Positions 1 through 64,000 of a stretch of 64,000 bases of DNA are shown here, one piece after another. Positions within the stretch are counted from its first letter, which is position 1. The number at the start of each line of letters is the position of its first letter. The stretch covers positions 62,001 through 126,000 of the forward strand of contig CAIQOJ010000054.1 in the NCBI GenBank assembly GCA_903873395.1, read 5' to 3'. Source of the DNA: an uncultured Acidimicrobiaceae bacterium. GTDB taxonomy: Bacteria > Actinomycetota > Acidimicrobiia > Acidimicrobiales > RAAP-2. Position numbers and translations under genes: made by a program. Below the pieces are notes generated by a model, which saw only the letters and a program-made list of their open reading frames with translations, was not told where the DNA came from and searched no databases.

Positions 1-399
1 GGCCAGAAGGGCCACAGCCAGGCCAGCACCGACAGCCACTCCATTGATTGCCGAGACAATGGGTTTGACCGAGGCCAGCATGCAGTCGACCACGGCCTTG
101 GCGTCTCGCCACTGCTCCAACATGACCTCGTAGTCCGTCGTCATCCGCTCGACCATGGCGAGGTCGCCTCCTGCACTGAAGGCTCGACCCGCTCCGGTGA
201 TGACCGACACGGCCACCGAGTCGTCGACATCGACGACCGACCAGACCCCAGCGAACTCCCGGTGCAGCCGCTCGTTCGCCGCGTTCAGGACCTCGGGGCG
301 ATCGATCGTGATGAGCAGCACCCCTGGCGTAGGACGTTCGAACCGCAAGTGGGCGAAATCGTCGTAGGTGGCAAAGATGGAAGGTCCGGCATCGGTCAT
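1..399 (-). CDS. enoyl-CoA hydratase/isomerase (crotonase) family protein, truncated by window edge
   Basis: Reverse-strand translation from ATG at 399: MTDAGPSIFATYDDFAHLRFERPTPGVLLITIDRPEVLNAANERL...VITGAGRAFSAGGDLAMVER...SVKPIVSAINGVAVGAGLAVALLA; crotonase motifs (RPEVLNA, GAGRAFSAGGDL, NGVAVGAG). Not in the ORF track because it is open at position 1. Confidence 0.9.
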   Translation of the reverse strand, partial: MTDAGPSIFATYDDFAHLRFERPTPGVLLITIDRPEVLNAANERLHREFAGVWSVVDVDDSVAVSVITGAGRAFSAGGDLAMVERMTTDYEVMLEQWRDAKAVVDCMLASVKPIVSAINGVAVGAGLAVALLA

Positions 400-457
400 G
401 CCTGCATCATGGCCCGCCCACGGTGTGGCGAGGGGGTTCGTCGCCAGTTGCGGCTCG

Positions 458-1456
458 TCAGGTACCGACCAGGGGGTGACGAAGTCCCAACTCGGCCAAG
501 GTCCGCTCGGGTTCCCGGGGCTCGGTCACCGAGGGATCCGCCCCGGACGCGCGGAACACATACAGGTTCCAGTAGGGGGCGAGGTTTGCTGGCTCGATAT
601 CTGCATAGAGCCGCTCCTCGACGTCGATGCACCTAGTGAAGCCTGCCTCTGTGAAGCGAGCCGTCCACCACTCGAACGAGGCGATGCAGAGGTGGCCCTC
701 GACGAGTTCACCGTCGGCGTCGACGGCCAGATCGGCCTCTGGCACAGGGCCGAAATAGTCAGCCCCGAGGCCTTGGTAGTGCGCCACCCGCTCGGGACGC
801 ACCTTGCCCTCGAAGTGTCCGTCTGGGCCGGATCGATTTGGCCCGAACGAAGGAATCGTCGCATAGAGGTGCCCGCTGCAGACCCGGGCCAACTCGGACA
901 GGGCATCGGGCACCCGATCGGGCGGCAGATGCTCCAGGATCTCGAGCGCGGTCACGAGTTCGAAGGTTCCATCGGGCCAGGGCAGACCCGCAAAGAGATT
1001 GGCCACACGAATGTGCCCTTGCGCACCCGGCGCGGCGTGATCGATGGCGTAGGGAGATAGGTCGCAGCCCTCGGCCTCGAGGCCCAGTTCCCGGAGCACC
1101 TCGACCAGGTAGCCAGTGGCGCAACCGACATCGAGCGAGCGCGTGATCTGGAAGTTTCGCCACAGGAGCCAGCCTGCGATATCGGCGTTGGAAGCGACCC
1201 GGTCGTAGCGGGCATAGCCCGAGCGTCCCTCGCGGTCACCTGAAGCATCACGGCCTTGGCCGAAGTAGTTGCCCCCGTAAGCATCAGGGACGCCGGCACG
1301 CCGGGCCTCGGCCTCGGACGCTGCCCGGTCGGCGACATTGGTGAGCTCGGCTCCCGTGCGGGTCAGCACGGCGCGGAGCGTGTTGCTGCGGGCCGCCATG
1401 TCGACAAGGTTCCGGCGAAGAGTCCCAGCAGCAGATCGCACGATCGGCGAGGTCAT
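458..1456 (-). CDS. class I SAM-dependent methyltransferase
   Basis: LDVGCATGYLVEVLRELG motif; start MTSPIVRS overlaps the rdgB stop by 4 nt. Confidence 0.8.
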   Translation of the reverse strand: MTSPIVRSAAGTLRRNLVDMAARSNTLRAVLTRTGAELTNVADRAASEAEARRAGVPDAYGGNYFGQGRDASGDREGRSGYARYDRVASNADIAGWLLWRNFQITRSLDVGCATGYLVEVLRELGLEAEGCDLSPYAIDHAAPGAQGHIRVANLFAGLPWPDGTFELVTALEILEHLPPDRVPDALSELARVCSGHLYATIPSFGPNRSGPDGHFEGKVRPERVAHYQGLGADYFGPVPEADLAVDADGELVEGHLCIASFEWWTARFTEAGFTRCIDVEERLYADIEPANLAPYWNLYVFRASGADPSVTEPREPERTLAELGLRHPLVGT

Positions 1457-2064
1457 GACGGCATGCTTCCCAGGCGTTCGGCCAGTGCCCTGAACGCTCG
1501 GCCTCGATGGGACACGGCGTGCTTCTCTCCGGCGGACATCTCGGCAAACGTTCGGCCGTCGAATCCCTCGGGAGCAAAGATCGGGTCGTAGCCGAATCCT
1601 TGTTCCCCTCGAGGTTCGTCGGTGATCACGCCCTCGATCGACCCCTCTACCCAAAGTTCGGTGCCATCGGGATAGGCGACAAAGGCCACCGAAGCGAACC
1701 GAGCCTTGCGGTCGACGCCCCCAACGGCACCGACCCGTTGGAGTTCGACGAGCATCTTGGCCACATTGTCGGCGTAGGTGGCACCTTCGCCGGCAAACCG
1801 GGCCGAGTACACACCCGGTGCTCCGTCAAGGGCATCGACTTCGAGACCGGTGTCATCGGCCACGGCAGCCAGTCCGGTGGCTTGACAGAGTGCTCGAGCC
1901 TTGAGCCTGGCGTTCTCCACCAAGGTCTCCCCCGTCTCCTCGACGTCAGCAACGTCATCGGGACGAGGAACCAGAATCAGGCCAGGGACGCTGGCGAGGA
2001 TGGCCTGGATCTCGGCTGCCTTGTCCTTGTTTGCGCTGGCAATCACCAGAGTCAGATCAGCCAC
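1453..2064 (-). CDS. rdgB: RdgB/HAM1 family non-canonical purine NTP pyrophosphatase
   Basis: MADLTLVIASANKDKAAEI...VADDTGLEVDALDGAPGVYSARFAGEGA...GEQGFGYDPIFAPEGFDGRTFAEMSAGEKHAVSHRGRA. Confidence 0.95.
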   Translation of the reverse strand: MADLTLVIASANKDKAAEIQAILASVPGLILVPRPDDVADVEETGETLVENARLKARALCQATGLAAVADDTGLEVDALDGAPGVYSARFAGEGATYADNVAKMLVELQRVGAVGGVDRKARFASVAFVAYPDGTELWVEGSIEGVITDEPRGEQGFGYDPIFAPEGFDGRTFAEMSAGEKHAVSHRGRAFRALAERLGSMPS

Positions 2065-2078
2065 GTTCGTCGTCAGGT

Positions 2079-2828
2079 TCAGCGCGGAGTTGGCGGCGTG
2101 GCCAGCACGTCGGCTTGGAGATCCAAGAGTTGGGCGATCCCATGCTCGGCCAGGCTGAGCATCTCATCGAGCTCGGACTTGGCGAAGGGTGCACCTTCGG
2201 CCGTTCCTTGGACCTCGATGAACCGACCCGAGGAGGTCATGACCACATTCATGTCGACCTCAGCCCGAGAATCTTCGACATAGGGAAGGTCCAGCATGCA
2301 GACACCGTCAACCACGCCAACCGACACTGCAGCCACCGCTTCGGTGAGTGGATTGGCCCGCAGGTCGCCCTTGAGGACCAGACGGGTCAGGGCATCATGC
2401 AGAGCGACATAGGCACCGCAGATGGACGCCGTGCGAGTACCACCGTCAGCTTGGAGAACATCACAGTCCACGGTCACCTGGAGTTCACCAAGTGCGACCA
2501 TGTCGCACACCGAGCGGAGTGAGCGGCCGATGAGCCGCTGGATCTCCTGGGTGCGTCCTGACTGCTTGCCCTTGGCGGCTTCACGGCTGGCCCGCTCACT
2601 GGTGGATCCAGGCAGCAGCGAGTATTCGGCGGTCACCCAGCCCTTGCCCGATCCCCGCATCCACGGTGGCACCCGGTCTTCGATCGATGCCGTGCACAGG
2701 ACCCGGGTGAGGCCCATGGACACCAGTACCGATCCGGGGGCGAATACCGTGAAGTCCCGTGCAAAGGATGCCGGTCGCAGTTCGTCGATGGCCCGCCCGT
2801 CGATGCGTGCGGTACTTGCCTGGCTCAC
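2079..2828 (-). CDS. rph: ribonuclease PH
   Basis: [63 protein letters not shown]; probable GTG start (VSQAST) at 2828. Confidence 0.95.
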
Positions 2829-2844
2829 GTGATGCCTCCCTGGC

Positions 2845-3600
2845 TCACAACTCGTAGTGGTTTCCTCGGACTGCCTGCTCGACCGGGCCGCCGTAGGCCG
2901 CTTCGGCCTCAGCCAACACCGCCGAGGCAGAGGCACTTGGCCACCGATGGGTGATGATGAGCCGGGCGACTTCAGCGTCCCGTGCCGCCTGACCGGCTTG
3001 GCGGCCGCTCAGGTGCTGGGCCGTCCCTTCGTGGTCGGCGGTAAACGTCGCCTCACACAAGAGCAGGTCGAGCCCGAGCCCGAGGGCACTGGGCGCCCAC
3101 CCGGGCCCGGTATCGGCAGAGTAGCCGAGGGCTCGACCCCCTCCGTCGATGCGCACGGCCAGCGTCTCGTCGACATGGTCGGTCCGATGGAAGGCCAGGG
3201 CCAGATCCCCGATCGAGGCGCGGTCGCCGTCGGTGACCACATGCCATTCCACCGACGGCACCTCGTCGGCACCTACCCGGTCTCGAACTGCGGATGGGGC
3301 ATAGACGGGCAGCGGTCGACCGCGATGGCGGACCGAACGTCCGAAACGGGCCTGGGCGTCGAGGGCGTAGAGGTCGCTCCAATGGTCCGCATGGTGGTGC
3401 GAGATGACGACAGCACTGAGCTCACCTGGGTCGATGTGACTCTGCAGGGGCCCGGCCGTGCCGGGTCCGCAATCGAGGAGGACAGCAAGATCGTCGATGC
3501 GGATCAAATAGCCGCTCCCAGCCCCATCAGGTCCAGGCCAACTGCCGTCACACCCCAAGACGATCAGGGAGATATCACCGGAATCAGGCACGAGCACCAT
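2845..3600 (-). CDS. MBL-fold metallo-hydrolase
   Basis: [13 protein letters not shown] (HxHxDH), LDCGPGTAG; located between rph and cysM. Confidence 0.85.
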
Positions 3601-3790
3601 CTCCTCTCGTCACTGCAGCTGCGTCTCCCGGACGCTGCCACGTCACCCCTCGTCGGCCACTGAGCCGCTCTCCACATGGTTCAGGCTAGGCGCGAAGGGT
3701 AGGTCCAGCACAAGCCCTCATGTGAGCCGGAGTGCGACCGGAATCGCACGCTGGTACGCATGTGGTCACCCAAGCAGGTATGCGGTCGCT

Positions 3791-4738
3791 TTAGAAGTAG
3801 GTGATCTCCCGGGCCCGTGCCTCGACGACATCAAGGTCATCGGTCCAGGCCCCGGTGGAGAGGTACTTCCATCCGGCATCACAGCACACGGTGACGATCA
3901 CGCCTGAATCAAGGGTTGTGGCCGTTTTAACTGCTCCTGCCAGGATCGCTCCCGACGAGATGCCAGCAAAGATCCCAACGTCAGCGAGCCGCCTAGTCCA
4001 CTCGATGGACTCGCGTGGACGCACGATGCGCTTCCCGTCGAGAAGATCAGCGCCGCCGTTGTCGATGAAGATCGGCGGGATGTAGCCATCGTCAAGATTG
4101 CGCAGTCCATCGACGATCTCTCCCGCCGGGGGCTCGATGGCCAGGACCTTGATCTCGGGATTGCGTTCTTTCAGGTAGCGACCGACACCGAGCAGGGTTC
4201 CCGATGTGCCCAGCCCGGCCACAAAGTGGGTGATCTCGGGACAGTCACGCCAGATCTCGGGGCCGGTCGTCTCGTAGTGGGTTCGCGGGTTGGCCGGATT
4301 GGCGTATTGGTAGAGGAAGACCCATTCGGGGTGCTCCTCGGCCAGTGCTCGCGCCCGACGAACAGCACCATTGGATCCTTCGGCACCCGGGGACTCGATG
4401 ATCTCCGCCCCCCATGCCTCGAGGAGTTGGCGGCGCTCGATAGAGACATTGGTGGCCAAGACGACCTTCAGGTGATAGCCGCGCACCCTGCACACAAGAG
4501 CCAGGCCGATTCCGGTGTTGCCCGACGAGGGCTCGATGAGGGTGTCTCCGGGCTGCAGGCGACCGTCTCGCTCGGCTTGGTCGATCATGGCGAGGGCGAT
4601 CCGGTCCTTGACCGAACCACCAGGGTTCTGGCCCTCGAGCTTGATAAGGATCCTGACGTCAGGATTCGGGCTCAACGACGAAATGTCGACCAGTGGCGTG
4701 TTGCCGATCAGGTCGAGCACGGAGCCATAGGTGGCCAT
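3791..4738 (-). CDS. cysM: cysteine synthase, CysM type
   Basis: GNTPLVDIS, KLEGQNPGGSVKDRIA, EPSSGNTGIGLA; adjacent to cysO and a JAMM protease gene. Confidence 0.9.
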   Translation of the reverse strand: MATYGSVLDLIGNTPLVDISSLSPNPDVRILIKLEGQNPGGSVKDRIALAMIDQAERDGRLQPGDTLIEPSSGNTGIGLALVCRVRGYHLKVVLATNVSIERRQLLEAWGAEIIESPGAEGSNGAVRRARALAEEHPEWVFLYQYANPANPRTHYETTGPEIWRDCPEITHFVAGLGTSGTLLGVGRYLKERNPEIKVLAIEPPAGEIVDGLRNLDDGYIPPIFIDNGGADLLDGKRIVRPRESIEWTRRLADVGIFAGISSGAILAGAVKTATTLDSGVIVTVCCDAGWKYLSTGAWTDDLDVVEARAREITYF

Positions 4739-4755
4739 GATGGTGAAGCTGGCCC

Positions 4756-5034
4756 TCAGGACCCGCCGGCTACAGCCGGGAGGATGGAGAGTTCGTCGCC
4801 GTCGGACAGCTGCGTGTCGCCGGCCGAGAGATATCGCACGTCATCGTCGTTCAAGTAGACGTTGACGAACTTGTGCAAGGCACCGGTGTCATCGATCACC
4901 TGCCCGGCCATGCCGGGATAGACGGTCACCAGAGAGACGAGTGCTTCGCCGACGGTGGCGGCATCGACAGACACCGACCTCTCGCCCCCGGCGTGGGGGC
5001 GCAGCACGGTCGGAAGGTTGACTTTGACGGGCAC
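4756..5034 (-). CDS. cysO: MoaD/ThiS-like sulfur carrier protein CysO
   Basis: VPVKVNLPTVLRPHAGGERSVSVDAATVGEAL...FVNVYLNDDDVRYLSAGDTQLSDGDELSILPAVAGGS; GTG start at 5034 with upstream GAGGAG. Confidence 0.88.
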   Translation of the reverse strand: MPVKVNLPTVLRPHAGGERSVSVDAATVGEALVSLVTVYPGMAGQVIDDTGALHKFVNVYLNDDDVRYLSAGDTQLSDGDELSILPAVAGGS

Positions 5035-5121
5035 GCTTACTCCTCGGTGTCGCAGCCGCACGGGGCGGAGTCGGTTGGCCATGACGGCTCCGGCTGATTC
5101 TTGACCTGATTGGTGAGGATT

Positions 5122-5535
5122 CTACTTGTCCACCACGTAGATCGGTTCTTCCCTGATGGTGCCATCCGTTATCCGGTAACTGCGGACCGTCGGCTCGGTG
5201 TCGCGAAGCGACACGAGGATGTAGTGCCAGGCAGGATCCGGGGCTTGAGCAACGTCGGTGGGTGACGGATAGGCCTCGGTGTGGGTGTGAGAGTGAAACA
5301 CGCCCAGGATGGAGTGACCTCGGTCTTCCGCGTCCCTGTCGGCCCGGAGATGATCTTTGGGGTCAACGGTGTAGAGCTTGGCGGATGCCGCCGTATTCCG
5401 GGTCGGATAGCAGGTGGTCACCTCACCTGTGGCGAGGTGACCGGCCAGCAACCCGCAGGCTTCATCAGGAAGACCCACGAGACAGTGGGCCACCATCTGG
5501 TCAAGCGCTGTGCGAGGGAGGACGAGCACGTGCAC
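5122..5535 (-). CDS. mec: JAMM/MPN+ metalloprotease (Mec-like, CysO-cysteine peptidase)
   Basis: PDEACGLLAG and HSHTHTEAYPSPTD (HxHx7SxxD JAMM motif); next to cysO-cysM. Confidence 0.88.
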   Translation of the reverse strand: MHVLVLPRTALDQMVAHCLVGLPDEACGLLAGHLATGEVTTCYPTRNTAASAKLYTVDPKDHLRADRDAEDRGHSILGVFHSHTHTEAYPSPTDVAQAPDPAWHYILVSLRDTEPTVRSYRITDGTIREEPIYVVDK

Positions 5536-5627
5536 AGGCTAGAAGACAGCCGAGGACGTCTTGTCGACCTTGTCACTCAACACCCCCACCAGCCCACAAC
5601 CTCAAGGTGACCAAGTAGCGTCACGAC

Positions 5628-6167
5628 GTGGCAGCAGGCAAAAACACCTCGAGCAAAACCTCGGGCAAGAGTTCGGGGAAAGGTGGTGGCTCGCGCCCGG
5701 ACAGCAACCGGGTGATTGCCTCAAACCGGCGTGCCCGCCATGACTACGAGATCCTCGAGACCGTCGAGTGCGGCATGGTGCTCCAAGGATCCGAGGTGAA
5801 ATCCCTGCGGGCCGGTCGCATCGCCCTCCAGGACGCCTACGCCCGCATCGACGATGGCGAGATGTATCTCTTTGGCGTCCACGTCCCGCCCTATGCCCAG
5901 GCCGTCGGTTTTGGAGCACACGATCCTGATCGGCGCCGCAAACTTCTGATGCACCGTCACCAGATTGACGAGTGGATGGGCCGATCCAAGCAGAACAGCC
6001 TGACCATGGTCCCCCTGTCGATCTACTTCAAAGATGGCCGAGCCAAGGTGGAGCTTGCCCTCGCCCGAGGCCGCAAGACCTACGACAAGCGTCACGCCAT
6101 AGCCGCCCGAGATGCCGGGCGCGATGCGGCACGCGAGGCTCGGGCTGCTGCTCGCGGCCGCGAATGA
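5628..6167 (+). CDS. smpB: SsrA-binding protein SmpB
   Basis: VIASNRRARHDYEILETVECGMVLQGSEVKSLRAGRIALQDAYA; immediately upstream of tmRNA. Confidence 0.95.
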   Translation: MAAGKNTSSKTSGKSSGKGGGSRPDSNRVIASNRRARHDYEILETVECGMVLQGSEVKSLRAGRIALQDAYARIDDGEMYLFGVHVPPYAQAVGFGAHDPDRRRKLLMHRHQIDEWMGRSKQNSLTMVPLSIYFKDGRAKVELALARGRKTYDKRHAIAARDAGRDAAREARAAARGRE

Positions 6168-6257
6168 TCGGAACCGATCAGACCAAGCGCGGGCCCGGTG
6201 TCGCACCAGGGCGCTACCATGGACTCGTGGTGCACGCTGCGCCACGAGTAGACCCAC

Positions 6258-6605
6258 GGGGGTGACAGGCTTCGACTTCGGTCGTCGAATCAGGAGAAGC
6301 GAGCCGTGGTCTCCGGAGCCACGTTAAAGAGCCGGAACCAAAAATAAATGCCGAGCCTCAGCTCGCGCTCGCGGCCTAGAAACCGTGACGTCCTACCGAT
6401 CTCAGCCCCACGGGTCGGAACAGGGCGCCATCAAGTGGGGCTTACCTGAACAGTTGAGCCGACAGGCCGTCAGGGACATTTTCGTCGGATACGGGCCGGC
6501 ACCGCTGCCGGTAGCAGAGTCGGCCCCGACAACCTAACGCCGGCTGCGCTCGGAGAAGACCTGAAGAGAAGCTGAAGGACGCGGGTTCGATTCCCGCCAC
6601 CTCCA
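6258..6605 (+). ncRNA. ssrA: transfer-messenger RNA (tmRNA)
   Basis: 5' GGGGGTGACAGGCTTCGAC pairs with 3' CACCTCC; T-arm GCGGGTTCGATTCCCGC; tag ORF GCC GAG CCT CAG CTC GCG CTC GCG GCC TAG (AEPQLALAA*) at 6350-6379; CCA not encoded. Confidence 0.93.
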
Positions 6606-6985
6606 CGATGCCCTGACCTGTTTTCCCGCAGGTCAGGGCATTTTCGCGCGGTGACGTCGACATGCCCACGGGGTAACACCTCCGATGCCCTACACGCAGA
6701 CCTCATGGTCTAGACCCAAACCACTCACCCGGGGCCTGCTCGCCGGCAATCCGGACATCGCCGTGGGCCTAGATGCGTGCTCCTTGGGGACTGGCTTCAC
6801 CGCCGTACTTCTCCTGGTCCGCACCTTTCTCGGGCAGTGATGCCTGATGGAACCCAGATCATTGATCGCCACCGATAGGTGGCTGACCGAAGTTCTCCCG
6901 AGTCCACGTATCAAGATGCGCTGCCCGCGTGCCGACTGTTCTAGAGAGGCCTGCCGAGGGGAGGCCGCCACCCAGGAGGCAAGGC

Positions 6986-7177
6986 ATGCGGATCATCGGG
7001 ATCGACAAAGATGGAAACCAGCGGTGCTGGTGGTGCGGTGGGAACGAGTTCTCTCAGGCCCGTTGCACCAAAGAAACCATCGTGTTGGGTGTGCATCTCA
7101 ACATGACTAAGCCGACGCTTCGTTGCGCCCACTGCGGCCAATACAGCGACCAGGCCAACGAGATGCAGTCCGCCTGA
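6986..7177 (+). CDS. small zinc-ribbon-like protein (63 aa)
   Basis: MRIIGIDKDGNQRCWWCGGNEFSQARCTKETIVLGVHLNMTKPTLRCAHCGQYSDQANEMQSA; two CxxC knuckles; RBS-like CAGGAGG upstream. Confidence 0.6.
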   Translation: MRIIGIDKDGNQRCWWCGGNEFSQARCTKETIVLGVHLNMTKPTLRCAHCGQYSDQANEMQSA

Positions 7178-7224
7178 GTTCGAAGAGGGAGAAACTAGAG
7201 CCAGTTGCGCTGACTGGTTCCAGT

Positions 7225-7251
7225 TCAGCGGTCAGCGGTCAGCGGTCAGCG
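7225..7251. repeat. 7-nt tandem repeat (TCAGCGG) x3.9 spanning the 3' end of the beta-propeller gene
   Basis: tcagcgg tcagcgg tcagcgg tcagcg; includes the stop codon of the minus-strand CDS. Confidence 0.95.
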
Positions 7252-8465
7252 AAGATCAGAATCTCTCCGGTATAGACGGCCACCCAGATGCTTCCCGTCT
7301 TGGCGTCGTAGGTGATGCCGATCGGGTTCACGCCCGTGGAGATGCTTTGCAACACCGTCAAATCCGAAGCCCGCAGCTTCGAGACCGTGTTGGATTTGTA
7401 GTTGACCACGTAGAGGGCCGTCCCATCGGTGGAGATAGCCAGTGATCGTGCCTCGCTTCCCGTATGCACGCAGGCGGCCACCCGGTCGGTCGATAGATCT
7501 ACCTTGCACACTTCACCGGGAGCGTTCAGTGAGACGTAGAGGAAGTGTCCCGCCGGATCCATCACCAGGTGGCGAGGGTTCTGACCGACAGTAAAGGTCC
7601 TCACCGTCGTCAGCGAGGCCAGGTCGACCTTGACGATGCTGCTCCCCCCCATGAGTCCGACATAGGCCGACGACGAATCCGGGCTGACCGCGATGCCGCG
7701 TGGATACGAGCCCATGGGAAGGATTTTCACCACCTTCGCCGTGACCGTATCGATGACGTAGAGATCCCACGAGCACCAGTGGCTGACGAGCACATAGCGA
7801 CCGTCGGGGGTGGTTGCCACGTACTTGGGCACGAGTCCGACCTTGATGGCCTGATCGATGGCCAGCGACCTCGTGTCGATCCGATAGACGTAGCTGGGGG
7901 TGTCTCCCGATGCTCGAGCGGATGATGGCGTGCACGTGTCGTTCCCCTCGGGACCCTGACCCGGTCCATACATGGAGTAGTTCGACGTATAGACGTAGCG
8001 GGCATCCGGGGTGAACGCCGCCTCGACCGGGGCACCCTGCACTGTCGGACCGCCGGGAACTCCCATGGCGGCCAGATTCACCGTGTCGGGAATCGTCTTG
8101 ACCAGATTCCCCGCCGAGTCATACACCGTGATGCTGTGTCGATACATCATGTTCTGAGCGAACACGAGCCCGGCATCAGAGGCATCGACCGACTTCGGGG
8201 AGATCTGTCCGCCGATGGTCTTGACCAGGGACAGAGTTCGCTGATCGGCAGGGGGACCTGAAGGAACATGAAGGAACGGGGACGTGGTCGAGGTCGTCGT
8301 GGTGGTCTTCGGCACGACTGGTGCGGCTTGGGCCTTGCGGTCCGGCTCACCGCCACCGGTGGTGGCAAGTACCAGGAGTAAGACGACTGCCGCCGTCATC
8401 GACAGCGTGATCGTCAGCCGGACTCGTCTCGGAACGCGTCGGTAGCCCTGCGGAGGAGGTGCCAT
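7239..8465 (-). CDS. membrane-anchored YVTN/YncE-like beta-propeller protein
   Basis: Repeated PDGRYVLVSHW.../SPDSSSAYVGL.../GTALYVVNYKSNTV blades; N-terminal TM segment LTITLSMTAAVVLLLVLA. Confidence 0.75.
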   Translation of the reverse strand: MAPPPQGYRRVPRRVRLTITLSMTAAVVLLLVLATTGGGEPDRKAQAAPVVPKTTTTTSTTSPFLHVPSGPPADQRTLSLVKTIGGQISPKSVDASDAGLVFAQNMMYRHSITVYDSAGNLVKTIPDTVNLAAMGVPGGPTVQGAPVEAAFTPDARYVYTSNYSMYGPGQGPEGNDTCTPSSARASGDTPSYVYRIDTRSLAIDQAIKVGLVPKYVATTPDGRYVLVSHWCSWDLYVIDTVTAKVVKILPMGSYPRGIAVSPDSSSAYVGLMGGSSIVKVDLASLTTVRTFTVGQNPRHLVMDPAGHFLYVSLNAPGEVCKVDLSTDRVAACVHTGSEARSLAISTDGTALYVVNYKSNTVSKLRASDLTVLQSISTGVNPIGITYDAKTGSIWVAVYTGEILIFADR

Positions 8466-8493
8466 GCCACCAGTCTGCACGCTGCTCAGCCCC

Positions 8494-8538
8494 CCACACG
8501 CGCACCCTCCACACGCTCGCCCGTCGCATGCGCGTCCT
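8494..8538. repeat. degenerate 15-nt tandem repeat x3
   Basis: ccacacgcgcaccct / ccacacgctcgcccg / tcgcatgcgcgtcct in the spacer between two minus-strand genes. Confidence 0.55.
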
Positions 8539-8553
8539 TCACGCATGTTCGCT

Positions 8554-9798
8554 TCACAATCGTGCGGCGACCTCGGCAACCAGCAGATCGGTCAGGCTGG
8601 CCGGGGCAATGTAGGTCGATGGGTCAGTGACCCACTCGGTCTCACCATCCTGACCCATCCCTGCAGTGATCCCTCCCCGGCCACCGAGGACCTCGACGCC
8701 AAGCGATCGCACGCCCCACCAGGACACGAACACCTCGGCTGCCTTTCGTGGCCGTTCCTCAGGACTCATCTCGAGTGCGTCGAGCGCGGCCAGACAGACC
8801 CGAGCCTCACGATGGAGTTGGGACACCCATGGACCCACTGCATCGCCCCATGCTCCCGCTCGGCAGAGAACCGCTTCCTCCAACCACGTTCGCAGGTCAC
8901 CCGCAGCCCCATCTCGGCCAGCCACCAACCGGCGTCCGAGCTCGATTGGCACCTCGGAGTCACAACCCTCGGCCAGGACGCGCTGGTCCCCCACCGCTTC
9001 GAGCCACGCCTCGTAGGGATCGCCACCACGCAACCAGGCCGCAGCAGACAGCAGCGCAGGCAGGGAGGCGGCGGCTTGAACCATGGGGTTGGCCAGATAC
9101 CCCCCGACGTAGGGGACCAGGCCCGGATCACGCCCACGCAATGGGCCAGCTCGCAGCCTGGATGCCATGAGCGCATCGTTCACCGGGGTGTTGTCCCAGA
9201 GCAGGGGTCGGCGCCCGCCAACCGCTTGGGACCATGCCCTGGCTTCATCTGACGAGATCTCCGCGTTCACCACCAGCCGGCCGGTCCAACCGATCAGCAC
9301 ACCGGCTGGCACCCGAGCGTCGAGCTCGTCGAGATAGGGCGTGCGCACACACCCCGTGTAGTGCGTGGGAACCATGACCAGATCGACGTCATCTTCTAAT
9401 GCGTCGTCGAGCCAGGCCGTCAGATCGCCATGGAGAGCACCGAGACCGGGTGCTGGAGGAAGGTCGTCCAGGCAGAGCGCCACCAGCGTCACGCCTGCGT
9501 CAGTCGCTTGAGAGATCTTGGCCAACAGTGCCGCCCGGTCGCCGCGGTCGGAGGCATCGATGCTCAGACCTGGAGAGATGGCGTAGCCAACCCTGAGTCC
9601 TCCAGGTGCAGCCAGTTGGCCGAGCGCGTCGAGGAAGACGTCGTCATAGGGCTTGCGCCACTGTTCCCTATGGAGCGGGTCGTCTTTGGGGGCGTAGATG
9701 TAAGTGTCCATCCCTGCGGCGCAGAGCGTCTCCGACAGACGCCGGCGGTCGTCCCATGACCAGGGTGGGCCGTAGAAGCCTTCGATGATCCCGCGCAC
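8554..9798 (-). CDS. beta-N-acetylglucosaminidase (GH84, O-GlcNAcase-like)
   Basis: MRGIIEGFYGPPWSWDDRRRL...DTYIYAPKDDPLHREQWRKPY; double-Asp LALCLDDLPP motif as in GH84. Confidence 0.82.
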   Translation of the reverse strand: MRGIIEGFYGPPWSWDDRRRLSETLCAAGMDTYIYAPKDDPLHREQWRKPYDDVFLDALGQLAAPGGLRVGYAISPGLSIDASDRGDRAALLAKISQATDAGVTLVALCLDDLPPAPGLGALHGDLTAWLDDALEDDVDLVMVPTHYTGCVRTPYLDELDARVPAGVLIGWTGRLVVNAEISSDEARAWSQAVGGRRPLLWDNTPVNDALMASRLRAGPLRGRDPGLVPYVGGYLANPMVQAAASLPALLSAAAWLRGGDPYEAWLEAVGDQRVLAEGCDSEVPIELGRRLVAGRDGAAGDLRTWLEEAVLCRAGAWGDAVGPWVSQLHREARVCLAALDALEMSPEERPRKAAEVFVSWWGVRSLGVEVLGGRGGITAGMGQDGETEWVTDPSTYIAPASLTDLLVAEVAARL

Positions 9799-9807
9799 GT
9801 GACCTCG

Positions 9808-10221
9808 TCACACTGAGGTCGACAGCGCGGAACGAACCGCTTCGACCTGGGAAGGCACCACTCGCCACCACGTCCAGCGTCCTCGCTTCTCCCCAGTGAT
9901 GAGACCGGCTGCGGCCAACTTCGAGGTGTGATGTGAAATGGTCGGCTGGCTCTTACCCATCGGGGCCTCCAAATTGCACGAGCACACCTCGTCGTCCGAA
10001 GCGATGATCGAGAAGATCCTCAAGCGCACCGGATCAGCCAGGGCGGCAAGTACCCCGGCCAGAGCATCGGCATCCTCCTCGGCCAGTGGGCCGCATGACA
10101 CGGGCCCGCAACACAACGGCGTACCACTGCCCTGCTGGCCTAGAGGCACCTGCGGATCAGGAGTCATTGCTCTGCTTTCATCGCCAATCGACATGTCAAC
10201 CACTGAAGATCTCCTCGCCAC
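9808..10221 (-). CDS. arsR: ArsR-family metalloregulator
   Basis: ALADPVRLRIFSIIASDDEVCSCNLEAPMGKSQPTISHHTSKLAAAGLI; ExCxCxL metal-sensing motif; start codon uncertain. Confidence 0.88.
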   Translation of the reverse strand: MARRSSVVDMSIGDESRAMTPDPQVPLGQQGSGTPLCCGPVSCGPLAEEDADALAGVLAALADPVRLRIFSIIASDDEVCSCNLEAPMGKSQPTISHHTSKLAAAGLITGEKRGRWTWWRVVPSQVEAVRSALSTSV

Positions 10222-10362
10222 CGTCTGTCACCCATGCTTCCTCCAGGTTGGTATCTGCCGACCGACTCATGCCTGCGTGCGCGTGCCGACGGGAACCTGA
10301 TGACGGTGTTGATCGACACCGCCAACCACCCGCATCGACCGTGCATGGTCGACGACTTCGTA

Positions 10363-10417
10363 TTGACACCTATCGATCTATGGCGCATACTCCCATCGAC
10401 ACTCATCAATCTAATGG
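10363..10417 (+). promoter_or_regulatory. promoter and probable ArsR operator for arsI-aqp-arsC
   Basis: TTGACA (10363-10368), 17-nt spacer, CATACT (10386-10391); two related half-sites gacacctatcgatctatgg (10365) and gacactcatcaatctaatgg (10398). Confidence 0.65.
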
Positions 10418-10429
10418 GAGGTGGCCACT

Positions 10430-10915
10430 GTGTCACGGGTCCAACTCGCTCTGAACGTTTCCAGCCTTGACGAGTCCATCGCGTTCTACACAAGCCTCTT
10501 TGGCACCGGGCCCGCCAAGGTCCGTCCTGGCTATGCCAACTTCGCCATCGAGGAGCCGCCTCTCAAGTTGGTCCTGATCGAAGGTGCCGGCGAACCAGGA
10601 TCGATCAACCATCTTGGGGTCGAGGTGCCGACCACGGGCCACGTTACCGAGGCAACCTCTCGACTGGCCGGGGAAGGTCTGGCCACGGACATCGAGGAGC
10701 AGACGACGTGCTGCTATGCGGTCCAGGACAAGGTGTGGGTCGATGGGCCTGATGGTGCCAAATGGGAGGTCTACACCGTGCTCGCCGATGCCGAGGGCAA
10801 CGAAGGTCTTGGCGGTGATGAACGGTGCTGCACGTCGACGACCATCACGTCGACGGCCATCACGTCGACGACCACGACGACCGATGCCCTACCGGCATCG
10901 TCGTCGTGCTGCTGA
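10430..10915 (+). CDS. arsI: ArsI/CadI-family glyoxalase-fold protein (organoarsenical C-As lyase type)
   Basis: VSRVQLALNVSSLDESIAFYTSLFG...EQTTCCYAVQDKVWVDGPDGAKWEVYTVLAD; vicinal Cys pair; ars context. Confidence 0.85.
   Translation: MSRVQLALNVSSLDESIAFYTSLFGTGPAKVRPGYANFAIEEPPLKLVLIEGAGEPGSINHLGVEVPTTGHVTEATSRLAGEGLATDIEEQTTCCYAVQDKVWVDGPDGAKWEVYTVLADAEGNEGLGGDERCCTSTTITSTAITSTTTTTDALPASSSCC
10831..10875. repeat. 15-nt tandem repeat x3 in the 3' coding region of arsI
   Basis: cacgtcgacgaccat / cacgtcgacggccat / cacgtcgacgaccac, encoding TSTTI-TSTAI-TSTTT. Confidence 0.9.
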
Positions 10916-10921
10916 GCCGTC

Positions 10922-11695
10922 ATGGGCGCAATCGCTCTGTGGCGTCGCTTGGTAGCTGAGTTTCTGGGCAGCGCCATGCTGGCTGCCATCGTGGTCGGAT
11001 CCGGTATCGCTGCCCAACAGCTCTCGCCGTCGGATACGGGCTTGGAGTTGCTGGAGAACGCCTTGGTCACCGGCGCAGGCCTGGTGGCCATCATCTTGAT
11101 GTTCGCCTCGGTGTCGGGTGCGCACTACAACCCGGTGGTCTCGTTCGTCGACTGGGCCTTCGGGGGAATCTCCCTGCGCGATGCTGCCGCCTACGTGCCT
11201 GCTCAGGTAACAGGGTGCATCACCGGGGCTCTCGTGGCCAACGTGATGTTCTCACTGTCCACCGTGTCGATCTCGACCCATGAACGGGCGACGGGACCTC
11301 ATCTGCTGTCCGAGGCGATTGCCACCGCCGGACTGCTGCTGGTCATCTTCTCTCTGGCTCGAACCGATCGCTCCTCGATCACGCCAGCGGCCGTCGGGGC
11401 CTACATCACCGCCGCCTACTTCTTCTGCTCATCGACCAGCTTTGCCAATCCGGCCATCACCGTTGGCCGCATGTTCTCCAACACCTTCGCTGGCATCGCC
11501 CCGACCTCCGTGCTCCCCTTCATCGGGGCACAGGTCGTCGGGGCAGTGGTGGCGGTCGGGCTGATCAGGACGTTGTTCCCCGGACTCACTCCTGAGCAGG
11601 CCGAAGACATCCTTACGCCTTCATTCGAATCAGACCCGAGTCGTGCTCCCAGTCCCGACCTCGACACCGTTCCAGACAGAGGAGTAGCACCATGA
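10922..11695 (+). CDS. aquaporin/MIP-family channel in ars operon
   Basis: LVAEFLGSAMLAAIVVGSGI, SGAHYNPVVSF and FANPAITVGRMFSNTFAGI (NPx half-helix motifs). Confidence 0.87.
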   Translation: MGAIALWRRLVAEFLGSAMLAAIVVGSGIAAQQLSPSDTGLELLENALVTGAGLVAIILMFASVSGAHYNPVVSFVDWAFGGISLRDAAAYVPAQVTGCITGALVANVMFSLSTVSISTHERATGPHLLSEAIATAGLLLVIFSLARTDRSSITPAAVGAYITAAYFFCSSTSFANPAITVGRMFSNTFAGIAPTSVLPFIGAQVVGAVVAVGLIRTLFPGLTPEQAEDILTPSFESDPSRAPSPDLDTVPDRGVAP

Positions 11696-12096
11696 CCACC
11701 GAACGCCCTGTTGTCCTGTTCCTGTGTGTCCACAACGCCGGACGTTCGCAGATGGGAGCAGCCCTCCTTGCCGAGCGAGCCGGCGACCGCATCGACGTAC
11801 TGTCCGCAGGATCAGCACCGGGAGAGTCGCTCAATCCGGCCGTAGTGGAGGTCTTGGCTGAACTCGACATCGACATCACAGGCAACCGCCCCACCCGACT
11901 CACCGACGACATGGCCCGCACGGCGGATGTCGTGGTGACCATGGGCTGTGGCGATGCCTGTCCGGTCTACCCGGGCAAGCGCTACCTGGACTGGGAACTC
12001 GACGATCCAGCGGGGCGAAGTGTCGAAGAGGTCCGGGTCATCCGAGACGACATCGCTGGGCGGATCGAACTCCTCGTGGCCGAACTCGTGGGTTGA
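11692..12096 (+). CDS. arsC: arsenate reductase, low-molecular-weight phosphatase type
   Basis: VLFLCVHNAGRSQMGAALL (CX5R), VTMGCGDACPVYPGKRYLDWELDDP; start overlaps preceding stop. Confidence 0.9.
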   Translation: MTTERPVVLFLCVHNAGRSQMGAALLAERAGDRIDVLSAGSAPGESLNPAVVEVLAELDIDITGNRPTRLTDDMARTADVVVTMGCGDACPVYPGKRYLDWELDDPAGRSVEEVRVIRDDIAGRIELLVAELVG

Positions 12097-12164
12097 GGGC
12101 AGCACTTCCAACATCAGCCAGCAGTCAGGGCCCCGAAATGACCGTCGTAGTAGGGTCCTCACCC

Positions 12165-13034
12165 ATGGCCAGACGGGACGCAGATGTCGGCCCGGCCCAG
12201 TTGCTGCGCCAGAGGCGGACCTCCGTCGATGAGGTCACCGAAACCCTTGAAGCCCTCGGGCCAGGAGCAGACCCGGCGAAGGTGGCTTCGGTCATGCGCT
12301 CCGCACTCGAGCAGCCGACGCTGGGGTTTCTCTCCGAACTTCCTGGTGGCGTCGAGCGACTGGTGACCCAATCGGTCGAGGACTACGTGCGGTTTTCGCC
12401 CAATCCGGCCTCCAACGCCCAGACGGCGGCCGGCCTGGTCAGGATTCTCCTCCTCCAGAACGTCGATCTGCTCTGGTGGGACGACGAGCCGGACTTCGCC
12501 ACCGTGGATGACTTCACCCGAGCCGACATGACCGACCTCGTGGACGAACGGCGGGCTGGACGAGTCCGATTCTCCTTCGGCATTGCCTCCGACGGCCTGA
12601 TCCGTCGATCCCGCGACTTTGCCGTGCAACGGCTGATGCCCTGGCGCGAACCTCGCGGTCCTGGACTTGCCTTCACGGCGATCCGGCCAGCCATGCTCGG
12701 ACTGCTCAACGAGGTGGCCGACCGGGTGGCCGCCATCGCCCCGGCTGGCACGCCACCCATCCGAGTCAACTCCATCGTTCGCACGATTGACCATCAGCTC
12801 CACCTCAAGAGCCTCGGCTTCTCGGCCTTGCTGCCCAGCGTCCACTGTCGCGGTTGGGCCGCCGACATCGAGGTGGATTGGATGGCCCGGTTCGGTGCCG
12901 ACGATGCCGTGCGCACCGTGCTAGGTGACTATCTCGACCGCGGCGTACTCAACGTCATCGACGAAGGTCGGGCCTGGCATGTCTGCCTCGACCCTGCCGA
13001 CGCGCCGCGCTACGAAGCACTGGGTAAGGCCTGA
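12165..13034 (+). CDS. M15/DUF5715-like metallopeptidase-type protein
   Basis: PSVHCRGWAADIEVDW (SxHxxGxAxD) and VIDEGRAWHVCL; ends 3 nt before the AsnB-type gene. Confidence 0.6.
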   Translation: MARRDADVGPAQLLRQRRTSVDEVTETLEALGPGADPAKVASVMRSALEQPTLGFLSELPGGVERLVTQSVEDYVRFSPNPASNAQTAAGLVRILLLQNVDLLWWDDEPDFATVDDFTRADMTDLVDERRAGRVRFSFGIASDGLIRRSRDFAVQRLMPWREPRGPGLAFTAIRPAMLGLLNEVADRVAAIAPAGTPPIRVNSIVRTIDHQLHLKSLGFSALLPSVHCRGWAADIEVDWMARFGADDAVRTVLGDYLDRGVLNVIDEGRAWHVCLDPADAPRYEALGKA

Positions 13035-13037
13035 CCC

Positions 13038-14642
13038 ATGTGTGGCATTGCCCTGGTACTGGGCGGCAACATGACCGCCGCCGATCGGCGGCGCTTCGAT
13101 GCCATGGTGGATGGGATCGAACCACGAGGTGAATCCCTCGAAGAAGAACGAGGTCCCGACGCCCTGCTCGCCACGTCTCGGCTCAAGATTGTCGACCGCG
13201 AGCATGCCGTCCAGCCTTGGCGGGACGCCACGGGACGGTGGAGCCTCTGCTACAACGGCGAGGTCTTCAATCACGCCGAGCTCCGCTCTCAACTGATTGC
13301 CGAGGGTCGCGTCCTGAACTCGGTCAGCGACACCGAAGTCGTCCTCGAGGCGTGGCTGGCTTGGGGCACTGCTTCATTGACCGCCTTCCGGGGGGAGTTC
13401 GCCTTTGCCGTCGTCGATCACTCCGATGGCTCGGTCTTTGTGGCCCGGGATCCCGCCGGGATCAAGCCCCTCTACTTCGCTCTCGGACCCGACCGTCTCT
13501 ACCTCGCGTCAGAGATCAAGTCGCTGGCCCCGCTCGGTATCTCCATCGACGAGGTCCCCCCCGGCCACTGCGGCACGTCAACGGCAGGGCGCCGTCCGGA
13601 GCTGCACCCCTACATCGACCTCTCCCGCCTAGGCGAAGGCGAGCCGATGATCGAGGATGTCGACGAGGCCGTGGCCAGCGTGCGCTCCGCCGTCGTGACC
13701 GCCATCGAGCGGCGGGTCGATACCGATCTTCCGGTGGGCGTCATCTTGTCGGGGGGTCTGGACTCATCACTGGTGGCCACCCAAGTCGCTCGCCTCCATC
13801 CGAACTGCACCGCCTTCACCGTCGGGGCACCGGGCTCCGAGGACCTTGACTACGCCCGCCGCCTGACCGCAGACCTAGGCATGCGCCACGTAGTGGTCGA
13901 GGTGACGCCTCGGTCGATCTCCCGATCTCAGGTCCGCGAAGCGGTACGTGTGGCCGAAGCCACCGAATACGGAGACGCCATCAATGCGGTCGTCTCGATG
14001 GCCGTCTTTGCCGCGGTCCACGCCGAAGGCATCAAGGTCGTCTTGACCGGTGATGGCTCAGACGAGCTGTTCGGCGGGTACCAGATGTATGCCGACGTCG
14101 ACTCGGCCACCGCTCGCCAGCTCTTCCTCCACAAGATCGGCCAACTGGCGCGCACCGAGCTCCAGCGGGTCGACCGCACCTCGATGGGCCAGTGCGTCGA
14201 GGCCCGAGTTCCCTTTCTCGACCTCGACCTACTCCTCTTGTCGATGCGCATCCCCGTGGACGTCAAAGTGCGGGATCACTACGAGAAGTGGGTGCTGCGC
14301 GAAGCCTTCCGCCAGGACCTTCCCGAGTACATCCTGGCCCGCCACAAGAACCCAATGTCTCACTCGTCAGGCCTGCACGAGCGTGTGCGCCTCTACAAGC
14401 CGCTGATGTCTCGCTGGCACCGCAGCTATGGCTACGACCTGGCCGGACCGATGCGCCGCGACTTCTCGGTCGAGCTACTGCGGGCCGACAATGATGTGGA
14501 CGCAGCCCTGGCTGCCTCAGCGCTCGGCCAGGACTACTCGCCCATGGAGCAGGCCCGGGACCTCGTCGGCGCTGTCCTCTGGAATGCCCGCAATGCCCTG
14601 GCCCCCGGGCGTTCGAGTCGAGAAGGACGCTCGCCGACCTGA
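13038..14642 (+). CDS. asparagine synthase (glutamine-hydrolysing) family amidotransferase
   Basis: MCGIALVLGG (catalytic Cys2), RDPAGIKPLYFA, GVILSGGLDSSLVA, VVLTGDGSDELFGGY. Confidence 0.9.
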   Translation: MCGIALVLGGNMTAADRRRFDAMVDGIEPRGESLEEERGPDALLATSRLKIVDREHAVQPWRDATGRWSLCYNGEVFNHAELRSQLIAEGRVLNSVSDTEVVLEAWLAWGTASLTAFRGEFAFAVVDHSDGSVFVARDPAGIKPLYFALGPDRLYLASEIKSLAPLGISIDEVPPGHCGTSTAGRRPELHPYIDLSRLGEGEPMIEDVDEAVASVRSAVVTAIERRVDTDLPVGVILSGGLDSSLVATQVARLHPNCTAFTVGAPGSEDLDYARRLTADLGMRHVVVEVTPRSISRSQVREAVRVAEATEYGDAINAVVSMAVFAAVHAEGIKVVLTGDGSDELFGGYQMYADVDSATARQLFLHKIGQLARTELQRVDRTSMGQCVEARVPFLDLDLLLLSMRIPVDVKVRDHYEKWVLREAFRQDLPEYILARHKNPMSHSSGLHERVRLYKPLMSRWHRSYGYDLAGPMRRDFSVELLRADNDVDAALAASALGQDYSPMEQARDLVGAVLWNARNALAPGRSSREGRSPT

Positions 14643-14683
14643 ACAGGTGGGCCACGGAGCGACCGGCGTAGAGCCCTGCGGCC

Positions 14684-16939
14684 CTATTGGTGGCGCATCA
14701 GGTGCTCGAGTTCGGCCTCGAGGTGGAAGGGGGGCGGAGGACCGGTCGTGATGGTCACCGAGTCCAGGGAGCCCGGAGCCGGGAAAGGCGGCAGATAGTC
14801 GTCGGTCACCGGGAAGGGCCGACTCCACCCGACGGTCAAAAAGGCACCATCCGGTGCCCAACTGAGGGGGATCTGCGAAAGCGAACCCTCCGCCAAAACC
14901 TCGCCGTCAGCCTCCAGCGTCACGGTGAACCCACCATTCTCGGACGGCGCAACGACGACACGAAGAACCCGGCTGCCCGCAGGCACGGGAGCCCGGGTCG
15001 CTTCGATACGTCCGTCGACCTGCTGAAGAAGGGCCAAGTCACCGTCGAGCAGGACCAGAGCCCATCCGCTGATCCAATCCCCTTGCTCGACCACCGTGCC
15101 GGACACACCCGGTCCGACGGCCCCGTCAAAGCGGGCCGTCACCGTGTAGCCACCGAAGAGCACCGGGGCGTGAGACTCATGGACCTTGTCCCCCACCGCC
15201 AATGCATAGCGGTCTCGAAAGGACACCCACGGCAAGGCCAGATGGCCGATGCGGTTGTCGCGGGAGTCGTCCAAGGGGAACACGCCGTTGCGCTCGGCCT
15301 CGCTCTCCCACAGGGCCACCAGTTCGGCCAACCGCTCAGGGTGCACGTCGGCGAGGTCGTGACGTTCGGTCGGGTCCGACCGGGTGTCGAACAGGGACCA
15401 GCGATCGTCGGCGAAGCGCGCACTGCCCACCATGGCATCGCGCTCGGCCGCGGTGAGTTGATTGACATGGTCGGTGACGGCTTTCCAACCGTCTCGATAG
15501 ATGGCTCGACTGCCCCAGCACTCGAAGTACTGCGTCGTGTGGAGGTCCTCAAAACCGGGGTCATCGAGCACGTCTCGCTGAGACACCCCGTCCAATGACA
15601 TCTGCGGCACACCCCCCACGGAGTCCGGCATCTCCAGGCCCAAAAGATCGAGAAGGGTAGGAAGCAGATCGGTGGCATGGACGTACTGATGGCGTAGCGT
15701 TCCGGCTTGGGCGCCAAGCCCCTTGGGCCACGACACGATGAACGGGTCGCGCACCCCACCTTCGTAGGTGTAGCGCTTCCATCGCTGAAATGGCGTATTC
15801 CCGGCCAGCGCCCATCCCCAGGGATAGTGACCACTCGACCGGAAGCCACCGAGATCCTCGAGGTGGCGATACTCCTCGTCCAGATCATCAGGCTGGTCGT
15901 TGAGGTAGTGGCGCAGCTGGTTCCATGTGCCGTTCGGCCCACCTTCGGCAGAACAACCGTTGTCGCTGACCAGGACGACAATGGTGTCATCCCGCTCGCC
16001 CATCTCCTCGAGAGCTTGGAACAGGCGGCCGAGCTGGTCGTCGGCGTGGGCCACAAAAGCGGCAAAGGCCTCCATCATCCGGGCATAGAGGTGTTGGCGC
16101 TCCGGTTCGACATCGTCCCAAGGTTCCACCCAGGAAGGCCGGGGCGAGAGTTCGACCTCAGGCCCCACGATGCCGAGGGCCTGCTGGCGCTCCAAGGTGG
16201 CCTGACGCCACGCGTCCCATCCTCCGTCGAAACGACCTCGAAACCGATCGAGATAGTCCGGCGGTGCCTGATGAGGAGCGTGCGGCGCCCCACTCGCATA
16301 CCAGAGCAAAAAGGGTCGATCCGGGCTCGACAGGCGGAGATCCCTCACGTGGGCGATTGCCTCGTCGACCAGGTCGACTTCCAGGTGATAGCCCTCATCG
16401 GGAGTCCGTGGTGGCTCGACGTGGTGCTGGTCTCGCACCAAGTTGGGCGTCCACTGATTCGTCTCACCGTTGAGGAATCCGTAGTAACGCTCGAAGCCCA
16501 GACCGGTGGGCCACATATCGAAGGGCCCGGTGGCCCGCTGGTCACGAGGCACCAAGTGCCACTTCCCGATGGCGTAGGTGGCATATCCCTCCTGGTTCAA
16601 CACCTGGGCCAAGGTGCCCGCGCCCTGAGGGAACTGCCCCCGGTAACCCGGGAAGTTCAGCGGAAGGTCGGGCAGCATGCCCATGCCCACCCGGTGGTGA
16701 TTGCGTCCGGTCAGCAGACAAGCCCGAGTAGGGCTACAGATGGCGGTCGTGTGGAAGTTGGTGAACCGCACACCACGATCGGCAAGAGCATCGAGGTTCG
16801 GCGTCTCCAGATCGGATCCGTAGCAACCCAACTGGGCGAACCCGAGGTCGTCGAGGACGATGACCACAACATTGGGAGCATCGGCTCGAAAGGTGCGATC
16901 CGAGCGCGTCGGGCGAGCATCAGCAAGGGTTCGTTCCAC
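14684..16939 (-). CDS. arylsulfatase (formylglycine-dependent sulfatase)
   Basis: PNVVVIVLDDLGFAQLGCYG; CSPTRACLLTGRNHHRVGMG (CxPxR). Confidence 0.92.
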   Translation of the reverse strand: MERTLADARPTRSDRTFRADAPNVVVIVLDDLGFAQLGCYGSDLETPNLDALADRGVRFTNFHTTAICSPTRACLLTGRNHHRVGMGMLPDLPLNFPGYRGQFPQGAGTLAQVLNQEGYATYAIGKWHLVPRDQRATGPFDMWPTGLGFERYYGFLNGETNQWTPNLVRDQHHVEPPRTPDEGYHLEVDLVDEAIAHVRDLRLSSPDRPFLLWYASGAPHAPHQAPPDYLDRFRGRFDGGWDAWRQATLERQQALGIVGPEVELSPRPSWVEPWDDVEPERQHLYARMMEAFAAFVAHADDQLGRLFQALEEMGERDDTIVVLVSDNGCSAEGGPNGTWNQLRHYLNDQPDDLDEEYRHLEDLGGFRSSGHYPWGWALAGNTPFQRWKRYTYEGGVRDPFIVSWPKGLGAQAGTLRHQYVHATDLLPTLLDLLGLEMPDSVGGVPQMSLDGVSQRDVLDDPGFEDLHTTQYFECWGSRAIYRDGWKAVTDHVNQLTAAERDAMVGSARFADDRWSLFDTRSDPTERHDLADVHPERLAELVALWESEAERNGVFPLDDSRDNRIGHLALPWVSFRDRYALAVGDKVHESHAPVLFGGYTVTARFDGAVGPGVSGTVVEQGDWISGWALVLLDGDLALLQQVDGRIEATRAPVPAGSRVLRVVVAPSENGGFTVTLEADGEVLAEGSLSQIPLSWAPDGAFLTVGWSRPFPVTDDYLPPFPAPGSLDSVTITTGPPPPFHLEAELEHLMRHQ

Positions 16940-17050
16940 GTCCCGTATCTACTCCTTCCACTCGACATCGGCAATCCCACTCGTGCACGACCCTGCAGAC
17001 AGGCCACTGCGAGCGAGGTGATGCGCATCGGTCGTTCCGAGATCGGGTGA

Positions 17051-18568
17051 TCAGTCGAGTTCGGACTCCAGGTCGGTGTCATCGACGAACATGGCCCCGG
17101 TAGCTTCGAGTGCACCTTCTTCGGCCATGACGGCAGCGGTCTGGGCTTCGGTCCAGGCAGCGTCGGTGTGGCCCGAGTGCGCAGATGTCCCCAAGGTCGC
17201 TCCCGGAAGGATCCAACTCAGCGCCGCGGCGGCGATGCACATGCCGGCCGCCACCAACATGGCGATCTGGAACCCGCCGAGGTCAGGCAGGAGATGTCCG
17301 GCTGGGGTAGTGAATCGCAGAATTGCCGTGCTGAGAGCACTTCCGGTCGACAGGCCTACGTTGCGGAGCAGTTGATACAGCCCAGTGGCACTACCCGTCT
17401 CCTGATGGGGAACCGATCGGATGATGAGGCCGGGAAGGGCAGCAAAGGTGAAGCCCACGCCTAGACCCACCAAGCCCATGGTGACGAACGCCTCCCACAG
17501 GGAACGGTGGACGAGACCGAAGCTTGCCGCCCCCACACAGAACAACCCACCGCCCAGGGGGATCAGGGCCCGCATGCCTAGCCGCTGTTCGACGCGGCCG
17601 ACGAGACGACTGGCCACCAAGGTTCCCACCGAGAGCGGCATCAGGACAAAGCCTGACGTCACGACGGATGCCCCGAACCCATAACCCGTGGAAACTGGAA
17701 TTTGGATGAACTCAACGAGGACAGGAATCACCAGATACATGGCCATGCTCATCAGGAAGCCGGTCACGTCGGCGGTGAGGACGGCCCGGTTTCTCAGGTG
17801 GCGGAGTTCGACAAGCGGGTGGGTGGTGGCCAACTCGTGACGCACCCAGAGCGCGATCATGACGACCGACAAGGTCACCAAGCCCACCGAAGGAAGCGAC
17901 GTCAGGCCCCAGCCGACGACTTCGCTCAACCAGATCACGACACCCGCCACCCCGATGCTCAACAACAACGCACCGATGCCGTCAAAGGGACGCGGTTGGG
18001 CTGACGTGCGACGAGGCAGGGCGGTCCAAGCCCAGACCAGCGCCACCACGACCACGGCCCCGCCATACCAGTAGGCGGCACGGACTCCGAACAGTTGGGC
18101 AACTGCTGCCGTCAGCGGATAGCCGAGGCCGGCACCGATGGCCGTCGACACCGACAGGGTGGCAATCGCTCGCCCGGCAGCCCGCGGTGGAAGCAGCCTC
18201 CGGGCGATGGCCATGTTCACCGGGAGAATGCCGAGACCGACGCCCTGCAATGCTCGGCCGACCACCAAGACCTGGAATGTCGGAGCGATGGCCGAGAGGA
18301 CACATCCAGCCAACACGGTGAGCAGCGTGATGACGACAACCCGCCGCTGGTGAGGCCCGTCGGCCAATCGGCCAAGCAGCGGCGTGGCCAACGCTCCGGT
18401 GAGCAGGGCAGCCGTCAGCACCCATTCGGCGGTACCCAGCGTGACGTGGTCACGAGCAGCAATGCCTGGTATCAGCGGCGCGCCGAGACTCGAGACCACG
18501 GCCACCAGCAGACCGATGAACACCAAAAGTGACACCAGGCCTCGGCGCTCGCTGCTGCCGAGTTCCAC
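17051..18568 (-). CDS. MFS transporter
   Basis: Multiple TM helices; GALATPLLGRLADGPHQRRV; GRALQGVGLGILPVNMAIARRLLPP. Confidence 0.88.
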   Translation of the reverse strand: MELGSSERRGLVSLLVFIGLLVAVVSSLGAPLIPGIAARDHVTLGTAEWVLTAALLTGALATPLLGRLADGPHQRRVVVITLLTVLAGCVLSAIAPTFQVLVVGRALQGVGLGILPVNMAIARRLLPPRAAGRAIATLSVSTAIGAGLGYPLTAAVAQLFGVRAAYWYGGAVVVVALVWAWTALPRRTSAQPRPFDGIGALLLSIGVAGVVIWLSEVVGWGLTSLPSVGLVTLSVVMIALWVRHELATTHPLVELRHLRNRAVLTADVTGFLMSMAMYLVIPVLVEFIQIPVSTGYGFGASVVTSGFVLMPLSVGTLVASRLVGRVEQRLGMRALIPLGGGLFCVGAASFGLVHRSLWEAFVTMGLVGLGVGFTFAALPGLIIRSVPHQETGSATGLYQLLRNVGLSTGSALSTAILRFTTPAGHLLPDLGGFQIAMLVAAGMCIAAAALSWILPGATLGTSAHSGHTDAAWTEAQTAAVMAEEGALEATGAMFVDDTDLESELD

Positions 18569-18752
18569 GTCCTCAGCCTAGCGACCCTGCCCCACCCCCA
18601 CCGCAGCCTCCTCACCCGGCGGTCTGACCCCACCTCACGTTCGAGCCTGGCTTCAAGGCCGCACGGCACCTGACGAGGAGTACACGCTCCTGTCTTCTCC
18701 GTCCGCTGGCCACTAGCGTCTGAGCACTCACCGAATCGACAGAGGAGGCACA

Positions 18753-19622
18753 GTGCCCGCCGTCCCAGCTAATGGAATCGAACTTGAGTACCAGACCTTC
18801 GGGCCTGAAGACGGGCCGGCACTTCTCCTGATCCACGGCCTGGGCGCGCAGATGACCGATTGGCCCAGTATGGCCATCGATGGGCTGATCGGCGCCGGCT
18901 TCCACGTGATCGCCTTCGACAACCGCGACCAGGGTCGCTCGACGTGGTTCGACGAGGCGGGTGCGCCCGACATCGGTGCCCTCTTGGTCGACAGCGACGT
19001 CGACGTTCCCTATCTCTTGTCGGACATGGCTGCCGATGCCGCAGCCCTGCTCGAAGCCCTCGCCATCCCGTCGGCCCATGTGCTCGGCGTATCCATGGGC
19101 GGGATGATCGCCCAGCAGTTGACCATCGACCATCCACACGTTGTCACCACGTTGACTTCGATCATGTCCACCCCGTCCCCAACCGTCGGTCCACCCACCC
19201 CGGAGGCAACGGCCGCCCTCCTGGTCCCGGCCGTTGACGAGCGCAGTGCCGCCATCGAGCAGTCAGTGGCAACCTCTCGGATCATCGCCTCGCCGGGCTT
19301 TCCCTTTGACGAAGCCGGTCTGCGCTCACGCGCCGAAGTCCACTTCGACCGTGGCCACCACCCGGTGGGGACAGGCCGTCAACTAGCGGCAATCCTGGCC
19401 TCGCCGGATCGCCGTCCTGGCCTGGCTGAGGTGACCGTGCCGACCCTTGTCGTCCACGGAGACAGTGATCCGTTGGTCACCCTTCCCGGTGGCCTGGCCA
19501 CGGCCGAAGCGGTTCCCGGAGCGGAACTTTGGGTGATCAAAGGCATGGGACATGACCTGCCTGCCCAGGTCATCCCCGAACTCTGCACGCGCCAGGCTGC
19601 GCTGGCTGCCGTCGCCTCCTGA
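18753..19622 (+). CDS. alpha/beta hydrolase
   Basis: LLIHGLGAQ, AFDNRDQGRS, VLGVSMGGMIAQQL, VVHGDSDPLV, GMGHDLP. Confidence 0.9.
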   Translation: MPAVPANGIELEYQTFGPEDGPALLLIHGLGAQMTDWPSMAIDGLIGAGFHVIAFDNRDQGRSTWFDEAGAPDIGALLVDSDVDVPYLLSDMAADAAALLEALAIPSAHVLGVSMGGMIAQQLTIDHPHVVTTLTSIMSTPSPTVGPPTPEATAALLVPAVDERSAAIEQSVATSRIIASPGFPFDEAGLRSRAEVHFDRGHHPVGTGRQLAAILASPDRRPGLAEVTVPTLVVHGDSDPLVTLPGGLATAEAVPGAELWVIKGMGHDLPAQVIPELCTRQAALAAVAS

Positions 19623-19730
19623 GCAGAGCGACGGGGTCCTTCGCCCTCGGTGACTCATCCGCCGTTCGACCTCGGCACAGGACGTGCGCAACTGGGGTCA
19701 ATCAGGCGAAGGTCAACGGGGGGTGTCACC

Positions 19731-19786
19731 AACTGGCCTCAGGCAACTGGCCTCAGGCAACTGGCATCAGGTATCTGGCTTCAGGC
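19731..19786. repeat. 14-nt tandem repeat x4
   Basis: aactggcctcaggc x2, aactggcatcaggt, atctggcttcaggc between convergent genes. Confidence 0.95.
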
Positions 19787-19798
19787 AGCGCCACAACG

Positions 19799-20635
19799 TC
19801 AGCGGCGTCGAGCTACCAGGTGCATATACATGGCCGTCATCGGCTCCTCGGGAGAGTGAGGTTGCGGGCTGTCACAGGAGAAGACCCGCTCGACCACGAG
19901 ATCGCGCATGGCGAGTTCGTTGATGGCGCCAGCCAGGGTGATGAAGTGCACGAGCAGGCCGAACTCATGGGCCGCAAATGGGGCGATCCCCCAACTTCCC
20001 TTGTCAACAGTGGAGGCGCTGAGCCGACGCCAGTTGCGCAGTGCTCGGACCCACGATGCGTCCTGGTCGCCGTCGATGCCGCCAACCTTCTCGCCCACCA
20101 GCCGGGCAGGGAGCAGCGAGCCCGGCATCCACGGGATCGGTTCGGCCGTACCCGGATGCGCCCCGAAGAGCGGATTGTCCTTGTTCAGGGTGGAATAGAC
20201 AAAGAGTCCATTGGGCTCCAACACCCGTGCCACCTCGTCGAGCACCTGCTCTCGCCCCTCGTGGTCAACGGCATCGATTCCGTTATTGGAGAAACACACC
20301 AGCGCTTTGGAAGCGGTATCGACCATGTGCAGATCGCGAGCATCGCCCAACACCACCGTGACGTCAGGATGTCGAGACCGACAGAGTTCGACCATTTCAG
20401 GTGAGTAGTCGACCCCCAGATAGTCACTCGACATCAAGCGCATCAGGGCCACGGTCCGCCCGCCTCCCACGCCGAGGTCGAGCACCGGGCGGCCCCGCAT
20501 CTCATCGGCAACGGCCAACAGCGCCCCGAGTTCGCCGGGGTCTGCCCAGCCCTCGATGGCGAACTCGTCAACGACATGTCCCCACAGGGGGATATTGACC
20601 GGATCCAATCCGATGTCGTCAACATCTGTTTTCAC
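19799..20635 (-). CDS. class I SAM-dependent methyltransferase
   Basis: PVLDLGVGGGRTVALM; YLGVDYSPEMVELCRSRHPDV; likely GTG start (VKTDVDDIGL) at 20635. Confidence 0.8.
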   Translation of the reverse strand: MKTDVDDIGLDPVNIPLWGHVVDEFAIEGWADPGELGALLAVADEMRGRPVLDLGVGGGRTVALMRLMSSDYLGVDYSPEMVELCRSRHPDVTVVLGDARDLHMVDTASKALVCFSNNGIDAVDHEGREQVLDEVARVLEPNGLFVYSTLNKDNPLFGAHPGTAEPIPWMPGSLLPARLVGEKVGGIDGDQDASWVRALRNWRRLSASTVDKGSWGIAPFAAHEFGLLVHFITLAGAINELAMRDLVVERVFSCDSPQPHSPEEPMTAMYMHLVARRR

Positions 20636-20691
20636 GGCCAGATCATGCCACGGACGGGCCCACCTCGGCTCGTCTCGCCCGAAGCGCAAAA

Positions 20692-22455
20692 GTGTCACAC
20701 TCTTCGGATGCACCGTCGAGACAAGGCGGACTGTCGCGGCACCTACGGGTGGGTGTGATGCCGGGGGTATCGCACAATGGATGGTCTGCCATTCCTGCGT
20801 GGATCGGCCCCGACGAGCGCCCTCGGATGACGTGGTGGTCACTCCCCTCTTCTCCGTCGAACGGCGTAGGGGTCGTCATCGTCCCTCCGGTCGGCTACGA
20901 AGCTTGGTCAGCCCATCGGACGTTACGCACCGTGGCCGAAGGTCTCGCGGCGCGCGGGTGCACCGTTGTGCGTTACGACCCGGATGCCACCGGGGACTCT
21001 GCTGGGGAATCCTGGGATGCGGGACGTATGCCCGCATGGAAATCCGACGTCGGCCTCGCTGCTGATGCACTGCGCCACCAAGGTGCTGCGTCCATCGTGT
21101 TGCTCGGCCTGCGCGCCGGGGCTTCGCTGGCCCTCGACCAGGCACATGCCGTTGAGGCGTCAGCCGTTGTGGCCTGGGCGCCCATCAACTCAGGGCGCCG
21201 CCTGGCCCGCCAGCTCCGACTCCTGTCCACGTCAGTACCCGACGGTGCGCCTGTTCCCCATGGTGATCGCGCTGTGGTGCTGGCTGGTTCGGTATTCACC
21301 GAAGAGACCTTGGACGAACTGGCCGCACTTGATCTGTTCGAACTCACGGCCGCACCCGCCTCGAAGATCCTTGTCATCGAACGAGATGACCAGCAGCATG
21401 ACGGTGCCTTGGTTGCCCATCTGACCAGCCTGGGCGCGACCGTCGACCGGCACTCCGCCGATGACATCGGCACTGCCATCGATCGACCCACGGAGTATGC
21501 CGAGGTGCCCGAAGCGTCCGTTGCGCTGGTCTGCGACTGGGTAGCTGGCGTCGTGCCGACGATTGATGGCCAGCACAGTGCGGTACCACCACGATCCCCT
21601 ACGGGCCTCGGTCCACCTGCGCGCACGCAGGCCCGTATGCACTGGGGCGACACATTGGTCGACGAGGAGGTACTCGCCATCGGGCGCAACAACCTCGTCG
21701 GAGTTCTGACTCGTCCCCAGCGGTCACCCAGGGCAACCGTGCTGTGGCTCAACTCAGGCTCAGAGCACCATGTCGGACCAGGACGCGCATGGGTCGAATA
21801 CGGACGCACGCTTGCTGCTTCTGGATTCGCCTCCGTGCGCATCGATCTGTCCGGATGGGGGGAGAGCCCTGACCACGGACATGCACCTGGCCGGCCTTAC
21901 GACCCACACTGCGTATCCGAGACAATCCAGGCTGGCGAGGCCCTTGCCGAGAGCAACCTCGGTCCGATCGTTGTGGCCGGGCTGTGCGCTGGGGCGTGGG
22001 TGGCCCTGCGAGCCGCCCTCGATCACCCGTTCGCCGGCGTGGTGGCATTCAATCCGCAGCTCTACTGGCAGCCTGGGGATCCCATCGAGGCCAACATTGC
22101 GACAGAGACACGGCCACGACGACATTCCGAGATAGCCCGCATCGAGCGTCTCCGGCACTGGGGGGTGTGGTCAGCCCTCGACGCCGTCGGGATTCGTCAT
22201 CCGGCGGCGCGGTGGCTACGGGCGCTCGAGCGCACGGGGACACCCACATTGATGGCCTTTGCCGAGGATGATGACGGCCTGCAGTTCATCGAAAGCCGTC
22301 TCGCTCGCTCCTGGTCGGCGGTGCGTCGAAGTGGGAACATCGACCTCGCCGTTGTCGACGGCATCGACCACTCGATGCACCGCCACTGGCTGCGACCACG
22401 CATGATCGATGCGGTGACCTCATGGCTCACCACCACGTTTCCCGCCGACAGATGA
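20692..22455 (+). CDS. tandem alpha/beta-hydrolase-fold protein (two hydrolase-like domains)
   Basis: Domain 1 VVRYDPDATGDSAG...LLGLRAGASLAL; domain 2 SVRIDLSGWGESPD...VVAGLCAGAWVAL; start codon uncertain. Confidence 0.75.
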   Translation: MSHSSDAPSRQGGLSRHLRVGVMPGVSHNGWSAIPAWIGPDERPRMTWWSLPSSPSNGVGVVIVPPVGYEAWSAHRTLRTVAEGLAARGCTVVRYDPDATGDSAGESWDAGRMPAWKSDVGLAADALRHQGAASIVLLGLRAGASLALDQAHAVEASAVVAWAPINSGRRLARQLRLLSTSVPDGAPVPHGDRAVVLAGSVFTEETLDELAALDLFELTAAPASKILVIERDDQQHDGALVAHLTSLGATVDRHSADDIGTAIDRPTEYAEVPEASVALVCDWVAGVVPTIDGQHSAVPPRSPTGLGPPARTQARMHWGDTLVDEEVLAIGRNNLVGVLTRPQRSPRATVLWLNSGSEHHVGPGRAWVEYGRTLAASGFASVRIDLSGWGESPDHGHAPGRPYDPHCVSETIQAGEALAESNLGPIVVAGLCAGAWVALRAALDHPFAGVVAFNPQLYWQPGDPIEANIATETRPRRHSEIARIERLRHWGVWSALDAVGIRHPAARWLRALERTGTPTLMAFAEDDDGLQFIESRLARSWSAVRRSGNIDLAVVDGIDHSMHRHWLRPRMIDAVTSWLTTTFPADR

Positions 22456-22463
22456 CCTCCGCC

Positions 22464-22496
22464 CGTCCCGAGGGCCCTGGAACAACCCTCGGGACG
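22464..22496. terminator. hairpin, probable bidirectional terminator
   Basis: cgtcccgaggg - ccctggaacaa - ccctcgggacg: perfect 11-bp stem between convergent genes; no clear U-tract. Confidence 0.7.
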
Positions 22497-22503
22497 AGCG
22501 CGC

Positions 22504-23547
22504 TCAGCAGTAGGCCCTGATACCCGCACTGCCCAGCGGACGGGTTCCGACGACGCAGACACCCAGCCAGGCCGTAGAGATTCCAAATACCGGCTGGCGG
22601 AGGTCGGACCCGGCCATCGAGCCCAGGAACGGCGCTGACCCGAAGGCGAACACTCCACCGTCGGCACCTGAAAGCCAGTAGCCGCCCCCCAAGGGATCGG
22701 CGGCAATGCCGGTCATCGGAGCATTCAGGTCGGTTCCGGCCATTGCGCCGGCAAAGGTGGCGTCCCCGAAGGAGAACACCCCGCCGTCAGCCCCCACCAG
22801 CCAGTAGCCACCTCCATCAGGAGTAGCTGCCATGCCGACGATGGGCTCGTTCAACGGCTGACCACCCATCGACCCGAAGAAGCCTGCCGTTCCGAACGCG
22901 AAGACCCCGCCGTCGGAATCGACCGTCCAGTAGCCACCTCCGTCGGGCGTGGCCGCAATGGCCACCGGCATGCCGTTAGTACCAGCACCACCGGTGGCTG
23001 AAGACTCATCCCCGTGCAAGACAGCGTCACCAAACGCGGCGACACTCCCCATCCCGCTGAGGTCCGAGTTGAGTACCCAATACCCCAGCCCTGACGATGT
23101 TGAGGCCATCGACACCGAGTCGGGCCACAGATCCGCCCCACCGGTGTTCGATGCCGTGCGGTCACCGTGGGAGACGGCGGCCCCATAGGCCGTGATCGCT
23201 CCGGTGTAGGCATTGAGGATCCAGTAGCCGGTTCCATTAGGCATCGTGGCCATGGACCAGCACTCGCCGTAAGGCATGTCTCGATCAGTCGTGTTGGGAG
23301 GACAGGTCGCAGGATCCGAAGCGGCCGAGCCCAGGAAGTTCGACCCGAACGAGAAGATGCCGCCGTCACCGGCCACCAATCGATATCCCGGTTCAGCGAT
23401 GTGAGGCTGGGTCGCGGCCCCTACGGAGCCGACGCCTCCTACAACTGCACCCACAGCCGCTCCGATGACCACCGCCAGGGCCGGCACTCCCCACCGTCGC
23501 GCTCGACTACCTGTCCGCCGTCCGGCAACCCGTTGAGAACGCACCAT
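22504..23547 (-). CDS. secreted repeat protein with DGGVFSFGDA-type repeats
   Basis: TPDGGGYWLVGADGGVFSFGDATFAGAMAGTDLNAPMTGIA repeats; signal-like N-terminus. Confidence 0.75.
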   Translation of the reverse strand: MVRSQRVAGRRTGSRARRWGVPALAVVIGAAVGAVVGGVGSVGAATQPHIAEPGYRLVAGDGGIFSFGSNFLGSAASDPATCPPNTTDRDMPYGECWSMATMPNGTGYWILNAYTGAITAYGAAVSHGDRTASNTGGADLWPDSVSMASTSSGLGYWVLNSDLSGMGSVAAFGDAVLHGDESSATGGAGTNGMPVAIAATPDGGGYWTVDSDGGVFAFGTAGFFGSMGGQPLNEPIVGMAATPDGGGYWLVGADGGVFSFGDATFAGAMAGTDLNAPMTGIAADPLGGGYWLSGADGGVFAFGSAPFLGSMAGSDLRQPVFGISTAWLGVCVVGTRPLGSAGIRAYC

Positions 23548-23651
23548 GACTGTCAACCTCCGCTCGCCGTGACCATCGTGACCTGGCAAGTGTTGCGCGG
23601 ACGCCCCCATCCCGACAGGGTCGAAAGTCATGGAGTCGCTACGCTTCCCAT

Positions 23652-24968
23652 ATGCAGCACATCTCTTCGCCAGACTCCTCTGGCCGCATGCCACGCCCAG
23701 CACCGCGCACGGGCCGCCTCAGGCCCTTCACGCTGCTTCTGTCCACCATCGCCGCAGCGGGACTATTGGCAAGTTGTTCGACCTCAAGTGCATCCTCATC
23801 GCCAACCACCAGCGGAACTCAATCTGGCGCATCCACGGTCGCCGACTTCTATACGCCCCCACAGCCCTTGCCCAAAGCAGCACCCGGCACACTGATTCGC
23901 TCAACCGTGGTGCACCAGGTGCCCGGCGTGCCCCAAGGGGCTGTTGTCTGGCGCATCCTCTTTCACTCGACCACCATCACGGGAGCAGATCAGGCCGAAT
24001 CCGGCTACGTCATCGCACCGTCGTCCGGCGACCACGTGCCGTCGGGCGGGCGCCCAGTGATCGCCTGGGCACACGGAACGAGCGGCTTTGCTGCTCCATG
24101 TGCTCCTTCGCTCTTCACGAGTTCCGGGGGAGGCACAGGGCCGTATCTCCTACCTGGGCTCGACCAGTACATGTCGGCCGGCTACGTCGTCGCTGCCGCT
24201 GACTACCAAGGCCTCGGTGTTTCCGCTGGTGTCCACCCCTACCTGGTGGGATCCAGTGAGGGCCGCGCCGTGCTCGATGCCACCCGGGCGACACGGCATC
24301 TCCTGGCGTCGACTACGGCCAACAAGATCCTGATCTACGGCCATTCCCAAGGCGGGCACGCCGCCCTTTTCGCCGGCGAAATGGCCCCGACCTACGCGCC
24401 TGACCTCAACGTGCTCGGTGTGGTGGCAGCGGCACCAGCCACCGGGCTGAGCACCCTGATCTCGATCATCGGCACGCCCGCCGGAACAGGATTCCTGCCC
24501 TTCTCGATCCCCACTGCCTGGTCGTGGACGCAGACCTACTCCGACCTCCCGGCCACCGAGGTGTTCACGCCCGCTGGCCGTGCCTTCGCCCAGGCCGAGG
24601 TCACCAACGGTTGTTCTGAGCAGGTCTCGACTGCCATCGCCGAGAAGAAGCTGACACCCCAGGGAATGTTCGTCGCCACGGCGGAAACCGATCCCGTAGT
24701 CATGGAACACGCCAAACGCAACGACCCGGGCAGCGTGCGAACCACCGTGCCCATGCTCATCGTCCAAGGCTCGGCTGACCAGACCGTTCCCCCACCCCTC
24801 ACCGACGCGTTCGTCCAGGGCATCGCCTGCCCCGCGGGAGACCAGGTGAACTACATCCGAGAACCCGGGGCGACGCACGGGAGTGTGGTGTTCGTCGCCG
24901 CTCCCGCCATCGCGTCGTGGATGAACATGCGCGTCGCTGGCGAGGCCGCCACCTCGACGTGCCCTTGA
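23652..24968 (+). CDS. secretory lipase-like alpha/beta hydrolase, lipoprotein
   Basis: Lipobox LLASC; VIAWAHGTSG; ILIYGHSQGGHAALFAGE. Confidence 0.8.
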   Translation: MQHISSPDSSGRMPRPAPRTGRLRPFTLLLSTIAAAGLLASCSTSSASSSPTTSGTQSGASTVADFYTPPQPLPKAAPGTLIRSTVVHQVPGVPQGAVVWRILFHSTTITGADQAESGYVIAPSSGDHVPSGGRPVIAWAHGTSGFAAPCAPSLFTSSGGGTGPYLLPGLDQYMSAGYVVAAADYQGLGVSAGVHPYLVGSSEGRAVLDATRATRHLLASTTANKILIYGHSQGGHAALFAGEMAPTYAPDLNVLGVVAAAPATGLSTLISIIGTPAGTGFLPFSIPTAWSWTQTYSDLPATEVFTPAGRAFAQAEVTNGCSEQVSTAIAEKKLTPQGMFVATAETDPVVMEHAKRNDPGSVRTTVPMLIVQGSADQTVPPPLTDAFVQGIACPAGDQVNYIREPGATHGSVVFVAAPAIASWMNMRVAGEAATSTCP

Positions 24969-25243
24969 ACCGCCGCGTTCGGGTAATCCCCCCCCCCACG
25001 ATCTTCCATTGAGATCAGGTCTATGACACCAACATGGGCAAAATAGCCACATAAGGGGGAAAGCCCGATTCCACGACATAGGGACAGCCCTATTTGTTGT
25101 CCGGAGGGTTCGTTTCCTGAGCGCAATCCTGATTCGCAATCTATAGTCGCAGCCTGAGGACCTCATCACACTGATTGAACTCGGTCGACTGCCCGCTTCC
25201 TGCAAGGCCGTTCGCCGAAACGAACTGTTCCCAAGGAGCCTGC

Positions 25244-25948
25244 ATGCCGACAACGGAAACGCCCGTGACCGTCGTGCACGTCAACGACAGTCTGCTGGTC
25301 GGCGAAGGCATGGCCAGCTTGTTGCGTGACGAATCTGGGATCAGCGTGGTGGGCCAAGTCGACTCCATCGAAGAGATGATCCACGCCGTCGACAAGACGC
25401 ATCCCGCCGTCGTTGTGCTTTCGGTGGCTGCGGCTTCCGACACTCTGTCCACCGTGTCCGCCGCTCGTCGCATGCGTGAAGGGCATCCCGAACTTGGCCT
25501 CGTCGTCATTGCCGACGCTGGGGAAGGATTGGCCGTCACCCTCCTGCGGGACGGAGCCTCTCGTATCGGCTTCTTGTTGCGTGACCACCTGCATGACATG
25601 TCCGCCGTGGTGAGCGCCATCCGTGAGGTTGCCGCCGGCCAGACGGTTCTTGACCCCATGGTTGTCAACGACTTGGTCCGCAGGCACGCCTCACCGGGAG
25701 TCGACGACTTGACACCCCGCGAGACGGAAGTCCTCGAGCAGATCTCACTCGGACGCTCGAACCGAGCCATCGCTGAAGAGCTCAGCCTTTCTATGAAATC
25801 GGTTGAGAAGCACATCACGGCCATCTTCCGAAAACTCGACCTGGTCGGTCAGCCTGCAATCGACCGCCGAGTGATGGCCGCACTCGTCTACCTGCGAGCC
25901 CAGGGCCGGGCAGTCATTGCCCCCGATTTTCCGGCTTCGCCTGCTTGA
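25244..25948 (+). CDS. LuxR/NarL-type response regulator with atypical receiver
   Basis: HTH LTPRETEVLEQISLGRSNRAIAEELSLSMKSVEKHITAIFRKL; receiver VVHVNDSLLVGEGM...PAVVVLSVAAASD; RBS AAGGAG before ATG 25244. Confidence 0.85.
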   Translation: MPTTETPVTVVHVNDSLLVGEGMASLLRDESGISVVGQVDSIEEMIHAVDKTHPAVVVLSVAAASDTLSTVSAARRMREGHPELGLVVIADAGEGLAVTLLRDGASRIGFLLRDHLHDMSAVVSAIREVAAGQTVLDPMVVNDLVRRHASPGVDDLTPRETEVLEQISLGRSNRAIAEELSLSMKSVEKHITAIFRKLDLVGQPAIDRRVMAALVYLRAQGRAVIAPDFPASPA

Positions 25949-25955
25949 CCAGATC

Positions 25956-26008
25956 CTGTCTGGCTAGGCACTGTCTGGCTAGGCACTGTCTGGCTAGGCA
26001 CTGTCTGG
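25956..26008. repeat. 15-nt perfect tandem repeat x3.5
   Basis: ctgtctggctaggca x3 + ctgtctgg, 8 nt after the regulator stop codon. Confidence 0.97.
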
Positions 26009-26073
26009 ATCAATGCGGCCTCGGGAACCCGGCCTGAGTTCCTCTGGGCACGTCGCTCCGCCCGGGTGACGAG

Positions 26074-27054
26074 TCAGGCCCCTTCGAAGATCCGTCGAGG
26101 GTTGTCGACGAGCATGGTGGTGATCTGCTCTTCGGTCACCCCGTGGTCGATGAGGTAGGGAAGAACCTCTTGGGCAATGTGCAGGTAGTGCCATTGCGGC
26201 AAGAACGCCAGCACGTTGGGGTCAATCCAGTCGATGTAGCAGGCAGCATCGTGGGCCAGCACCATCCGTTCTGCGTAGCCCCGGCGACACATCTCCACGA
26301 CAACGTCGGCCCGCGCCTCGAAGGTGGTGGCCAGGTTGATGCCGAATCGGTCCATGCCCAACCAGAAACCTGCTTCGGCCAAGGCCGACAGATGGTCAGC
26401 ATCGGTGGAGTCTCCGCTGTGTCCCAGAACGATGGCTGAGGGAGCAACACCCTCTTCGGCCATCACACGTTGGACGACGAGACCCTGATGGGTTTCGGGG
26501 TGGGTGTGCACGGTGATCGGCGTGCCGGTCACCAGGTGCGTCTTAGCCACGGCCCGCATAATCCGCTCGACGCCAGGCGTCAGGCCAGGTTCGTCGATTG
26601 CACACTTGAGCATGCCCGCACGCACCCCGGTGCCAGCGATCCCCTCCATGATGTCGCCCACAAACAGGTCGACCATGGGATCGGGTACCTCGACGCCAAG
26701 GGCCGCTTCGAGAGCCGGGCCACGGTGGTGGAAGAAGAACGGCACGTCGCCATACGTGTAGCAGCCTGTCGCCACCACGATGTGGAGATCAGGCACCGCT
26801 TCGGCCACCCGCTGGATCCGAGGGATATAGCGACCGAGGCCGACCACGGTCGGATCAACGATGGTTCGCACACCCGACGATGCCAGGGTCGTCAGCTTGG
26901 CAACGGCGTCGGCGATCCGCTCGTCCTCATCACCCCATTCATCGGGGTAGTTCTGCTGCACGTCGGGGGTGAGCACGAAGACGTGCTCGTGCATATACGT
27001 CCGGCCCAACTCGGCCGTGTCCACCGGCCCACGAACGGTCTCCACAGTCGGCAT
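26074..27054 (-). CDS. phosphotriesterase-family amidohydrolase
   Basis: MPTVETVRGPVDTAELGRTYMHEHVFV; TIVDPTVVGLGR; VLGHSGDSTDADHLSALAEAGFWLGMDRFG; VDNPRRIFE. Confidence 0.85.
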   Translation of the reverse strand: MPTVETVRGPVDTAELGRTYMHEHVFVLTPDVQQNYPDEWGDEDERIADAVAKLTTLASSGVRTIVDPTVVGLGRYIPRIQRVAEAVPDLHIVVATGCYTYGDVPFFFHHRGPALEAALGVEVPDPMVDLFVGDIMEGIAGTGVRAGMLKCAIDEPGLTPGVERIMRAVAKTHLVTGTPITVHTHPETHQGLVVQRVMAEEGVAPSAIVLGHSGDSTDADHLSALAEAGFWLGMDRFGINLATTFEARADVVVEMCRRGYAERMVLAHDAACYIDWIDPNVLAFLPQWHYLHIAQEVLPYLIDHGVTEEQITTMLVDNPRRIFEGA

Positions 27055-27219
27055 TGCACTCCCCCACGTACTCAGACCGGCGATGCCCGATGGCTGCCGG
27101 CGACCAGGCCGATGGTAGTGGTAGCACTCCCGCCAAGCAGGCCCCAGCATGCGGGACCAGATTGCCTACTTCAGCCAATCAGGACCTGACGACCAGGACC
27201 TGGTGCTCAGGCGATGGCT

Positions 27220-27927
27220 TCAGGAGTTGAAGGAATCAGCCAAGGAAGGAATCAGCCAATCGATCTCGGGATCGATCACCACCACAACCTCATCGTCGAC
27301 CCCCTTACTTCCAGCAAGGTCCGAGGCGCTGATGCCATCAAGGCGATCGAACCGGACGTCAGTCCATGTGCGGCCGTCGCCAATGATGACCCCATCGACC
27401 ACAAAGTGGGCCACGGGCACCACGCCAGCGGGATCCTCATCCACCACATCGCCTTCACTCAGTCGACGCACTCGCATGACCAGCGGCCCGGATGCAGATG
27501 TGGACGGATCGCCGGCAGCATGAGGTAGGCAACCCATGACGATGGTTGCCTCCATGCCGGCCTGCTTGTGGACGTACTGCTTCTGGAAGTCCTCGCGGTT
27601 CTGCATGGCGAAAAAAGAGGCCCGGCTGGGGTAGCGCACGATGCCGATGCGGTCCCAGGCGACACCCTCGTTGTGCTGCTCGATCACGTCGCCGAATAGG
27701 GCAACCGGAGCGCCGAGGTCATTGAGCACTTCTGTTGGGGCGTACAGATCATCTGCTTCTTTGCCAGAAACAGTCGGACCGCCCGCTTCGCCATAGTCGG
27801 CGACTTCCTTGTACTTCATGAGATTGAGCATCCAGACAGCACCGTCATCAGTTGCGTCGAGATGCATCCACCGACCAGCTGTCTCAACGTTGATCGTGCC
27901 AAAGGGGTACTCGAGAGGGTTAGCCAT
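27220..27927 (-). CDS. hypothetical protein, DUF1330-like
   Basis: AVWMLNLMKYKEVADYGEAGG...VALFGDVIEQHN...WDRIGIVRYPSRASFFAMQNREDFQ. Confidence 0.55.
   Translation of the reverse strand: MANPLEYPFGTINVETAGRWMHLDATDDGAVWMLNLMKYKEVADYGEAGGPTVSGKEADDLYAPTEVLNDLGAPVALFGDVIEQHNEGVAWDRIGIVRYPSRASFFAMQNREDFQKQYVHKQAGMEATIVMGCLPHAAGDPSTSASGPLVMRVRRLSEGDVVDEDPAGVVPVAHFVVDGVIIGDGRTWTDVRFDRLDGISASDLAGSKGVDDEVVVVIDPEIDWLIPSLADSFNS
27230..27261. repeat. 16-nt direct repeat x2 in the 3' coding end of the DUF1330-like gene
   Basis: aaggaatcagccaagg / aaggaatcagccaatc. Confidence 0.75.
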
Positions 27928-28048
27928 TTCTGCTCCAAATCACTTGTCGTGCCGGCCGTCCGGATCAACGCCTGGGATTTGGCGCCGCGTTCCACATCAC
28001 GGATTCCACATCACGAACTCGGCCCGGATGAGATTGTGCGTTCGGCTC

Positions 28049-28864
28049 CTAGTTGCCGAACTTCGGGTTGCGCAGTTGATTCAAACGGGAGTTGCGATTG
28101 TGCACACGACCCAAGGTGCTTTGGTGGGTGAGGATCCAGAACTCGCCTGAACGCACGGCATAGGCCACGCGACCGGCTACGTCGGCAGGTGGCAACGGCG
28201 TCGTGCCCATGAGTTCGGCGATCTGGTCGATGGGAATCGAGGGCGGCTGGCGATATCCCAGTTCGCTCGGTGCATTACGTGTCGACTCGAAGATCTTGGT
28301 ATCCACCAGTTCCGGGCAGAGGCACGAGACGCCCACCGGCGTACCTTCAAGCTCCATGAACAGCGACTCCGACAGGCCTACGACGGCGTACTTCGTCGGG
28401 TGGTAGGGGCCAAGAGCAGGCGACGACGTCAGTCCGGCTTCAGACGCCGTGTTCACGACGTGACCTTCACCCTGTTCGAGCATGACAGGCACAAAGGCGC
28501 TCACGCCGTAGGCCACGCCCATCAGGTTCACGCCAACGACCCAGTCCCATTCGGCTGGCGTCGTCTTGTGGTTCGGTCGCCCGTTAGCCACTCCGGCGTT
28601 GTTGCAGAGCAGGTGGACGGCGCCATACGCCTCGAGCGCCCGGTCACGTAGGTCTGCCACCTGGTTCGAGTCGGCAACGTCGCACACTACGGCGTGCACC
28701 TTGCCTCCGGCCGCCTCGATGCGGCCTGCCTCGCGCTCAAGAGCCTCACGCTCGATGTCGGCCATGACTACCGACATCCCCTCGTCGAGGAACCGCTCGG
28801 TCAGGGCAAGACCGATGCCCGATGCCGCTCCGGTGACGACTGCTGTCCGTCCGTCAAGCTCCAT
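28049..28864 (-). CDS. short-chain dehydrogenase/reductase (SDR)
   Basis: MELDGRTAVVTGAASGIGLALT; LLCNNAGVANG; YHPTKYAVVGL. Confidence 0.92.
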   Translation of the reverse strand: MELDGRTAVVTGAASGIGLALTERFLDEGMSVVMADIEREALEREAGRIEAAGGKVHAVVCDVADSNQVADLRDRALEAYGAVHLLCNNAGVANGRPNHKTTPAEWDWVVGVNLMGVAYGVSAFVPVMLEQGEGHVVNTASEAGLTSSPALGPYHPTKYAVVGLSESLFMELEGTPVGVSCLCPELVDTKIFESTRNAPSELGYRQPPSIPIDQIAELMGTTPLPPADVAGRVAYAVRSGEFWILTHQSTLGRVHNRNSRLNQLRNPKFGN

Positions 28865-28980
28865 TACTGGTCACTCCTTCTCTCGTAGTACTGCTGCACC
28901 ATGCGCTGACGCTGTGGTGCTCCACCTGAATCGTCCTAGTTCGACAAGGTCGTCGCCTCCACCCATCTCGGGCGGACGCT

Positions 28981-29847
28981 CTACAACTTGGCGATGACTT
29001 GTTCACCGAAGGCGGCGAGCGAGGTCTCGGGGTCGCTCCAGAACACAAAGGCCGGAATGACGATCCGATCGACTCCCATGTCGGCGAGCGCACGAGCTTC
29101 GTCGAGCTGATCGGGGCCGAACACCCCGTTGCCACCACTCGTGACCTCGACCGAACCCGGGTCCCGGCCCGCCTCGGTGGCGGTCGTCCGCATAAGTTCG
29201 ATCAGATCGGCCAACTTTCGGCCCCCCACCGCCGGGAAGAATCCATCTCCGATCCGTCCTGCCCGCCGAGCTGCAGCCTCCGAGTGCCCACCAATATGGA
29301 TGGGCACCGAGCCGCCGACCGGCCCTGGCTTAGAGAAGCAGTTGGTGAACGACGTAAAAGTGCCATCGAACGTGGCATCGCCGTCCGACCACAGTTCCCG
29401 GAGCACTTCGATCGACTCTTCGGTGCGAGCGGCTCGATCATCGAATGACACGCCGATGGCTTCGAATTCCTCTTTGAGCCATCCGATGCCCACGCCCAGA
29501 TCCACGCGACCGCCCGACAGATGGTCGAGGGTTGCGACCTCTTTGGCCAAGATGACCGGGTTCCGCTGAGGAAGGATCAGGATCCCCGTGGCCAAGCGGA
29601 TGGTCGAGGTGGCTGCGGCCAGATACGAGAGCCAGATCAGAGGATCAGGAACGGCCGAGTCATCGCCTCCTGGCATACGTCCTGACGGATCGTAGGGATA
29701 GGTCGACTCGTAGCCCGCCGGGACCACGGGGTGCTCGACGGTCCACAGCGAATCGAACCCAGCGGCCTCGGCCGCTCGAGCCATAACCGCTGCTGGCCCG
29801 GGGTCGGCAAAGGGGCCCGTGTTTGCAAAGACGATGCCGAACTTCAT
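28981..29847 (-). CDS. LLM-class (F420-dependent type) flavin oxidoreductase
   Basis: MKFGIVFANTGPFADPG...LATGILILPQRNPVILAKEVATLDHLSGGRVDLGVGIGWLKEEFEA. Confidence 0.92.
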   Translation of the reverse strand: MKFGIVFANTGPFADPGPAAVMARAAEAAGFDSLWTVEHPVVPAGYESTYPYDPSGRMPGGDDSAVPDPLIWLSYLAAATSTIRLATGILILPQRNPVILAKEVATLDHLSGGRVDLGVGIGWLKEEFEAIGVSFDDRAARTEESIEVLRELWSDGDATFDGTFTSFTNCFSKPGPVGGSVPIHIGGHSEAAARRAGRIGDGFFPAVGGRKLADLIELMRTTATEAGRDPGSVEVTSGGNGVFGPDQLDEARALADMGVDRIVIPAFVFWSDPETSLAAFGEQVIAKL

Positions 29848-29914
29848 GTGATGCGCTCCTGTGACTGAGAGGTGAATAGCTAAGAGGTAAATAGAGAGAG
29901 TGCGCCGACGTCGA

Positions 29915-31015
29915 TCAGGACTGCGCCGTGAACATGGTGCAGACGGTACCGACGGTGGGGTCGACCCGACCAGCCAGATACGTGCGGAATACCTCGATGA
30001 TGGCTTCCGGGCCGGCGTGGGGGTCGAGCACTAGCCAACTCGCCGCCCAACTGGAGTAGTCGGACCAAGCCACGGCCATCACCTCGGCCAAGCGCTCTGG
30101 GCCCCAGTCCTTCGAACGTTTGGCGATCTGGCTGGGTGCGAACAAGAACGCAGGGGCCGGACCCGGTCGGTCGCCCGAGGCACTGGTGGCCTGGTGATCC
30201 CAGTGGGTGTCCCCGACGATCATCGAATGAGCCAGTGTTCCCTCGAGTCGGCGGTGCACAGCACTCACGACGTCCTGGTTTCCTGAGACATCGACCAGTA
30301 CGGAGGGCACCTGGTCGAGTGTCGCTACATCGTCATAGACGACCAGATCGTCGTAGACGCCCAGCGAACGACAGAACTCGAGATTGCCAGGTGACGTCAC
30401 CCCCACGGTCCGTAAGCCTCGGGCGTGGATGAGTGATGCAGCCCCCAAGGCGGTCTTGGCCGAGGCGCTGGTGATGATGACCTGCTCGGCGCCAAAGTCG
30501 TCGTTGTCCTCCAGGAAATCGCTGATGACGAACGACGTGAAGAAGAGCGGATACAACAGCATCTGCACCTCTTCGCGATCTGGCCGGTACACCGGATCGC
30601 CGGCACAGCGCATGTACCCGTTGTAGGCACCGGCCATCTCGCTCCGGTGGGGTGCGACGTCGACAACCCGTGTCGCGTCAGCCTGACCTACATCGATCAC
30701 CAACTCGGTAGACATCGGCAAGAAGCCGAACAGGCGCTCCCCCACTGCGAGATCGGCTGAACGGGTCTCGACCACATCGGCGAAGCCCCAGGCCGGCACA
30801 CGGCCCCACTGAGTCTCACCGCCCTCACCGGCTTCAGCGGCCGGAAAGAAGTCCCAGTAGCGGAGCATGTCACCGATGACGGCATAGGAGACATTGTTCG
30901 AAGAGAACCCAAACCGATCGATGCGCAGCCGGGCTTGGCCGTCTTCGAGTGGTGCTGAGGGAAGGTCGACGATTCTCCAGTTGGTGAAGTCGCTACGGGA
31001 GACCTCGATGTCCAT
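29915..31015 (-). CDS. DUF2855 family protein
   Basis: FGFSSNNVSYAVIGDMLRYWDFFPA...WGRVPAWGFADV...GAEQVIITSASAKTALGAASL. Confidence 0.75.
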   Translation of the reverse strand: MDIEVSRSDFTNWRIVDLPSAPLEDGQARLRIDRFGFSSNNVSYAVIGDMLRYWDFFPAAEAGEGGETQWGRVPAWGFADVVETRSADLAVGERLFGFLPMSTELVIDVGQADATRVVDVAPHRSEMAGAYNGYMRCAGDPVYRPDREEVQMLLYPLFFTSFVISDFLEDNDDFGAEQVIITSASAKTALGAASLIHARGLRTVGVTSPGNLEFCRSLGVYDDLVVYDDVATLDQVPSVLVDVSGNQDVVSAVHRRLEGTLAHSMIVGDTHWDHQATSASGDRPGPAPAFLFAPSQIAKRSKDWGPERLAEVMAVAWSDYSSWAASWLVLDPHAGPEAIIEVFRTYLAGRVDPTVGTVCTMFTAQS

Positions 31016-31181
31016 ACTGATCCACTCCTCGTTCAGGATCCTGCACAACTCACTGTGATGTGCCACGCAACCAGCCACTTGCTCACCCCACCGACGCACC
31101 TTCGGAGGCGTGCAGCCCAATCAGCCTCGGATGCGGAGCACCCGCCGTCTCATCGACGGTGTCAACTGATCAACTTAGATG

Positions 31182-31198
31182 TGTCACTCTATGTGACA
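31182..31198. promoter_or_regulatory. palindrome TGTCAC-N5-GTGACA, putative operator
   Basis: tgtcac tctat gtgaca in the divergent spacer between DUF2855 and the EgtA/GshA-type gene. Confidence 0.5.
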
Positions 31199-31230
31199 GA
31201 ACATTCCTGAGCAACAATGGGGTCAGTGCA

Positions 31231-31253
31231 GGTGTGCGTGAATCACGCACACC
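31231..31253. promoter_or_regulatory. 23-bp palindrome, putative operator
   Basis: ggtgtgcgtga-a-tcacgcacacc: perfect 11-nt arms, 1-nt centre, divergent spacer. Confidence 0.55.
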
Positions 31254-31387
31254 ACCTCTCTGTCCCTGGACCTGCGCAGCAGTAAGGCGCACCGTTGTCA
31301 CACGATGCTTTCGAATCACACAGTTGCGAACACACAGTAGTGAACACAAATTTCTGACTAGACCTCCTGGCTACTGACTACTCCTCC

Positions 31388-32587
31388 ATGACCGAGTCCC
31401 ATCCCGCCCTCCGCCTCGACGAGGTCACCGAACTGATCGCCGAGGCTCTGCGCCCGGCCGAACCCGGCCGCGGATCGGTGGGTCTCGAAGTTGAATGGAT
31501 CGTGATCGATCGGGCTGCACCAGCTCGTCCGGTACCGGGCGACGAAGTCATGGCCGCCGCGGACGGAGCCCTCCCGGCTGGAGGATCGCTCGGCGTTGAG
31601 CCGGGAGGTCAGCTGGAACTCTCCACCCTTCGACTGGACGGCCCGACGGAGGCGTTGGCAGCGGCGGCCATCGATGAAGCTGAACTGGATCGACGTATGG
31701 CATCGGCTGGCTTGCTCCTGCTCGACACCGGCCTCGACCCATTTCGGCCACCGATTCGATCCAGCCAACTCGCTCGCTACCGGGCCATGGAGTCGGCGTT
31801 CGATGCCCGGGGTCCCGCCGGCCGGCTCATGATGTGCTCCACTGCCTCGCTCCAGGTCAACGTCGACCTGGGAGCTGATCCGATGGCCACCTGGAAGAAG
31901 GCGGGCGTCTTGGCCCCTGTGCTCGCCGCCGCATTCGCCAACTCGCCACGGTGGTCAGCCGCAGGAACCGTCCTTGCCTCGGCCAGAGCCGCTATCTGGG
32001 CGGCCATCGATCCATCTCGCACCCGCCCGGTCACCACCACCAGTTTGACGGCCTGGGTCGACTACGCACTCGACGCAGAGGTCCTGTTCGTCGAGCGAGG
32101 TTCAGGTGCTGTGCCCGTGGCTGGACCGTTCACGTTGCGGGACTGGATCGTCCGAGGGGATGCGCTGGGTGGACCTGACTCACGCGACGTGGCGACTCAC
32201 CTGACGACGCTCTTCCCGCCGGTCAGGCCGAAGGGGTGGATCGAATGCCGGTTCCTCGATGCGCTGCCCACCGGCGATCGTGTCGTTGCCGTACATGCTC
32301 TTGTGGCGCTCCTCGGCGACGATGTCCCTCTCGACAGGATTGCGGCTGCCTGCTCGATCGATGGCGATCCGTGGCGTCTGGTTCCGGGCGGCACGGCTTC
32401 CCCAGTGATGGCTGCAGCAGTCGAGCGGTGTCTCGACCTAGCCGTCGATGCACTCGAGCGAGGAAATACCGGGGCCTCGGGCTTGGTGCAGTCCTGGATT
32501 GATCGCCGCCATGCCGAGCGCTGGAGCATCCATGCACCCTCGGCCGACCTAATGTCCCTTCACCACGTCGAACAGGAGAACCCCTGA
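31388..32587 (+). CDS. glutamate-cysteine ligase, EgtA/GshA type (GCS2 superfamily)
   Basis: VGLEVEWIVID, LGVEPGGQLELST, GLDPFRPP, LMMCSTASLQVNVDLG, AAFANSP. Confidence 0.85.
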   Translation: MTESHPALRLDEVTELIAEALRPAEPGRGSVGLEVEWIVIDRAAPARPVPGDEVMAAADGALPAGGSLGVEPGGQLELSTLRLDGPTEALAAAAIDEAELDRRMASAGLLLLDTGLDPFRPPIRSSQLARYRAMESAFDARGPAGRLMMCSTASLQVNVDLGADPMATWKKAGVLAPVLAAAFANSPRWSAAGTVLASARAAIWAAIDPSRTRPVTTTSLTAWVDYALDAEVLFVERGSGAVPVAGPFTLRDWIVRGDALGGPDSRDVATHLTTLFPPVRPKGWIECRFLDALPTGDRVVAVHALVALLGDDVPLDRIAAACSIDGDPWRLVPGGTASPVMAAAVERCLDLAVDALERGNTGASGLVQSWIDRRHAERWSIHAPSADLMSLHHVEQENP

Positions 32588-33759
32588 TGGACCGCGTCAC
32601 CTTCTATGCCATGCCTGGATCGCTCTACTCCGCCAAAGCCCGCTCCTACCTGCAGACCCACGGGATTCCCTTTGACGAGCAGGCTCCCGGCGGCGCCCGC
32701 TACAACGACGTGGTCGTGCCGGCCATCGGACGTTGGATCATCCCGGTCCTGGAGACCGCCGACGGCACGCTTATCCAGGATTCGATCGACATCATGGACT
32801 TCCTCGACGCCACCGAGGCCCCTGAGCGGTCGGCCTACCCAGAGGGTTCTGTGCTTCGATCCGTCGGCCACGTCCTCGAACTCTTCGCAGGCGAGCGCCT
32901 GCTCCGTCCGGCCATGCATTACCGGTGGGACTTCGACGAGATGAACGTGCCATTTCTGACCAAGGACTTCTCGGCGGCGTTGGCCGTGGGGGCAGACGAC
33001 GACACCCGTGATGCCACATTCGCGTTCGCCAGTGACCGCATGCGTTCCGCCAAGGAAGCCTTCGGTGTCAGCGACGAACTCGTCCCAGAGATCGAGCGCT
33101 CCTACCTCGAGTTCCTCGACCTACTCGATGCACACCTGGCCCACGCCCCGTACATCCTCGGTGGACGCCCGACGATTGCCGACCACGCCTTCATGGGGGC
33201 CCTCTACGCCCACCTGGCCCGTGACCCCTACCCGTCGGTACTCATGAAGCAGCGGGCGCAACGCGTCTGGCGCTGGACCGAGCGCATGCGGACCTCCGAT
33301 CTTGATGCCAGCGAGTACGTGAACCCCGTCGCTGACCTCTTTGCCGACGACGATCTCCCCGAGACCTTGCATGCACTGCTCACCTATGTGGGCGAGGAGT
33401 ACCTCGACGAGGCCGTGGCCCAAGTGGCCGCCGTCGACCAATGGCTGACCGAGCACCCTGATGTGACTGACGGCGAGGTGGTCTTGGGCAAGCCCAATCG
33501 ACGGTTCAGCGGGATCACCACGTTCAACTGGCGCGGGCAGCCCATGACAGTGGCAGTCGTCCCCTACCGCCTCTTCTTGATCAAGCGCCTCCAGGATGCA
33601 GTGGCTGCAGCCTCGTCTGCAGACCAGGAGTCCATCCGTCAGGTGTTCACTCGAGCAGGGCTCGACCCGTTGCTCGACATCCGGCCGCAGCGCTGGGTCG
33701 AGCGAGTCGACAATCGCGAGGTCTGGGGTCCGCTCGGCGAGGCAGTGCTTCCCGCCTGA
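32587..33759 (+). CDS. glutathione S-transferase-fold protein with C-terminal extension
   Basis: MDRVTFYAMPGSLYSAKARSYLQTHGIPFDEQ...PVLETADGTLIQDSIDIMDFLD...PYILGGRPTIADHAFMGALYAHL; TGATG overlap with upstream gene. Confidence 0.8.
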   Translation: MDRVTFYAMPGSLYSAKARSYLQTHGIPFDEQAPGGARYNDVVVPAIGRWIIPVLETADGTLIQDSIDIMDFLDATEAPERSAYPEGSVLRSVGHVLELFAGERLLRPAMHYRWDFDEMNVPFLTKDFSAALAVGADDDTRDATFAFASDRMRSAKEAFGVSDELVPEIERSYLEFLDLLDAHLAHAPYILGGRPTIADHAFMGALYAHLARDPYPSVLMKQRAQRVWRWTERMRTSDLDASEYVNPVADLFADDDLPETLHALLTYVGEEYLDEAVAQVAAVDQWLTEHPDVTDGEVVLGKPNRRFSGITTFNWRGQPMTVAVVPYRLFLIKRLQDAVAAASSADQESIRQVFTRAGLDPLLDIRPQRWVERVDNREVWGPLGEAVLPA

Positions 33760-33826
33760 TCGGATCCCCTGGGCGGAGGACACAACCAACCCCGTTGCCT
33801 GAAACCAGGCCTTCCCTGCTGGCTCG

Positions 33827-34774
33827 TTACCGGCTTGCCGATTTGCCTTCCAGCCAGTCGATGACCACCAGGTCCGGGCGGGTGCCGGAGAGTTCGGTCA
33901 GCTGACGCAGACCGGTGGGGCTGGTCACGTTGACCTCCGAGAGTCGTCCATCGATGACATCGATCCCCACGAAAGCCAGGCCATCGGCCCGCAATCTGGG
34001 AGCCATGGCCTCGATGATCCGGTGATCTGCGTCGTCGAGACCTACGACCTCGGCTGTCCCGCCGAGGACCAGGTTGGCTCGGAACTCTCCTGGTGCAGGA
34101 CGGCGAAGCACCGCTCCCAGTGGTTCGCCGTCGAGCAACAGGATCCTTCGATCGCCATCGATGACGCCCGGAAGGAACTCCTGGGCCATCACGGGGCGTC
34201 GGCCTCCATCGGTGATGTGGTCGACGATCATGGCAGCGGAGGGATCGTCAGGCTCGAGACGGACGACACCATGGCCACCATGGCCATCGAGGGGCTTGAG
34301 TACGGCTCCATCGAACCGAGCGGCGAAGGCCACGAGCCGGGAACGGTCGGCGCTCACCAGATGGGCGGGCATGACATCGGGAAACCTGCAGGCATAGAGC
34401 TTCTCGTTGGCTTCTCTCAGCCCGCGAGGATCATTGACCACCAACGTCTGCCCTCGAGCGTGCTCGAGGAGCAGTGTCATGGCCAGGTAAGCCGAGTCGA
34501 CCGGGGGGTCAGACCGAACGAGCACGACATCGAACTCGGCCAGCGGTCGTGCCATGGGAGTGCCCGAGGACACCACGAGTCCATCTGGACTCCCAGCGAC
34601 CGCCGTCACCTCAGCCCCGACGATGCCATCAGCCAGCCACAGATCTCCCGGCGTGCACCAGAAGGAGGAGTGACTGCGCTCGAGGGCGGCGGACAAGAGG
34701 GCGATCGAGGTGTCTCCCCGTTGCTCGAGGGTGTCGAGGGGATCCATGACCACGAGCAACTCCATCGGCGTCAC
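33827..34774 (-). CDS. gshB: glutathione synthetase (ATP-grasp)
   Basis: MTPMELLVVMDPLDTLEQRGDTSIALLSAALERSHS...DPPVDSAYLAMTLLLEHA...VVNDPRGLREANEKLYACRFPDVMPAHLVS...VLKPLDGHGGHGV...FVGIDVIDGRLSEVNVTSPTGLRQL. Confidence 0.9.
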   Translation of the reverse strand: MTPMELLVVMDPLDTLEQRGDTSIALLSAALERSHSSFWCTPGDLWLADGIVGAEVTAVAGSPDGLVVSSGTPMARPLAEFDVVLVRSDPPVDSAYLAMTLLLEHARGQTLVVNDPRGLREANEKLYACRFPDVMPAHLVSADRSRLVAFAARFDGAVLKPLDGHGGHGVVRLEPDDPSAAMIVDHITDGGRRPVMAQEFLPGVIDGDRRILLLDGEPLGAVLRRPAPGEFRANLVLGGTAEVVGLDDADHRIIEAMAPRLRADGLAFVGIDVIDGRLSEVNVTSPTGLRQLTELSGTRPDLVVIDWLEGKSASR

Positions 34775-35520
34775 TCGTCAGGCTGATCGGACGTCGAACC
34801 TGCCACGATGGCCCGGTAGCGCTCGAACCGATGCACGAACTCATCGGTCTGGGTAGCCGTCCACCAGACAGCGGATCCGCCCGACAGATCACGACAGCGC
34901 TCGAGGTGGTCGGCCACACGGTGGTCGAGATGACCGGTGAACCCCAGGGCAGCGAGCCCTTCGAGACGGGCGTAGACGGGGACGACTACAGCCTCGGCCA
35001 AGGTCGGACCTGACCCAGCCAACCACGAGCCATCGTGCAGCCACTGCCCCATGCGCCCCAGGGCTGCGGTCAACGCGGCGCTCGACCGCTCGATGGCGTC
35101 GGTTCGGGTGCCGTAATACACGCCGATCATCGGAGGGAACACCTCTCGGTCGATCCAGGTCGCTCGTTCGAGGACACGAGCGCGGCCCACAGCATCACCA
35201 GGCAGAAGAGGTGATGCGCTACGGCTGTCTTCAAGCCATTCGAGAATGGGGAGGGAATCAGCCCGGTACTCCGTCCCGATCCGCACCAAGGGAATCTCGC
35301 CTTTGGGCGAGTGGGCAACGAACTCCTCGGGCACGACGAACCCCTTGGGTCTGGCTGCCGTGGGAGGTACGTCAACTAGGTCATGGGCGATCTCCCGCTG
35401 AGCCAACGCGAACGAGACCCGCACCGAGTACGGACAGATCCAGTGACCGAACAACGTGACGTCGTTTGGTCCGCCCCGCTCTCCCGCCCGTTCCGTGGCG
35501 CTCGTGCTCGACGTGCTCAC
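34771..35520 (-). CDS. glutathione S-transferase, CPYS-motif
   Basis: VTLFGHWICPYSVRVSFALAQREIAHDLVDV...GEIPLVRIGTEYRADSLPILEWLED; 4-nt overlap with gshB start and with upstream GST stop. Confidence 0.85.
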   Translation of the reverse strand: MSTSSTSATERAGERGGPNDVTLFGHWICPYSVRVSFALAQREIAHDLVDVPPTAARPKGFVVPEEFVAHSPKGEIPLVRIGTEYRADSLPILEWLEDSRSASPLLPGDAVGRARVLERATWIDREVFPPMIGVYYGTRTDAIERSSAALTAALGRMGQWLHDGSWLAGSGPTLAEAVVVPVYARLEGLAALGFTGHLDHRVADHLERCRDLSGGSAVWWTATQTDEFVHRFERYRAIVAGSTSDQPDE

Positions 35521-36566
35521 CCGAACAGCCTGTCGCATCCGGTCCCCGCCAGCAGGGAATCCACCGTCTCCCGTGCCGTGCCGTCGAGTGCGTGGTAGCC
35601 CTCGCGCAGCCAAGTCAGGCATTTCACCTGATAGCCGAAGGGCGCCTGGCGGAAGGGAAGCCCGTCGATCTCACAGAACACTTCATCTGCGCCTGCATCT
35701 CGGGCCTCAGCATTGGCCAGGAGAAATGGGACGTAGGTCCGGCCGATCTCCTCCAACAAGCCGGGAACCGTCTGAGCCAGCGAGTCTGCTCGATCCCAAC
35801 CCTCATCGCCTGCGACTGGTAGCCAGCTCAAATCATCGGTGGCCATGACCCAGTTGACCAGGCGTGGAGCTCGCTCGACGGCGACGCGAGCAGACTCGGG
35901 ATCCCAGATCACCAGCTGGCTGAGCTGACCGAACAGGCCGAAATCTCCTCGTCCGGGGCGGTGGCCCAGCACGAAAGGCGTCGTTGCCAGATGTGAGTCG
36001 AGCAGATCGAGCAGGCGCTCATAGGACGACTCGATGACCGGACGGTTCTCCTCGGTGGAGCCGACCATGGCCATCCGGCTCTGCTGGCGGTCAATGATGA
36101 ACTCCCGTGACCTCGACAGGAGTTCGGGATCCATCTGCTGATCCAGCGTGAGGGGAAGCTGACTCCCCGCCTTGTCGACGCAAGCGTCATAGAACCATCG
36201 ATAGTGGTACATGGCCTTGGTCACCCACTCGTCGGCATAGTCCTCGACGAGAGCATCGATGAAGGCCACGGCCGGATCAACGGGAACGATCGACCGATCG
36301 TGGGTCATGGCTTCGAGGCGCACGATCTGAGGAGATGAGTCGACCATGGCCTCGGGGTAGGCACCCTGCTCGTCGGGCCAACTTATGGCCGGAAGAAGAA
36401 GCACGCTCGGCTTCACCAGATCGTCCCACTTGGAATCCCGGAGCACCCATCGGAAGGGGAGCCTCCGATAGCGAAGCACGGCCCGCATCTTGAGCGAATA
36501 CGGCGAGCCGTAGGCGCCGGCTAGCTGCAGCGGGTGTTCGGCATCAGGCATGCGGTCAGGGCTCAT
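35517..36566 (-). CDS. glutathione S-transferase-fold protein with C-terminal extension
   Basis: LQLAGAYGSPYSLKMRAVLRYRRLPFRWV...FVLGHRPGRGDFGLFGQLSQL; domain layout like the 32587-33759 protein. Confidence 0.78.
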   Translation of the reverse strand: MSPDRMPDAEHPLQLAGAYGSPYSLKMRAVLRYRRLPFRWVLRDSKWDDLVKPSVLLLPAISWPDEQGAYPEAMVDSSPQIVRLEAMTHDRSIVPVDPAVAFIDALVEDYADEWVTKAMYHYRWFYDACVDKAGSQLPLTLDQQMDPELLSRSREFIIDRQQSRMAMVGSTEENRPVIESSYERLLDLLDSHLATTPFVLGHRPGRGDFGLFGQLSQLVIWDPESARVAVERAPRLVNWVMATDDLSWLPVAGDEGWDRADSLAQTVPGLLEEIGRTYVPFLLANAEARDAGADEVFCEIDGLPFRQAPFGYQVKCLTWLREGYHALDGTARETVDSLLAGTGCDRLFG

Positions 36567-36579
36567 CTGCGGACTCCTC

Positions 36580-36617
36580 CGAGTAGTGGGCGATCACACG
36601 AGTAGTGGGCGATCACA
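36580..36617. repeat. 19-nt perfect direct duplication
   Basis: cgagtagtgggcgatcaca x2, just upstream of the GST gene start. Confidence 0.95.
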
Positions 36618-36636
36618 CTGCCTATCTGAACATTGT

Positions 36637-36660
36637 GCCGGTGGACGGTGCGCCACCGGC
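36637..36660. terminator. hairpin downstream of MFS gene or 5' element of GST operon
   Basis: gccggtgg - acggtgcg - ccaccggc, 8-bp perfect stem. Confidence 0.4.
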
Positions 36661-36834
36661 CGTCATGTTGACATCGCACCGCCATGGACGGCTGTGCACA
36701 TTCGATGCCGACGCTCAATGCTTGGTCAGCGTAGGTCTCTGCGGTCTGGCCGGGTGGGAAGGCCACTGTGGTGCCAGGCCACCTGACCAGTTCGGTCACC
36801 AAGCAACGTCACCTGGACGCCCAGCGCAACGGCC

Positions 36835-38367
36835 TCAATCTTGTTCATCAGCCAAGGGGTCTGCCACAACCCTGGGGCCATGCCCTTCGAGTGCCACAGC
36901 CGCCACCACGGCACCGATGACCACCAGTAGGCCGGCCAGGAAGAACGCCAGCCGGTAGCCCGATGTCATCGCTTCAGCGACCCCATGTCCTGAAGCCACC
37001 AGGTTGCGAGTGCGCCCCGCAGCCAGCGCGCTCAAAATGGCCAACCCCAGGGCGGCCGCCATCTGCATGGACACATTGACGATGCCCGAACCCAGGCCGG
37101 CATCGGCCACCGGCACGTCGGTCATGGCGATGGTGAGGAGCGGGGCGAACGCTGTACCCGCTCCAAGGCCGAGCAACAGGAAGGCCGGGAACAAGGTGAC
37201 CCAATAGCTCGACGTTGTCGTGATGGTCGTCAGCCACAGCAAGCCCATCGCCCCGAGAATCATGCCGGGCAGGAGGACGCGCTTGTCGCCATACCGATCG
37301 ACCAGGCGGGCAGTGATACCCGACGAGAGGATTCCCATGGTGACGGACATCGGCAGAAATGCCAGTCCGGTCTGCACGGGACCGAAACCAAGCACCCCTT
37401 CGAGGTAGAGCGCTCCCAGGAAGAACGTCGAGAACATTCCCGTCGCCAACATCCCCCGGATCACACTGGAGCGGGTCAAGGTGGAGATGCGGAGCACCCG
37501 TATGGGCATGATCGGATTGGCCAGCCGTGACTCGATGATGGCGAAGGCCACGAGCATGGCGACAGACGCCCCCACGAACAAGAAGGTGTGGGGAGACAGC
37601 CATCCAAAGCGCGTGGCTGTCGAGATTCCGTAGATGCCGAGCATGAGCGACACGGTGATGAGTATCGAGCCGGTGATGTCGACCCCGTTGGCGATCCCCA
37701 GACCCTTGTTCTCCACGATCAGCGCCCGGCCGGCCACCACGGTGAAGATCCCGATTGGCACGTTGATGAAGAAGATCCAGTGCCAACTCAGTGCTTGCGT
37801 CAACACTCCTCCCACCAGGAGGCCGATCGACCCACCTCCCACGGCCACGAAGATGTACGCGCTCATGGCTCGGGATCGCTCCGAGGCAAGGGGGAACTCG
37901 GTCACGATGATGGCGATGATGACCGAGGAAGAAAAGGCGCCACCGATTCCCTGCAAGAACCGCCCGGTCACCAGCAGGGCCTGACTGTGAGCCAATCCGC
38001 ACATCACCGAGGACAAGGTGAAGAGGGTGATTCCGCCCAAGAAGACCTTGCGACGGCCGATGAGGTCACCGAGTCGGCCGGCCAGCAAGAGGAAGCTTCC
38101 GAACGTGATCAGGTAGGCGTCCACCACCCAGGTCAGCCCGGAAGGACTGAAGTGGAGATCCTGCTGAATGGCCGGCAGCGCGACATTCACGATCGACGAA
38201 TCGAGCGAGTTCATGAACATGGCCAGGCAGACCACCACGAGTGCCCACCATCGGAGCCGGTCCGAACGCGTCGAGACAGGAACGGAAGTGGTGGACACGT
38301 CCCCTAGTTCATCGGCCTGAACGCAATTCAGCAAATCGGCGCCCGACGGCATTCCTTGTGCCCTCAC
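36835..38367 (-). CDS. MFS transporter, DHA2 (14-TM) family
   Basis: MFMNSLDSSIVNVALPAIQQDLHFSPSGLTWVVDAYLITFGSFLLLAGRLGDLIGRRKVFL. Confidence 0.92.
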   Translation of the reverse strand: MRAQGMPSGADLLNCVQADELGDVSTTSVPVSTRSDRLRWWALVVVCLAMFMNSLDSSIVNVALPAIQQDLHFSPSGLTWVVDAYLITFGSFLLLAGRLGDLIGRRKVFLGGITLFTLSSVMCGLAHSQALLVTGRFLQGIGGAFSSSVIIAIIVTEFPLASERSRAMSAYIFVAVGGGSIGLLVGGVLTQALSWHWIFFINVPIGIFTVVAGRALIVENKGLGIANGVDITGSILITVSLMLGIYGISTATRFGWLSPHTFLFVGASVAMLVAFAIIESRLANPIMPIRVLRISTLTRSSVIRGMLATGMFSTFFLGALYLEGVLGFGPVQTGLAFLPMSVTMGILSSGITARLVDRYGDKRVLLPGMILGAMGLLWLTTITTTSSYWVTLFPAFLLLGLGAGTAFAPLLTIAMTDVPVADAGLGSGIVNVSMQMAAALGLAILSALAAGRTRNLVASGHGVAEAMTSGYRLAFFLAGLLVVIGAVVAAVALEGHGPRVVADPLADEQD

Positions 38368-38390
38368 GGGGTCAGTGCCACACTCACCGG

Positions 38391-40088
38391 ATGCGCCTTG
38401 CCGGTCTCAATCGAACTCGACACCGCATGGCCGGAGGCTTCGGTGCCATCCTGGGAGTTCTCGCCCTGGGGGCCGGGGCCACGGGTTGCTCCTCGGGCTC
38501 AACCCCTACGGCAGCGACACGGGCTGCCTCCCCTGCAGACTGCACGAGGGGCGAACCTGCCCAAGGCGTCACTGCCGTGCAGGTGGCGGGCTCGACATCG
38601 GATTGGACGGTCACATCCTTCGACGGCACGGTGCTGCGAGTTCACTGGTTCCCTCTACCTGAACGTTCGGACAGCGGCGGCTCGCCGGCCGGTCCCCACC
38701 CGACCGTGCTGATGGGTCCAGGTTGGAGCCTTCCCGGCGACACCGACACCAAGGGCACGGGCATCCTGGGTGGCCTGCCCATTCATGACTTGTGGGAGGC
38801 CGGATACAACGTGATGACCTGGGACCCGCGGGGATTCGGCAAGTCGAACGGAGCTGCCGAGGTCGACAGTCCCGCCTATGAGGCTAAAGACGTCTCCACC
38901 CTCATCGACTGGGTCGCAACGCAACCAGGGGTCCAGCTCGACGCAGCGGGGAATCCTCGGATGGGGATGGTCGGTGGCTCCTACGGTGGCGGCATCCAGT
39001 TCGTGACAGCGGCAGGAGACTGCCGGGTAGACGCAATCGTGCCGACCATCGCCTGGCACTCGCTAGGCACGAGCCTGTACAAGTCCCAGACAGTGAAATC
39101 GGGCTGGGCCGGCATCCTCACCAACCTGACCGCCAGCGAACATGTCGCCAGACAAGTCTCCTCGTCGTATGCATCGGGCCGGTCGAACGGGACGATCTCT
39201 GCTGCCGACGAAGCTTGGTTCCTAGCCAGAGGACCCGCCCAGTTCCTGTCCAATGTCCGCATCCCCACCCTGATCCTCCAGGGGACGGTCGACACACTCT
39301 TCACGCTGCAAGAAGGTGTGGCCAACTACGAGGTACTACGGGCACAAGGGGTGCCGACGGCCATGCAGTGGTTCTGCGGCGGCCATGGCGTCTGCCTTAC
39401 CGACGCTGGTGACACCGCTGCCCCTGAGACGGCAACGTTGGCCTGGTTGAACCGCTATGTCCGCAACAACACGGCGATTGCTACTGGGCCAGGATTCACA
39501 TTCGTCGACCAGAACGGCGAGTCGTGGTCAGCCCCGTCCTATCCGCCGACACAAGGCCCCCGCGTCACCAGCTCCGGTTCAGGGACGTTGCCTCTCGTGG
39601 CATCCGGCGGCTCGGGACCGGTCACCTCTGTGCCAGCCGATCAGATGCTCTCCGGTCTGGCCGCCCCGATCACCCCTGCGCCGGCGGCCAACGCCGTCAA
39701 CGTGCCGATTGCGTTCACGGAGACGACCCATGTCGTGGGGGCTCCTATTCTCGCCGTGACCTACCAAGGCACCACGCCTGCAGGTGCTCGTCCCACTCGC
39801 GTTTTCGCACAACTCGTCGACATCGCATCGGGCACTGTCCTCGGGAACCAAGTCACACCTATTCCCGTCACGCTCGACGGAGCCACCCACACCACGCGAC
39901 TGCCCATGGAGATCGTGGCGTACACCGCCGACCCGACCTCAAAAGTCGAACTTCAGCTCGTAGCAACCACCGTGAGCTACGCACAGCCCCGACCCGGTGG
40001 GTCAGTCACCTTCTCGGCCATCAAGCTGTCGCTTCCCTCAGTCACCGGGTTGACTGCCGTGGTCCCTGCGGCTCCCGCCCACTCCTGA
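38391..40088 (+). CDS. S15/CocE-like alpha/beta hydrolase, lipoprotein
   Basis: Lipobox-like GAGATGCSSGS; TWDPRGFGKSNGAAEVDSPAYEAKDVSTLIDWVA; GMVGGSYGGGIQF; ILQGTVDTLF. Confidence 0.82.
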   Translation: MRLAGLNRTRHRMAGGFGAILGVLALGAGATGCSSGSTPTAATRAASPADCTRGEPAQGVTAVQVAGSTSDWTVTSFDGTVLRVHWFPLPERSDSGGSPAGPHPTVLMGPGWSLPGDTDTKGTGILGGLPIHDLWEAGYNVMTWDPRGFGKSNGAAEVDSPAYEAKDVSTLIDWVATQPGVQLDAAGNPRMGMVGGSYGGGIQFVTAAGDCRVDAIVPTIAWHSLGTSLYKSQTVKSGWAGILTNLTASEHVARQVSSSYASGRSNGTISAADEAWFLARGPAQFLSNVRIPTLILQGTVDTLFTLQEGVANYEVLRAQGVPTAMQWFCGGHGVCLTDAGDTAAPETATLAWLNRYVRNNTAIATGPGFTFVDQNGESWSAPSYPPTQGPRVTSSGSGTLPLVASGGSGPVTSVPADQMLSGLAAPITPAPAANAVNVPIAFTETTHVVGAPILAVTYQGTTPAGARPTRVFAQLVDIASGTVLGNQVTPIPVTLDGATHTTRLPMEIVAYTADPTSKVELQLVATTVSYAQPRPGGSVTFSAIKLSLPSVTGLTAVVPAAPAHS

Positions 40089-40157
40089 CCACAACCTCGG
40101 TCCGCGGGGCACGGGGTTGCATCCCGCACCCTTCGCTGTGCGGTACCGTCGGCCCCC

Positions 40158-40943
40158 ATGAGCGCACCGACACCCACCTCTGAACTTTTCTCCCTGTCCG
40201 GCAAGACCGCCGTCGTCACCGGCGGGACCCGAGGGATCGGCATGATGATCGCAGGCGGCTTACTTGCGGCTGGCGCATCCGTCGTGATCGCCTCACGAAA
40301 GGCCGATGCCGTCGAGGCAGCCGTAGCCGAGTTGTCCGCAACCGGGCCGTGCACCGGCCTTGCTGCCGACCTGTCCACCGAAGAAGGAGCACGCAGCTTC
40401 GCCGAGGCTGTCATGGCCGACAATCCCGCCATCGACATCCTGGTCAACAACGCCGGTGCCACCTGGGGCGCCCCGCTGGCCGAGCACGACACAGCGTCGT
40501 GGTCACGCGTCCTAGATCTGAACGTCCAGGGCGTATTCCACACCACCAAGTTCTTCCTGCCCGCACTCGAGGCAGCGTCGTCCGACGAGGACCCCTCTCG
40601 CATCATCAACATCGGATCGATCGACGGTATCCACGTGCCGATCCTGGAGTCGTACTCGTACTCAGCTTCCAAAGCGGCCGTGCATCAGCTGACTCGTCAT
40701 CTGGCTCGCCACCTCGCACCACGGATCACGGTGAATGCCATCGCTCCGGGACCCTTCGAGTCCAAGATGATGGCAGCCACGCTTGAGAACTTCGGCGATC
40801 AAATTGCCGCAAGCGCTCCCTTGAAGCGCATCGGCCGAGCGGATGACATGGCGGGTACTGCCGTCTTCCTCGCGTCACGGGCTGGCGCATATCTGACCGG
40901 AGCAATTATCCCCGTCGACGGTGGAATCGCCACGGTCGGCTGA
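40158..40943 (+). CDS. short-chain dehydrogenase/reductase (SDR)
   Basis: GKTAVVTGGTRGIGMMIAGGLL; ILVNNAGATWG; YSASKAAVHQL; PVDGGIATVG. Confidence 0.93.
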   Translation: MSAPTPTSELFSLSGKTAVVTGGTRGIGMMIAGGLLAAGASVVIASRKADAVEAAVAELSATGPCTGLAADLSTEEGARSFAEAVMADNPAIDILVNNAGATWGAPLAEHDTASWSRVLDLNVQGVFHTTKFFLPALEAASSDEDPSRIINIGSIDGIHVPILESYSYSASKAAVHQLTRHLARHLAPRITVNAIAPGPFESKMMAATLENFGDQIAASAPLKRIGRADDMAGTAVFLASRAGAYLTGAIIPVDGGIATVG

Positions 40944-40994
40944 CTCTCCCGCACCGGGTACCACCCCCAGCCCAACTGCCTGCTCGGGGCCGCC

Positions 40995-41046
40995 GAGAGT
41001 TCCATCGAGAGTTCCGTCGAGAGTTCCGTCGAGAGTTCCGTCGAGA
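40995..41046. repeat. 12-nt tandem repeat x4.3
   Basis: gagagttccatc, gagagttccgtc x3, gaga in the spacer after the SDR gene. Confidence 0.96.
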
Positions 41047-41176
41047 CCTGGGTGCCGGCTCTCCCTTTCATCACGCAGAGTGGTAAATTGCTCACTTTGA
41101 GCGCATTTATCTCAAGTGAGTGGCCGTCTTGGCCGATGACCCATCCGATTCCCTTCGCGACGGATGGAGACCCACC

Positions 41177-42406
41177 ATGACAAAATGGCGCTGGAAAGAC
41201 TCGGTAGGCGCAACCTTGGCCGGACTCGTGGCCTTGGCTTCCCTGGCCCTGTGCGGGTTCCAGGCCACCCCGGCGGGGGCTGCCACGGCGGCTCCGTCGT
41301 CCATCACCACGTCAATGTGGCTGGCCACAGAGACGGGCGCAGTCGAGGCGTACGGGGTGGCCGCCCTCGGTTCGGCGCCGGGACCGCTCAACCGACCCAT
41401 CGTGGGGAACGTTGCCACCCACGACCGAGCTGGCTACTGGTTGGTAGCTGCAGACGGCGGCATCTTCTCCTTCGGCGACGCCCATTTCTACGGTTCGACC
41501 GGTGGTCTTCACCTGAACCAGCCCATCGTCGGCCTGGCTTCGACTCCCGATGATCGGGGGTATTGGTTGGTAGCCGCAGATGGCGGCATCTTCTCCTTCG
41601 GCGACGCCCATTTCTACGGTTCGACCGGTGGTCTTCACCTGAACAAGCCCATCGTTGGTATGGCATCCATGCCCGACGGCAGCGGCTACATGCTGGTGGC
41701 CTCCGACGGTGGCATCTTCTGCTTCGGTTCGTCTTCGTTCCACGGTTCGACGGGAAACATCGTCCTCTCCCAACCCATCGTGTCAGCAGCACCCACCACT
41801 GACGGTCTCGGGTACTGGCTGGTGGCAGCCGACGGCGGCATCTTCGCCTTCGGAAGCGCCCACTTCTACGGGTCCGGTGCCAAATCGTCGATCGAGCCAT
41901 TCCAGCGAATTGTGCCCACCTACGATGGCCAGGGCTATTGGCTGGTCCGCCAGGACGGAACTGCGCTGGCCTTCGGCGTTGCTGTGTCCCGGGCCCTTCC
42001 CACACAGGCACTCCTCCTCCACCCGGTGACACCAGGCGACAAGGCGGTTCTCTTCGCCTTTGCTCAGGTGGGCAAGCCCTACATCTGGGGTGGCAACGGA
42101 CCCGTGGGTTACGACTGCTCGGGACTGGCCCTAGCGTCGTGGGTGCACGGTGCTGGCACCTCCTTCGCCCGGGTGGCCAACGATCAGTTCCACACCGCCG
42201 GCGTGTCGGTTGCCTTCAGTTCGCTACGCGCTGGAGACCTTGTGTTCTGGGGTTCCAACCAGGCCGACTGGACGTCGGTGTACCACGCGGGCATCTACGT
42301 CGGCGGCAATCGCATCGTCGAGTCGACGGGGAATCATGTGCAGATCAATGCCATCAACCAGTGGGGACTGGCTGACGTGATGAGTTACGGCCGCCGCCCC
42401 AAGTAG
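41177..42406 (+). CDS. secreted NlpC/P60 peptidase with N-terminal DGGIFSFGDA beta-propeller-like repeats
   Basis: Signal-like MTKWRWKDSVGATLAGLVALASLALCGFQATPAGA; repeats YWLVAADGGIFSFGDAHFYGSTGGLHLNxPIVG; C-terminal VGKPYIWGGNGPVGYDCSGLALASW, AGDLVFWG, HAGIYVGGNRIVEST. Confidence 0.88.
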   Translation: MTKWRWKDSVGATLAGLVALASLALCGFQATPAGAATAAPSSITTSMWLATETGAVEAYGVAALGSAPGPLNRPIVGNVATHDRAGYWLVAADGGIFSFGDAHFYGSTGGLHLNQPIVGLASTPDDRGYWLVAADGGIFSFGDAHFYGSTGGLHLNKPIVGMASMPDGSGYMLVASDGGIFCFGSSSFHGSTGNIVLSQPIVSAAPTTDGLGYWLVAADGGIFAFGSAHFYGSGAKSSIEPFQRIVPTYDGQGYWLVRQDGTALAFGVAVSRALPTQALLLHPVTPGDKAVLFAFAQVGKPYIWGGNGPVGYDCSGLALASWVHGAGTSFARVANDQFHTAGVSVAFSSLRAGDLVFWGSNQADWTSVYHAGIYVGGNRIVESTGNHVQINAINQWGLADVMSYGRRPK

Positions 42407-42418
42407 CTACCGGCATCA

Positions 42419-42436
42419 TCGGTCCAAAGGGACCGA
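42419..42436 (+). terminator. short hairpin after NlpC/P60 gene
   Basis: tcggtcc-aaag-ggaccga. Confidence 0.5.
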
Positions 42437-42489
42437 CGGCGACGCTGCACCTTCAACGGACAATCCTGTCAGGGGCGCTGCGTTCGTCG

Positions 42490-42543
42490 CCTACCCCGTG
42501 TCCGTCACCTACCCCGAGTCCGCCACCTACCCCGTGTCCGTCA
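42490..42543. repeat. 18-nt tandem repeat x3 ending in the stop codon of the GGDEF-EAL gene
   Basis: cctaccccgtgtccgtca / cctaccccgagtccgcca / cctaccccgtgtccgtca. Confidence 0.95.
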
Positions 42544-44901
42544 GAGGCCGTGCGGCAGAACAAGCCCCGTTCCGGCATCGTGCATCGATCGGCCCTGTGG
42601 CGAACCGGTCACCGTCCCTGGTGCATCCGATGGACCCGGTAGTTCGACGGCACCAAGTTGGGACCAACCCGGAACGTCCCGGGGAGGACATGGCCCGATG
42701 GCCGCCGGATCCGTCGGCATCGCATAGAGAAACCCCTGGGCGTAGCGGCAGCCCAGCCTGGCCAACTCGGTGGCCTGTGCGTGGCGCTCGATGCCCTCGG
42801 CCACCACTCGAAGGCCGAGTGACGCCCCAAGACCGATCACCGCTCTGACGATGGCCCGGTCGTCTGATGCCGTCTCCAGCTGATCAACAAAGCTGCGATC
42901 CACCTTCAAGGTCTCCACGGGAAGACGCTTGAGGTAAGACAGGGAGGAGTACCCGGTGCCGAAGTCATCGATGGCGAGATGGACCCCCAACTCACGCAAG
43001 GCTTCGAGAGTCAACGTGGCCGCCCGGGGATCTCGCAACAATGCCCCTTCGGTGATCTCGAGCCAGAGCTGGTCGGCGGGAAGACCTGATGACGCCAGCG
43101 CATCGGCCACCAGCTCGACAAACCCCGGTTCGCCGAGCTGCTTGGGTGACACGTTTACCGACATGTCCATGGGGGTCCTACGTCCGGCGAGCGCTGCTTC
43201 TGCCTCGACCCATCGCCCGCCCTGTCGACAAGCTTCGCGGAGTACGAAGTTTCCCATCGATGTCATCAAGCCACACTCTTCGGCCATCTCGACGAACTGA
43301 GAAGGTGGCAGCAGTCCTCGAGTGGGATGCTGCCAGCGCACCAGTGCTTCGGTGCCGCAGACCGTGAGGTCCGCCAGGTCGACAATCGGCTGGTAGTGCA
43401 GGACGAGTTGAGACTCCTTGATCGCCCGATGCAACTCGTTCTGGGTGCGCAGGTTGCGTCCCGCATCAGCAGATGCTGCTTCTTGGTACACGGCGAACTG
43501 CCCCGGACCGCTCCGTTTGGCTTCGTACATGGCGATGTCCGCACAGCGCATGAGCGCGGAGGGCAGCATGCGCTCCGAGGACGACACGGCTATACCGATA
43601 CTGGTCGTCACGTACTGCTCGAAGTCGGGTTCGACAATGGGCATGGCCAGCGCACCTCGAATGCGAGACACGATCTCGACCACGTCGTCAGGGTCGGTGA
43701 CCTCGCAGAGGATGGTGAACTCGTCACCACCAAACCGGGCCAGGATGTCGTCGGCCCGAAGAGCACCTCGAAGGCGCTGGGCAACTCCTCTCAGCAAGCG
43801 GTCTCCGGCATCGTGGCCCAAGACGTCATTGACCATCTTGAAGCGATCCAGGTCGAGGAACATCAGTGCGACGTGGTAGCCGTCGTGTTCCGAACGCACG
43901 ATGGCGTCGGCGAGCTCGGTTGCGAACAGAGTCCGATTGGGCAACCCGGTCAACGTGTCGGTCACCGCAGATCGTGCCAGCTCCTCACGAAGCTCATAGC
44001 GCTCGGTGATGTCTTCGATCTGACCGATCATGAATAGGGGCTCTCCGGCATTGTCCCGCACGATCGAACCGTGGACCGCCGCCCAGACAAAATGCCCATC
44101 GGCGTGGATGAACCGCTTCTCGTGTCGGAACCGGTCGAGCTCTCCCGCCAACAATCGCTCGATCATTTTGCGATTCTCGTCCCAATCTTCAGGCAGAGTG
44201 AAGTACTTCACGGTCTGACCAACCATGTCTTCGACCTGATAGCCGAGGATGTCGGCGTAGGCCTGGTTGACCTGGAGGAAGCGACCGTCGACACCGAGTC
44301 GAGAGATGCCGATCGGCGCCCCCTCGATGAGTTGTGCCAACGAAGTTGCCGACGCCACCATCTCCTCTTCGACGGCGTCCATGCGCTCACGAACCCAGGC
44401 CAAGAGCTCACCGAGGACCACGCTGACGGGGATGACGAAGATCGCCCCGCCGAGGCCCTGTCCATTCGACCAACCGTTGGTGATGAAGATCGGGGCCAGA
44501 TAGGCGACCACGATCAGGGGGAGAAACTTGACCGTGGTCCATCGAGATTGACTCATGCCCATGAGCGTGCAGACCAGAGCGAAACTCACCCCGTAGGTGA
44601 ATCCGTTCGGATCCAAGTACACGTACGCAAGGTCGATGACCACGAAGGCGGCGGGAACCATCCAGAGCAGTGATCTGCGGGACTGGTTTCCCCAGTCGAC
44701 AGGCAGGGAGAGCGCGCCGATGGCCACCGTGACGACCCCAAGCGTCAACGCGGCCGACCGGGACGCGTGGATCGGTTCCACCAACGCCGAGAAAACGAAA
44801 AGCACACCCGCGGTGATCCAAGACCACGCGATGATCCGTCCTGCCAGTGCTCGATGCACGGCATCCACGCTGCGATGGGAAATTAGGTCGATGCGGTCCA
44901 C
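42541..44901 (-). CDS. PAS-GGDEF-EAL membrane protein (c-di-GMP turnover)
   Basis: TLTGLPNRTLF, ARFGGDEFTIL, GTEALVRWQHPTRG, AIDDFGTGYSSLSYLKRLPVETLKVDRSFV; likely GTG start at 44901 preceded by GAGGAGGGG. Confidence 0.92.
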   Translation of the reverse strand: MDRIDLISHRSVDAVHRALAGRIIAWSWITAGVLFVFSALVEPIHASRSAALTLGVVTVAIGALSLPVDWGNQSRRSLLWMVPAAFVVIDLAYVYLDPNGFTYGVSFALVCTLMGMSQSRWTTVKFLPLIVVAYLAPIFITNGWSNGQGLGGAIFVIPVSVVLGELLAWVRERMDAVEEEMVASATSLAQLIEGAPIGISRLGVDGRFLQVNQAYADILGYQVEDMVGQTVKYFTLPEDWDENRKMIERLLAGELDRFRHEKRFIHADGHFVWAAVHGSIVRDNAGEPLFMIGQIEDITERYELREELARSAVTDTLTGLPNRTLFATELADAIVRSEHDGYHVALMFLDLDRFKMVNDVLGHDAGDRLLRGVAQRLRGALRADDILARFGGDEFTILCEVTDPDDVVEIVSRIRGALAMPIVEPDFEQYVTTSIGIAVSSSERMLPSALMRCADIAMYEAKRSGPGQFAVYQEAASADAGRNLRTQNELHRAIKESQLVLHYQPIVDLADLTVCGTEALVRWQHPTRGLLPPSQFVEMAEECGLMTSMGNFVLREACRQGGRWVEAEAALAGRRTPMDMSVNVSPKQLGEPGFVELVADALASSGLPADQLWLEITEGALLRDPRAATLTLEALRELGVHLAIDDFGTGYSSLSYLKRLPVETLKVDRSFVDQLETASDDRAIVRAVIGLGASLGLRVVAEGIERHAQATELARLGCRYAQGFLYAMPTDPAAIGPCPPRDVPGWSQLGAVELPGPSDAPGTVTGSPQGRSMHDAGTGLVLPHGL

Positions 44902-44971
44902 TGCCCCTCCTCTCGACAATCTAGATACCGCCACGTAGGGCATTTGGTCCCGAACGGGTCCGATCAGCAAT

Positions 44972-44991
44972 GTTGGGACCAAGGTCCCAAC
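44972..44991. promoter_or_regulatory. 20-bp palindrome, putative operator
   Basis: gttgggacc-aa-ggtcccaac in the divergent spacer between GGDEF-EAL and oxidoreductase genes. Confidence 0.5.
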
Positions 44992-45103
44992 CTGGTCCGG
45001 GTGGGCCCAATGGGGCGCATGGCAGCATCCCTTCAGCACGAATACCAGTGGTCGTGCCTAGTGTGAGCCCGTCGGCAATTCCGTGCCGACCTGAGGAGGT
45101 GTC

Positions 45104-46072
45104 ATGCGGGCAGCGGTGTACTACGAGACAGGCAGCCCGGACGTCTTTCGGTATGAAGAGGTGCCCGATCCGACCTGTGGACCCGGAGAAGTGCTCATCT
45201 CCGTCGAAGCCATCAGCATCGAAGGGGGCGACACCCTCAATCGGCTGGGCGGTGAACTGTCCGGTGTGCCCCATGTCGTCGGCTACCAGTGTGCGGGCAC
45301 CATCGTCGAAGTCGGCGCCGGCATCGACGACCTGGTCGTCGGCCAACGCGTCGTAACGGTGGGCACCGACGGATCTCATGCTGAGTTACGCGTGGCTGGA
45401 CGGTCCTTCTGCTGGCCCATTCCTGATGGGCTGCCCACCGTGGAGGCGGCCTGTGTGCCTGTGGCATTCGGCACTGCGCACGACTCGCTTTTCGAATTCG
45501 GTCGACTCGAGGCCGGGGAGACGGTCCTCGTCCAAGCGGCCGCCGGAGGGGTCGGCCTCGCTGCTGTGCAGTTGGCCGCACGGGCGGGAGCCCGGGTGCT
45601 GGCCACCGCGTCTGGATCTGATCGCCTCGCTCGCCTCACCGAGTTCGGCGTGGATGTTGCCATTGACTACACGCAGGTCGAACTAGCTCCGGCGGTGCGA
45701 GAGGCCACCGGCGGACAAGGCGTCGACGTTGTCGTGGACGGCGTCGGTGGAGCCACCCTCCAAGCGAGCCTGCACTGCCTCGCCTATCGAGGCCGGTGCA
45801 TCTCCTTCGGCGATGCCGGCCGGAACCAGGCCGATCTCCTCGACGTCTCGGGCTTGCGTGGCAACAACCAGACACTGTCAGGGTACTTTCTCGGAGCGGA
45901 ACTCTTCTTCGGCACACGGGCCCATGGCGTCGTGGCTTCCTGCCTCGATGCCGTCGCCCGCGGTGAACTTCACGTGGTCGTCGACAGCACCTTTCGACTG
46001 GAGCAGGCCGGTGAAGCCCATGCGCACATCGAATCCCGACACGCATTCGGACGGGTGGTGCTCGTCCCATGA
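45104..46072 (+). CDS. zinc-type/quinone oxidoreductase (MDR superfamily)
   Basis: MRAAVYYETGSPDVFRYEEVPDPTCGPGEVLISV; VLVQAAAGGVGLAAVQLAARAGARVLATASGSD. Confidence 0.92.
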   Translation: MRAAVYYETGSPDVFRYEEVPDPTCGPGEVLISVEAISIEGGDTLNRLGGELSGVPHVVGYQCAGTIVEVGAGIDDLVVGQRVVTVGTDGSHAELRVAGRSFCWPIPDGLPTVEAACVPVAFGTAHDSLFEFGRLEAGETVLVQAAAGGVGLAAVQLAARAGARVLATASGSDRLARLTEFGVDVAIDYTQVELAPAVREATGGQGVDVVVDGVGGATLQASLHCLAYRGRCISFGDAGRNQADLLDVSGLRGNNQTLSGYFLGAELFFGTRAHGVVASCLDAVARGELHVVVDSTFRLEQAGEAHAHIESRHAFGRVVLVP

Positions 46073-46575
46073 CGTCGGCTGGAGGGACCGTGCGCGAGGC
46101 TCGGCTGGATGACGTGCCTGCCCTGTTGCACTTCATTCGCGAGTTGGCCGACTACGAGCGTGAGCCCGACGCCGTGATGACTGATGAAGGCCAACTGGCC
46201 GCCTCACTTTTCGGTCCAGCGCCGGCCGTGTTCGCCCATGTCTGCGAAGGTAGTGGTCCAGGTGGGCTGGCCGGTATGGCCATCTGGTTCATTAGCTACT
46301 CCACCTGGACGGGGCGTCACGGCATTTGGCTCGAAGACCTCTACGTCCGACCCAACGAGCGGCGACGGGGCGTGGCCCGGGCCTTGTTCACCACGTTGGC
46401 CTCCCTGGCCAGCGAGCGAGAGTACGCCCGGATCGACTGGTCGGTGCTGGACTGGAACCACTCGGCCATTCGCTTCTATCAATCCCTCGGTGCCGTGCCG
46501 ATGGACGAGTGGACCGGGTACCGACTGACGGGCGACGCACTGACGTCACTGGGCTCCGGCGACAACCGAACGTGA
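46069..46575 (+). CDS. GNAT family N-acetyltransferase
   Basis: VREARLDDVPALLHFIRELADYEREPDAV; IWLEDLYVRPNERRRGVARALFTTLA; 4-nt overlap with upstream gene. Confidence 0.93.
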   Translation: MTSAGGTVREARLDDVPALLHFIRELADYEREPDAVMTDEGQLAASLFGPAPAVFAHVCEGSGPGGLAGMAIWFISYSTWTGRHGIWLEDLYVRPNERRRGVARALFTTLASLASEREYARIDWSVLDWNHSAIRFYQSLGAVPMDEWTGYRLTGDALTSLGSGDNRT

Positions 46576-46741
46576 GGCGCTGCTCCGGCTGATCGGTCAA
46601 CTTGGCGAACCTGGTGCACTTGGAACGCGACGAGGAGACGGAGGCGGTTCACCGCCGTGCCGAGACAGTGAACCTCTGCGACAGATCAGGCAGGCCGTCA
46701 AGAACACGGCACCCAGTGACCAACTCGCCCATGGAGTTCTC

Positions 46742-46796
46742 CCCATTGAGTTATCCCATTGGGCTATCCCGTTGGGCTATCCCATTGAGTTAGCCC
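46742..46796. repeat. 13-nt tandem repeat x4
   Basis: cccattgagttat / cccattgggctat / cccgttgggctat / cccattgagttag / ccc between convergent genes. Confidence 0.95.
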
Positions 46797-46842
46797 GATC
46801 GGAGGGTGCAGCTGGAGGTGGGAAGTCTCAGGGCCTGACGGT

Positions 46843-47664
46843 TTAGATGGTGAAGGCCAGGTTTTCGACGAGCTGGCGAGCCAGTTTGTCGTCACCGCCT
46901 AGTGCGACCCCATCCGTCGGGCTGAGACCCGAGTCGGCGCGCCCACCGGTCAAGCGCAACCAGCGAACAGCAGGGATGACGACCGTCACCGTTGGTTCAC
47001 CATCAAGCGCCTCGACCACGGCGGCTCGCTCATCGACCTGAATGAAATAGGTCCGAGGGGCTAGTCCCGTGACATCAATACGCACCCGAGAGCCTGTTGG
47101 CATTCCAGCACGGCGGCCAACGATGTAACCCAGTCCGGTGGCCACCTCGTCGAGAGATGACGAAAGATCGGCTGCAGTCTCTCGGGGAGGAAGGCCCAGG
47201 GCGATGCGAATGTCGAGTTCGTGGAGATAGGTGTCGTAGTGGCGGATGCGCATGAACCGGCCATAGGTCTCGTCCTTGCCTGCCGGCGTCCATGACGGTG
47301 CATCGAACTCTTCTTGAGTCATCGCACCGAGGACGGTCATGCGTCGATCGGCAGCGGCATCGAAACTTGCCAACATTGCCGGACCATCGAGCGTGCGCTT
47401 GGCCTCCACCCAACGCTCGTTGGCTTCAGCAATGGGGTTCTGCATATGGGTGAGGTGCGCAATCTCGACTTCGGGAACGGGCTCGCCCAACAGGCCTTCT
47501 TCGGCTCCGATGACATGGCTGAGCACGTCGCGCACGCTCCACCCCGGCAGGCTGGTAGGCGTGTCCCATTGAGCTGAGTCGAGCGACGCGCACAGTGAGC
47601 GCAGGGCAGTGAATTCGTCTGCCAGAAGTTCGACGGTGGCAGTCTTGTTGAGAAAGGTTGGCAC
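46843..47664 (-). CDS. maleylpyruvate isomerase/DinB-superfamily (mycothiol-dependent type) protein
   Basis: LRSLCASLDSAQWDTPTSLPGWSVRDVLSHVIGAEEGLLGE; MRIRHYDTYLHELDIRIALGLPP. Confidence 0.8.
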   Translation of the reverse strand: MPTFLNKTATVELLADEFTALRSLCASLDSAQWDTPTSLPGWSVRDVLSHVIGAEEGLLGEPVPEVEIAHLTHMQNPIAEANERWVEAKRTLDGPAMLASFDAAADRRMTVLGAMTQEEFDAPSWTPAGKDETYGRFMRIRHYDTYLHELDIRIALGLPPRETAADLSSSLDEVATGLGYIVGRRAGMPTGSRVRIDVTGLAPRTYFIQVDERAAVVEALDGEPTVTVVIPAVRWLRLTGGRADSGLSPTDGVALGGDDKLARQLVENLAFTI

Positions 47665-47738
47665 GCCGTCAATGTAGTTGCCGGCGCGCTAGCGGCAGTG
47701 CCCGGACGACCTCCCATGCAGGCCGCTACAGTATCGGC

Positions 47739-48857
47739 ATGTCGTTACGAGCGCTTCGCCTTGGACTTGTCGCCGTCCTGGTCGCCACGGGCCTGGGGTT
47801 CGGCCTTGCCGCCCAGTCTGCCGGTGCTTCCGCACCTCCAGTGACCACCATGAACGTGTCTGGCAAGCCCTACACGCCCAAGGTCATCAACGGAGCCACT
47901 GACGACTACCACTGCACGTTGGTGGACCCCCACGTCACCCATGACTCGTTCATCGTGTCCTCGCAGTTCTTTCCCAAGTCGGCCGAGGTCCACCACGCCA
48001 TTCTGTTCCTCGTACCACCGAGTCTGGTGACTGCTGCCCGCCAGGCTGACCACGGAGGAAAGGGGTGGACGTGTTTCGGCGAGACCGCCTTGCCAAACAC
48101 GCTGGCCAAGAACCAGATCTCCAACACACCATGGCTGACCGCTTGGGCGCCCGGCCATGGATTCGACGCCGTGCCTGCTGGCACGGGAATCCAGTTCCCA
48201 GCCGGCAGCCTGGTAGTCGAGCAGATCCACTACAACCTGCTCCAGGGCGACAAGCCGGTCCACGCGAGCCTCCAGTTGCACACGGTGCCCACGTCGGCGC
48301 ACCTCAAGCCCCTCAGTCTTCAGCTCCTGCCAGCCCCGCCTGATGTGCCCTGCCCAGCCGGAGTGGACGGTCCACTCTGCAACAGAGCAGCCGCCATGGC
48401 CGACCTCGGCAAGAGGTTCGGCGCTCACGCCGTGACGTTCGACAACCTGATCGAGACGGTGTGTGGTCGGAACCCGAACGATCCTCCCGCTGGCAACACG
48501 ACCACGTGCACCTGGCCTGCCGGCGCAGGCCAGCAGATCCTTCGCCTGACCCCGCACATGCATTTGACCGGGTCGGCCATGCAGATCACCTTGAACCCGG
48601 GAACCCCCCAAGCCAAGACACTGCTGGACGTCGGGAACTACAACTTCGACTACCAGCGGTCCTACAGCCTCAAGACGCCTGTCACGACCCACCCAGGGGA
48701 CAAGATCGGCGTCACCTGCACCTTCAACGCCAAGCTGCGCCAGCAACTACCGCAGCTTCGCAAGCTCCCGCCCCGCTATGTCGTATGGGGAGACGGATCA
48801 TCGGACGAGATGTGCTTGGCCATCATTCAGACCGTCAAGGCTCCCGCAGGCAGCTGA
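47739..48857 (+). CDS. secreted copper type II ascorbate-dependent monooxygenase-like protein
   Basis: VHHAILFLVP, LTPHMHLTGSAMQI, SSDEMCLAII motifs as in PHM/DBM-like enzymes; signal peptide. Confidence 0.7.
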   Translation: MSLRALRLGLVAVLVATGLGFGLAAQSAGASAPPVTTMNVSGKPYTPKVINGATDDYHCTLVDPHVTHDSFIVSSQFFPKSAEVHHAILFLVPPSLVTAARQADHGGKGWTCFGETALPNTLAKNQISNTPWLTAWAPGHGFDAVPAGTGIQFPAGSLVVEQIHYNLLQGDKPVHASLQLHTVPTSAHLKPLSLQLLPAPPDVPCPAGVDGPLCNRAAAMADLGKRFGAHAVTFDNLIETVCGRNPNDPPAGNTTTCTWPAGAGQQILRLTPHMHLTGSAMQITLNPGTPQAKTLLDVGNYNFDYQRSYSLKTPVTTHPGDKIGVTCTFNAKLRQQLPQLRKLPPRYVVWGDGSSDEMCLAIIQTVKAPAGS

Positions 48858-48933
48858 ACACCCAACAACCTCATGGAGCGCCACCCTGGCACTCCCCCGC
48901 TGAGGTAGTCACGTCAGCATCCACACCGTACGT

Positions 48934-48992
48934 ATCCACTGCGTCGGGATCAGCGGCGTCGGGATCCACTGCATGGGATCCGCTGCGTCAAT
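48934..48992. repeat. about 15-nt degenerate tandem repeat x4
   Basis: atccactgcgtcggg / atcagcggcgtcggg / atccactgcatggg / atccgctgcgtcaat between convergent genes. Confidence 0.85.
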
Positions 48993-49017
48993 GGCAGCGG
49001 TGTAGGTAATCGCAGAT

Positions 49018-49572
49018 TCAGTCCCCGGCCCAGCAGGCGAGGATGACGTCAGCCACGGTGACGGCCACGGAATCCGCCGAGGTTGGCGGCACGCCGAACT
49101 GGGGAGGTAAGCCTGCCACGTCTACCGTCAGGACCTTCCACTCTTTGCGCACGACCACGACGCCTCCTTTGCCTTGGAACCCGGCCTGACCCAAGTTCTG
49201 CAGGGCCTCCGTCGGAGCGTCACTGACTCGTGCACTGTTGTAGAAGGCATAGGTCTGCGGCCACGACGAGAGTTCTTTGACAGACAGAGTGAACGATCCG
49301 GTCGGATAGCCGTAGGTGCAGGCATAGGTGTGGTCGTTCCATGTCGGCGTCGATACCGTCGCCGTCAGCCCGAGTGCCGCTGCCATCTCTTTTTGCGCCT
49401 CAGATGAGCAGACCATCCGGGACGCAGGCGATGGCCGGAGACCGGCGGGCTGAGGTGGCCGAGAGGTGGTCGTCGTCGATGCAGGAGCCGACGATTGTCC
49501 GCCCGAACAGCCGGCCGCAAGGCCGACGGCCACAACTGCGAGAGCGCAGCCGATGTTGCGTTGTAGTCGCAC
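49018..49572 (-). CDS. hypothetical lipoprotein
   Basis: GTG start; VRLQRNIGCALAVVAVGLAAGCSGGQSSAPASTTTTSRPP lipobox. Confidence 0.65.
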   Translation of the reverse strand: MRLQRNIGCALAVVAVGLAAGCSGGQSSAPASTTTTSRPPQPAGLRPSPASRMVCSSEAQKEMAAALGLTATVSTPTWNDHTYACTYGYPTGSFTLSVKELSSWPQTYAFYNSARVSDAPTEALQNLGQAGFQGKGGVVVVRKEWKVLTVDVAGLPPQFGVPPTSADSVAVTVADVILACWAGD

Positions 49573-49610
49573 GTGAGTGAGCGTACATCGGTCGCTCTGT
49601 GGTCCTTGGG

Positions 49611-50948
49611 TCAGCCAGGTGGCTGGAGAATGGCCACCATCTCGACGTGCTCCGTCATGGGAAACAGGTCGAAGGCCCGCAGTGATGCCAGCGACCATCC
49701 GGCATCAAGAGCTACTCGAAGGTCACGAGCAAAGGGGGCTGGTTCACAGGAGACATAGGCGACGGCCCGAGGAGGTGGATCGAGCCCGACCAGGGCGGTC
49801 ATGACGTCGATGCCTGCGCCCGCACGGGCGGGGTCGAGCACCACGACATCGGGTCGTCCGATCCGTCGGGCCACCACGTCGGGTCGAATGTCTGCCCGAA
49901 TGATCTCCAGTTCGGCTTCGAAGTCGGCAACGTTCACCTCGAGATCAGCAACCGCACTTCCGCTCCGCTCCACCGCCACAACCGCACCGGTCGGCCCTAC
50001 CGCCCGAGCCAGGGCAGCGCTGAACAGGCCTGCACCGGCATACAGGTCACAGGCCCGCTCGCCAGGCTGAGGTGCCAATCCTTCAAGGACTGCCTCAGAA
50101 AGCACCCGCCCCGCTTCAGGATGGACCTGCCAGAAGCCACCCGCCCTGACAGTGAACCGGTGACCGAGCACGTCGAACGTGACGTGACTTGGTGCCTGCA
50201 GGGTCCGGCCGCGCCACATGATGCCCGTGGCCACCTCGGGGAGATCTCGTGGTCGTCCAGTTCCCGTATCAACTACGACGACAGGAACCTCAGTGGCGGA
50301 CGAGGCAACCACCTCGACCTGGCGCACTCCCGGCCAACGGGCATTCGTGACACCGGAGTCATTGACGGCATCTATGGCTATCGGGCAACGTGCCACGGGA
50401 ATCACGTCGTGAGAGCGGTGGCGTCGGAGCCCTACGACACCATCCTCGTCGACAGCAAACGCCACCCGGGTGCGCCACGCCAATCCTCGAGGATCTCCCG
50501 GCACCTCCTCGACCTCGACCCGGTAGTCCACCCCGGCCAGACGCTGAAGTTGCTCAGCGAGCAAGTCGGCCTTCAGCCGACGCTGGGCGGCCGGTGCCAC
50601 ATGCTGAAAGTCGCACCCGCCACATTGACCAGGCCCGGCATGCATGCAGGGAGGGTCAACCCTGTCAGGAGATGCCTCCAGCACCTCTATGGCATCAGCG
50701 CGCAAGAAGGATCGTGTCTCGCCCGTTACCCGAGCAAGGACTCGCTCGCCTGGAAGGCTGTGGCGGACGAACATCACCCGGCCGTCCGGCGCACGCCCCA
50801 CGCACCCACCACCTGCGGCAATCGGGCCGACTTCGACCTCGATGTCTTGGCCGATCTCGGGAGTCGCACCCGATGCGGACGCGTCTCGGTGCTTCCCGGT
50901 GTCGTTCGTCGAGCGCTTCGGCAGAGGACCCTCGGTGGTTTCGCTCAC
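49611..50948 (-). CDS. class I SAM-dependent RNA methyltransferase, TrmA/RlmD type
   Basis: TRAM-like N-terminus GGGCVGRAPDGRVMFVRHSLPGERV; CMHAGPGQCGGCDFQH; ACDLYAGAGLFSAALARAVG; VVLDPARAGAG; YVSCEPAPFARDL. Confidence 0.92.
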   Translation of the reverse strand: MSETTEGPLPKRSTNDTGKHRDASASGATPEIGQDIEVEVGPIAAGGGCVGRAPDGRVMFVRHSLPGERVLARVTGETRSFLRADAIEVLEASPDRVDPPCMHAGPGQCGGCDFQHVAPAAQRRLKADLLAEQLQRLAGVDYRVEVEEVPGDPRGLAWRTRVAFAVDEDGVVGLRRHRSHDVIPVARCPIAIDAVNDSGVTNARWPGVRQVEVVASSATEVPVVVVDTGTGRPRDLPEVATGIMWRGRTLQAPSHVTFDVLGHRFTVRAGGFWQVHPEAGRVLSEAVLEGLAPQPGERACDLYAGAGLFSAALARAVGPTGAVVAVERSGSAVADLEVNVADFEAELEIIRADIRPDVVARRIGRPDVVVLDPARAGAGIDVMTALVGLDPPPRAVAYVSCEPAPFARDLRVALDAGWSLASLRAFDLFPMTEHVEMVAILQPPG

Positions 50949-51096
50949 GTCCGTGGTCTACCACCGTCGGCAGTTGCCCATGGCCGGACCACGGAACACT
51001 CCAGCCAAATAGACAGCAAGACTCCTCTGCTTCTGCTCGTGGCAGTACGGTGACCACGTCTGCCGGCACCCGAGCCAGGTGGACGGAAAGGTCGCC

Positions 51097-51765
51097 ATGG
51101 ACGTCTATGAAGCGCTGTACACGACCCGTGCCATGCGGAGGGTGAAGCCCGACCCAGTTCCCATGGACATTCAGGCCAAGATCCTTGATGCCGCCATCAG
51201 GGCCCCTTCGGGCGGAAACACACAGAACTGGAAGTTCCTGTTGGTCGACGATCGCGACGTCATCGGTCGACTTGCCCCTCTCTATCGGGACGCAATCGAC
51301 CAGCTGTGGGCGACCATCTACGCCGATCGGATCGCCGCCGCCGAGGCAGACCCTGATGCCCCCGCAAGCGTCCAGATGCGCAAGGTTCAGTCCTCTGCTG
51401 ACTGGCTGGCCGATCACTTCGCCGAGGTGCCCCTGTTCATGTTCGCCTTCATCCAGGGCGACCCGTCCGGGGGTTCGATCTATCCCGCCGTGTGGAGCGC
51501 ACAGCTCGCCGCTAGGGCCCACGGTATTGGTAGCTCCCTGACTGCAGTGCTCGGGTTCTGGTATCCGAACGAAACCTTCGAGATTCTCGGGGTGCCCACT
51601 GACGAGCAGTGGATCATGGCTGGCTGCATCAGCTTTGGCTACCCGCTCGGACGCTGGGGCGTGGCCAGTCGGCGACCGGTCCAAGATGTCTCCTACCGCA
51701 ATCGATGGGGCGCCCCGGTGGGCTTCACGGTCGACGAGCCGCTGTGGACTCCGGAACAGCGCTGA
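51097..51765 (+). CDS. nitroreductase family protein
   Basis: MDVYEALYTTRAMRRVKPDPVPMDIQAKILDAAIRAPSGGNTQNWKFLLV. Confidence 0.92.
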   Translation: MDVYEALYTTRAMRRVKPDPVPMDIQAKILDAAIRAPSGGNTQNWKFLLVDDRDVIGRLAPLYRDAIDQLWATIYADRIAAAEADPDAPASVQMRKVQSSADWLADHFAEVPLFMFAFIQGDPSGGSIYPAVWSAQLAARAHGIGSSLTAVLGFWYPNETFEILGVPTDEQWIMAGCISFGYPLGRWGVASRRPVQDVSYRNRWGAPVGFTVDEPLWTPEQR

Positions 51766-51891
51766 TCCGAAGCCGCAGCGCACGAAAGGCGTAACGGACT
51801 TCGAGCGCCTCTCGTCGTCCCCACGCCGCGTGTTCGCGGTCGTTCCAACCGGAGGCCATCCGGCCACTGGTAGGCTGCAAGCCGCATCCTT

Positions 51892-51965
51892 GCGGGTGTA
51901 GCTCAATGGTAGAGCCCCTGCCTTCCAAGCAGGCTACGCGGGTTCGATTCCCGTCACCCGCTCCA
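51892..51965 (+). tRNA. tRNA-Gly(TCC)
   Basis: GCGGGTG...CACCCGC acceptor stem, anticodon stem-loop CCTGC-CTTCCAA-GCAGG, T-loop GGTTCGATTCC, encoded CCA. Confidence 0.97.
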
Positions 51966-52181
51966 CGGGGTCTTGGCGAAAAAGCCGGGGGCCACTAGTG
52001 AAATACATCGGTCGAATCGGAGTTGGCGACCGGCACGTACTCACCATCCGCGGCGGCATTCGCCGATCACGCATGGAGCGCCCTCGGCGTTCGGGTCAAT
52101 GATTTACGTGAACTTGCTTGAAATGTCGCCGGGAAGTCGCAGGCGGTGACGTTGAGGGAGAACGCTGACTCTTGCTAGCGG

Positions 52182-52670
52182 CTACTGAACGCCGTTGGCC
52201 CGGTACCCCTGCCACGCAGCAACAGCCTCGTACTTGGAAAGCACTGCTACTTGCGCCTGACCCCATCCGACCTTGCGTATGAGGTTGCGAACCAGGTTCC
52301 CGTCTAGGGCGTCCTGGGGAGGCAGAGGAGACTCTGGATCTGGACGAGGTGGAAGGATTCCCTTCTCGACACAGAGAGAGAAGTCTCCTTCCGTGACTTG
52401 CAGCTGCTCTCGGAAGATCGCGGCCACCAAGGAGGGGTCATTGGTCGCGCCGGAGCCGTGAGAGACGCGGGTGTGCAGAATCTCTCCGCTACTGAGCCTC
52501 AGTGAGTAACGGAAATGATCTCCCTTCTTCGCCTTGCCCTTCGCAGGGCCCTTCTTCGCCTTGCCCTTCGCAGGGCCCTTCTTCTCCCACCCCTCTACCT
52601 CCACAAAGCGTTTGTGGTCGACGTGGGTCAGGGGCCTGAGGCCCGGCATCAGTCTCCGAAGACGGCTCAC
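52182..52670 (-). CDS. hypothetical protein with KKGPAKGKA repeats and an SHGSG-type domain
   Basis: WEKKGPAKGKAKKGPAKGKAKKGDHFRYSLRLSSGEILHTRVSHGSGATNDPSLVAAIFREQLQV. Confidence 0.6.
   Translation of the reverse strand: MSRLRRLMPGLRPLTHVDHKRFVEVEGWEKKGPAKGKAKKGPAKGKAKKGDHFRYSLRLSSGEILHTRVSHGSGATNDPSLVAAIFREQLQVTEGDFSLCVEKGILPPRPDPESPLPPQDALDGNLVRNLIRKVGWGQAQVAVLSKYEAVAAWQGYRANGVQ
52524..52577. repeat. 27-nt perfect tandem duplication inside CDS
   Basis: cttcttcgccttgcccttcgcagggcc x2, encoding KKGPAKGKA-type units. Confidence 0.96.
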
Positions 52671-52874
52671 TCGAGCGCATCCCTATCGTTGGCGTGGAGG
52701 GCGATTGCCTCATCCTGACCACGAGCCGAAAGAAGTGCACTCCCAAGTTGACCATCGGTGGCAACCGCCAGGGAAGGTCGAAGAGATCCAGCACGTCGAC
52801 GTCGAAGCTTGCATGAACGGGATGAGAAGCCAGCGGTCAATGACGCCGTCCGCGTGGCGCCGCCAGACGCACGG

Positions 52875-53564
52875 TTAGGACCAGATCACGTGCCAAAGGT
52901 GCGCAAGCGGACGTGCCACGTAGCCCACGATCTGATGCAGGTAGCGCACGGCCAGGGTGCCGATCGTGACCGACAGGCCAACCCCGATCGCTCCGACGAC
53001 CAGGCCGCACCCTACGATAACGATGTCGTTGAGCATGACCCCAATGGCGAAGATCACTGCTCCGAGCGCCGGCAGCGTATCGAGGCCGCTGAAGGGAGGG
53101 GCGAGAAATGCTGCTGCCGCAAAGGCAACCAGTGCCACCCCCAGCAGGCGGCCAGATAGCGATGCGTGCAAGAGGCGGACACCACGCGGGCGACTGTGCC
53201 GCTCGAGTCGCCCAATGTTCCTGATCGTCCATGGAAGCAGGCGTTCGGCCATCGACTTCGGCAACTCTGTCCCCCGCCAGCGTGCAGGGATCCAGATCGA
53301 TCGCACGCCGACGATCATCTCAAGTCCGAGGAGCGCGGTGATCACCTCGAAGACATGGGTCACGCCTCCCGTGGGAGCTGGCAGGGCGGCGGGCAACATG
53401 AGGAGCATGGCCACCACCACGAAGCCCTTCTCGCCGAACACCTCGCCCAAGCCACCCACCGTCGACGGGCCCTCTGCATCGAGCCAGTCTTGCAACTGGG
53501 TCGAAAATGCTTCTGATCCCCGGGACGCCTCGCCGTTGTCGTCCCCCGCCGATGCATCCGTCAT
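52875..53564 (-). CDS. ExoD-family exopolysaccharide synthesis membrane protein
   Basis: GLGEVFGEKGFVVVAMLLMLPAALPAPTGGVTHVFEVITALLGLEMIVGVRSIWIP. Confidence 0.85.
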   Translation of the reverse strand: MTDASAGDDNGEASRGSEAFSTQLQDWLDAEGPSTVGGLGEVFGEKGFVVVAMLLMLPAALPAPTGGVTHVFEVITALLGLEMIVGVRSIWIPARWRGTELPKSMAERLLPWTIRNIGRLERHSRPRGVRLLHASLSGRLLGVALVAFAAAAFLAPPFSGLDTLPALGAVIFAIGVMLNDIVIVGCGLVVGAIGVGLSVTIGTLAVRYLHQIVGYVARPLAHLWHVIWS

Positions 53565-53660
53565 CGATGTGATCCTTACAGCATGCAGAGCAGGCCGGAG
53601 GGCACAGGGTGTGTTGCCTAGCCATCGGGCGAAATGCCTTCGACGAATCCAGGCACTGCC

Positions 53661-55181
53661 TCAGAAGCTGAACCCGTCAGCGAACAACTCCAGGCAGGCG
53701 GCGACGGCTGCAGCGTCATAGATCGTCCCTGATCCCTTTGTGATCTCGTCCAAAGCGACCTCCACCGCGAATCCTGGGCGATATGGCCGGTGATGGGTCA
53801 TGGCCTCAATGACGTCAGCAACGGCGATGATTCGGGCAGGCAAGCAGATCGCCTCCCCCACAAGTCCCGCTGGGTAGCCAGACCCGTCCAAACGCTCATG
53901 ATGCTGCATGGCCACGTCGATGATGGGTTGAGGAACACCGGCATCAGCCAAGATCGCCCCGCCCACTATGGGGTGTCGCCGGATCAAGGCAAACTCTTCG
54001 GGCTCAAGTCGGCCGGGCCGAGTCAGGATCTCGGTGGGCACAGAGAACTTCCCGATGTCGTGGGTATCGCCGGCCTTGTGAATGATGTCGGCGAGATTGG
54101 GTTCCAGTCCCATGCGCTCAGCGATGGCGCTTCCCAGATTGGCCACGTTGTGCTGATGACCGGCCGTCCAAGGGTCGCGGATCTCGGACATCTTTCCGAT
54201 GACCGCCATGGTGGCATCGAAGGACTCTGCCAACTTGGCGATGTCTCGTGCATGCACCATGCCGAGGCTGAAGGCAGCGGCGAACTTCGTGAGAAGTTCC
54301 TCAGAGGGACCGTCGAAGGCGGAAGCCTCTCGCCCGTACACCGTCAGAACAGCCAAGAGATCGTCACCCACCAGGATGGGCAAGGCCAAGACCGACCCGA
54401 ATCCGAAATCTCGGGCCCGGATCCGCCATGGCTCGTCATTGATCCGTCGTGCCAGATCGTTGGCTACCTGGATCTGCCGTGTTTCCATCGCTCGGGCCGT
54501 GAAATCAATGCCGGTCAGATCCCGTCGCTGCGAAGACGAGACTCCCTCCTCGAGAAAGTCGATCCTCCCGGCTGCCGCCACGATGCTGACGTCAAACTCG
54601 CCTTCAGATCCAACAGCACCGCGCGATCCGACCCAGGCCAAGGCGTAGCCTCCGATATCCACGATCCCATGGCACAGATCGACCAACAGGTCCTCGGGCG
54701 GCAGGGCGCTCGTGATGACGTTGCTCAGATAGGTGAAGGTGGACAGTGCCCGACGCATGGCCATAGTGGCGGTGACATTCACGAAAGAACAGTTGGCTCC
54801 GACCATGCCGTCCTCGGTGGTGATCACCTGGCTGGACGTCGTAAGCCAGCGTCGTCCATCCCCTGGGATGTCGATACCGATGATCATGTCGAGACATGGC
54901 TGGCCGGTCCGCAGGGCAACGGAGGCAGGGAACTCGCTGGCTTGCAACAGGGAACCGTCCTCATGGACCGCACCCCACAGGGGATCCGAGATGCTGCGGC
55001 CTTCGATGTCATCTCGGGACACGCCGAGAAGTTCGAGAGCCGTGGCATTGCACCGCAGGATGCGTCCGCTGCGACCAACCAGCAGTATTCCCTCGCTCAG
55101 GGAGTCCATAAAAGCGTCGGACCGGAAGATGTCCCAGGAAGCAGCATCGCTCGCCTTTGCATCTACGTCTGCCATGTTCAT
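53661..55181 (-). CDS. PAS-GAF-HD-GYP protein (c-di-GMP phosphodiesterase type)
   Basis: AGDTHDIGKFSVPTEIL; HHERLDGSGYPAGL; start MNMADVDA at 55181 or ATG at 55175. Confidence 0.92.
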   Translation of the reverse strand: MNMADVDAKASDAASWDIFRSDAFMDSLSEGILLVGRSGRILRCNATALELLGVSRDDIEGRSISDPLWGAVHEDGSLLQASEFPASVALRTGQPCLDMIIGIDIPGDGRRWLTTSSQVITTEDGMVGANCSFVNVTATMAMRRALSTFTYLSNVITSALPPEDLLVDLCHGIVDIGGYALAWVGSRGAVGSEGEFDVSIVAAAGRIDFLEEGVSSSQRRDLTGIDFTARAMETRQIQVANDLARRINDEPWRIRARDFGFGSVLALPILVGDDLLAVLTVYGREASAFDGPSEELLTKFAAAFSLGMVHARDIAKLAESFDATMAVIGKMSEIRDPWTAGHQHNVANLGSAIAERMGLEPNLADIIHKAGDTHDIGKFSVPTEILTRPGRLEPEEFALIRRHPIVGGAILADAGVPQPIIDVAMQHHERLDGSGYPAGLVGEAICLPARIIAVADVIEAMTHHRPYRPGFAVEVALDEITKGSGTIYDAAAVAACLELFADGFSF

Positions 55182-55328
55182 ACTGTTCCTTCCGCCGTAC
55201 TCACTGTCCCACACCTGCTTCCACTTGTACCGTCGCGCCGATCTCGAGCGTTGGGCGAAGGATGATGTGGCGAAAATGAGGACGAAGGTCCATGGCTTGG
55301 ACCGCGGGGTGCCGTTAGGTTCTGGCTC

Positions 55329-57035
55329 GTGACCGCCCTGCCCACCGGAACAGACCAGGCTGGTCCTGGCAATCAGAACCGAGGTAGCTCCGGCGTCCTC
55401 GCGCTCCTGGCCGCCGGTCAGTTCGTGATGACGCTCGACAGCTCGGTCATGAACGTTTCGATCCAGTCGGTAGCCAACGACCTCAACACGACAGTCACCG
55501 GCATCCAGACGGCGATCACCCTGTACACCCTGGTCATGGCGGCCATGATGATCACCGGGGGAAAGATCGGTGCCCTTGTAGGCCGACGCCGGTCGTTCGG
55601 TATCGGTCTCGTCGTCTACGGCACCGGCTCGTTCGTGACCGCCATTGCACCGAACCTGACCGTGCTCATCCTTGGATGGTCGCTGCTCGAAGGACTCGGC
55701 GCGGCCCTCATCATGCCGGCCATCGTGGCCTTGGTAGCGGGCAACGTGACCAAGGAGGGTCGACCCGCGGCCTACGGAATGATCGCTGCGGCGGGTGCTG
55801 TGGCCGTGGCCGCTGGACCGCTGATCGGTGGGGCAGTCACCACCTTTGCCTCGTGGCGCTGGGTGTTCCTGGGCGAGGTGGTGGTCGTCGGCATCATCTT
55901 GTTCTTCTTGCGCACGGTGTCCGACACTCCCCCCGAAGAGCGCAAGGCGTTCGACGGGGTCGGGGCCGTCTTGTCGGTTGCAGGTCTGTCGATGACCGTC
56001 TACGGGGTCCTCAAGTCTGGCACCTGGGGTTGGGTTCACCCCAAGGGAGACACTCCCTCGATCGCCGGCGTCTCGCTGACGTTCTGGCTGATGTTGGGCG
56101 GCCTGCTCGTCATCGGCGCCTTGCTCGAGTGGGAGTCCCGCCGTGAGCGGCTTGGGCGTGAGCCGCTGTTCGCCCCATCCATGTTCTCAAATCGTCAGAT
56201 GAGTGGCGGCCTGGTGATGTTCGGCCTGCAGTTCTTCATCCAGTCAGGTGTCTTCTTCACCATTCCCCTGTTCTTGTCCGTCGTGCTCGGCCTGAATGCC
56301 CTCCAAACCGGCCTGCGCCTCCTGCCGTTGTCGATCGCACTCTTGGCTTCAGCCTTGGCAGTGCCTCGGCTGTGGCCCCGCTCATCACCCAGGCGGGTCG
56401 TGCGCATCGGCCTGGCCTCCATGCTGGCTGGCACCGTCGTGCTCGTCGGCGGCATGTCTCCTGGGGCGGGAGCCGAAGTTGTGCTTGTTCCCATGGCCCT
56501 GATCGGTCTGGGCATCGGCGCGCTGGCATCCCAGTTAGGTGCAGTCACCGTGTCGGCCTTCCCGGATTCGATGAGCGCCGAGGTCGGGGGACTTCAGAAC
56601 ACGGCTACCAACCTCGGTGCTTCGTTGGGCACAGCCCTGGTCGGTTCGGTACTCATCGCCACCCTGACGACGACATTCCTCACCGGCATCCAAGGGAACT
56701 CGGCCATCCCCAGCGACACCACGAGCCACGCCAGTGTCACGTTGGAGTCCGGCATTCCCTTCGTCTCCGACGCCGCCCTGACCGAACAGTTGGCCAAGAC
56801 CACACTGACCCCCGAAGCCCAGGCGGCCGTCGTCTCCGAGAACGAAGCAGCCCGTCTGACGGGGCTCCGTTCGGCGTTGGCACTTGTGGCCGTCGTCGCA
56901 GTGGTGGCCCTCTTCCTGGCACGACTCCTGCCCACCACCCCAGTCGCTGGTACTCCGGAAGAACTGGCGCGCAAGGACGATCCGCCCGCAGTTGACGACC
57001 AGAGCGATATCGACGACGTCAACGCCATGGAATGA
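55329..57035 (+). CDS. MFS transporter, DHA2 (14-TM) family
   Basis: VMTLDSSVMNVSIQSVANDLNTTVTGIQTAITLYTLVMAAMMITGGKIGALVGRRRSFGIG. Confidence 0.92.
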   Translation: MTALPTGTDQAGPGNQNRGSSGVLALLAAGQFVMTLDSSVMNVSIQSVANDLNTTVTGIQTAITLYTLVMAAMMITGGKIGALVGRRRSFGIGLVVYGTGSFVTAIAPNLTVLILGWSLLEGLGAALIMPAIVALVAGNVTKEGRPAAYGMIAAAGAVAVAAGPLIGGAVTTFASWRWVFLGEVVVVGIILFFLRTVSDTPPEERKAFDGVGAVLSVAGLSMTVYGVLKSGTWGWVHPKGDTPSIAGVSLTFWLMLGGLLVIGALLEWESRRERLGREPLFAPSMFSNRQMSGGLVMFGLQFFIQSGVFFTIPLFLSVVLGLNALQTGLRLLPLSIALLASALAVPRLWPRSSPRRVVRIGLASMLAGTVVLVGGMSPGAGAEVVLVPMALIGLGIGALASQLGAVTVSAFPDSMSAEVGGLQNTATNLGASLGTALVGSVLIATLTTTFLTGIQGNSAIPSDTTSHASVTLESGIPFVSDAALTEQLAKTTLTPEAQAAVVSENEAARLTGLRSALALVAVVAVVALFLARLLPTTPVAGTPEELARKDDPPAVDDQSDIDDVNAME

Positions 57036-58699
57036 CGGCGGGAGATTCCTCGGGCGCCAAGGCGAGCTGCTCCTGTGCCGGAGCGATCGGGATCAAGGAA
57101 AACGACGTCAGGTTCGGCTTGGATCAGACACGTTGCAACAGGCGCTGTGACTCGGGCGCTGTGACGTATCGGGGACTCAAGCAGCCTGGATTGCCTGCCG
57201 ATGCAGATCAGGTGAATCGAGGACTCCGCATTGCCACGTCAGGACGACTGAGAGACGGGGCCGCCTGTGGCTTGCTGGCCGAAGCCGTCATCCTTCCCGC
57301 CGTCGTCACCGTTGCGCTCGTGGACCAACAGGATGTGCGGTGGGCCGCCGTTGCCGGTGCCGGTGGCACCCTGGTGGCCGCAGTGCTCTTTCTCGTCATG
57401 GTCCGCTTTTTGACCCGTTCGCCACAGAACTCACCGCCGACCGGTGACACCTGGCTGGTCATCGCCTGCCTCGTTCTCGTCGGACTAGCCCTGATCGACC
57501 TCGCAACGGGTAGCCCGGCCGCACTGGCCTCCCCTGCCATCCTGTTGGGATCGGCCTACGTGTTTCTGGCCGGAGCACCTCGGGATGCCAAGATCGCCGG
57601 ACCAGTGGCCCTGGCTCTCCTGGCCACGGTGGCATGGTGTGACGGCGTCCGAGGGGTTCCGCTCTGGCTCACCATCGGCGCCTATGCGGCAACGCTTGGG
57701 GCGCTCGCCGCAATTTGCGCCCACATCGGCGGTCGCCGGACCACAACTCCCGATCTCGGGCCTACGCTTGCCCAGATCCGCTGCTCCATCGACGAGGTGT
57801 TGGCCGGTCAGCCTGGTACGGGTGACACCCACGTGGACGAGGTCCTCGCACTCGGATTGACGGGCGCGGCCACTCTCCTCAACGCTGATCGGGTGGTCGC
57901 ACTGGTCGTCGACGGACCGATCGGAGGCCGAACGGTGATCGCCACATGGCCGGACGTCACGACACCGTGTGCCGACCTCGTGTCCTCGGACGCTATTGCC
58001 GAGGTTCTCGCCACGCACGGTGTCGTGATGAACGACCGGGTATGCGCGCTTCCCGCTGGCTTCACCACTCACGGCGAGATGATCTTGGTCGCTGGGTTCG
58101 CAGCGGAGCACGCTCGAGCCTCAGACTCGGTTGCCGAGACAGCCGATCGCCTCGGTTCCGAGCTGCTGCGAGCCACGAGTCGCATTGCCTTTGAGCAGGG
58201 TCCGCCATCGTCGCGGCGCACCGACCCGTTGACCGGCCTATGTGACCTCGATGCCCTCCTCGAACGGCTCGACATCGAGATGCACCGATCACTTCGCTCC
58301 GACGCGGCATTGGCCGTGGCGGTGATCGACATCGATCATCTCGGTCTGGTCAACGAAGACTTCGGCACCGCCGCTGGAGACGGCATCCTGCGCGGCATGG
58401 CTGCGATCTTGGTGTCGAATACCAGGGCTCAGGATGCCATCGGCCGCACCGGTGGTGGCCAGTTCTGCCTGGTACTTCCCGACACCGACCTCGTCGGGGC
58501 CGAACACCTCATCGAGTCGCTGCGCATCGGGGGCCGGGATGCCACGTCATCCCTTGGCACGACCGTCTCGGCCGGAATCACCTGCTGGGACGGGGGCGAG
58601 GACCCTGACGACCTAGTGGAGCGAGCCCGGCGGGCCCTCTATCGAGCGAAGAGCGCAGGGCGAAACCGGGTCGTCACCATCGCGGTGGCCGACCACTGA
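57032..58699 (+). CDS. membrane protein with degenerate GGDEF domain
   Basis: RTDPLTGLCDLDALLERLDIEMHRSLRSDAALAVAVIDIDHLGLVNEDFG...GRTGGGQFCLVLPDTD; start codon uncertain. Confidence 0.82.
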   Translation: MTAGDSSGAKASCSCAGAIGIKENDVRFGLDQTRCNRRCDSGAVTYRGLKQPGLPADADQVNRGLRIATSGRLRDGAACGLLAEAVILPAVVTVALVDQQDVRWAAVAGAGGTLVAAVLFLVMVRFLTRSPQNSPPTGDTWLVIACLVLVGLALIDLATGSPAALASPAILLGSAYVFLAGAPRDAKIAGPVALALLATVAWCDGVRGVPLWLTIGAYAATLGALAAICAHIGGRRTTTPDLGPTLAQIRCSIDEVLAGQPGTGDTHVDEVLALGLTGAATLLNADRVVALVVDGPIGGRTVIATWPDVTTPCADLVSSDAIAEVLATHGVVMNDRVCALPAGFTTHGEMILVAGFAAEHARASDSVAETADRLGSELLRATSRIAFEQGPPSSRRTDPLTGLCDLDALLERLDIEMHRSLRSDAALAVAVIDIDHLGLVNEDFGTAAGDGILRGMAAILVSNTRAQDAIGRTGGGQFCLVLPDTDLVGAEHLIESLRIGGRDATSSLGTTVSAGITCWDGGEDPDDLVERARRALYRAKSAGRNRVVTIAVADH

Positions 58700-58728
58700 T
58701 CCGAAGGCTCCACCTCGAACCAGGTGGA

Positions 58729-58896
58729 TCAGGATTGACTGGCCAGCACCAGATAGACGTTGTCGTCGACGGCGAACGAGTGGACCACCGTGAATCCCAG
58801 CGCTGCTTGAGCGTCAAGTTCCTCAGCCAGTTCCGTGCGCCGATCGGCAACGACGAGCCGTCCCCCGTGCACCCTCAAGATTTTGTGTGTGGTCAC
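58729..58896 (-). CDS. small DUF4177-like protein (55 aa)
   Basis: GTG start just after the PIG-L stop: VTTHKILRVHGGRLVVADRRTELAEELDAQAALGFTVVHSFAVDDNVYLVLASQS. Confidence 0.65.
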   Translation of the reverse strand: MTTHKILRVHGGRLVVADRRTELAEELDAQAALGFTVVHSFAVDDNVYLVLASQS

Positions 58897-58897
58897 C

Positions 58898-59764
58898 TCA
58901 CCCCTCCTTGCTGGCACCGCCGGCCAGCGTTCCATCCGCATCGACCAGCAGGCCGGCCTCACGATGGCCATCTCCCAGTCCGACAGGTTCGGGGCGGATC
59001 CGGATGAACCATTCCTGACCCCACACGTGGGAGAACATCTCCTCTGGCATGGCCAGGAAGAAACTCTCCTCAGCAATCTGGCTGGCATGGGCCGCCATGG
59101 CGTCACGCTTTGCCGTGATCCAAGGACGCACATCAACCTCCGTGGTGATGCGTTCGCCTGGCTCCCCCATCGTCTCGGTGCCTTCGAGTTCGTCCTCAGA
59201 AGGTGCCCAGCCCGACTCGGACTCGTCGGCTGCCGCGGCCAACTCAGCAGCCTGCGTGCGTAGGGCTCGCATGAAGTCACGGTCCATGGTGGTCAAATAG
59301 ACGATTCGTGTGCCCGCCAACTCGGCGGCCCGCATGCCGGTCACGTGGACCTGCACGTGGTCCGGATGGCCGTAGCCTCCATGCTCGTCATAGACGACGA
59401 GGACGTCAGCCGACTCCTCGGTGAGCATCCCGGCCAATCGGCTACTGGCTTCGTCGACATCTGCAGTGGCGAAACAGCCGAGGCGGGAGGCCGAGTCTTC
59501 ACCTTCCATGCCGGAGTCTTCGTAGCCCAAGAACTCGAGCCGGTGGACCCCAAGCAAGCGAGCGGCTTCGGCCAGCTCCGTAGAGCGCCGATCCCCTAGT
59601 CGTTCGCCCTCGGCCAAGAAGCCTTCAGGAACCTCGCCCAACTCTCCACGAGTGGCCGTCACCAGCACCACACGGTGGCCCGCTGCGGACAGTCCGGCCA
59701 TGGTGCCTCCGGTGGCGATGGCTTCGTCGTCCGGGTGTGCATGAAAGAAGACAACGGTCGACAT
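58898..59764 (-). CDS. PIG-L family deacetylase (MshB/Mca-like)
   Basis: MSTVVFFHAHPDDEAIATGGTMAGLSAAGHRVVLVTATRGELGE; VYDEHGGYGHPDHVQVH. Confidence 0.92.
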   Translation of the reverse strand: MSTVVFFHAHPDDEAIATGGTMAGLSAAGHRVVLVTATRGELGEVPEGFLAEGERLGDRRSTELAEAARLLGVHRLEFLGYEDSGMEGEDSASRLGCFATADVDEASSRLAGMLTEESADVLVVYDEHGGYGHPDHVQVHVTGMRAAELAGTRIVYLTTMDRDFMRALRTQAAELAAAADESESGWAPSEDELEGTETMGEPGERITTEVDVRPWITAKRDAMAAHASQIAEESFFLAMPEEMFSHVWGQEWFIRIRPEPVGLGDGHREAGLLVDADGTLAGGASKEG

Positions 59765-59876
59765 GCTGCGCACCCTACCCGGCTGGTTGCGACCTCCCCC
59801 ACCACTGACCTCGATCGGACCTCCAACGGTGGACTGTGAACATCACACGTAGGTCGCGAACATCCGGCCACCGGCC

Positions 59877-60254
59877 TCACGAAGGGCGGCGGCGCACCTT
59901 GGGCGGCACGGGATCACCCGGGAGGAGTGACAACTGAGGGGCTTCGGCCAGGGAGGGAACCTCGATGCCACTGCCCGAGCGGCTTGTGCCGCGACGCTTG
60001 GCTGTGACCGGGAAGATGCGATCCGGTTCGAAGGAGCGAATCGACCGGTCCCCCGGCTTTCCCCCTACCACCTCGATCGATTCCGTTCCGTTGTTTGTGT
60101 TGCGCACATGGGCACGGAACTCCCAGGTGGCCCCCCGTAGTGACAGCCCACCGACCACGACAGGGTCGCCAGCTTGCAGACCGTTCCAGGTCGCTGATCG
60201 CACCAGATGAGCCGCAGCTCCGAGTGCCGCCCGGCGGGTGGCAGCCGATGGCAC
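59877..60254 (-). CDS. hypothetical protein
   Basis: GTG start at 60254: VPSAATRRAALGAAAHLVRSATWNGLQAGDPVVVGGLSLRGATWEFRAHVRNTNNGTESIEVVGG. Confidence 0.65.
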   Translation of the reverse strand: MPSAATRRAALGAAAHLVRSATWNGLQAGDPVVVGGLSLRGATWEFRAHVRNTNNGTESIEVVGGKPGDRSIRSFEPDRIFPVTAKRRGTSRSGSGIEVPSLAEAPQLSLLPGDPVPPKVRRRPS

Positions 60255-60259
60255 CTTGG

Positions 60260-60907
60260 TCAGTGCTGACTCCCCGAGGCGGCCCGCTCCTCCCGCATGG
60301 TCTTCACGCGGTGGAAGATCAGGACGGCGACAAGGACGACGAACAGAACAGCAGCGGCGTAGCCGGCGTAGCTGAACTTCTTCTCCACGGTGCTCCATGT
60401 GCTTCCCAGCGAATAGCCCAGGCTGGCCAATGCCGTGGTCCAGAGCGCACAACCGATCACCGTGAAGACCAAGAACTTACCCATGGCCATCTCGCCTAGG
60501 CCTGCGGCGAACGACACGAAGGACCGAACCAAGGGAATGAAGCGACCGAACAGCACCAGAGGCTCGCCGTGCTTGGCGAACCAGGATTCGGCCCTGTCGA
60601 GGTCCTTGTGGGTCAAGAGCACGTACTTTCCGAACCGGTCGACCAGCGGTCGTCCGCCGTACATTCCGATCAGGTAGCCCACGAATGACCCGAGCACCTC
60701 GCCAAGCGTGGCCAGCACGATCACCAGGACCAATGAGAGTTGATAGTGACCCTGAGATGCATCGTTGGCCACTTTGAGGACTTCACCCGAGGCCAGTGCT
60801 CCACCACCCAAGATCGCCACCTCGGAACCTGCCGGAATCCCCATAGAGGAGATGAAACTCAGACCGAACACGGCTAGGTAGCCATAGGTGAAGAGGATGT
60901 TGTCCAT
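60260..60907 (-). CDS. DedA-family membrane protein
   Basis: EVLGSFVGYLIGMYGGRPLVDRFGKYVLLTHKDLDRAESWFAKHGEPLVLFGRFIPLVRSFVSFAAGLGEM. Confidence 0.93.
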   Translation of the reverse strand: MDNILFTYGYLAVFGLSFISSMGIPAGSEVAILGGGALASGEVLKVANDASQGHYQLSLVLVIVLATLGEVLGSFVGYLIGMYGGRPLVDRFGKYVLLTHKDLDRAESWFAKHGEPLVLFGRFIPLVRSFVSFAAGLGEMAMGKFLVFTVIGCALWTTALASLGYSLGSTWSTVEKKFSYAGYAAAVLFVVLVAVLIFHRVKTMREERAASGSQH

Positions 60908-61019
60908 CCCGATGTTCTAGTCGGTCACGTCGTGACCCTCGTGCATTCGCCCGGCAGACAAACGACCTCAGCCTGGTTGCCGGGATGATCCCGTGCATTC
61001 GGGCGATTAACCTCCGGCC

Positions 61020-61925
61020 GTGCCTGCAGGATCCCCTCCCGACGTCGAGCCACTGTGCTTCGTCTCCCGAGAAGACGGCATCGACATCGCTGCCTACGAC
61101 TTCGGTGGTGCTGGACCTGATCTGGTCCTGGTGCATGCCACCGGGTTCTGTGCCGGGGTGTTGGCCCCCCTGGCGTCGGAACTCGGCAACTCCTTTCGCT
61201 GCTGGGCCATCGACCTACGGGCACACGGTCGGTCGGGGCGTCGAGCCGACGGCGACCTGGCGTGGTCCTACTTCGCCGACGACATTCTCGCCGTATGTGA
61301 TGCACTGGAACTCGACCGGCCCGCTGCGTTCGGTCACTCGTGCGGAGGCGCATCCTTGCTCCTGGCCGAACAAGCCCGACCAGGTTCCTTCACCAGCCTC
61401 TATACCTTCGAACCGGTCGTCGTTCCTGAGTGGGTCCTCCCGCCTGGCTTCACCGAAGTGCCGTTGGCTATCGGTGCTCGCCGACGGCGCGAGACGTTTC
61501 CTTCGCGTGATGATGCCTTCGTCAACTTCGCATCCAAGCCGCCCTTCGGCGACCTCGACCCTGACGCCCTCCGGCGCTACGTCGACGATGGCTTCGCCCT
61601 CGTGCCCGACGACGAGGGAGGCGATGGCGCCACAATTCGGCTCCGCTGTCTTCGCCTCGACGAAGCAGAGGTCTACGTCGAAGGGACACGCCACACGGCG
61701 TTCGCTCACCTCGGCGAGGTGCAGATTCCTGTGACCCTTGCCTTCGGCTCGTCCACCGATGCCTTCGGTCGGCCCATCATGGAGGCAGATGCCGCGCCCT
61801 TACCTGACGCGCACGTCGTCGAACTGGCTGGTTTGGGACACTTCGGTCCGTTGCAACGGCCATCTCAGGTGGCTGCCTCGGTCATTGACGCACTGGGGCG
61901 CCAGGAGGCCACACCCGGGTCCTAG
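61020..61925 (+). CDS. alpha/beta hydrolase
   Basis: VLVHATGFCAGV; WAIDLRAHGRSG; AAFGHSCGGASLLLAE; LAGLGHFGPLQRP. Confidence 0.9.
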   Translation: MPAGSPPDVEPLCFVSREDGIDIAAYDFGGAGPDLVLVHATGFCAGVLAPLASELGNSFRCWAIDLRAHGRSGRRADGDLAWSYFADDILAVCDALELDRPAAFGHSCGGASLLLAEQARPGSFTSLYTFEPVVVPEWVLPPGFTEVPLAIGARRRRETFPSRDDAFVNFASKPPFGDLDPDALRRYVDDGFALVPDDEGGDGATIRLRCLRLDEAEVYVEGTRHTAFAHLGEVQIPVTLAFGSSTDAFGRPIMEADAAPLPDAHVVELAGLGHFGPLQRPSQVAASVIDALGRQEATPGS

Positions 61926-61934
61926 GCTGACCCC

Positions 61935-62783
61935 GTGCCCTTCGACCTCCCTCGATCGCTGTCGCCGTCCAAGGTCTCGTCCTTCCGGTCATGCCCACTG
62001 GCGTTCCGGTTCACCGCCATCGAGCACCTTCCTGATCCCTCCACCTCAGCAACAGTGAAGGGCACCTTGGTCCACACCGCTCTCGAGGGCCTGTTCTGGA
62101 ACCACGATCGTGGCCAGCGCTCGGCCGCCGCGGGCGCTAGCGAGCTTGCTCACGCCTGGGACGACCTCCAGGACCATCCGGACTTCCTCTCCCTTGAGTT
62201 GTCCTCTGAGGCCGCAGCGTCCATGCGCGCCGAAGCCGAGGTGCTCGTCGCCAACTACTTCCGCCTCGAGGATCCAGACCAGATCGACCCGGTGGGTGTC
62301 GAGGTCACACTCGATGCGCTGATCGGCGGCGTGCGGCTCCGCGGCATCATCGACCGGCTCGATCGCACGAGCGATGGTGAGCTCATCGTCATCGATTACA
62401 AGACGGGACGCGCTCCATCCCCCAAGTACGAACAGAACCACATGGCCGGCGTGCAGCTCTATGCCTTGCTCTGCCAAGAGGTGCTGGGCCAACGTCCAGC
62501 TGAGGTGAAACTGCTCCATCTGAAGGAGCCGACCGTGATCACCGCTGCACCCAGCGAACAGGGTCTCCGTGGTCAGCGAACCAAGACGGTAGCCGTGTGG
62601 GATGCCATCGATCGGGCCTGCCGATCCGAGGATTTCCGACCCAAGACCGGGCCTCTGTGCAACTGGTGCAACTTCCAGGCCTTCTGCCCCGCGTACGGCG
62701 GCGATCCCAATCAGGCTGCGGTGGTCTTGGGCGAAAACGATCGGAGCGAGAAAGACCCCGGTGAAAAGGAGATGGTGGGATGA
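61935..62783 (+). CDS. RecB-family PD-(D/E)XK nuclease-like protein
   Basis: LSPSKVSSFRSCPLAFRF; KGTLVHTALEGL; GELIVIDYKTGRAP; CNWCNFQAFCPAYGG (Cas4/AddB-like Cys cluster). Confidence 0.88.
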   Translation: MPFDLPRSLSPSKVSSFRSCPLAFRFTAIEHLPDPSTSATVKGTLVHTALEGLFWNHDRGQRSAAAGASELAHAWDDLQDHPDFLSLELSSEAAASMRAEAEVLVANYFRLEDPDQIDPVGVEVTLDALIGGVRLRGIIDRLDRTSDGELIVIDYKTGRAPSPKYEQNHMAGVQLYALLCQEVLGQRPAEVKLLHLKEPTVITAAPSEQGLRGQRTKTVAVWDAIDRACRSEDFRPKTGPLCNWCNFQAFCPAYGGDPNQAAVVLGENDRSEKDPGEKEMVG

Positions 62784-63328
62784 GCAACTCCAGTGGACCC
62801 ATGGAGGTCGTCAGGAGTATCGATGGTGCTGTCGATCGGCTGTTTGAGCCGTTGCGAGGCCATCCGGCGGCAGACAGTGCCGCACGGGCCATCAGCGTTC
62901 TCGGTGATCACGGCTATGTCTGGACGGGCGTGGCCATGTGGCGGGGCCGGCGATCGGGCCGGGCGCGCCGAGATGCCGTGCGGGCTCTAGGCGTGGCCGG
63001 GTTCTCCTCACTGGCTGTAAACACGGTGATCAAGCGCACCGTCGGCCGACCTCGTCCCGACACGACCGATCTGGCGCTGTCAGACACGGGAGTGCCGATC
63101 CGGCGTCCCACCTCGTCCAGTTTCCCTAGCGGCCACACCCTTGCCGCCTTCTGCTCTGCTGCCGTACTCAGTCGACCCGGGCACCGTGGCGCCAATGCGA
63201 GCCTCTACGCCATGGCCGCACTTATCGGCGCCAGTCGGATCCACCTTCGCGACCATCACGCTTCAGACGTGGCTGGTGGCATGGTGATCGGCACCGCTCT
63301 GGGCATTGTGGTCCGCACGTTGCGCTGA
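62780..63328 (+). CDS. PAP2-superfamily phosphatase
   Basis: KRTVGRPRPD, SSSFPSGHTLAAF, SRIHLRDHHASDVAGGMVIG. Confidence 0.92.
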   Translation: MSNSSGPMEVVRSIDGAVDRLFEPLRGHPAADSAARAISVLGDHGYVWTGVAMWRGRRSGRARRDAVRALGVAGFSSLAVNTVIKRTVGRPRPDTTDLALSDTGVPIRRPTSSSFPSGHTLAAFCSAAVLSRPGHRGANASLYAMAALIGASRIHLRDHHASDVAGGMVIGTALGIVVRTLR

Positions 63329-63348
63329 CTGGAAGCCGGCCCACCGAG

Positions 63349-63413
63349 GGCTCGTCACGGTCGGCTCGTCACGCCAGGCGGCTCGTCACGCCAGGCGGCT
63401 CGTCACGGCAGGC
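63349..63413. repeat. 17-nt tandem repeat x3.8
   Basis: ggctcgtcacggtc / ggctcgtcacgccaggc x2 / ggctcgtcacggcaggc. Confidence 0.95.
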
Positions 63414-63480
63414 GGCACACCGGCATGAACTGTCCGGGCTTTACGGGAATGCTCAGGACCCCTGCGGGGTTGTTGCCACC

Positions 63481-64000
63481 ATGAGTGCACCGACCAAATT
63501 CGCCGTGACCTGGGACTATCGCTGCCCCTTCGCCCGCAATGGCCACGAACATCTTCTGGACGGGTTGGCTGCTGGAGCGCCGTGGGAGATCACGTTCATT
63601 CCCTTCTTCCTCAACCAGGGGATGGGAACCGACGGGCGCAACACCTGGGACGACCCCAGTCACCAGGCCGATTTGTTGGCCCTTGCTGCGGCCATCGCCG
63701 TCCGAGATCGCTTTAGTGATCACTTCCTCGACGTACACCGGACGTTCTTCGCAGCGCGCCATGCCGAGGGAGCCGATCTTCGGGACCGTGACGTTGTTGC
63801 CACACTCCTCACCCGTGCCGGGGTCGATGCCCATGCCGTGCTCGCCGAGGTTGACGCAGGCTGGCCCGCTGAGGTCATCCGCACCGAGCATGAGCGGTGT
63901 GTTGCCGAGCTCGAAGTCTTCGGCGTCCCTACGTTCGTCGTCGATGACGATGCCGTGTTCGCCCGTCTCATGACCAGGCCCGACGGTGACGGAGATATGG
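63481..64000 (+). CDS. DsbA-family (2-hydroxychromene-2-carboxylate isomerase/FrnE-like) protein, truncated by window edge
   Basis: MSAPTKFAVTWDYRCPFARNGHEHLLDGLAAGAPWEITFIPFFLNQGMG...ELEVFGVPTFVVDDDAVFARLM; not in ORF track because open at 64000. Confidence 0.88.
   Translation, partial: MSAPTKFAVTWDYRCPFARNGHEHLLDGLAAGAPWEITFIPFFLNQGMGTDGRNTWDDPSHQADLLALAAAIAVRDRFSDHFLDVHRTFFAARHAEGADLRDRDVVATLLTRAGVDAHAVLAEVDAGWPAEVIRTEHERCVAELEVFGVPTFVVDDDAVFARLMTRPDGDGDM

Follow-up and report, generated by a model that had tools for sequence, protein, structure and literature searches.

We found that a block of adjacent genes in a metagenome-assembled genome of an uncultured Acidimicrobiaceae bacterium, at positions 31388–36566 of the 64,000-nucleotide stretch of DNA that we analysed (the window), probably forms a chromosomal, self-contained module of an Acidimicrobiia lineage for the supply and use of glutathione (GSH), a thiol that these organisms normally lack. 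The evidence comes from gene identities, coupling, synteny, co-occurrence, clade structure and purifying selection, all read from sequence. On the plus strand, GCS2 (31388–32587; PF04107, 147 bits), an EgtA-like glutamate-cysteine ligase and proposed dedicated GshA, meets GSTa (32587–33759; PF13417/PF13410), a 390-aa Ser-type glutathione S-transferase (GST; SLYS) with a C-terminal extension, at the stop/start junction CCCCTGATGGACC (TGATG). Convergent to this pair, a minus-strand operon runs from GSTc (35517–36566; PF13410/PF13417), a 349-aa Ser-type GST (SPYS) with a C-terminal extension, through the Cys-type GSTb (CPYS; 34771–35520; PF13409/PF13417) to the glutathione synthase gene gshB (33827–34774; TIGR01380, PRK05246). 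Its genes are joined by two 4-nt GTGA overlaps, at 35517–35520 (GSTc/GSTb) and 34771–34774 (GSTb/gshB). Given the first of these, the start of GSTb is most likely the GTG at 35520 rather than the ATG at 35622, to which the open reading frame (ORF) call extends. GST_N domains scored above the Pfam cut-off in all three GSTs. The ORFs, the TGATG, both overlaps and the CPYS motif had been claimed in a preliminary description of this DNA, and each was recovered base for base.

The block is unlikely to be a chance arrangement, because other genomes of the genus hold the same genes in synteny, at 54–74% identity, and because dN/dS values of about 0.2–0.3 for gshB and GCS2 indicate purifying selection. 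The GC content of the module equals that of the window, so recent import is not indicated. The locus sits on a 127-kb contig that carries a tmRNA, and its synteny is conserved across the genus; the module is chromosomal.

The identification of GshB made in the preliminary description held up. The full-length protein passed both NCBIfam equivalog cut-offs for glutathione synthase (TIGR01380, 309.6 bits against 299.05; PRK05246, 330 bits against 272), and the gene at 33827–34774 is thus predicted to encode the enzyme that ligates glycine to gamma-Glu-Cys. Pfam matches to GSH-S_N (103 bits) and GSH-S_ATP (197 bits) were also found, and the protein aligned along its full length, active-site region included, with the Escherichia coli enzyme (1gsa), conserving the loop arginine and the C-terminal D...E.N stretch. 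In the tree, the module GshB proteins formed one clade (96/93) within a separate actinobacterial GshB clade (92/85). The PRK12458 GSH-synthetase-like proteins of other Acidimicrobiia formed a clade of their own (100/100) and were not counted as gshB; the one that we examined adjoins a QEGLA protein.

GCS2 is the sole gene of its family in the genome. Its top-scoring NCBIfam model was EgtA (TIGR03444), at 254.6 bits, which is under the equivalog cut-off of 370.8. The EPGGQLEL motif, E34/E36 and E286-x-R288 were invariant across GCS2, EgtA and a Gordonia plasmid ligase. Phylogenetic analysis placed the module GCS2 with other gshB-linked copies in its own clade (98/98), and the gene does not lie at the egt locus. 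Among relatives, egtB lies beside 22 of 24 other EgtA-like GCS2 genes and beside none of the nine gshB-linked ones, which suggests an annotation rule for EgtA-like ligases based on whether the neighbour is egtB or gshB. Within the genus, the module-type GCS2 occurs only with gshB, in four of the five gshB-positive genomes; the fifth holds a GCS2 remnant. Together with the GshB scores and an egt locus that lacks egtA, these data strongly support the earlier proposal that an EgtA-type enzyme was recruited to feed GshB, with GCS2 as the predicted supplier of gamma-Glu-Cys.

A homologue of the mycothiol ligase MshC was found in 12 of 14 genomes of the genus, scoring below the curated cut-off (TIGR03447, 418 bits in genome G000 against 485.1, with a CysS-type paralogue at 278 bits). 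GSH is therefore probably an additional thiol; mycothiol and ergothioneine appear to be the ones on which the lineage otherwise depends. A literature search on Acidimicrobiia with glutathione and mycothiol returned nothing on this module. Canonical gshB was detected in 3 of 197 genomes of the class and in 2 of 398 genomes of the phylum; by this measure GSH is rare in Actinomycetota.

The GST_N/GST_C domains, together with predicted GSH-site residues of GSTc (Ser20, Pro58 at the cis-Pro position and Asp75-Ser76, all invariant among 33 homologues), assign the three proteins to the GST superfamily. An AlphaFold2 (AF2) model of GSTc (pLDDT 93) had StyI as its top PDB match (TM 0.45/0.60), and LigF was among its fold matches. 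Alignments to IsoI/StyI-type GSTs by hhalign had probabilities of 18% for GSTc and 50% for GSTa, and GSTa weakly matched the IsoI model NF049950. We considered membership of the IsoI/StyI or LigE/F/G groups but did not adopt it, as the similarity is at the superfamily level only; the GSTa and GSTc families have no close relatives of solved structure. GSTb matched PDB profiles of tau, zeta and omega GSTs, and we propose it as a candidate thiol-transferase or deglutathionylase. The search for plasmid-borne GSTc homologues gave a single weak Pseudomonas match with no useful context, and no glutathione-disulfide reductase was identified within the block.

Several conserved partner genes lie nearby on the minus strand: a DUF2855 protein (29915–31015; PF11017), an LLM-class (F420/FMN) oxidoreductase (28981–29847; TIGR03619, 272.9 bits, over the cut-off), an SDR oxidoreductase (28049–28864; PF00106) and a 235-aa protein (27220–27927) that has no Pfam match and is kept in four module loci. 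The LLM and SDR genes are syntenic, as is a flanking phosphotriesterase/lactonase-family hydrolase (26074–27150, minus strand; PF02126), which is retained in module-reduced genomes. On the upstream flank, an MFS transporter (36835–38367, minus strand; PF07690) also occurs in genomes without the module. An AF2 model of DUF2855 searched with Foldseek matched PTGR1 and double-bond reductases, and the protein is predicted to adopt an NADPH-dependent MDR/double-bond-reductase fold. A literature search on DUF2855 found nothing. The DUF2855 gene adjoins gshB–GCS2 in a distant genome (G213) and GSTc in several others. In an apparent DUF2855–GSTc fusion the DUF2855 reading frame is not kept across the join; this probably reflects a frameshift in a metagenome-assembled genome, and the case was not counted. 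The nearest solved relatives of the SDR include LigD-type C-alpha dehydrogenases. No epoxide-forming monooxygenase of the IsoABCDEF/StyAB Pfam families was found among the ORFs scanned between 19.8 and 45.0 kb, just the LLM oxidoreductase.

We infer the following scheme. GCS2, derived from EgtA, would join glutamate and cysteine, and GshB would add glycine to give GSH. Each biosynthetic gene is translationally coupled to a GST, in GCS2–GSTa and in GSTc–GSTb–gshB. The two Ser-type enzymes, GSTa and GSTc, would attach GSH to an electrophilic intermediate; GSTb, of the Cys type, would take it off again through thiol transfer; and the MDR-fold DUF2855 protein, LLM and SDR would process enone, ketone or alcohol forms. 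It is because of the neighbouring genes only that we suggest a catabolic role.

This architecture is already known from actinobacterial plasmids. The iso cluster of Rhodococcus sp. AD45 and of further isoprene-degrading actinobacteria packs gshB and an EgtA-like gshA (37% to Mycobacterium tuberculosis EgtA) with GSTs and oxidoreductases in an actinobacterial host that also makes mycothiol, and its GSH is regarded as pathway-specific (PMC4676930, PMC6849523). The present module likewise has an EgtA-like gshA and gshB close to at least two GST genes and to oxidoreductases, but it is chromosomal, whereas the AD45 cluster is on a plasmid. The iso cluster also has a multicomponent isoprene monooxygenase, IsoI/IsoJ GSTs, a CoA transferase and an aldehyde dehydrogenase; the module has other GST families and DUF2855, LLM and SDR, and the neighbours that we examined include neither such a monooxygenase nor a CoA transferase. 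The styrene plasmid pGCWB2 of Gordonia rubripertincta CWB2 (PMC8552685) is similar in carrying adjacent, oppositely oriented gshB and EgtA-like ligase genes near two GSTs and an SDR. Its ligase scores 268.9 bits against the EgtA model, close to GCS2, and StyI is the top solved-fold match of GSTc. However, that ligase falls in a separate clade from GCS2, its GshB is 40% identical, its GSTs are remote relatives only, and its StyAB is absent from the module. New features are the host lineage, the location on a chromosome, the families of the GSTs and the set of partner genes with its predicted MDR-fold member. If correct, our reading would carry pathway-bound GSH beyond a few Mycobacteriales with plasmids, onto the chromosomes of uncultured Acidimicrobiia, and would link it with other GST families and with DUF2855, a Pfam family for which no function has been described.

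The beta-aryl-ether pathway of Sphingobium comprises the SDR LigD, the GSTs LigE/F and the GST LigG. With its SDR, two putative conjugating GSTs and one Cys-type GST, the module shows the same division, a resemblance only, and its GSTs have no close sequence relation to LigE/F/G.

We weighed other explanations against this module. GCS2 shares with EgtA its enzyme family and presumed reaction, from glutamate and cysteine to gamma-Glu-Cys, and could be an ordinary ergothioneine enzyme whose place beside gshB and the GSTs is incidental, as its top-scoring model and the presence of egtB and egtD in the genome would suggest. This is nearly refuted. Besides the sub-threshold EgtA score and the separate clade, a search for egt genes located the host egtB–egtD locus on another contig, with no egtC over the cut-off in the genome. 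The host EgtB scored 459 bits to the Chloracidobacterium enzyme, a type that uses cysteine (PMC10903977), against 164 to its mycobacterial counterpart, and ergothioneine synthesis there accordingly has no need of gamma-Glu-Cys. Moreover, egtD is present in 12 of 14 genus genomes, most of which lack such a GCS2, and GCS2 is always found with gshB and never beside egtB. It is also very improbable that GshB adds some residue in place of glycine, giving the three GSTs a different gamma-Glu-Cys-X thiol. The separate GshB clade and the structurally orphan GSTa and GSTc families would fit such a product, but the glutathione-synthase scores and the full-length alignment to the E. coli enzyme argue against it, as does AD45, which has a gene pair of this kind and makes GSH according to a statement in PMC6849523 citing Johnson 2009.

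A general GSH redox or detoxification capacity, with coincidental oxidoreductase neighbours, is unlikely but carries some weight: GSTs often detoxify, no known catabolic operon is recognisable, and the gene set varies among genomes. Against it, the LLM, SDR, 235-aa and DUF2855 genes remain with the GSTs in several genomes, the first three do so in G010 despite rearrangement, DUF2855 lies beside gshB in distant G213, and the actinobacterial precedents found are pathway-bound. We consider it rather less likely still that the GSTs use another or imported thiol, with the GSH genes as a dispensable add-on. GSTc occurs in 13 of 197 class genomes, including all three with canonical gshB; the other ten carriers lack it, and two complete genomes, IMCC26256 (G042), which also carries GSTb, and G065, have GSTc without gshB or EgtA. 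GSTa is under selection in G011 and G012, both of which have lost gshB and GCS2. However, GST number tracks gshB in the genus (three to four GST_N_3 domains per gshB-positive genome, zero to two per gshB-negative one), both GSH genes are coupled to a GST, and both are under purifying selection.

All the computable checks proposed in the preliminary description favoured its dedicated GSH/GST module; strict dependence of the GSTs on the GSH genes did not hold, as relatives keep GSTa or GSTc without them. The GCS2 remnant left in one genome, and the way in which other genomes nest, show that some relatives are losing GCS2, gshB, GSTc and DUF2855 bit by bit. A GST-centred pathway may possibly have kept working after GCS2 and gshB were deleted in some lineages of the genus, with GSH imported from the surrounding community or with a different thiol, although we hold this only tentatively; if so, the bacteria could dispense with GSH synthesis as a shared good, and at least some of these GST families would not depend on GSH made by the cell itself. 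The loci form a graded series, from full ones, through ones with GCS2 deleted, to ones that have lost the GSH genes and retain one or two GSTs, which allows a direct test of whether the GSTs outlive their thiol supply.

All five open reading frames and three junctions of the preliminary description lay exactly where it had placed them, and Pfam and NCBIfam confirmed the gene families. GCS2, encoding an EgtA-like glutamate–cysteine ligase (31388-32587, + strand), stops within a TGATG that also holds the start of the glutathione transferase gene GSTa (32587-33759, +). The minus strand carries, in order of transcription, GSTc (35517-36566), GSTb and the glutathione synthase gene gshB (33827-34774), with GTGA overlaps at 35517-35520 (GSTc/GSTb) and 34771-34774 (GSTb/gshB). 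Because of the first overlap, the most likely start of GSTb is GTG 35520. A gap of 67 bp separates these convergent units. Two related NlpC/P60-like proteins flank the conserved block in inverted orientation (22504-23703, −; 41120-42406, +), and the 64-kb window encodes several cyclic-di-GMP signalling proteins (GGDEF, EAL, PAS; 42541-45039, 53661-56039 and 57032-58699). The window belongs to a 127-kb contig of a 2.82-Mb MAG (94% complete) whose closest named relatives are uncultured Acidimicrobiaceae/Ilumatobacteraceae MAGs. A tmRNA on the contig and synteny throughout the genus argue for a chromosomal location.

The top NCBIfam score of GCS2 was for EgtA, yet it fell well under the EgtA cut-off, and five tests spoke against identity as EgtA: genome content, EgtB type, co-occurrence, neighbourhood and clade. 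The preliminary description had proposed an EgtA-type enzyme recruited to feed GshB. The host has a single GCS2 gene, and its two-gene egtB–egtD locus with DUF427 lies on a separate contig (C22, L140:7867-10626) without egtA or egtC, no EgtC scoring over the cut-off genome-wide. Host EgtB scored 459 bits to Chloracidobacterium EgtB structures versus 164 to mycobacterial EgtB; the former enzyme prefers cysteine and the latter gamma-Glu-Cys (PMC10903977). Judged by sequence, host EgtB is of the cysteine-using Chloracidobacterium type, and egtB of egtA-bearing relatives is only ~33% identical to it. Across the genus, egtD occurs in 12 of 14 genomes and block-type GCS2 is confined to gshB-bearing genomes; the scanned GCS2s of G006 and G007 belong to a different subfamily, PRK13517. 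Among class and actinomycete records, egtB adjoins 22 of 24 other EgtA-like GCS2 genes and gshB adjoins none, whereas the nine gshB-linked copies (window, G004, G005, G010, G213, CALJDK, a Gordonia plasmid and two in G544) are never next to egtB. The six Acidimicrobiia module copies formed a single clade (98/98), which the tree did not place firmly relative to EgtA or the Gordonia/G544 copies.

GshB exceeded both NCBIfam glutathione-synthase cut-offs, and its alignment to the E. coli enzyme spans residues 5-293. Eight module GshBs formed a clade (96/93) that joined Gordonia and G544 GshB with moderate support (92/85), separate from sampled proteobacterial GshBs. Canonical gshB is rare, being found in 3 of 197 class genomes (including G010, at 295 bits) and 2 of 398 phylum genomes. 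PRK12458-type 'glutathione synthetase' proteins of other Acidimicrobiia (L143, L144, L023) form a separate clade and are probably not part of GSH synthesis; the one examined (L144) adjoins a QEGLA-motif protein.

The block's architecture is already known from plasmids. Rhodococcus AD45 carries gshA (37% to M. tuberculosis EgtA), gshB1/2 and isoI/J (PMC4676930), and in actinobacterial isoprene degraders GSH, alongside mycothiol, is thought to be specific to isoprene metabolism (PMC6849523). The Gordonia CWB2 styrene plasmid likewise pairs gshB with an EgtA-like ligase. What is new here, in contrast to these plasmid sets, is the class, the chromosomal place, the GSTs and the partners. Actinobacterial G544 has two gshB+GCS2 pairs (L211, L212). 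The neighbours of one are a StyA-like monooxygenase, an integrase and a pyridine-nucleotide disulfide oxidoreductase; those of the second are a C26 peptidase and MFS transporters.

The order MFS–GSTc–GSTb–gshB / GSTa–(GCS2)–DUF2855–LLM–SDR is common to G004, G005 (pieced from two contigs) and G009. G010 keeps SDR–GSTc–GSTb–gshB–GCS2 with the 235-aa protein and LLM in rearranged order, and G213, from another family, has DUF2855–gshB–GCS2. Estimates of dN/dS for gshB and GCS2 were ~0.2-0.3 (NG86, near saturation). All five gshB-positive genomes have 3-4 GST_N_3 domains versus 0-2 in nine others, a full separation whose chance would be 1 in 2002 among independent genomes, an assumption that these genomes violate.

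In G009 (L021:11797-12103), the first ~26 and last ~15 residues of GCS2 persist beside intact gshB and GSTs, with ~1.1 kb missing internally. Because these ends remain at the same syntenic place, the C-terminal one still entering GSTa via TGATG, we infer that GCS2 was deleted. G011 lacks GSTc, gshB, GCS2 and DUF2855; G012 lacks these plus GSTb and LLM; both retain GSTa, SDR, the 235-aa protein and hydrolase. Since these sisters (95/93) nest in a clade of module-bearing genomes (100/97; MshC + EgtD tree), loss is favoured, although all genomes behind the deletion calls are MAGs and the deletions are provisional pending long-read confirmation. GSTa remains under purifying selection in this pair (dN/dS ~0.16). 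In G006, G013 and G001 the MFS flank is present but every gene of the block is absent. The conserved 235-aa protein (27220-27927), which has no Pfam family, occurs in most module loci and is kept where GSH genes were lost. Two complete Acidimicrobiia genomes, IMCC26256 (G042, L069) and G065, contain GSTc and lack canonical gshB and EgtA; IMCC26256 also carries GSTb.

GSTa (SLYS) and GSTc (SPYS) have Ser at the position of the GSTb Cys (CPYS), and GSTc Ser20, Pro58 and Asp75-Ser76 are invariant in 33 homologues from several phyla. Among GSTs in general, removal or exchange of GSH is often the task of Cys-type enzymes and conjugation that of Ser-type ones; by these generalities, GSTa and GSTc would conjugate GSH and GSTb would remove or exchange it. 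Among solved structures, the Gordonia styrene-plasmid enzyme StyI is the best match to the GSTc model (pLDDT 93), a similarity confined to the fold (TM 0.45/0.60). DUF2855 is predicted to adopt an MDR double-bond-reductase fold, its model (pLDDT 88) matching PTGR1-like and double-bond reductases (TM ~0.5-0.6), and the closest solved relatives of SDR include C-alpha dehydrogenases of lignin ether cleavage. Taken together, the GST residue types, GSTc/StyI fold, DUF2855 fold and SDR relatives are compatible with a pathway whose intermediate is electrophilic and resembles an enone or epoxide.
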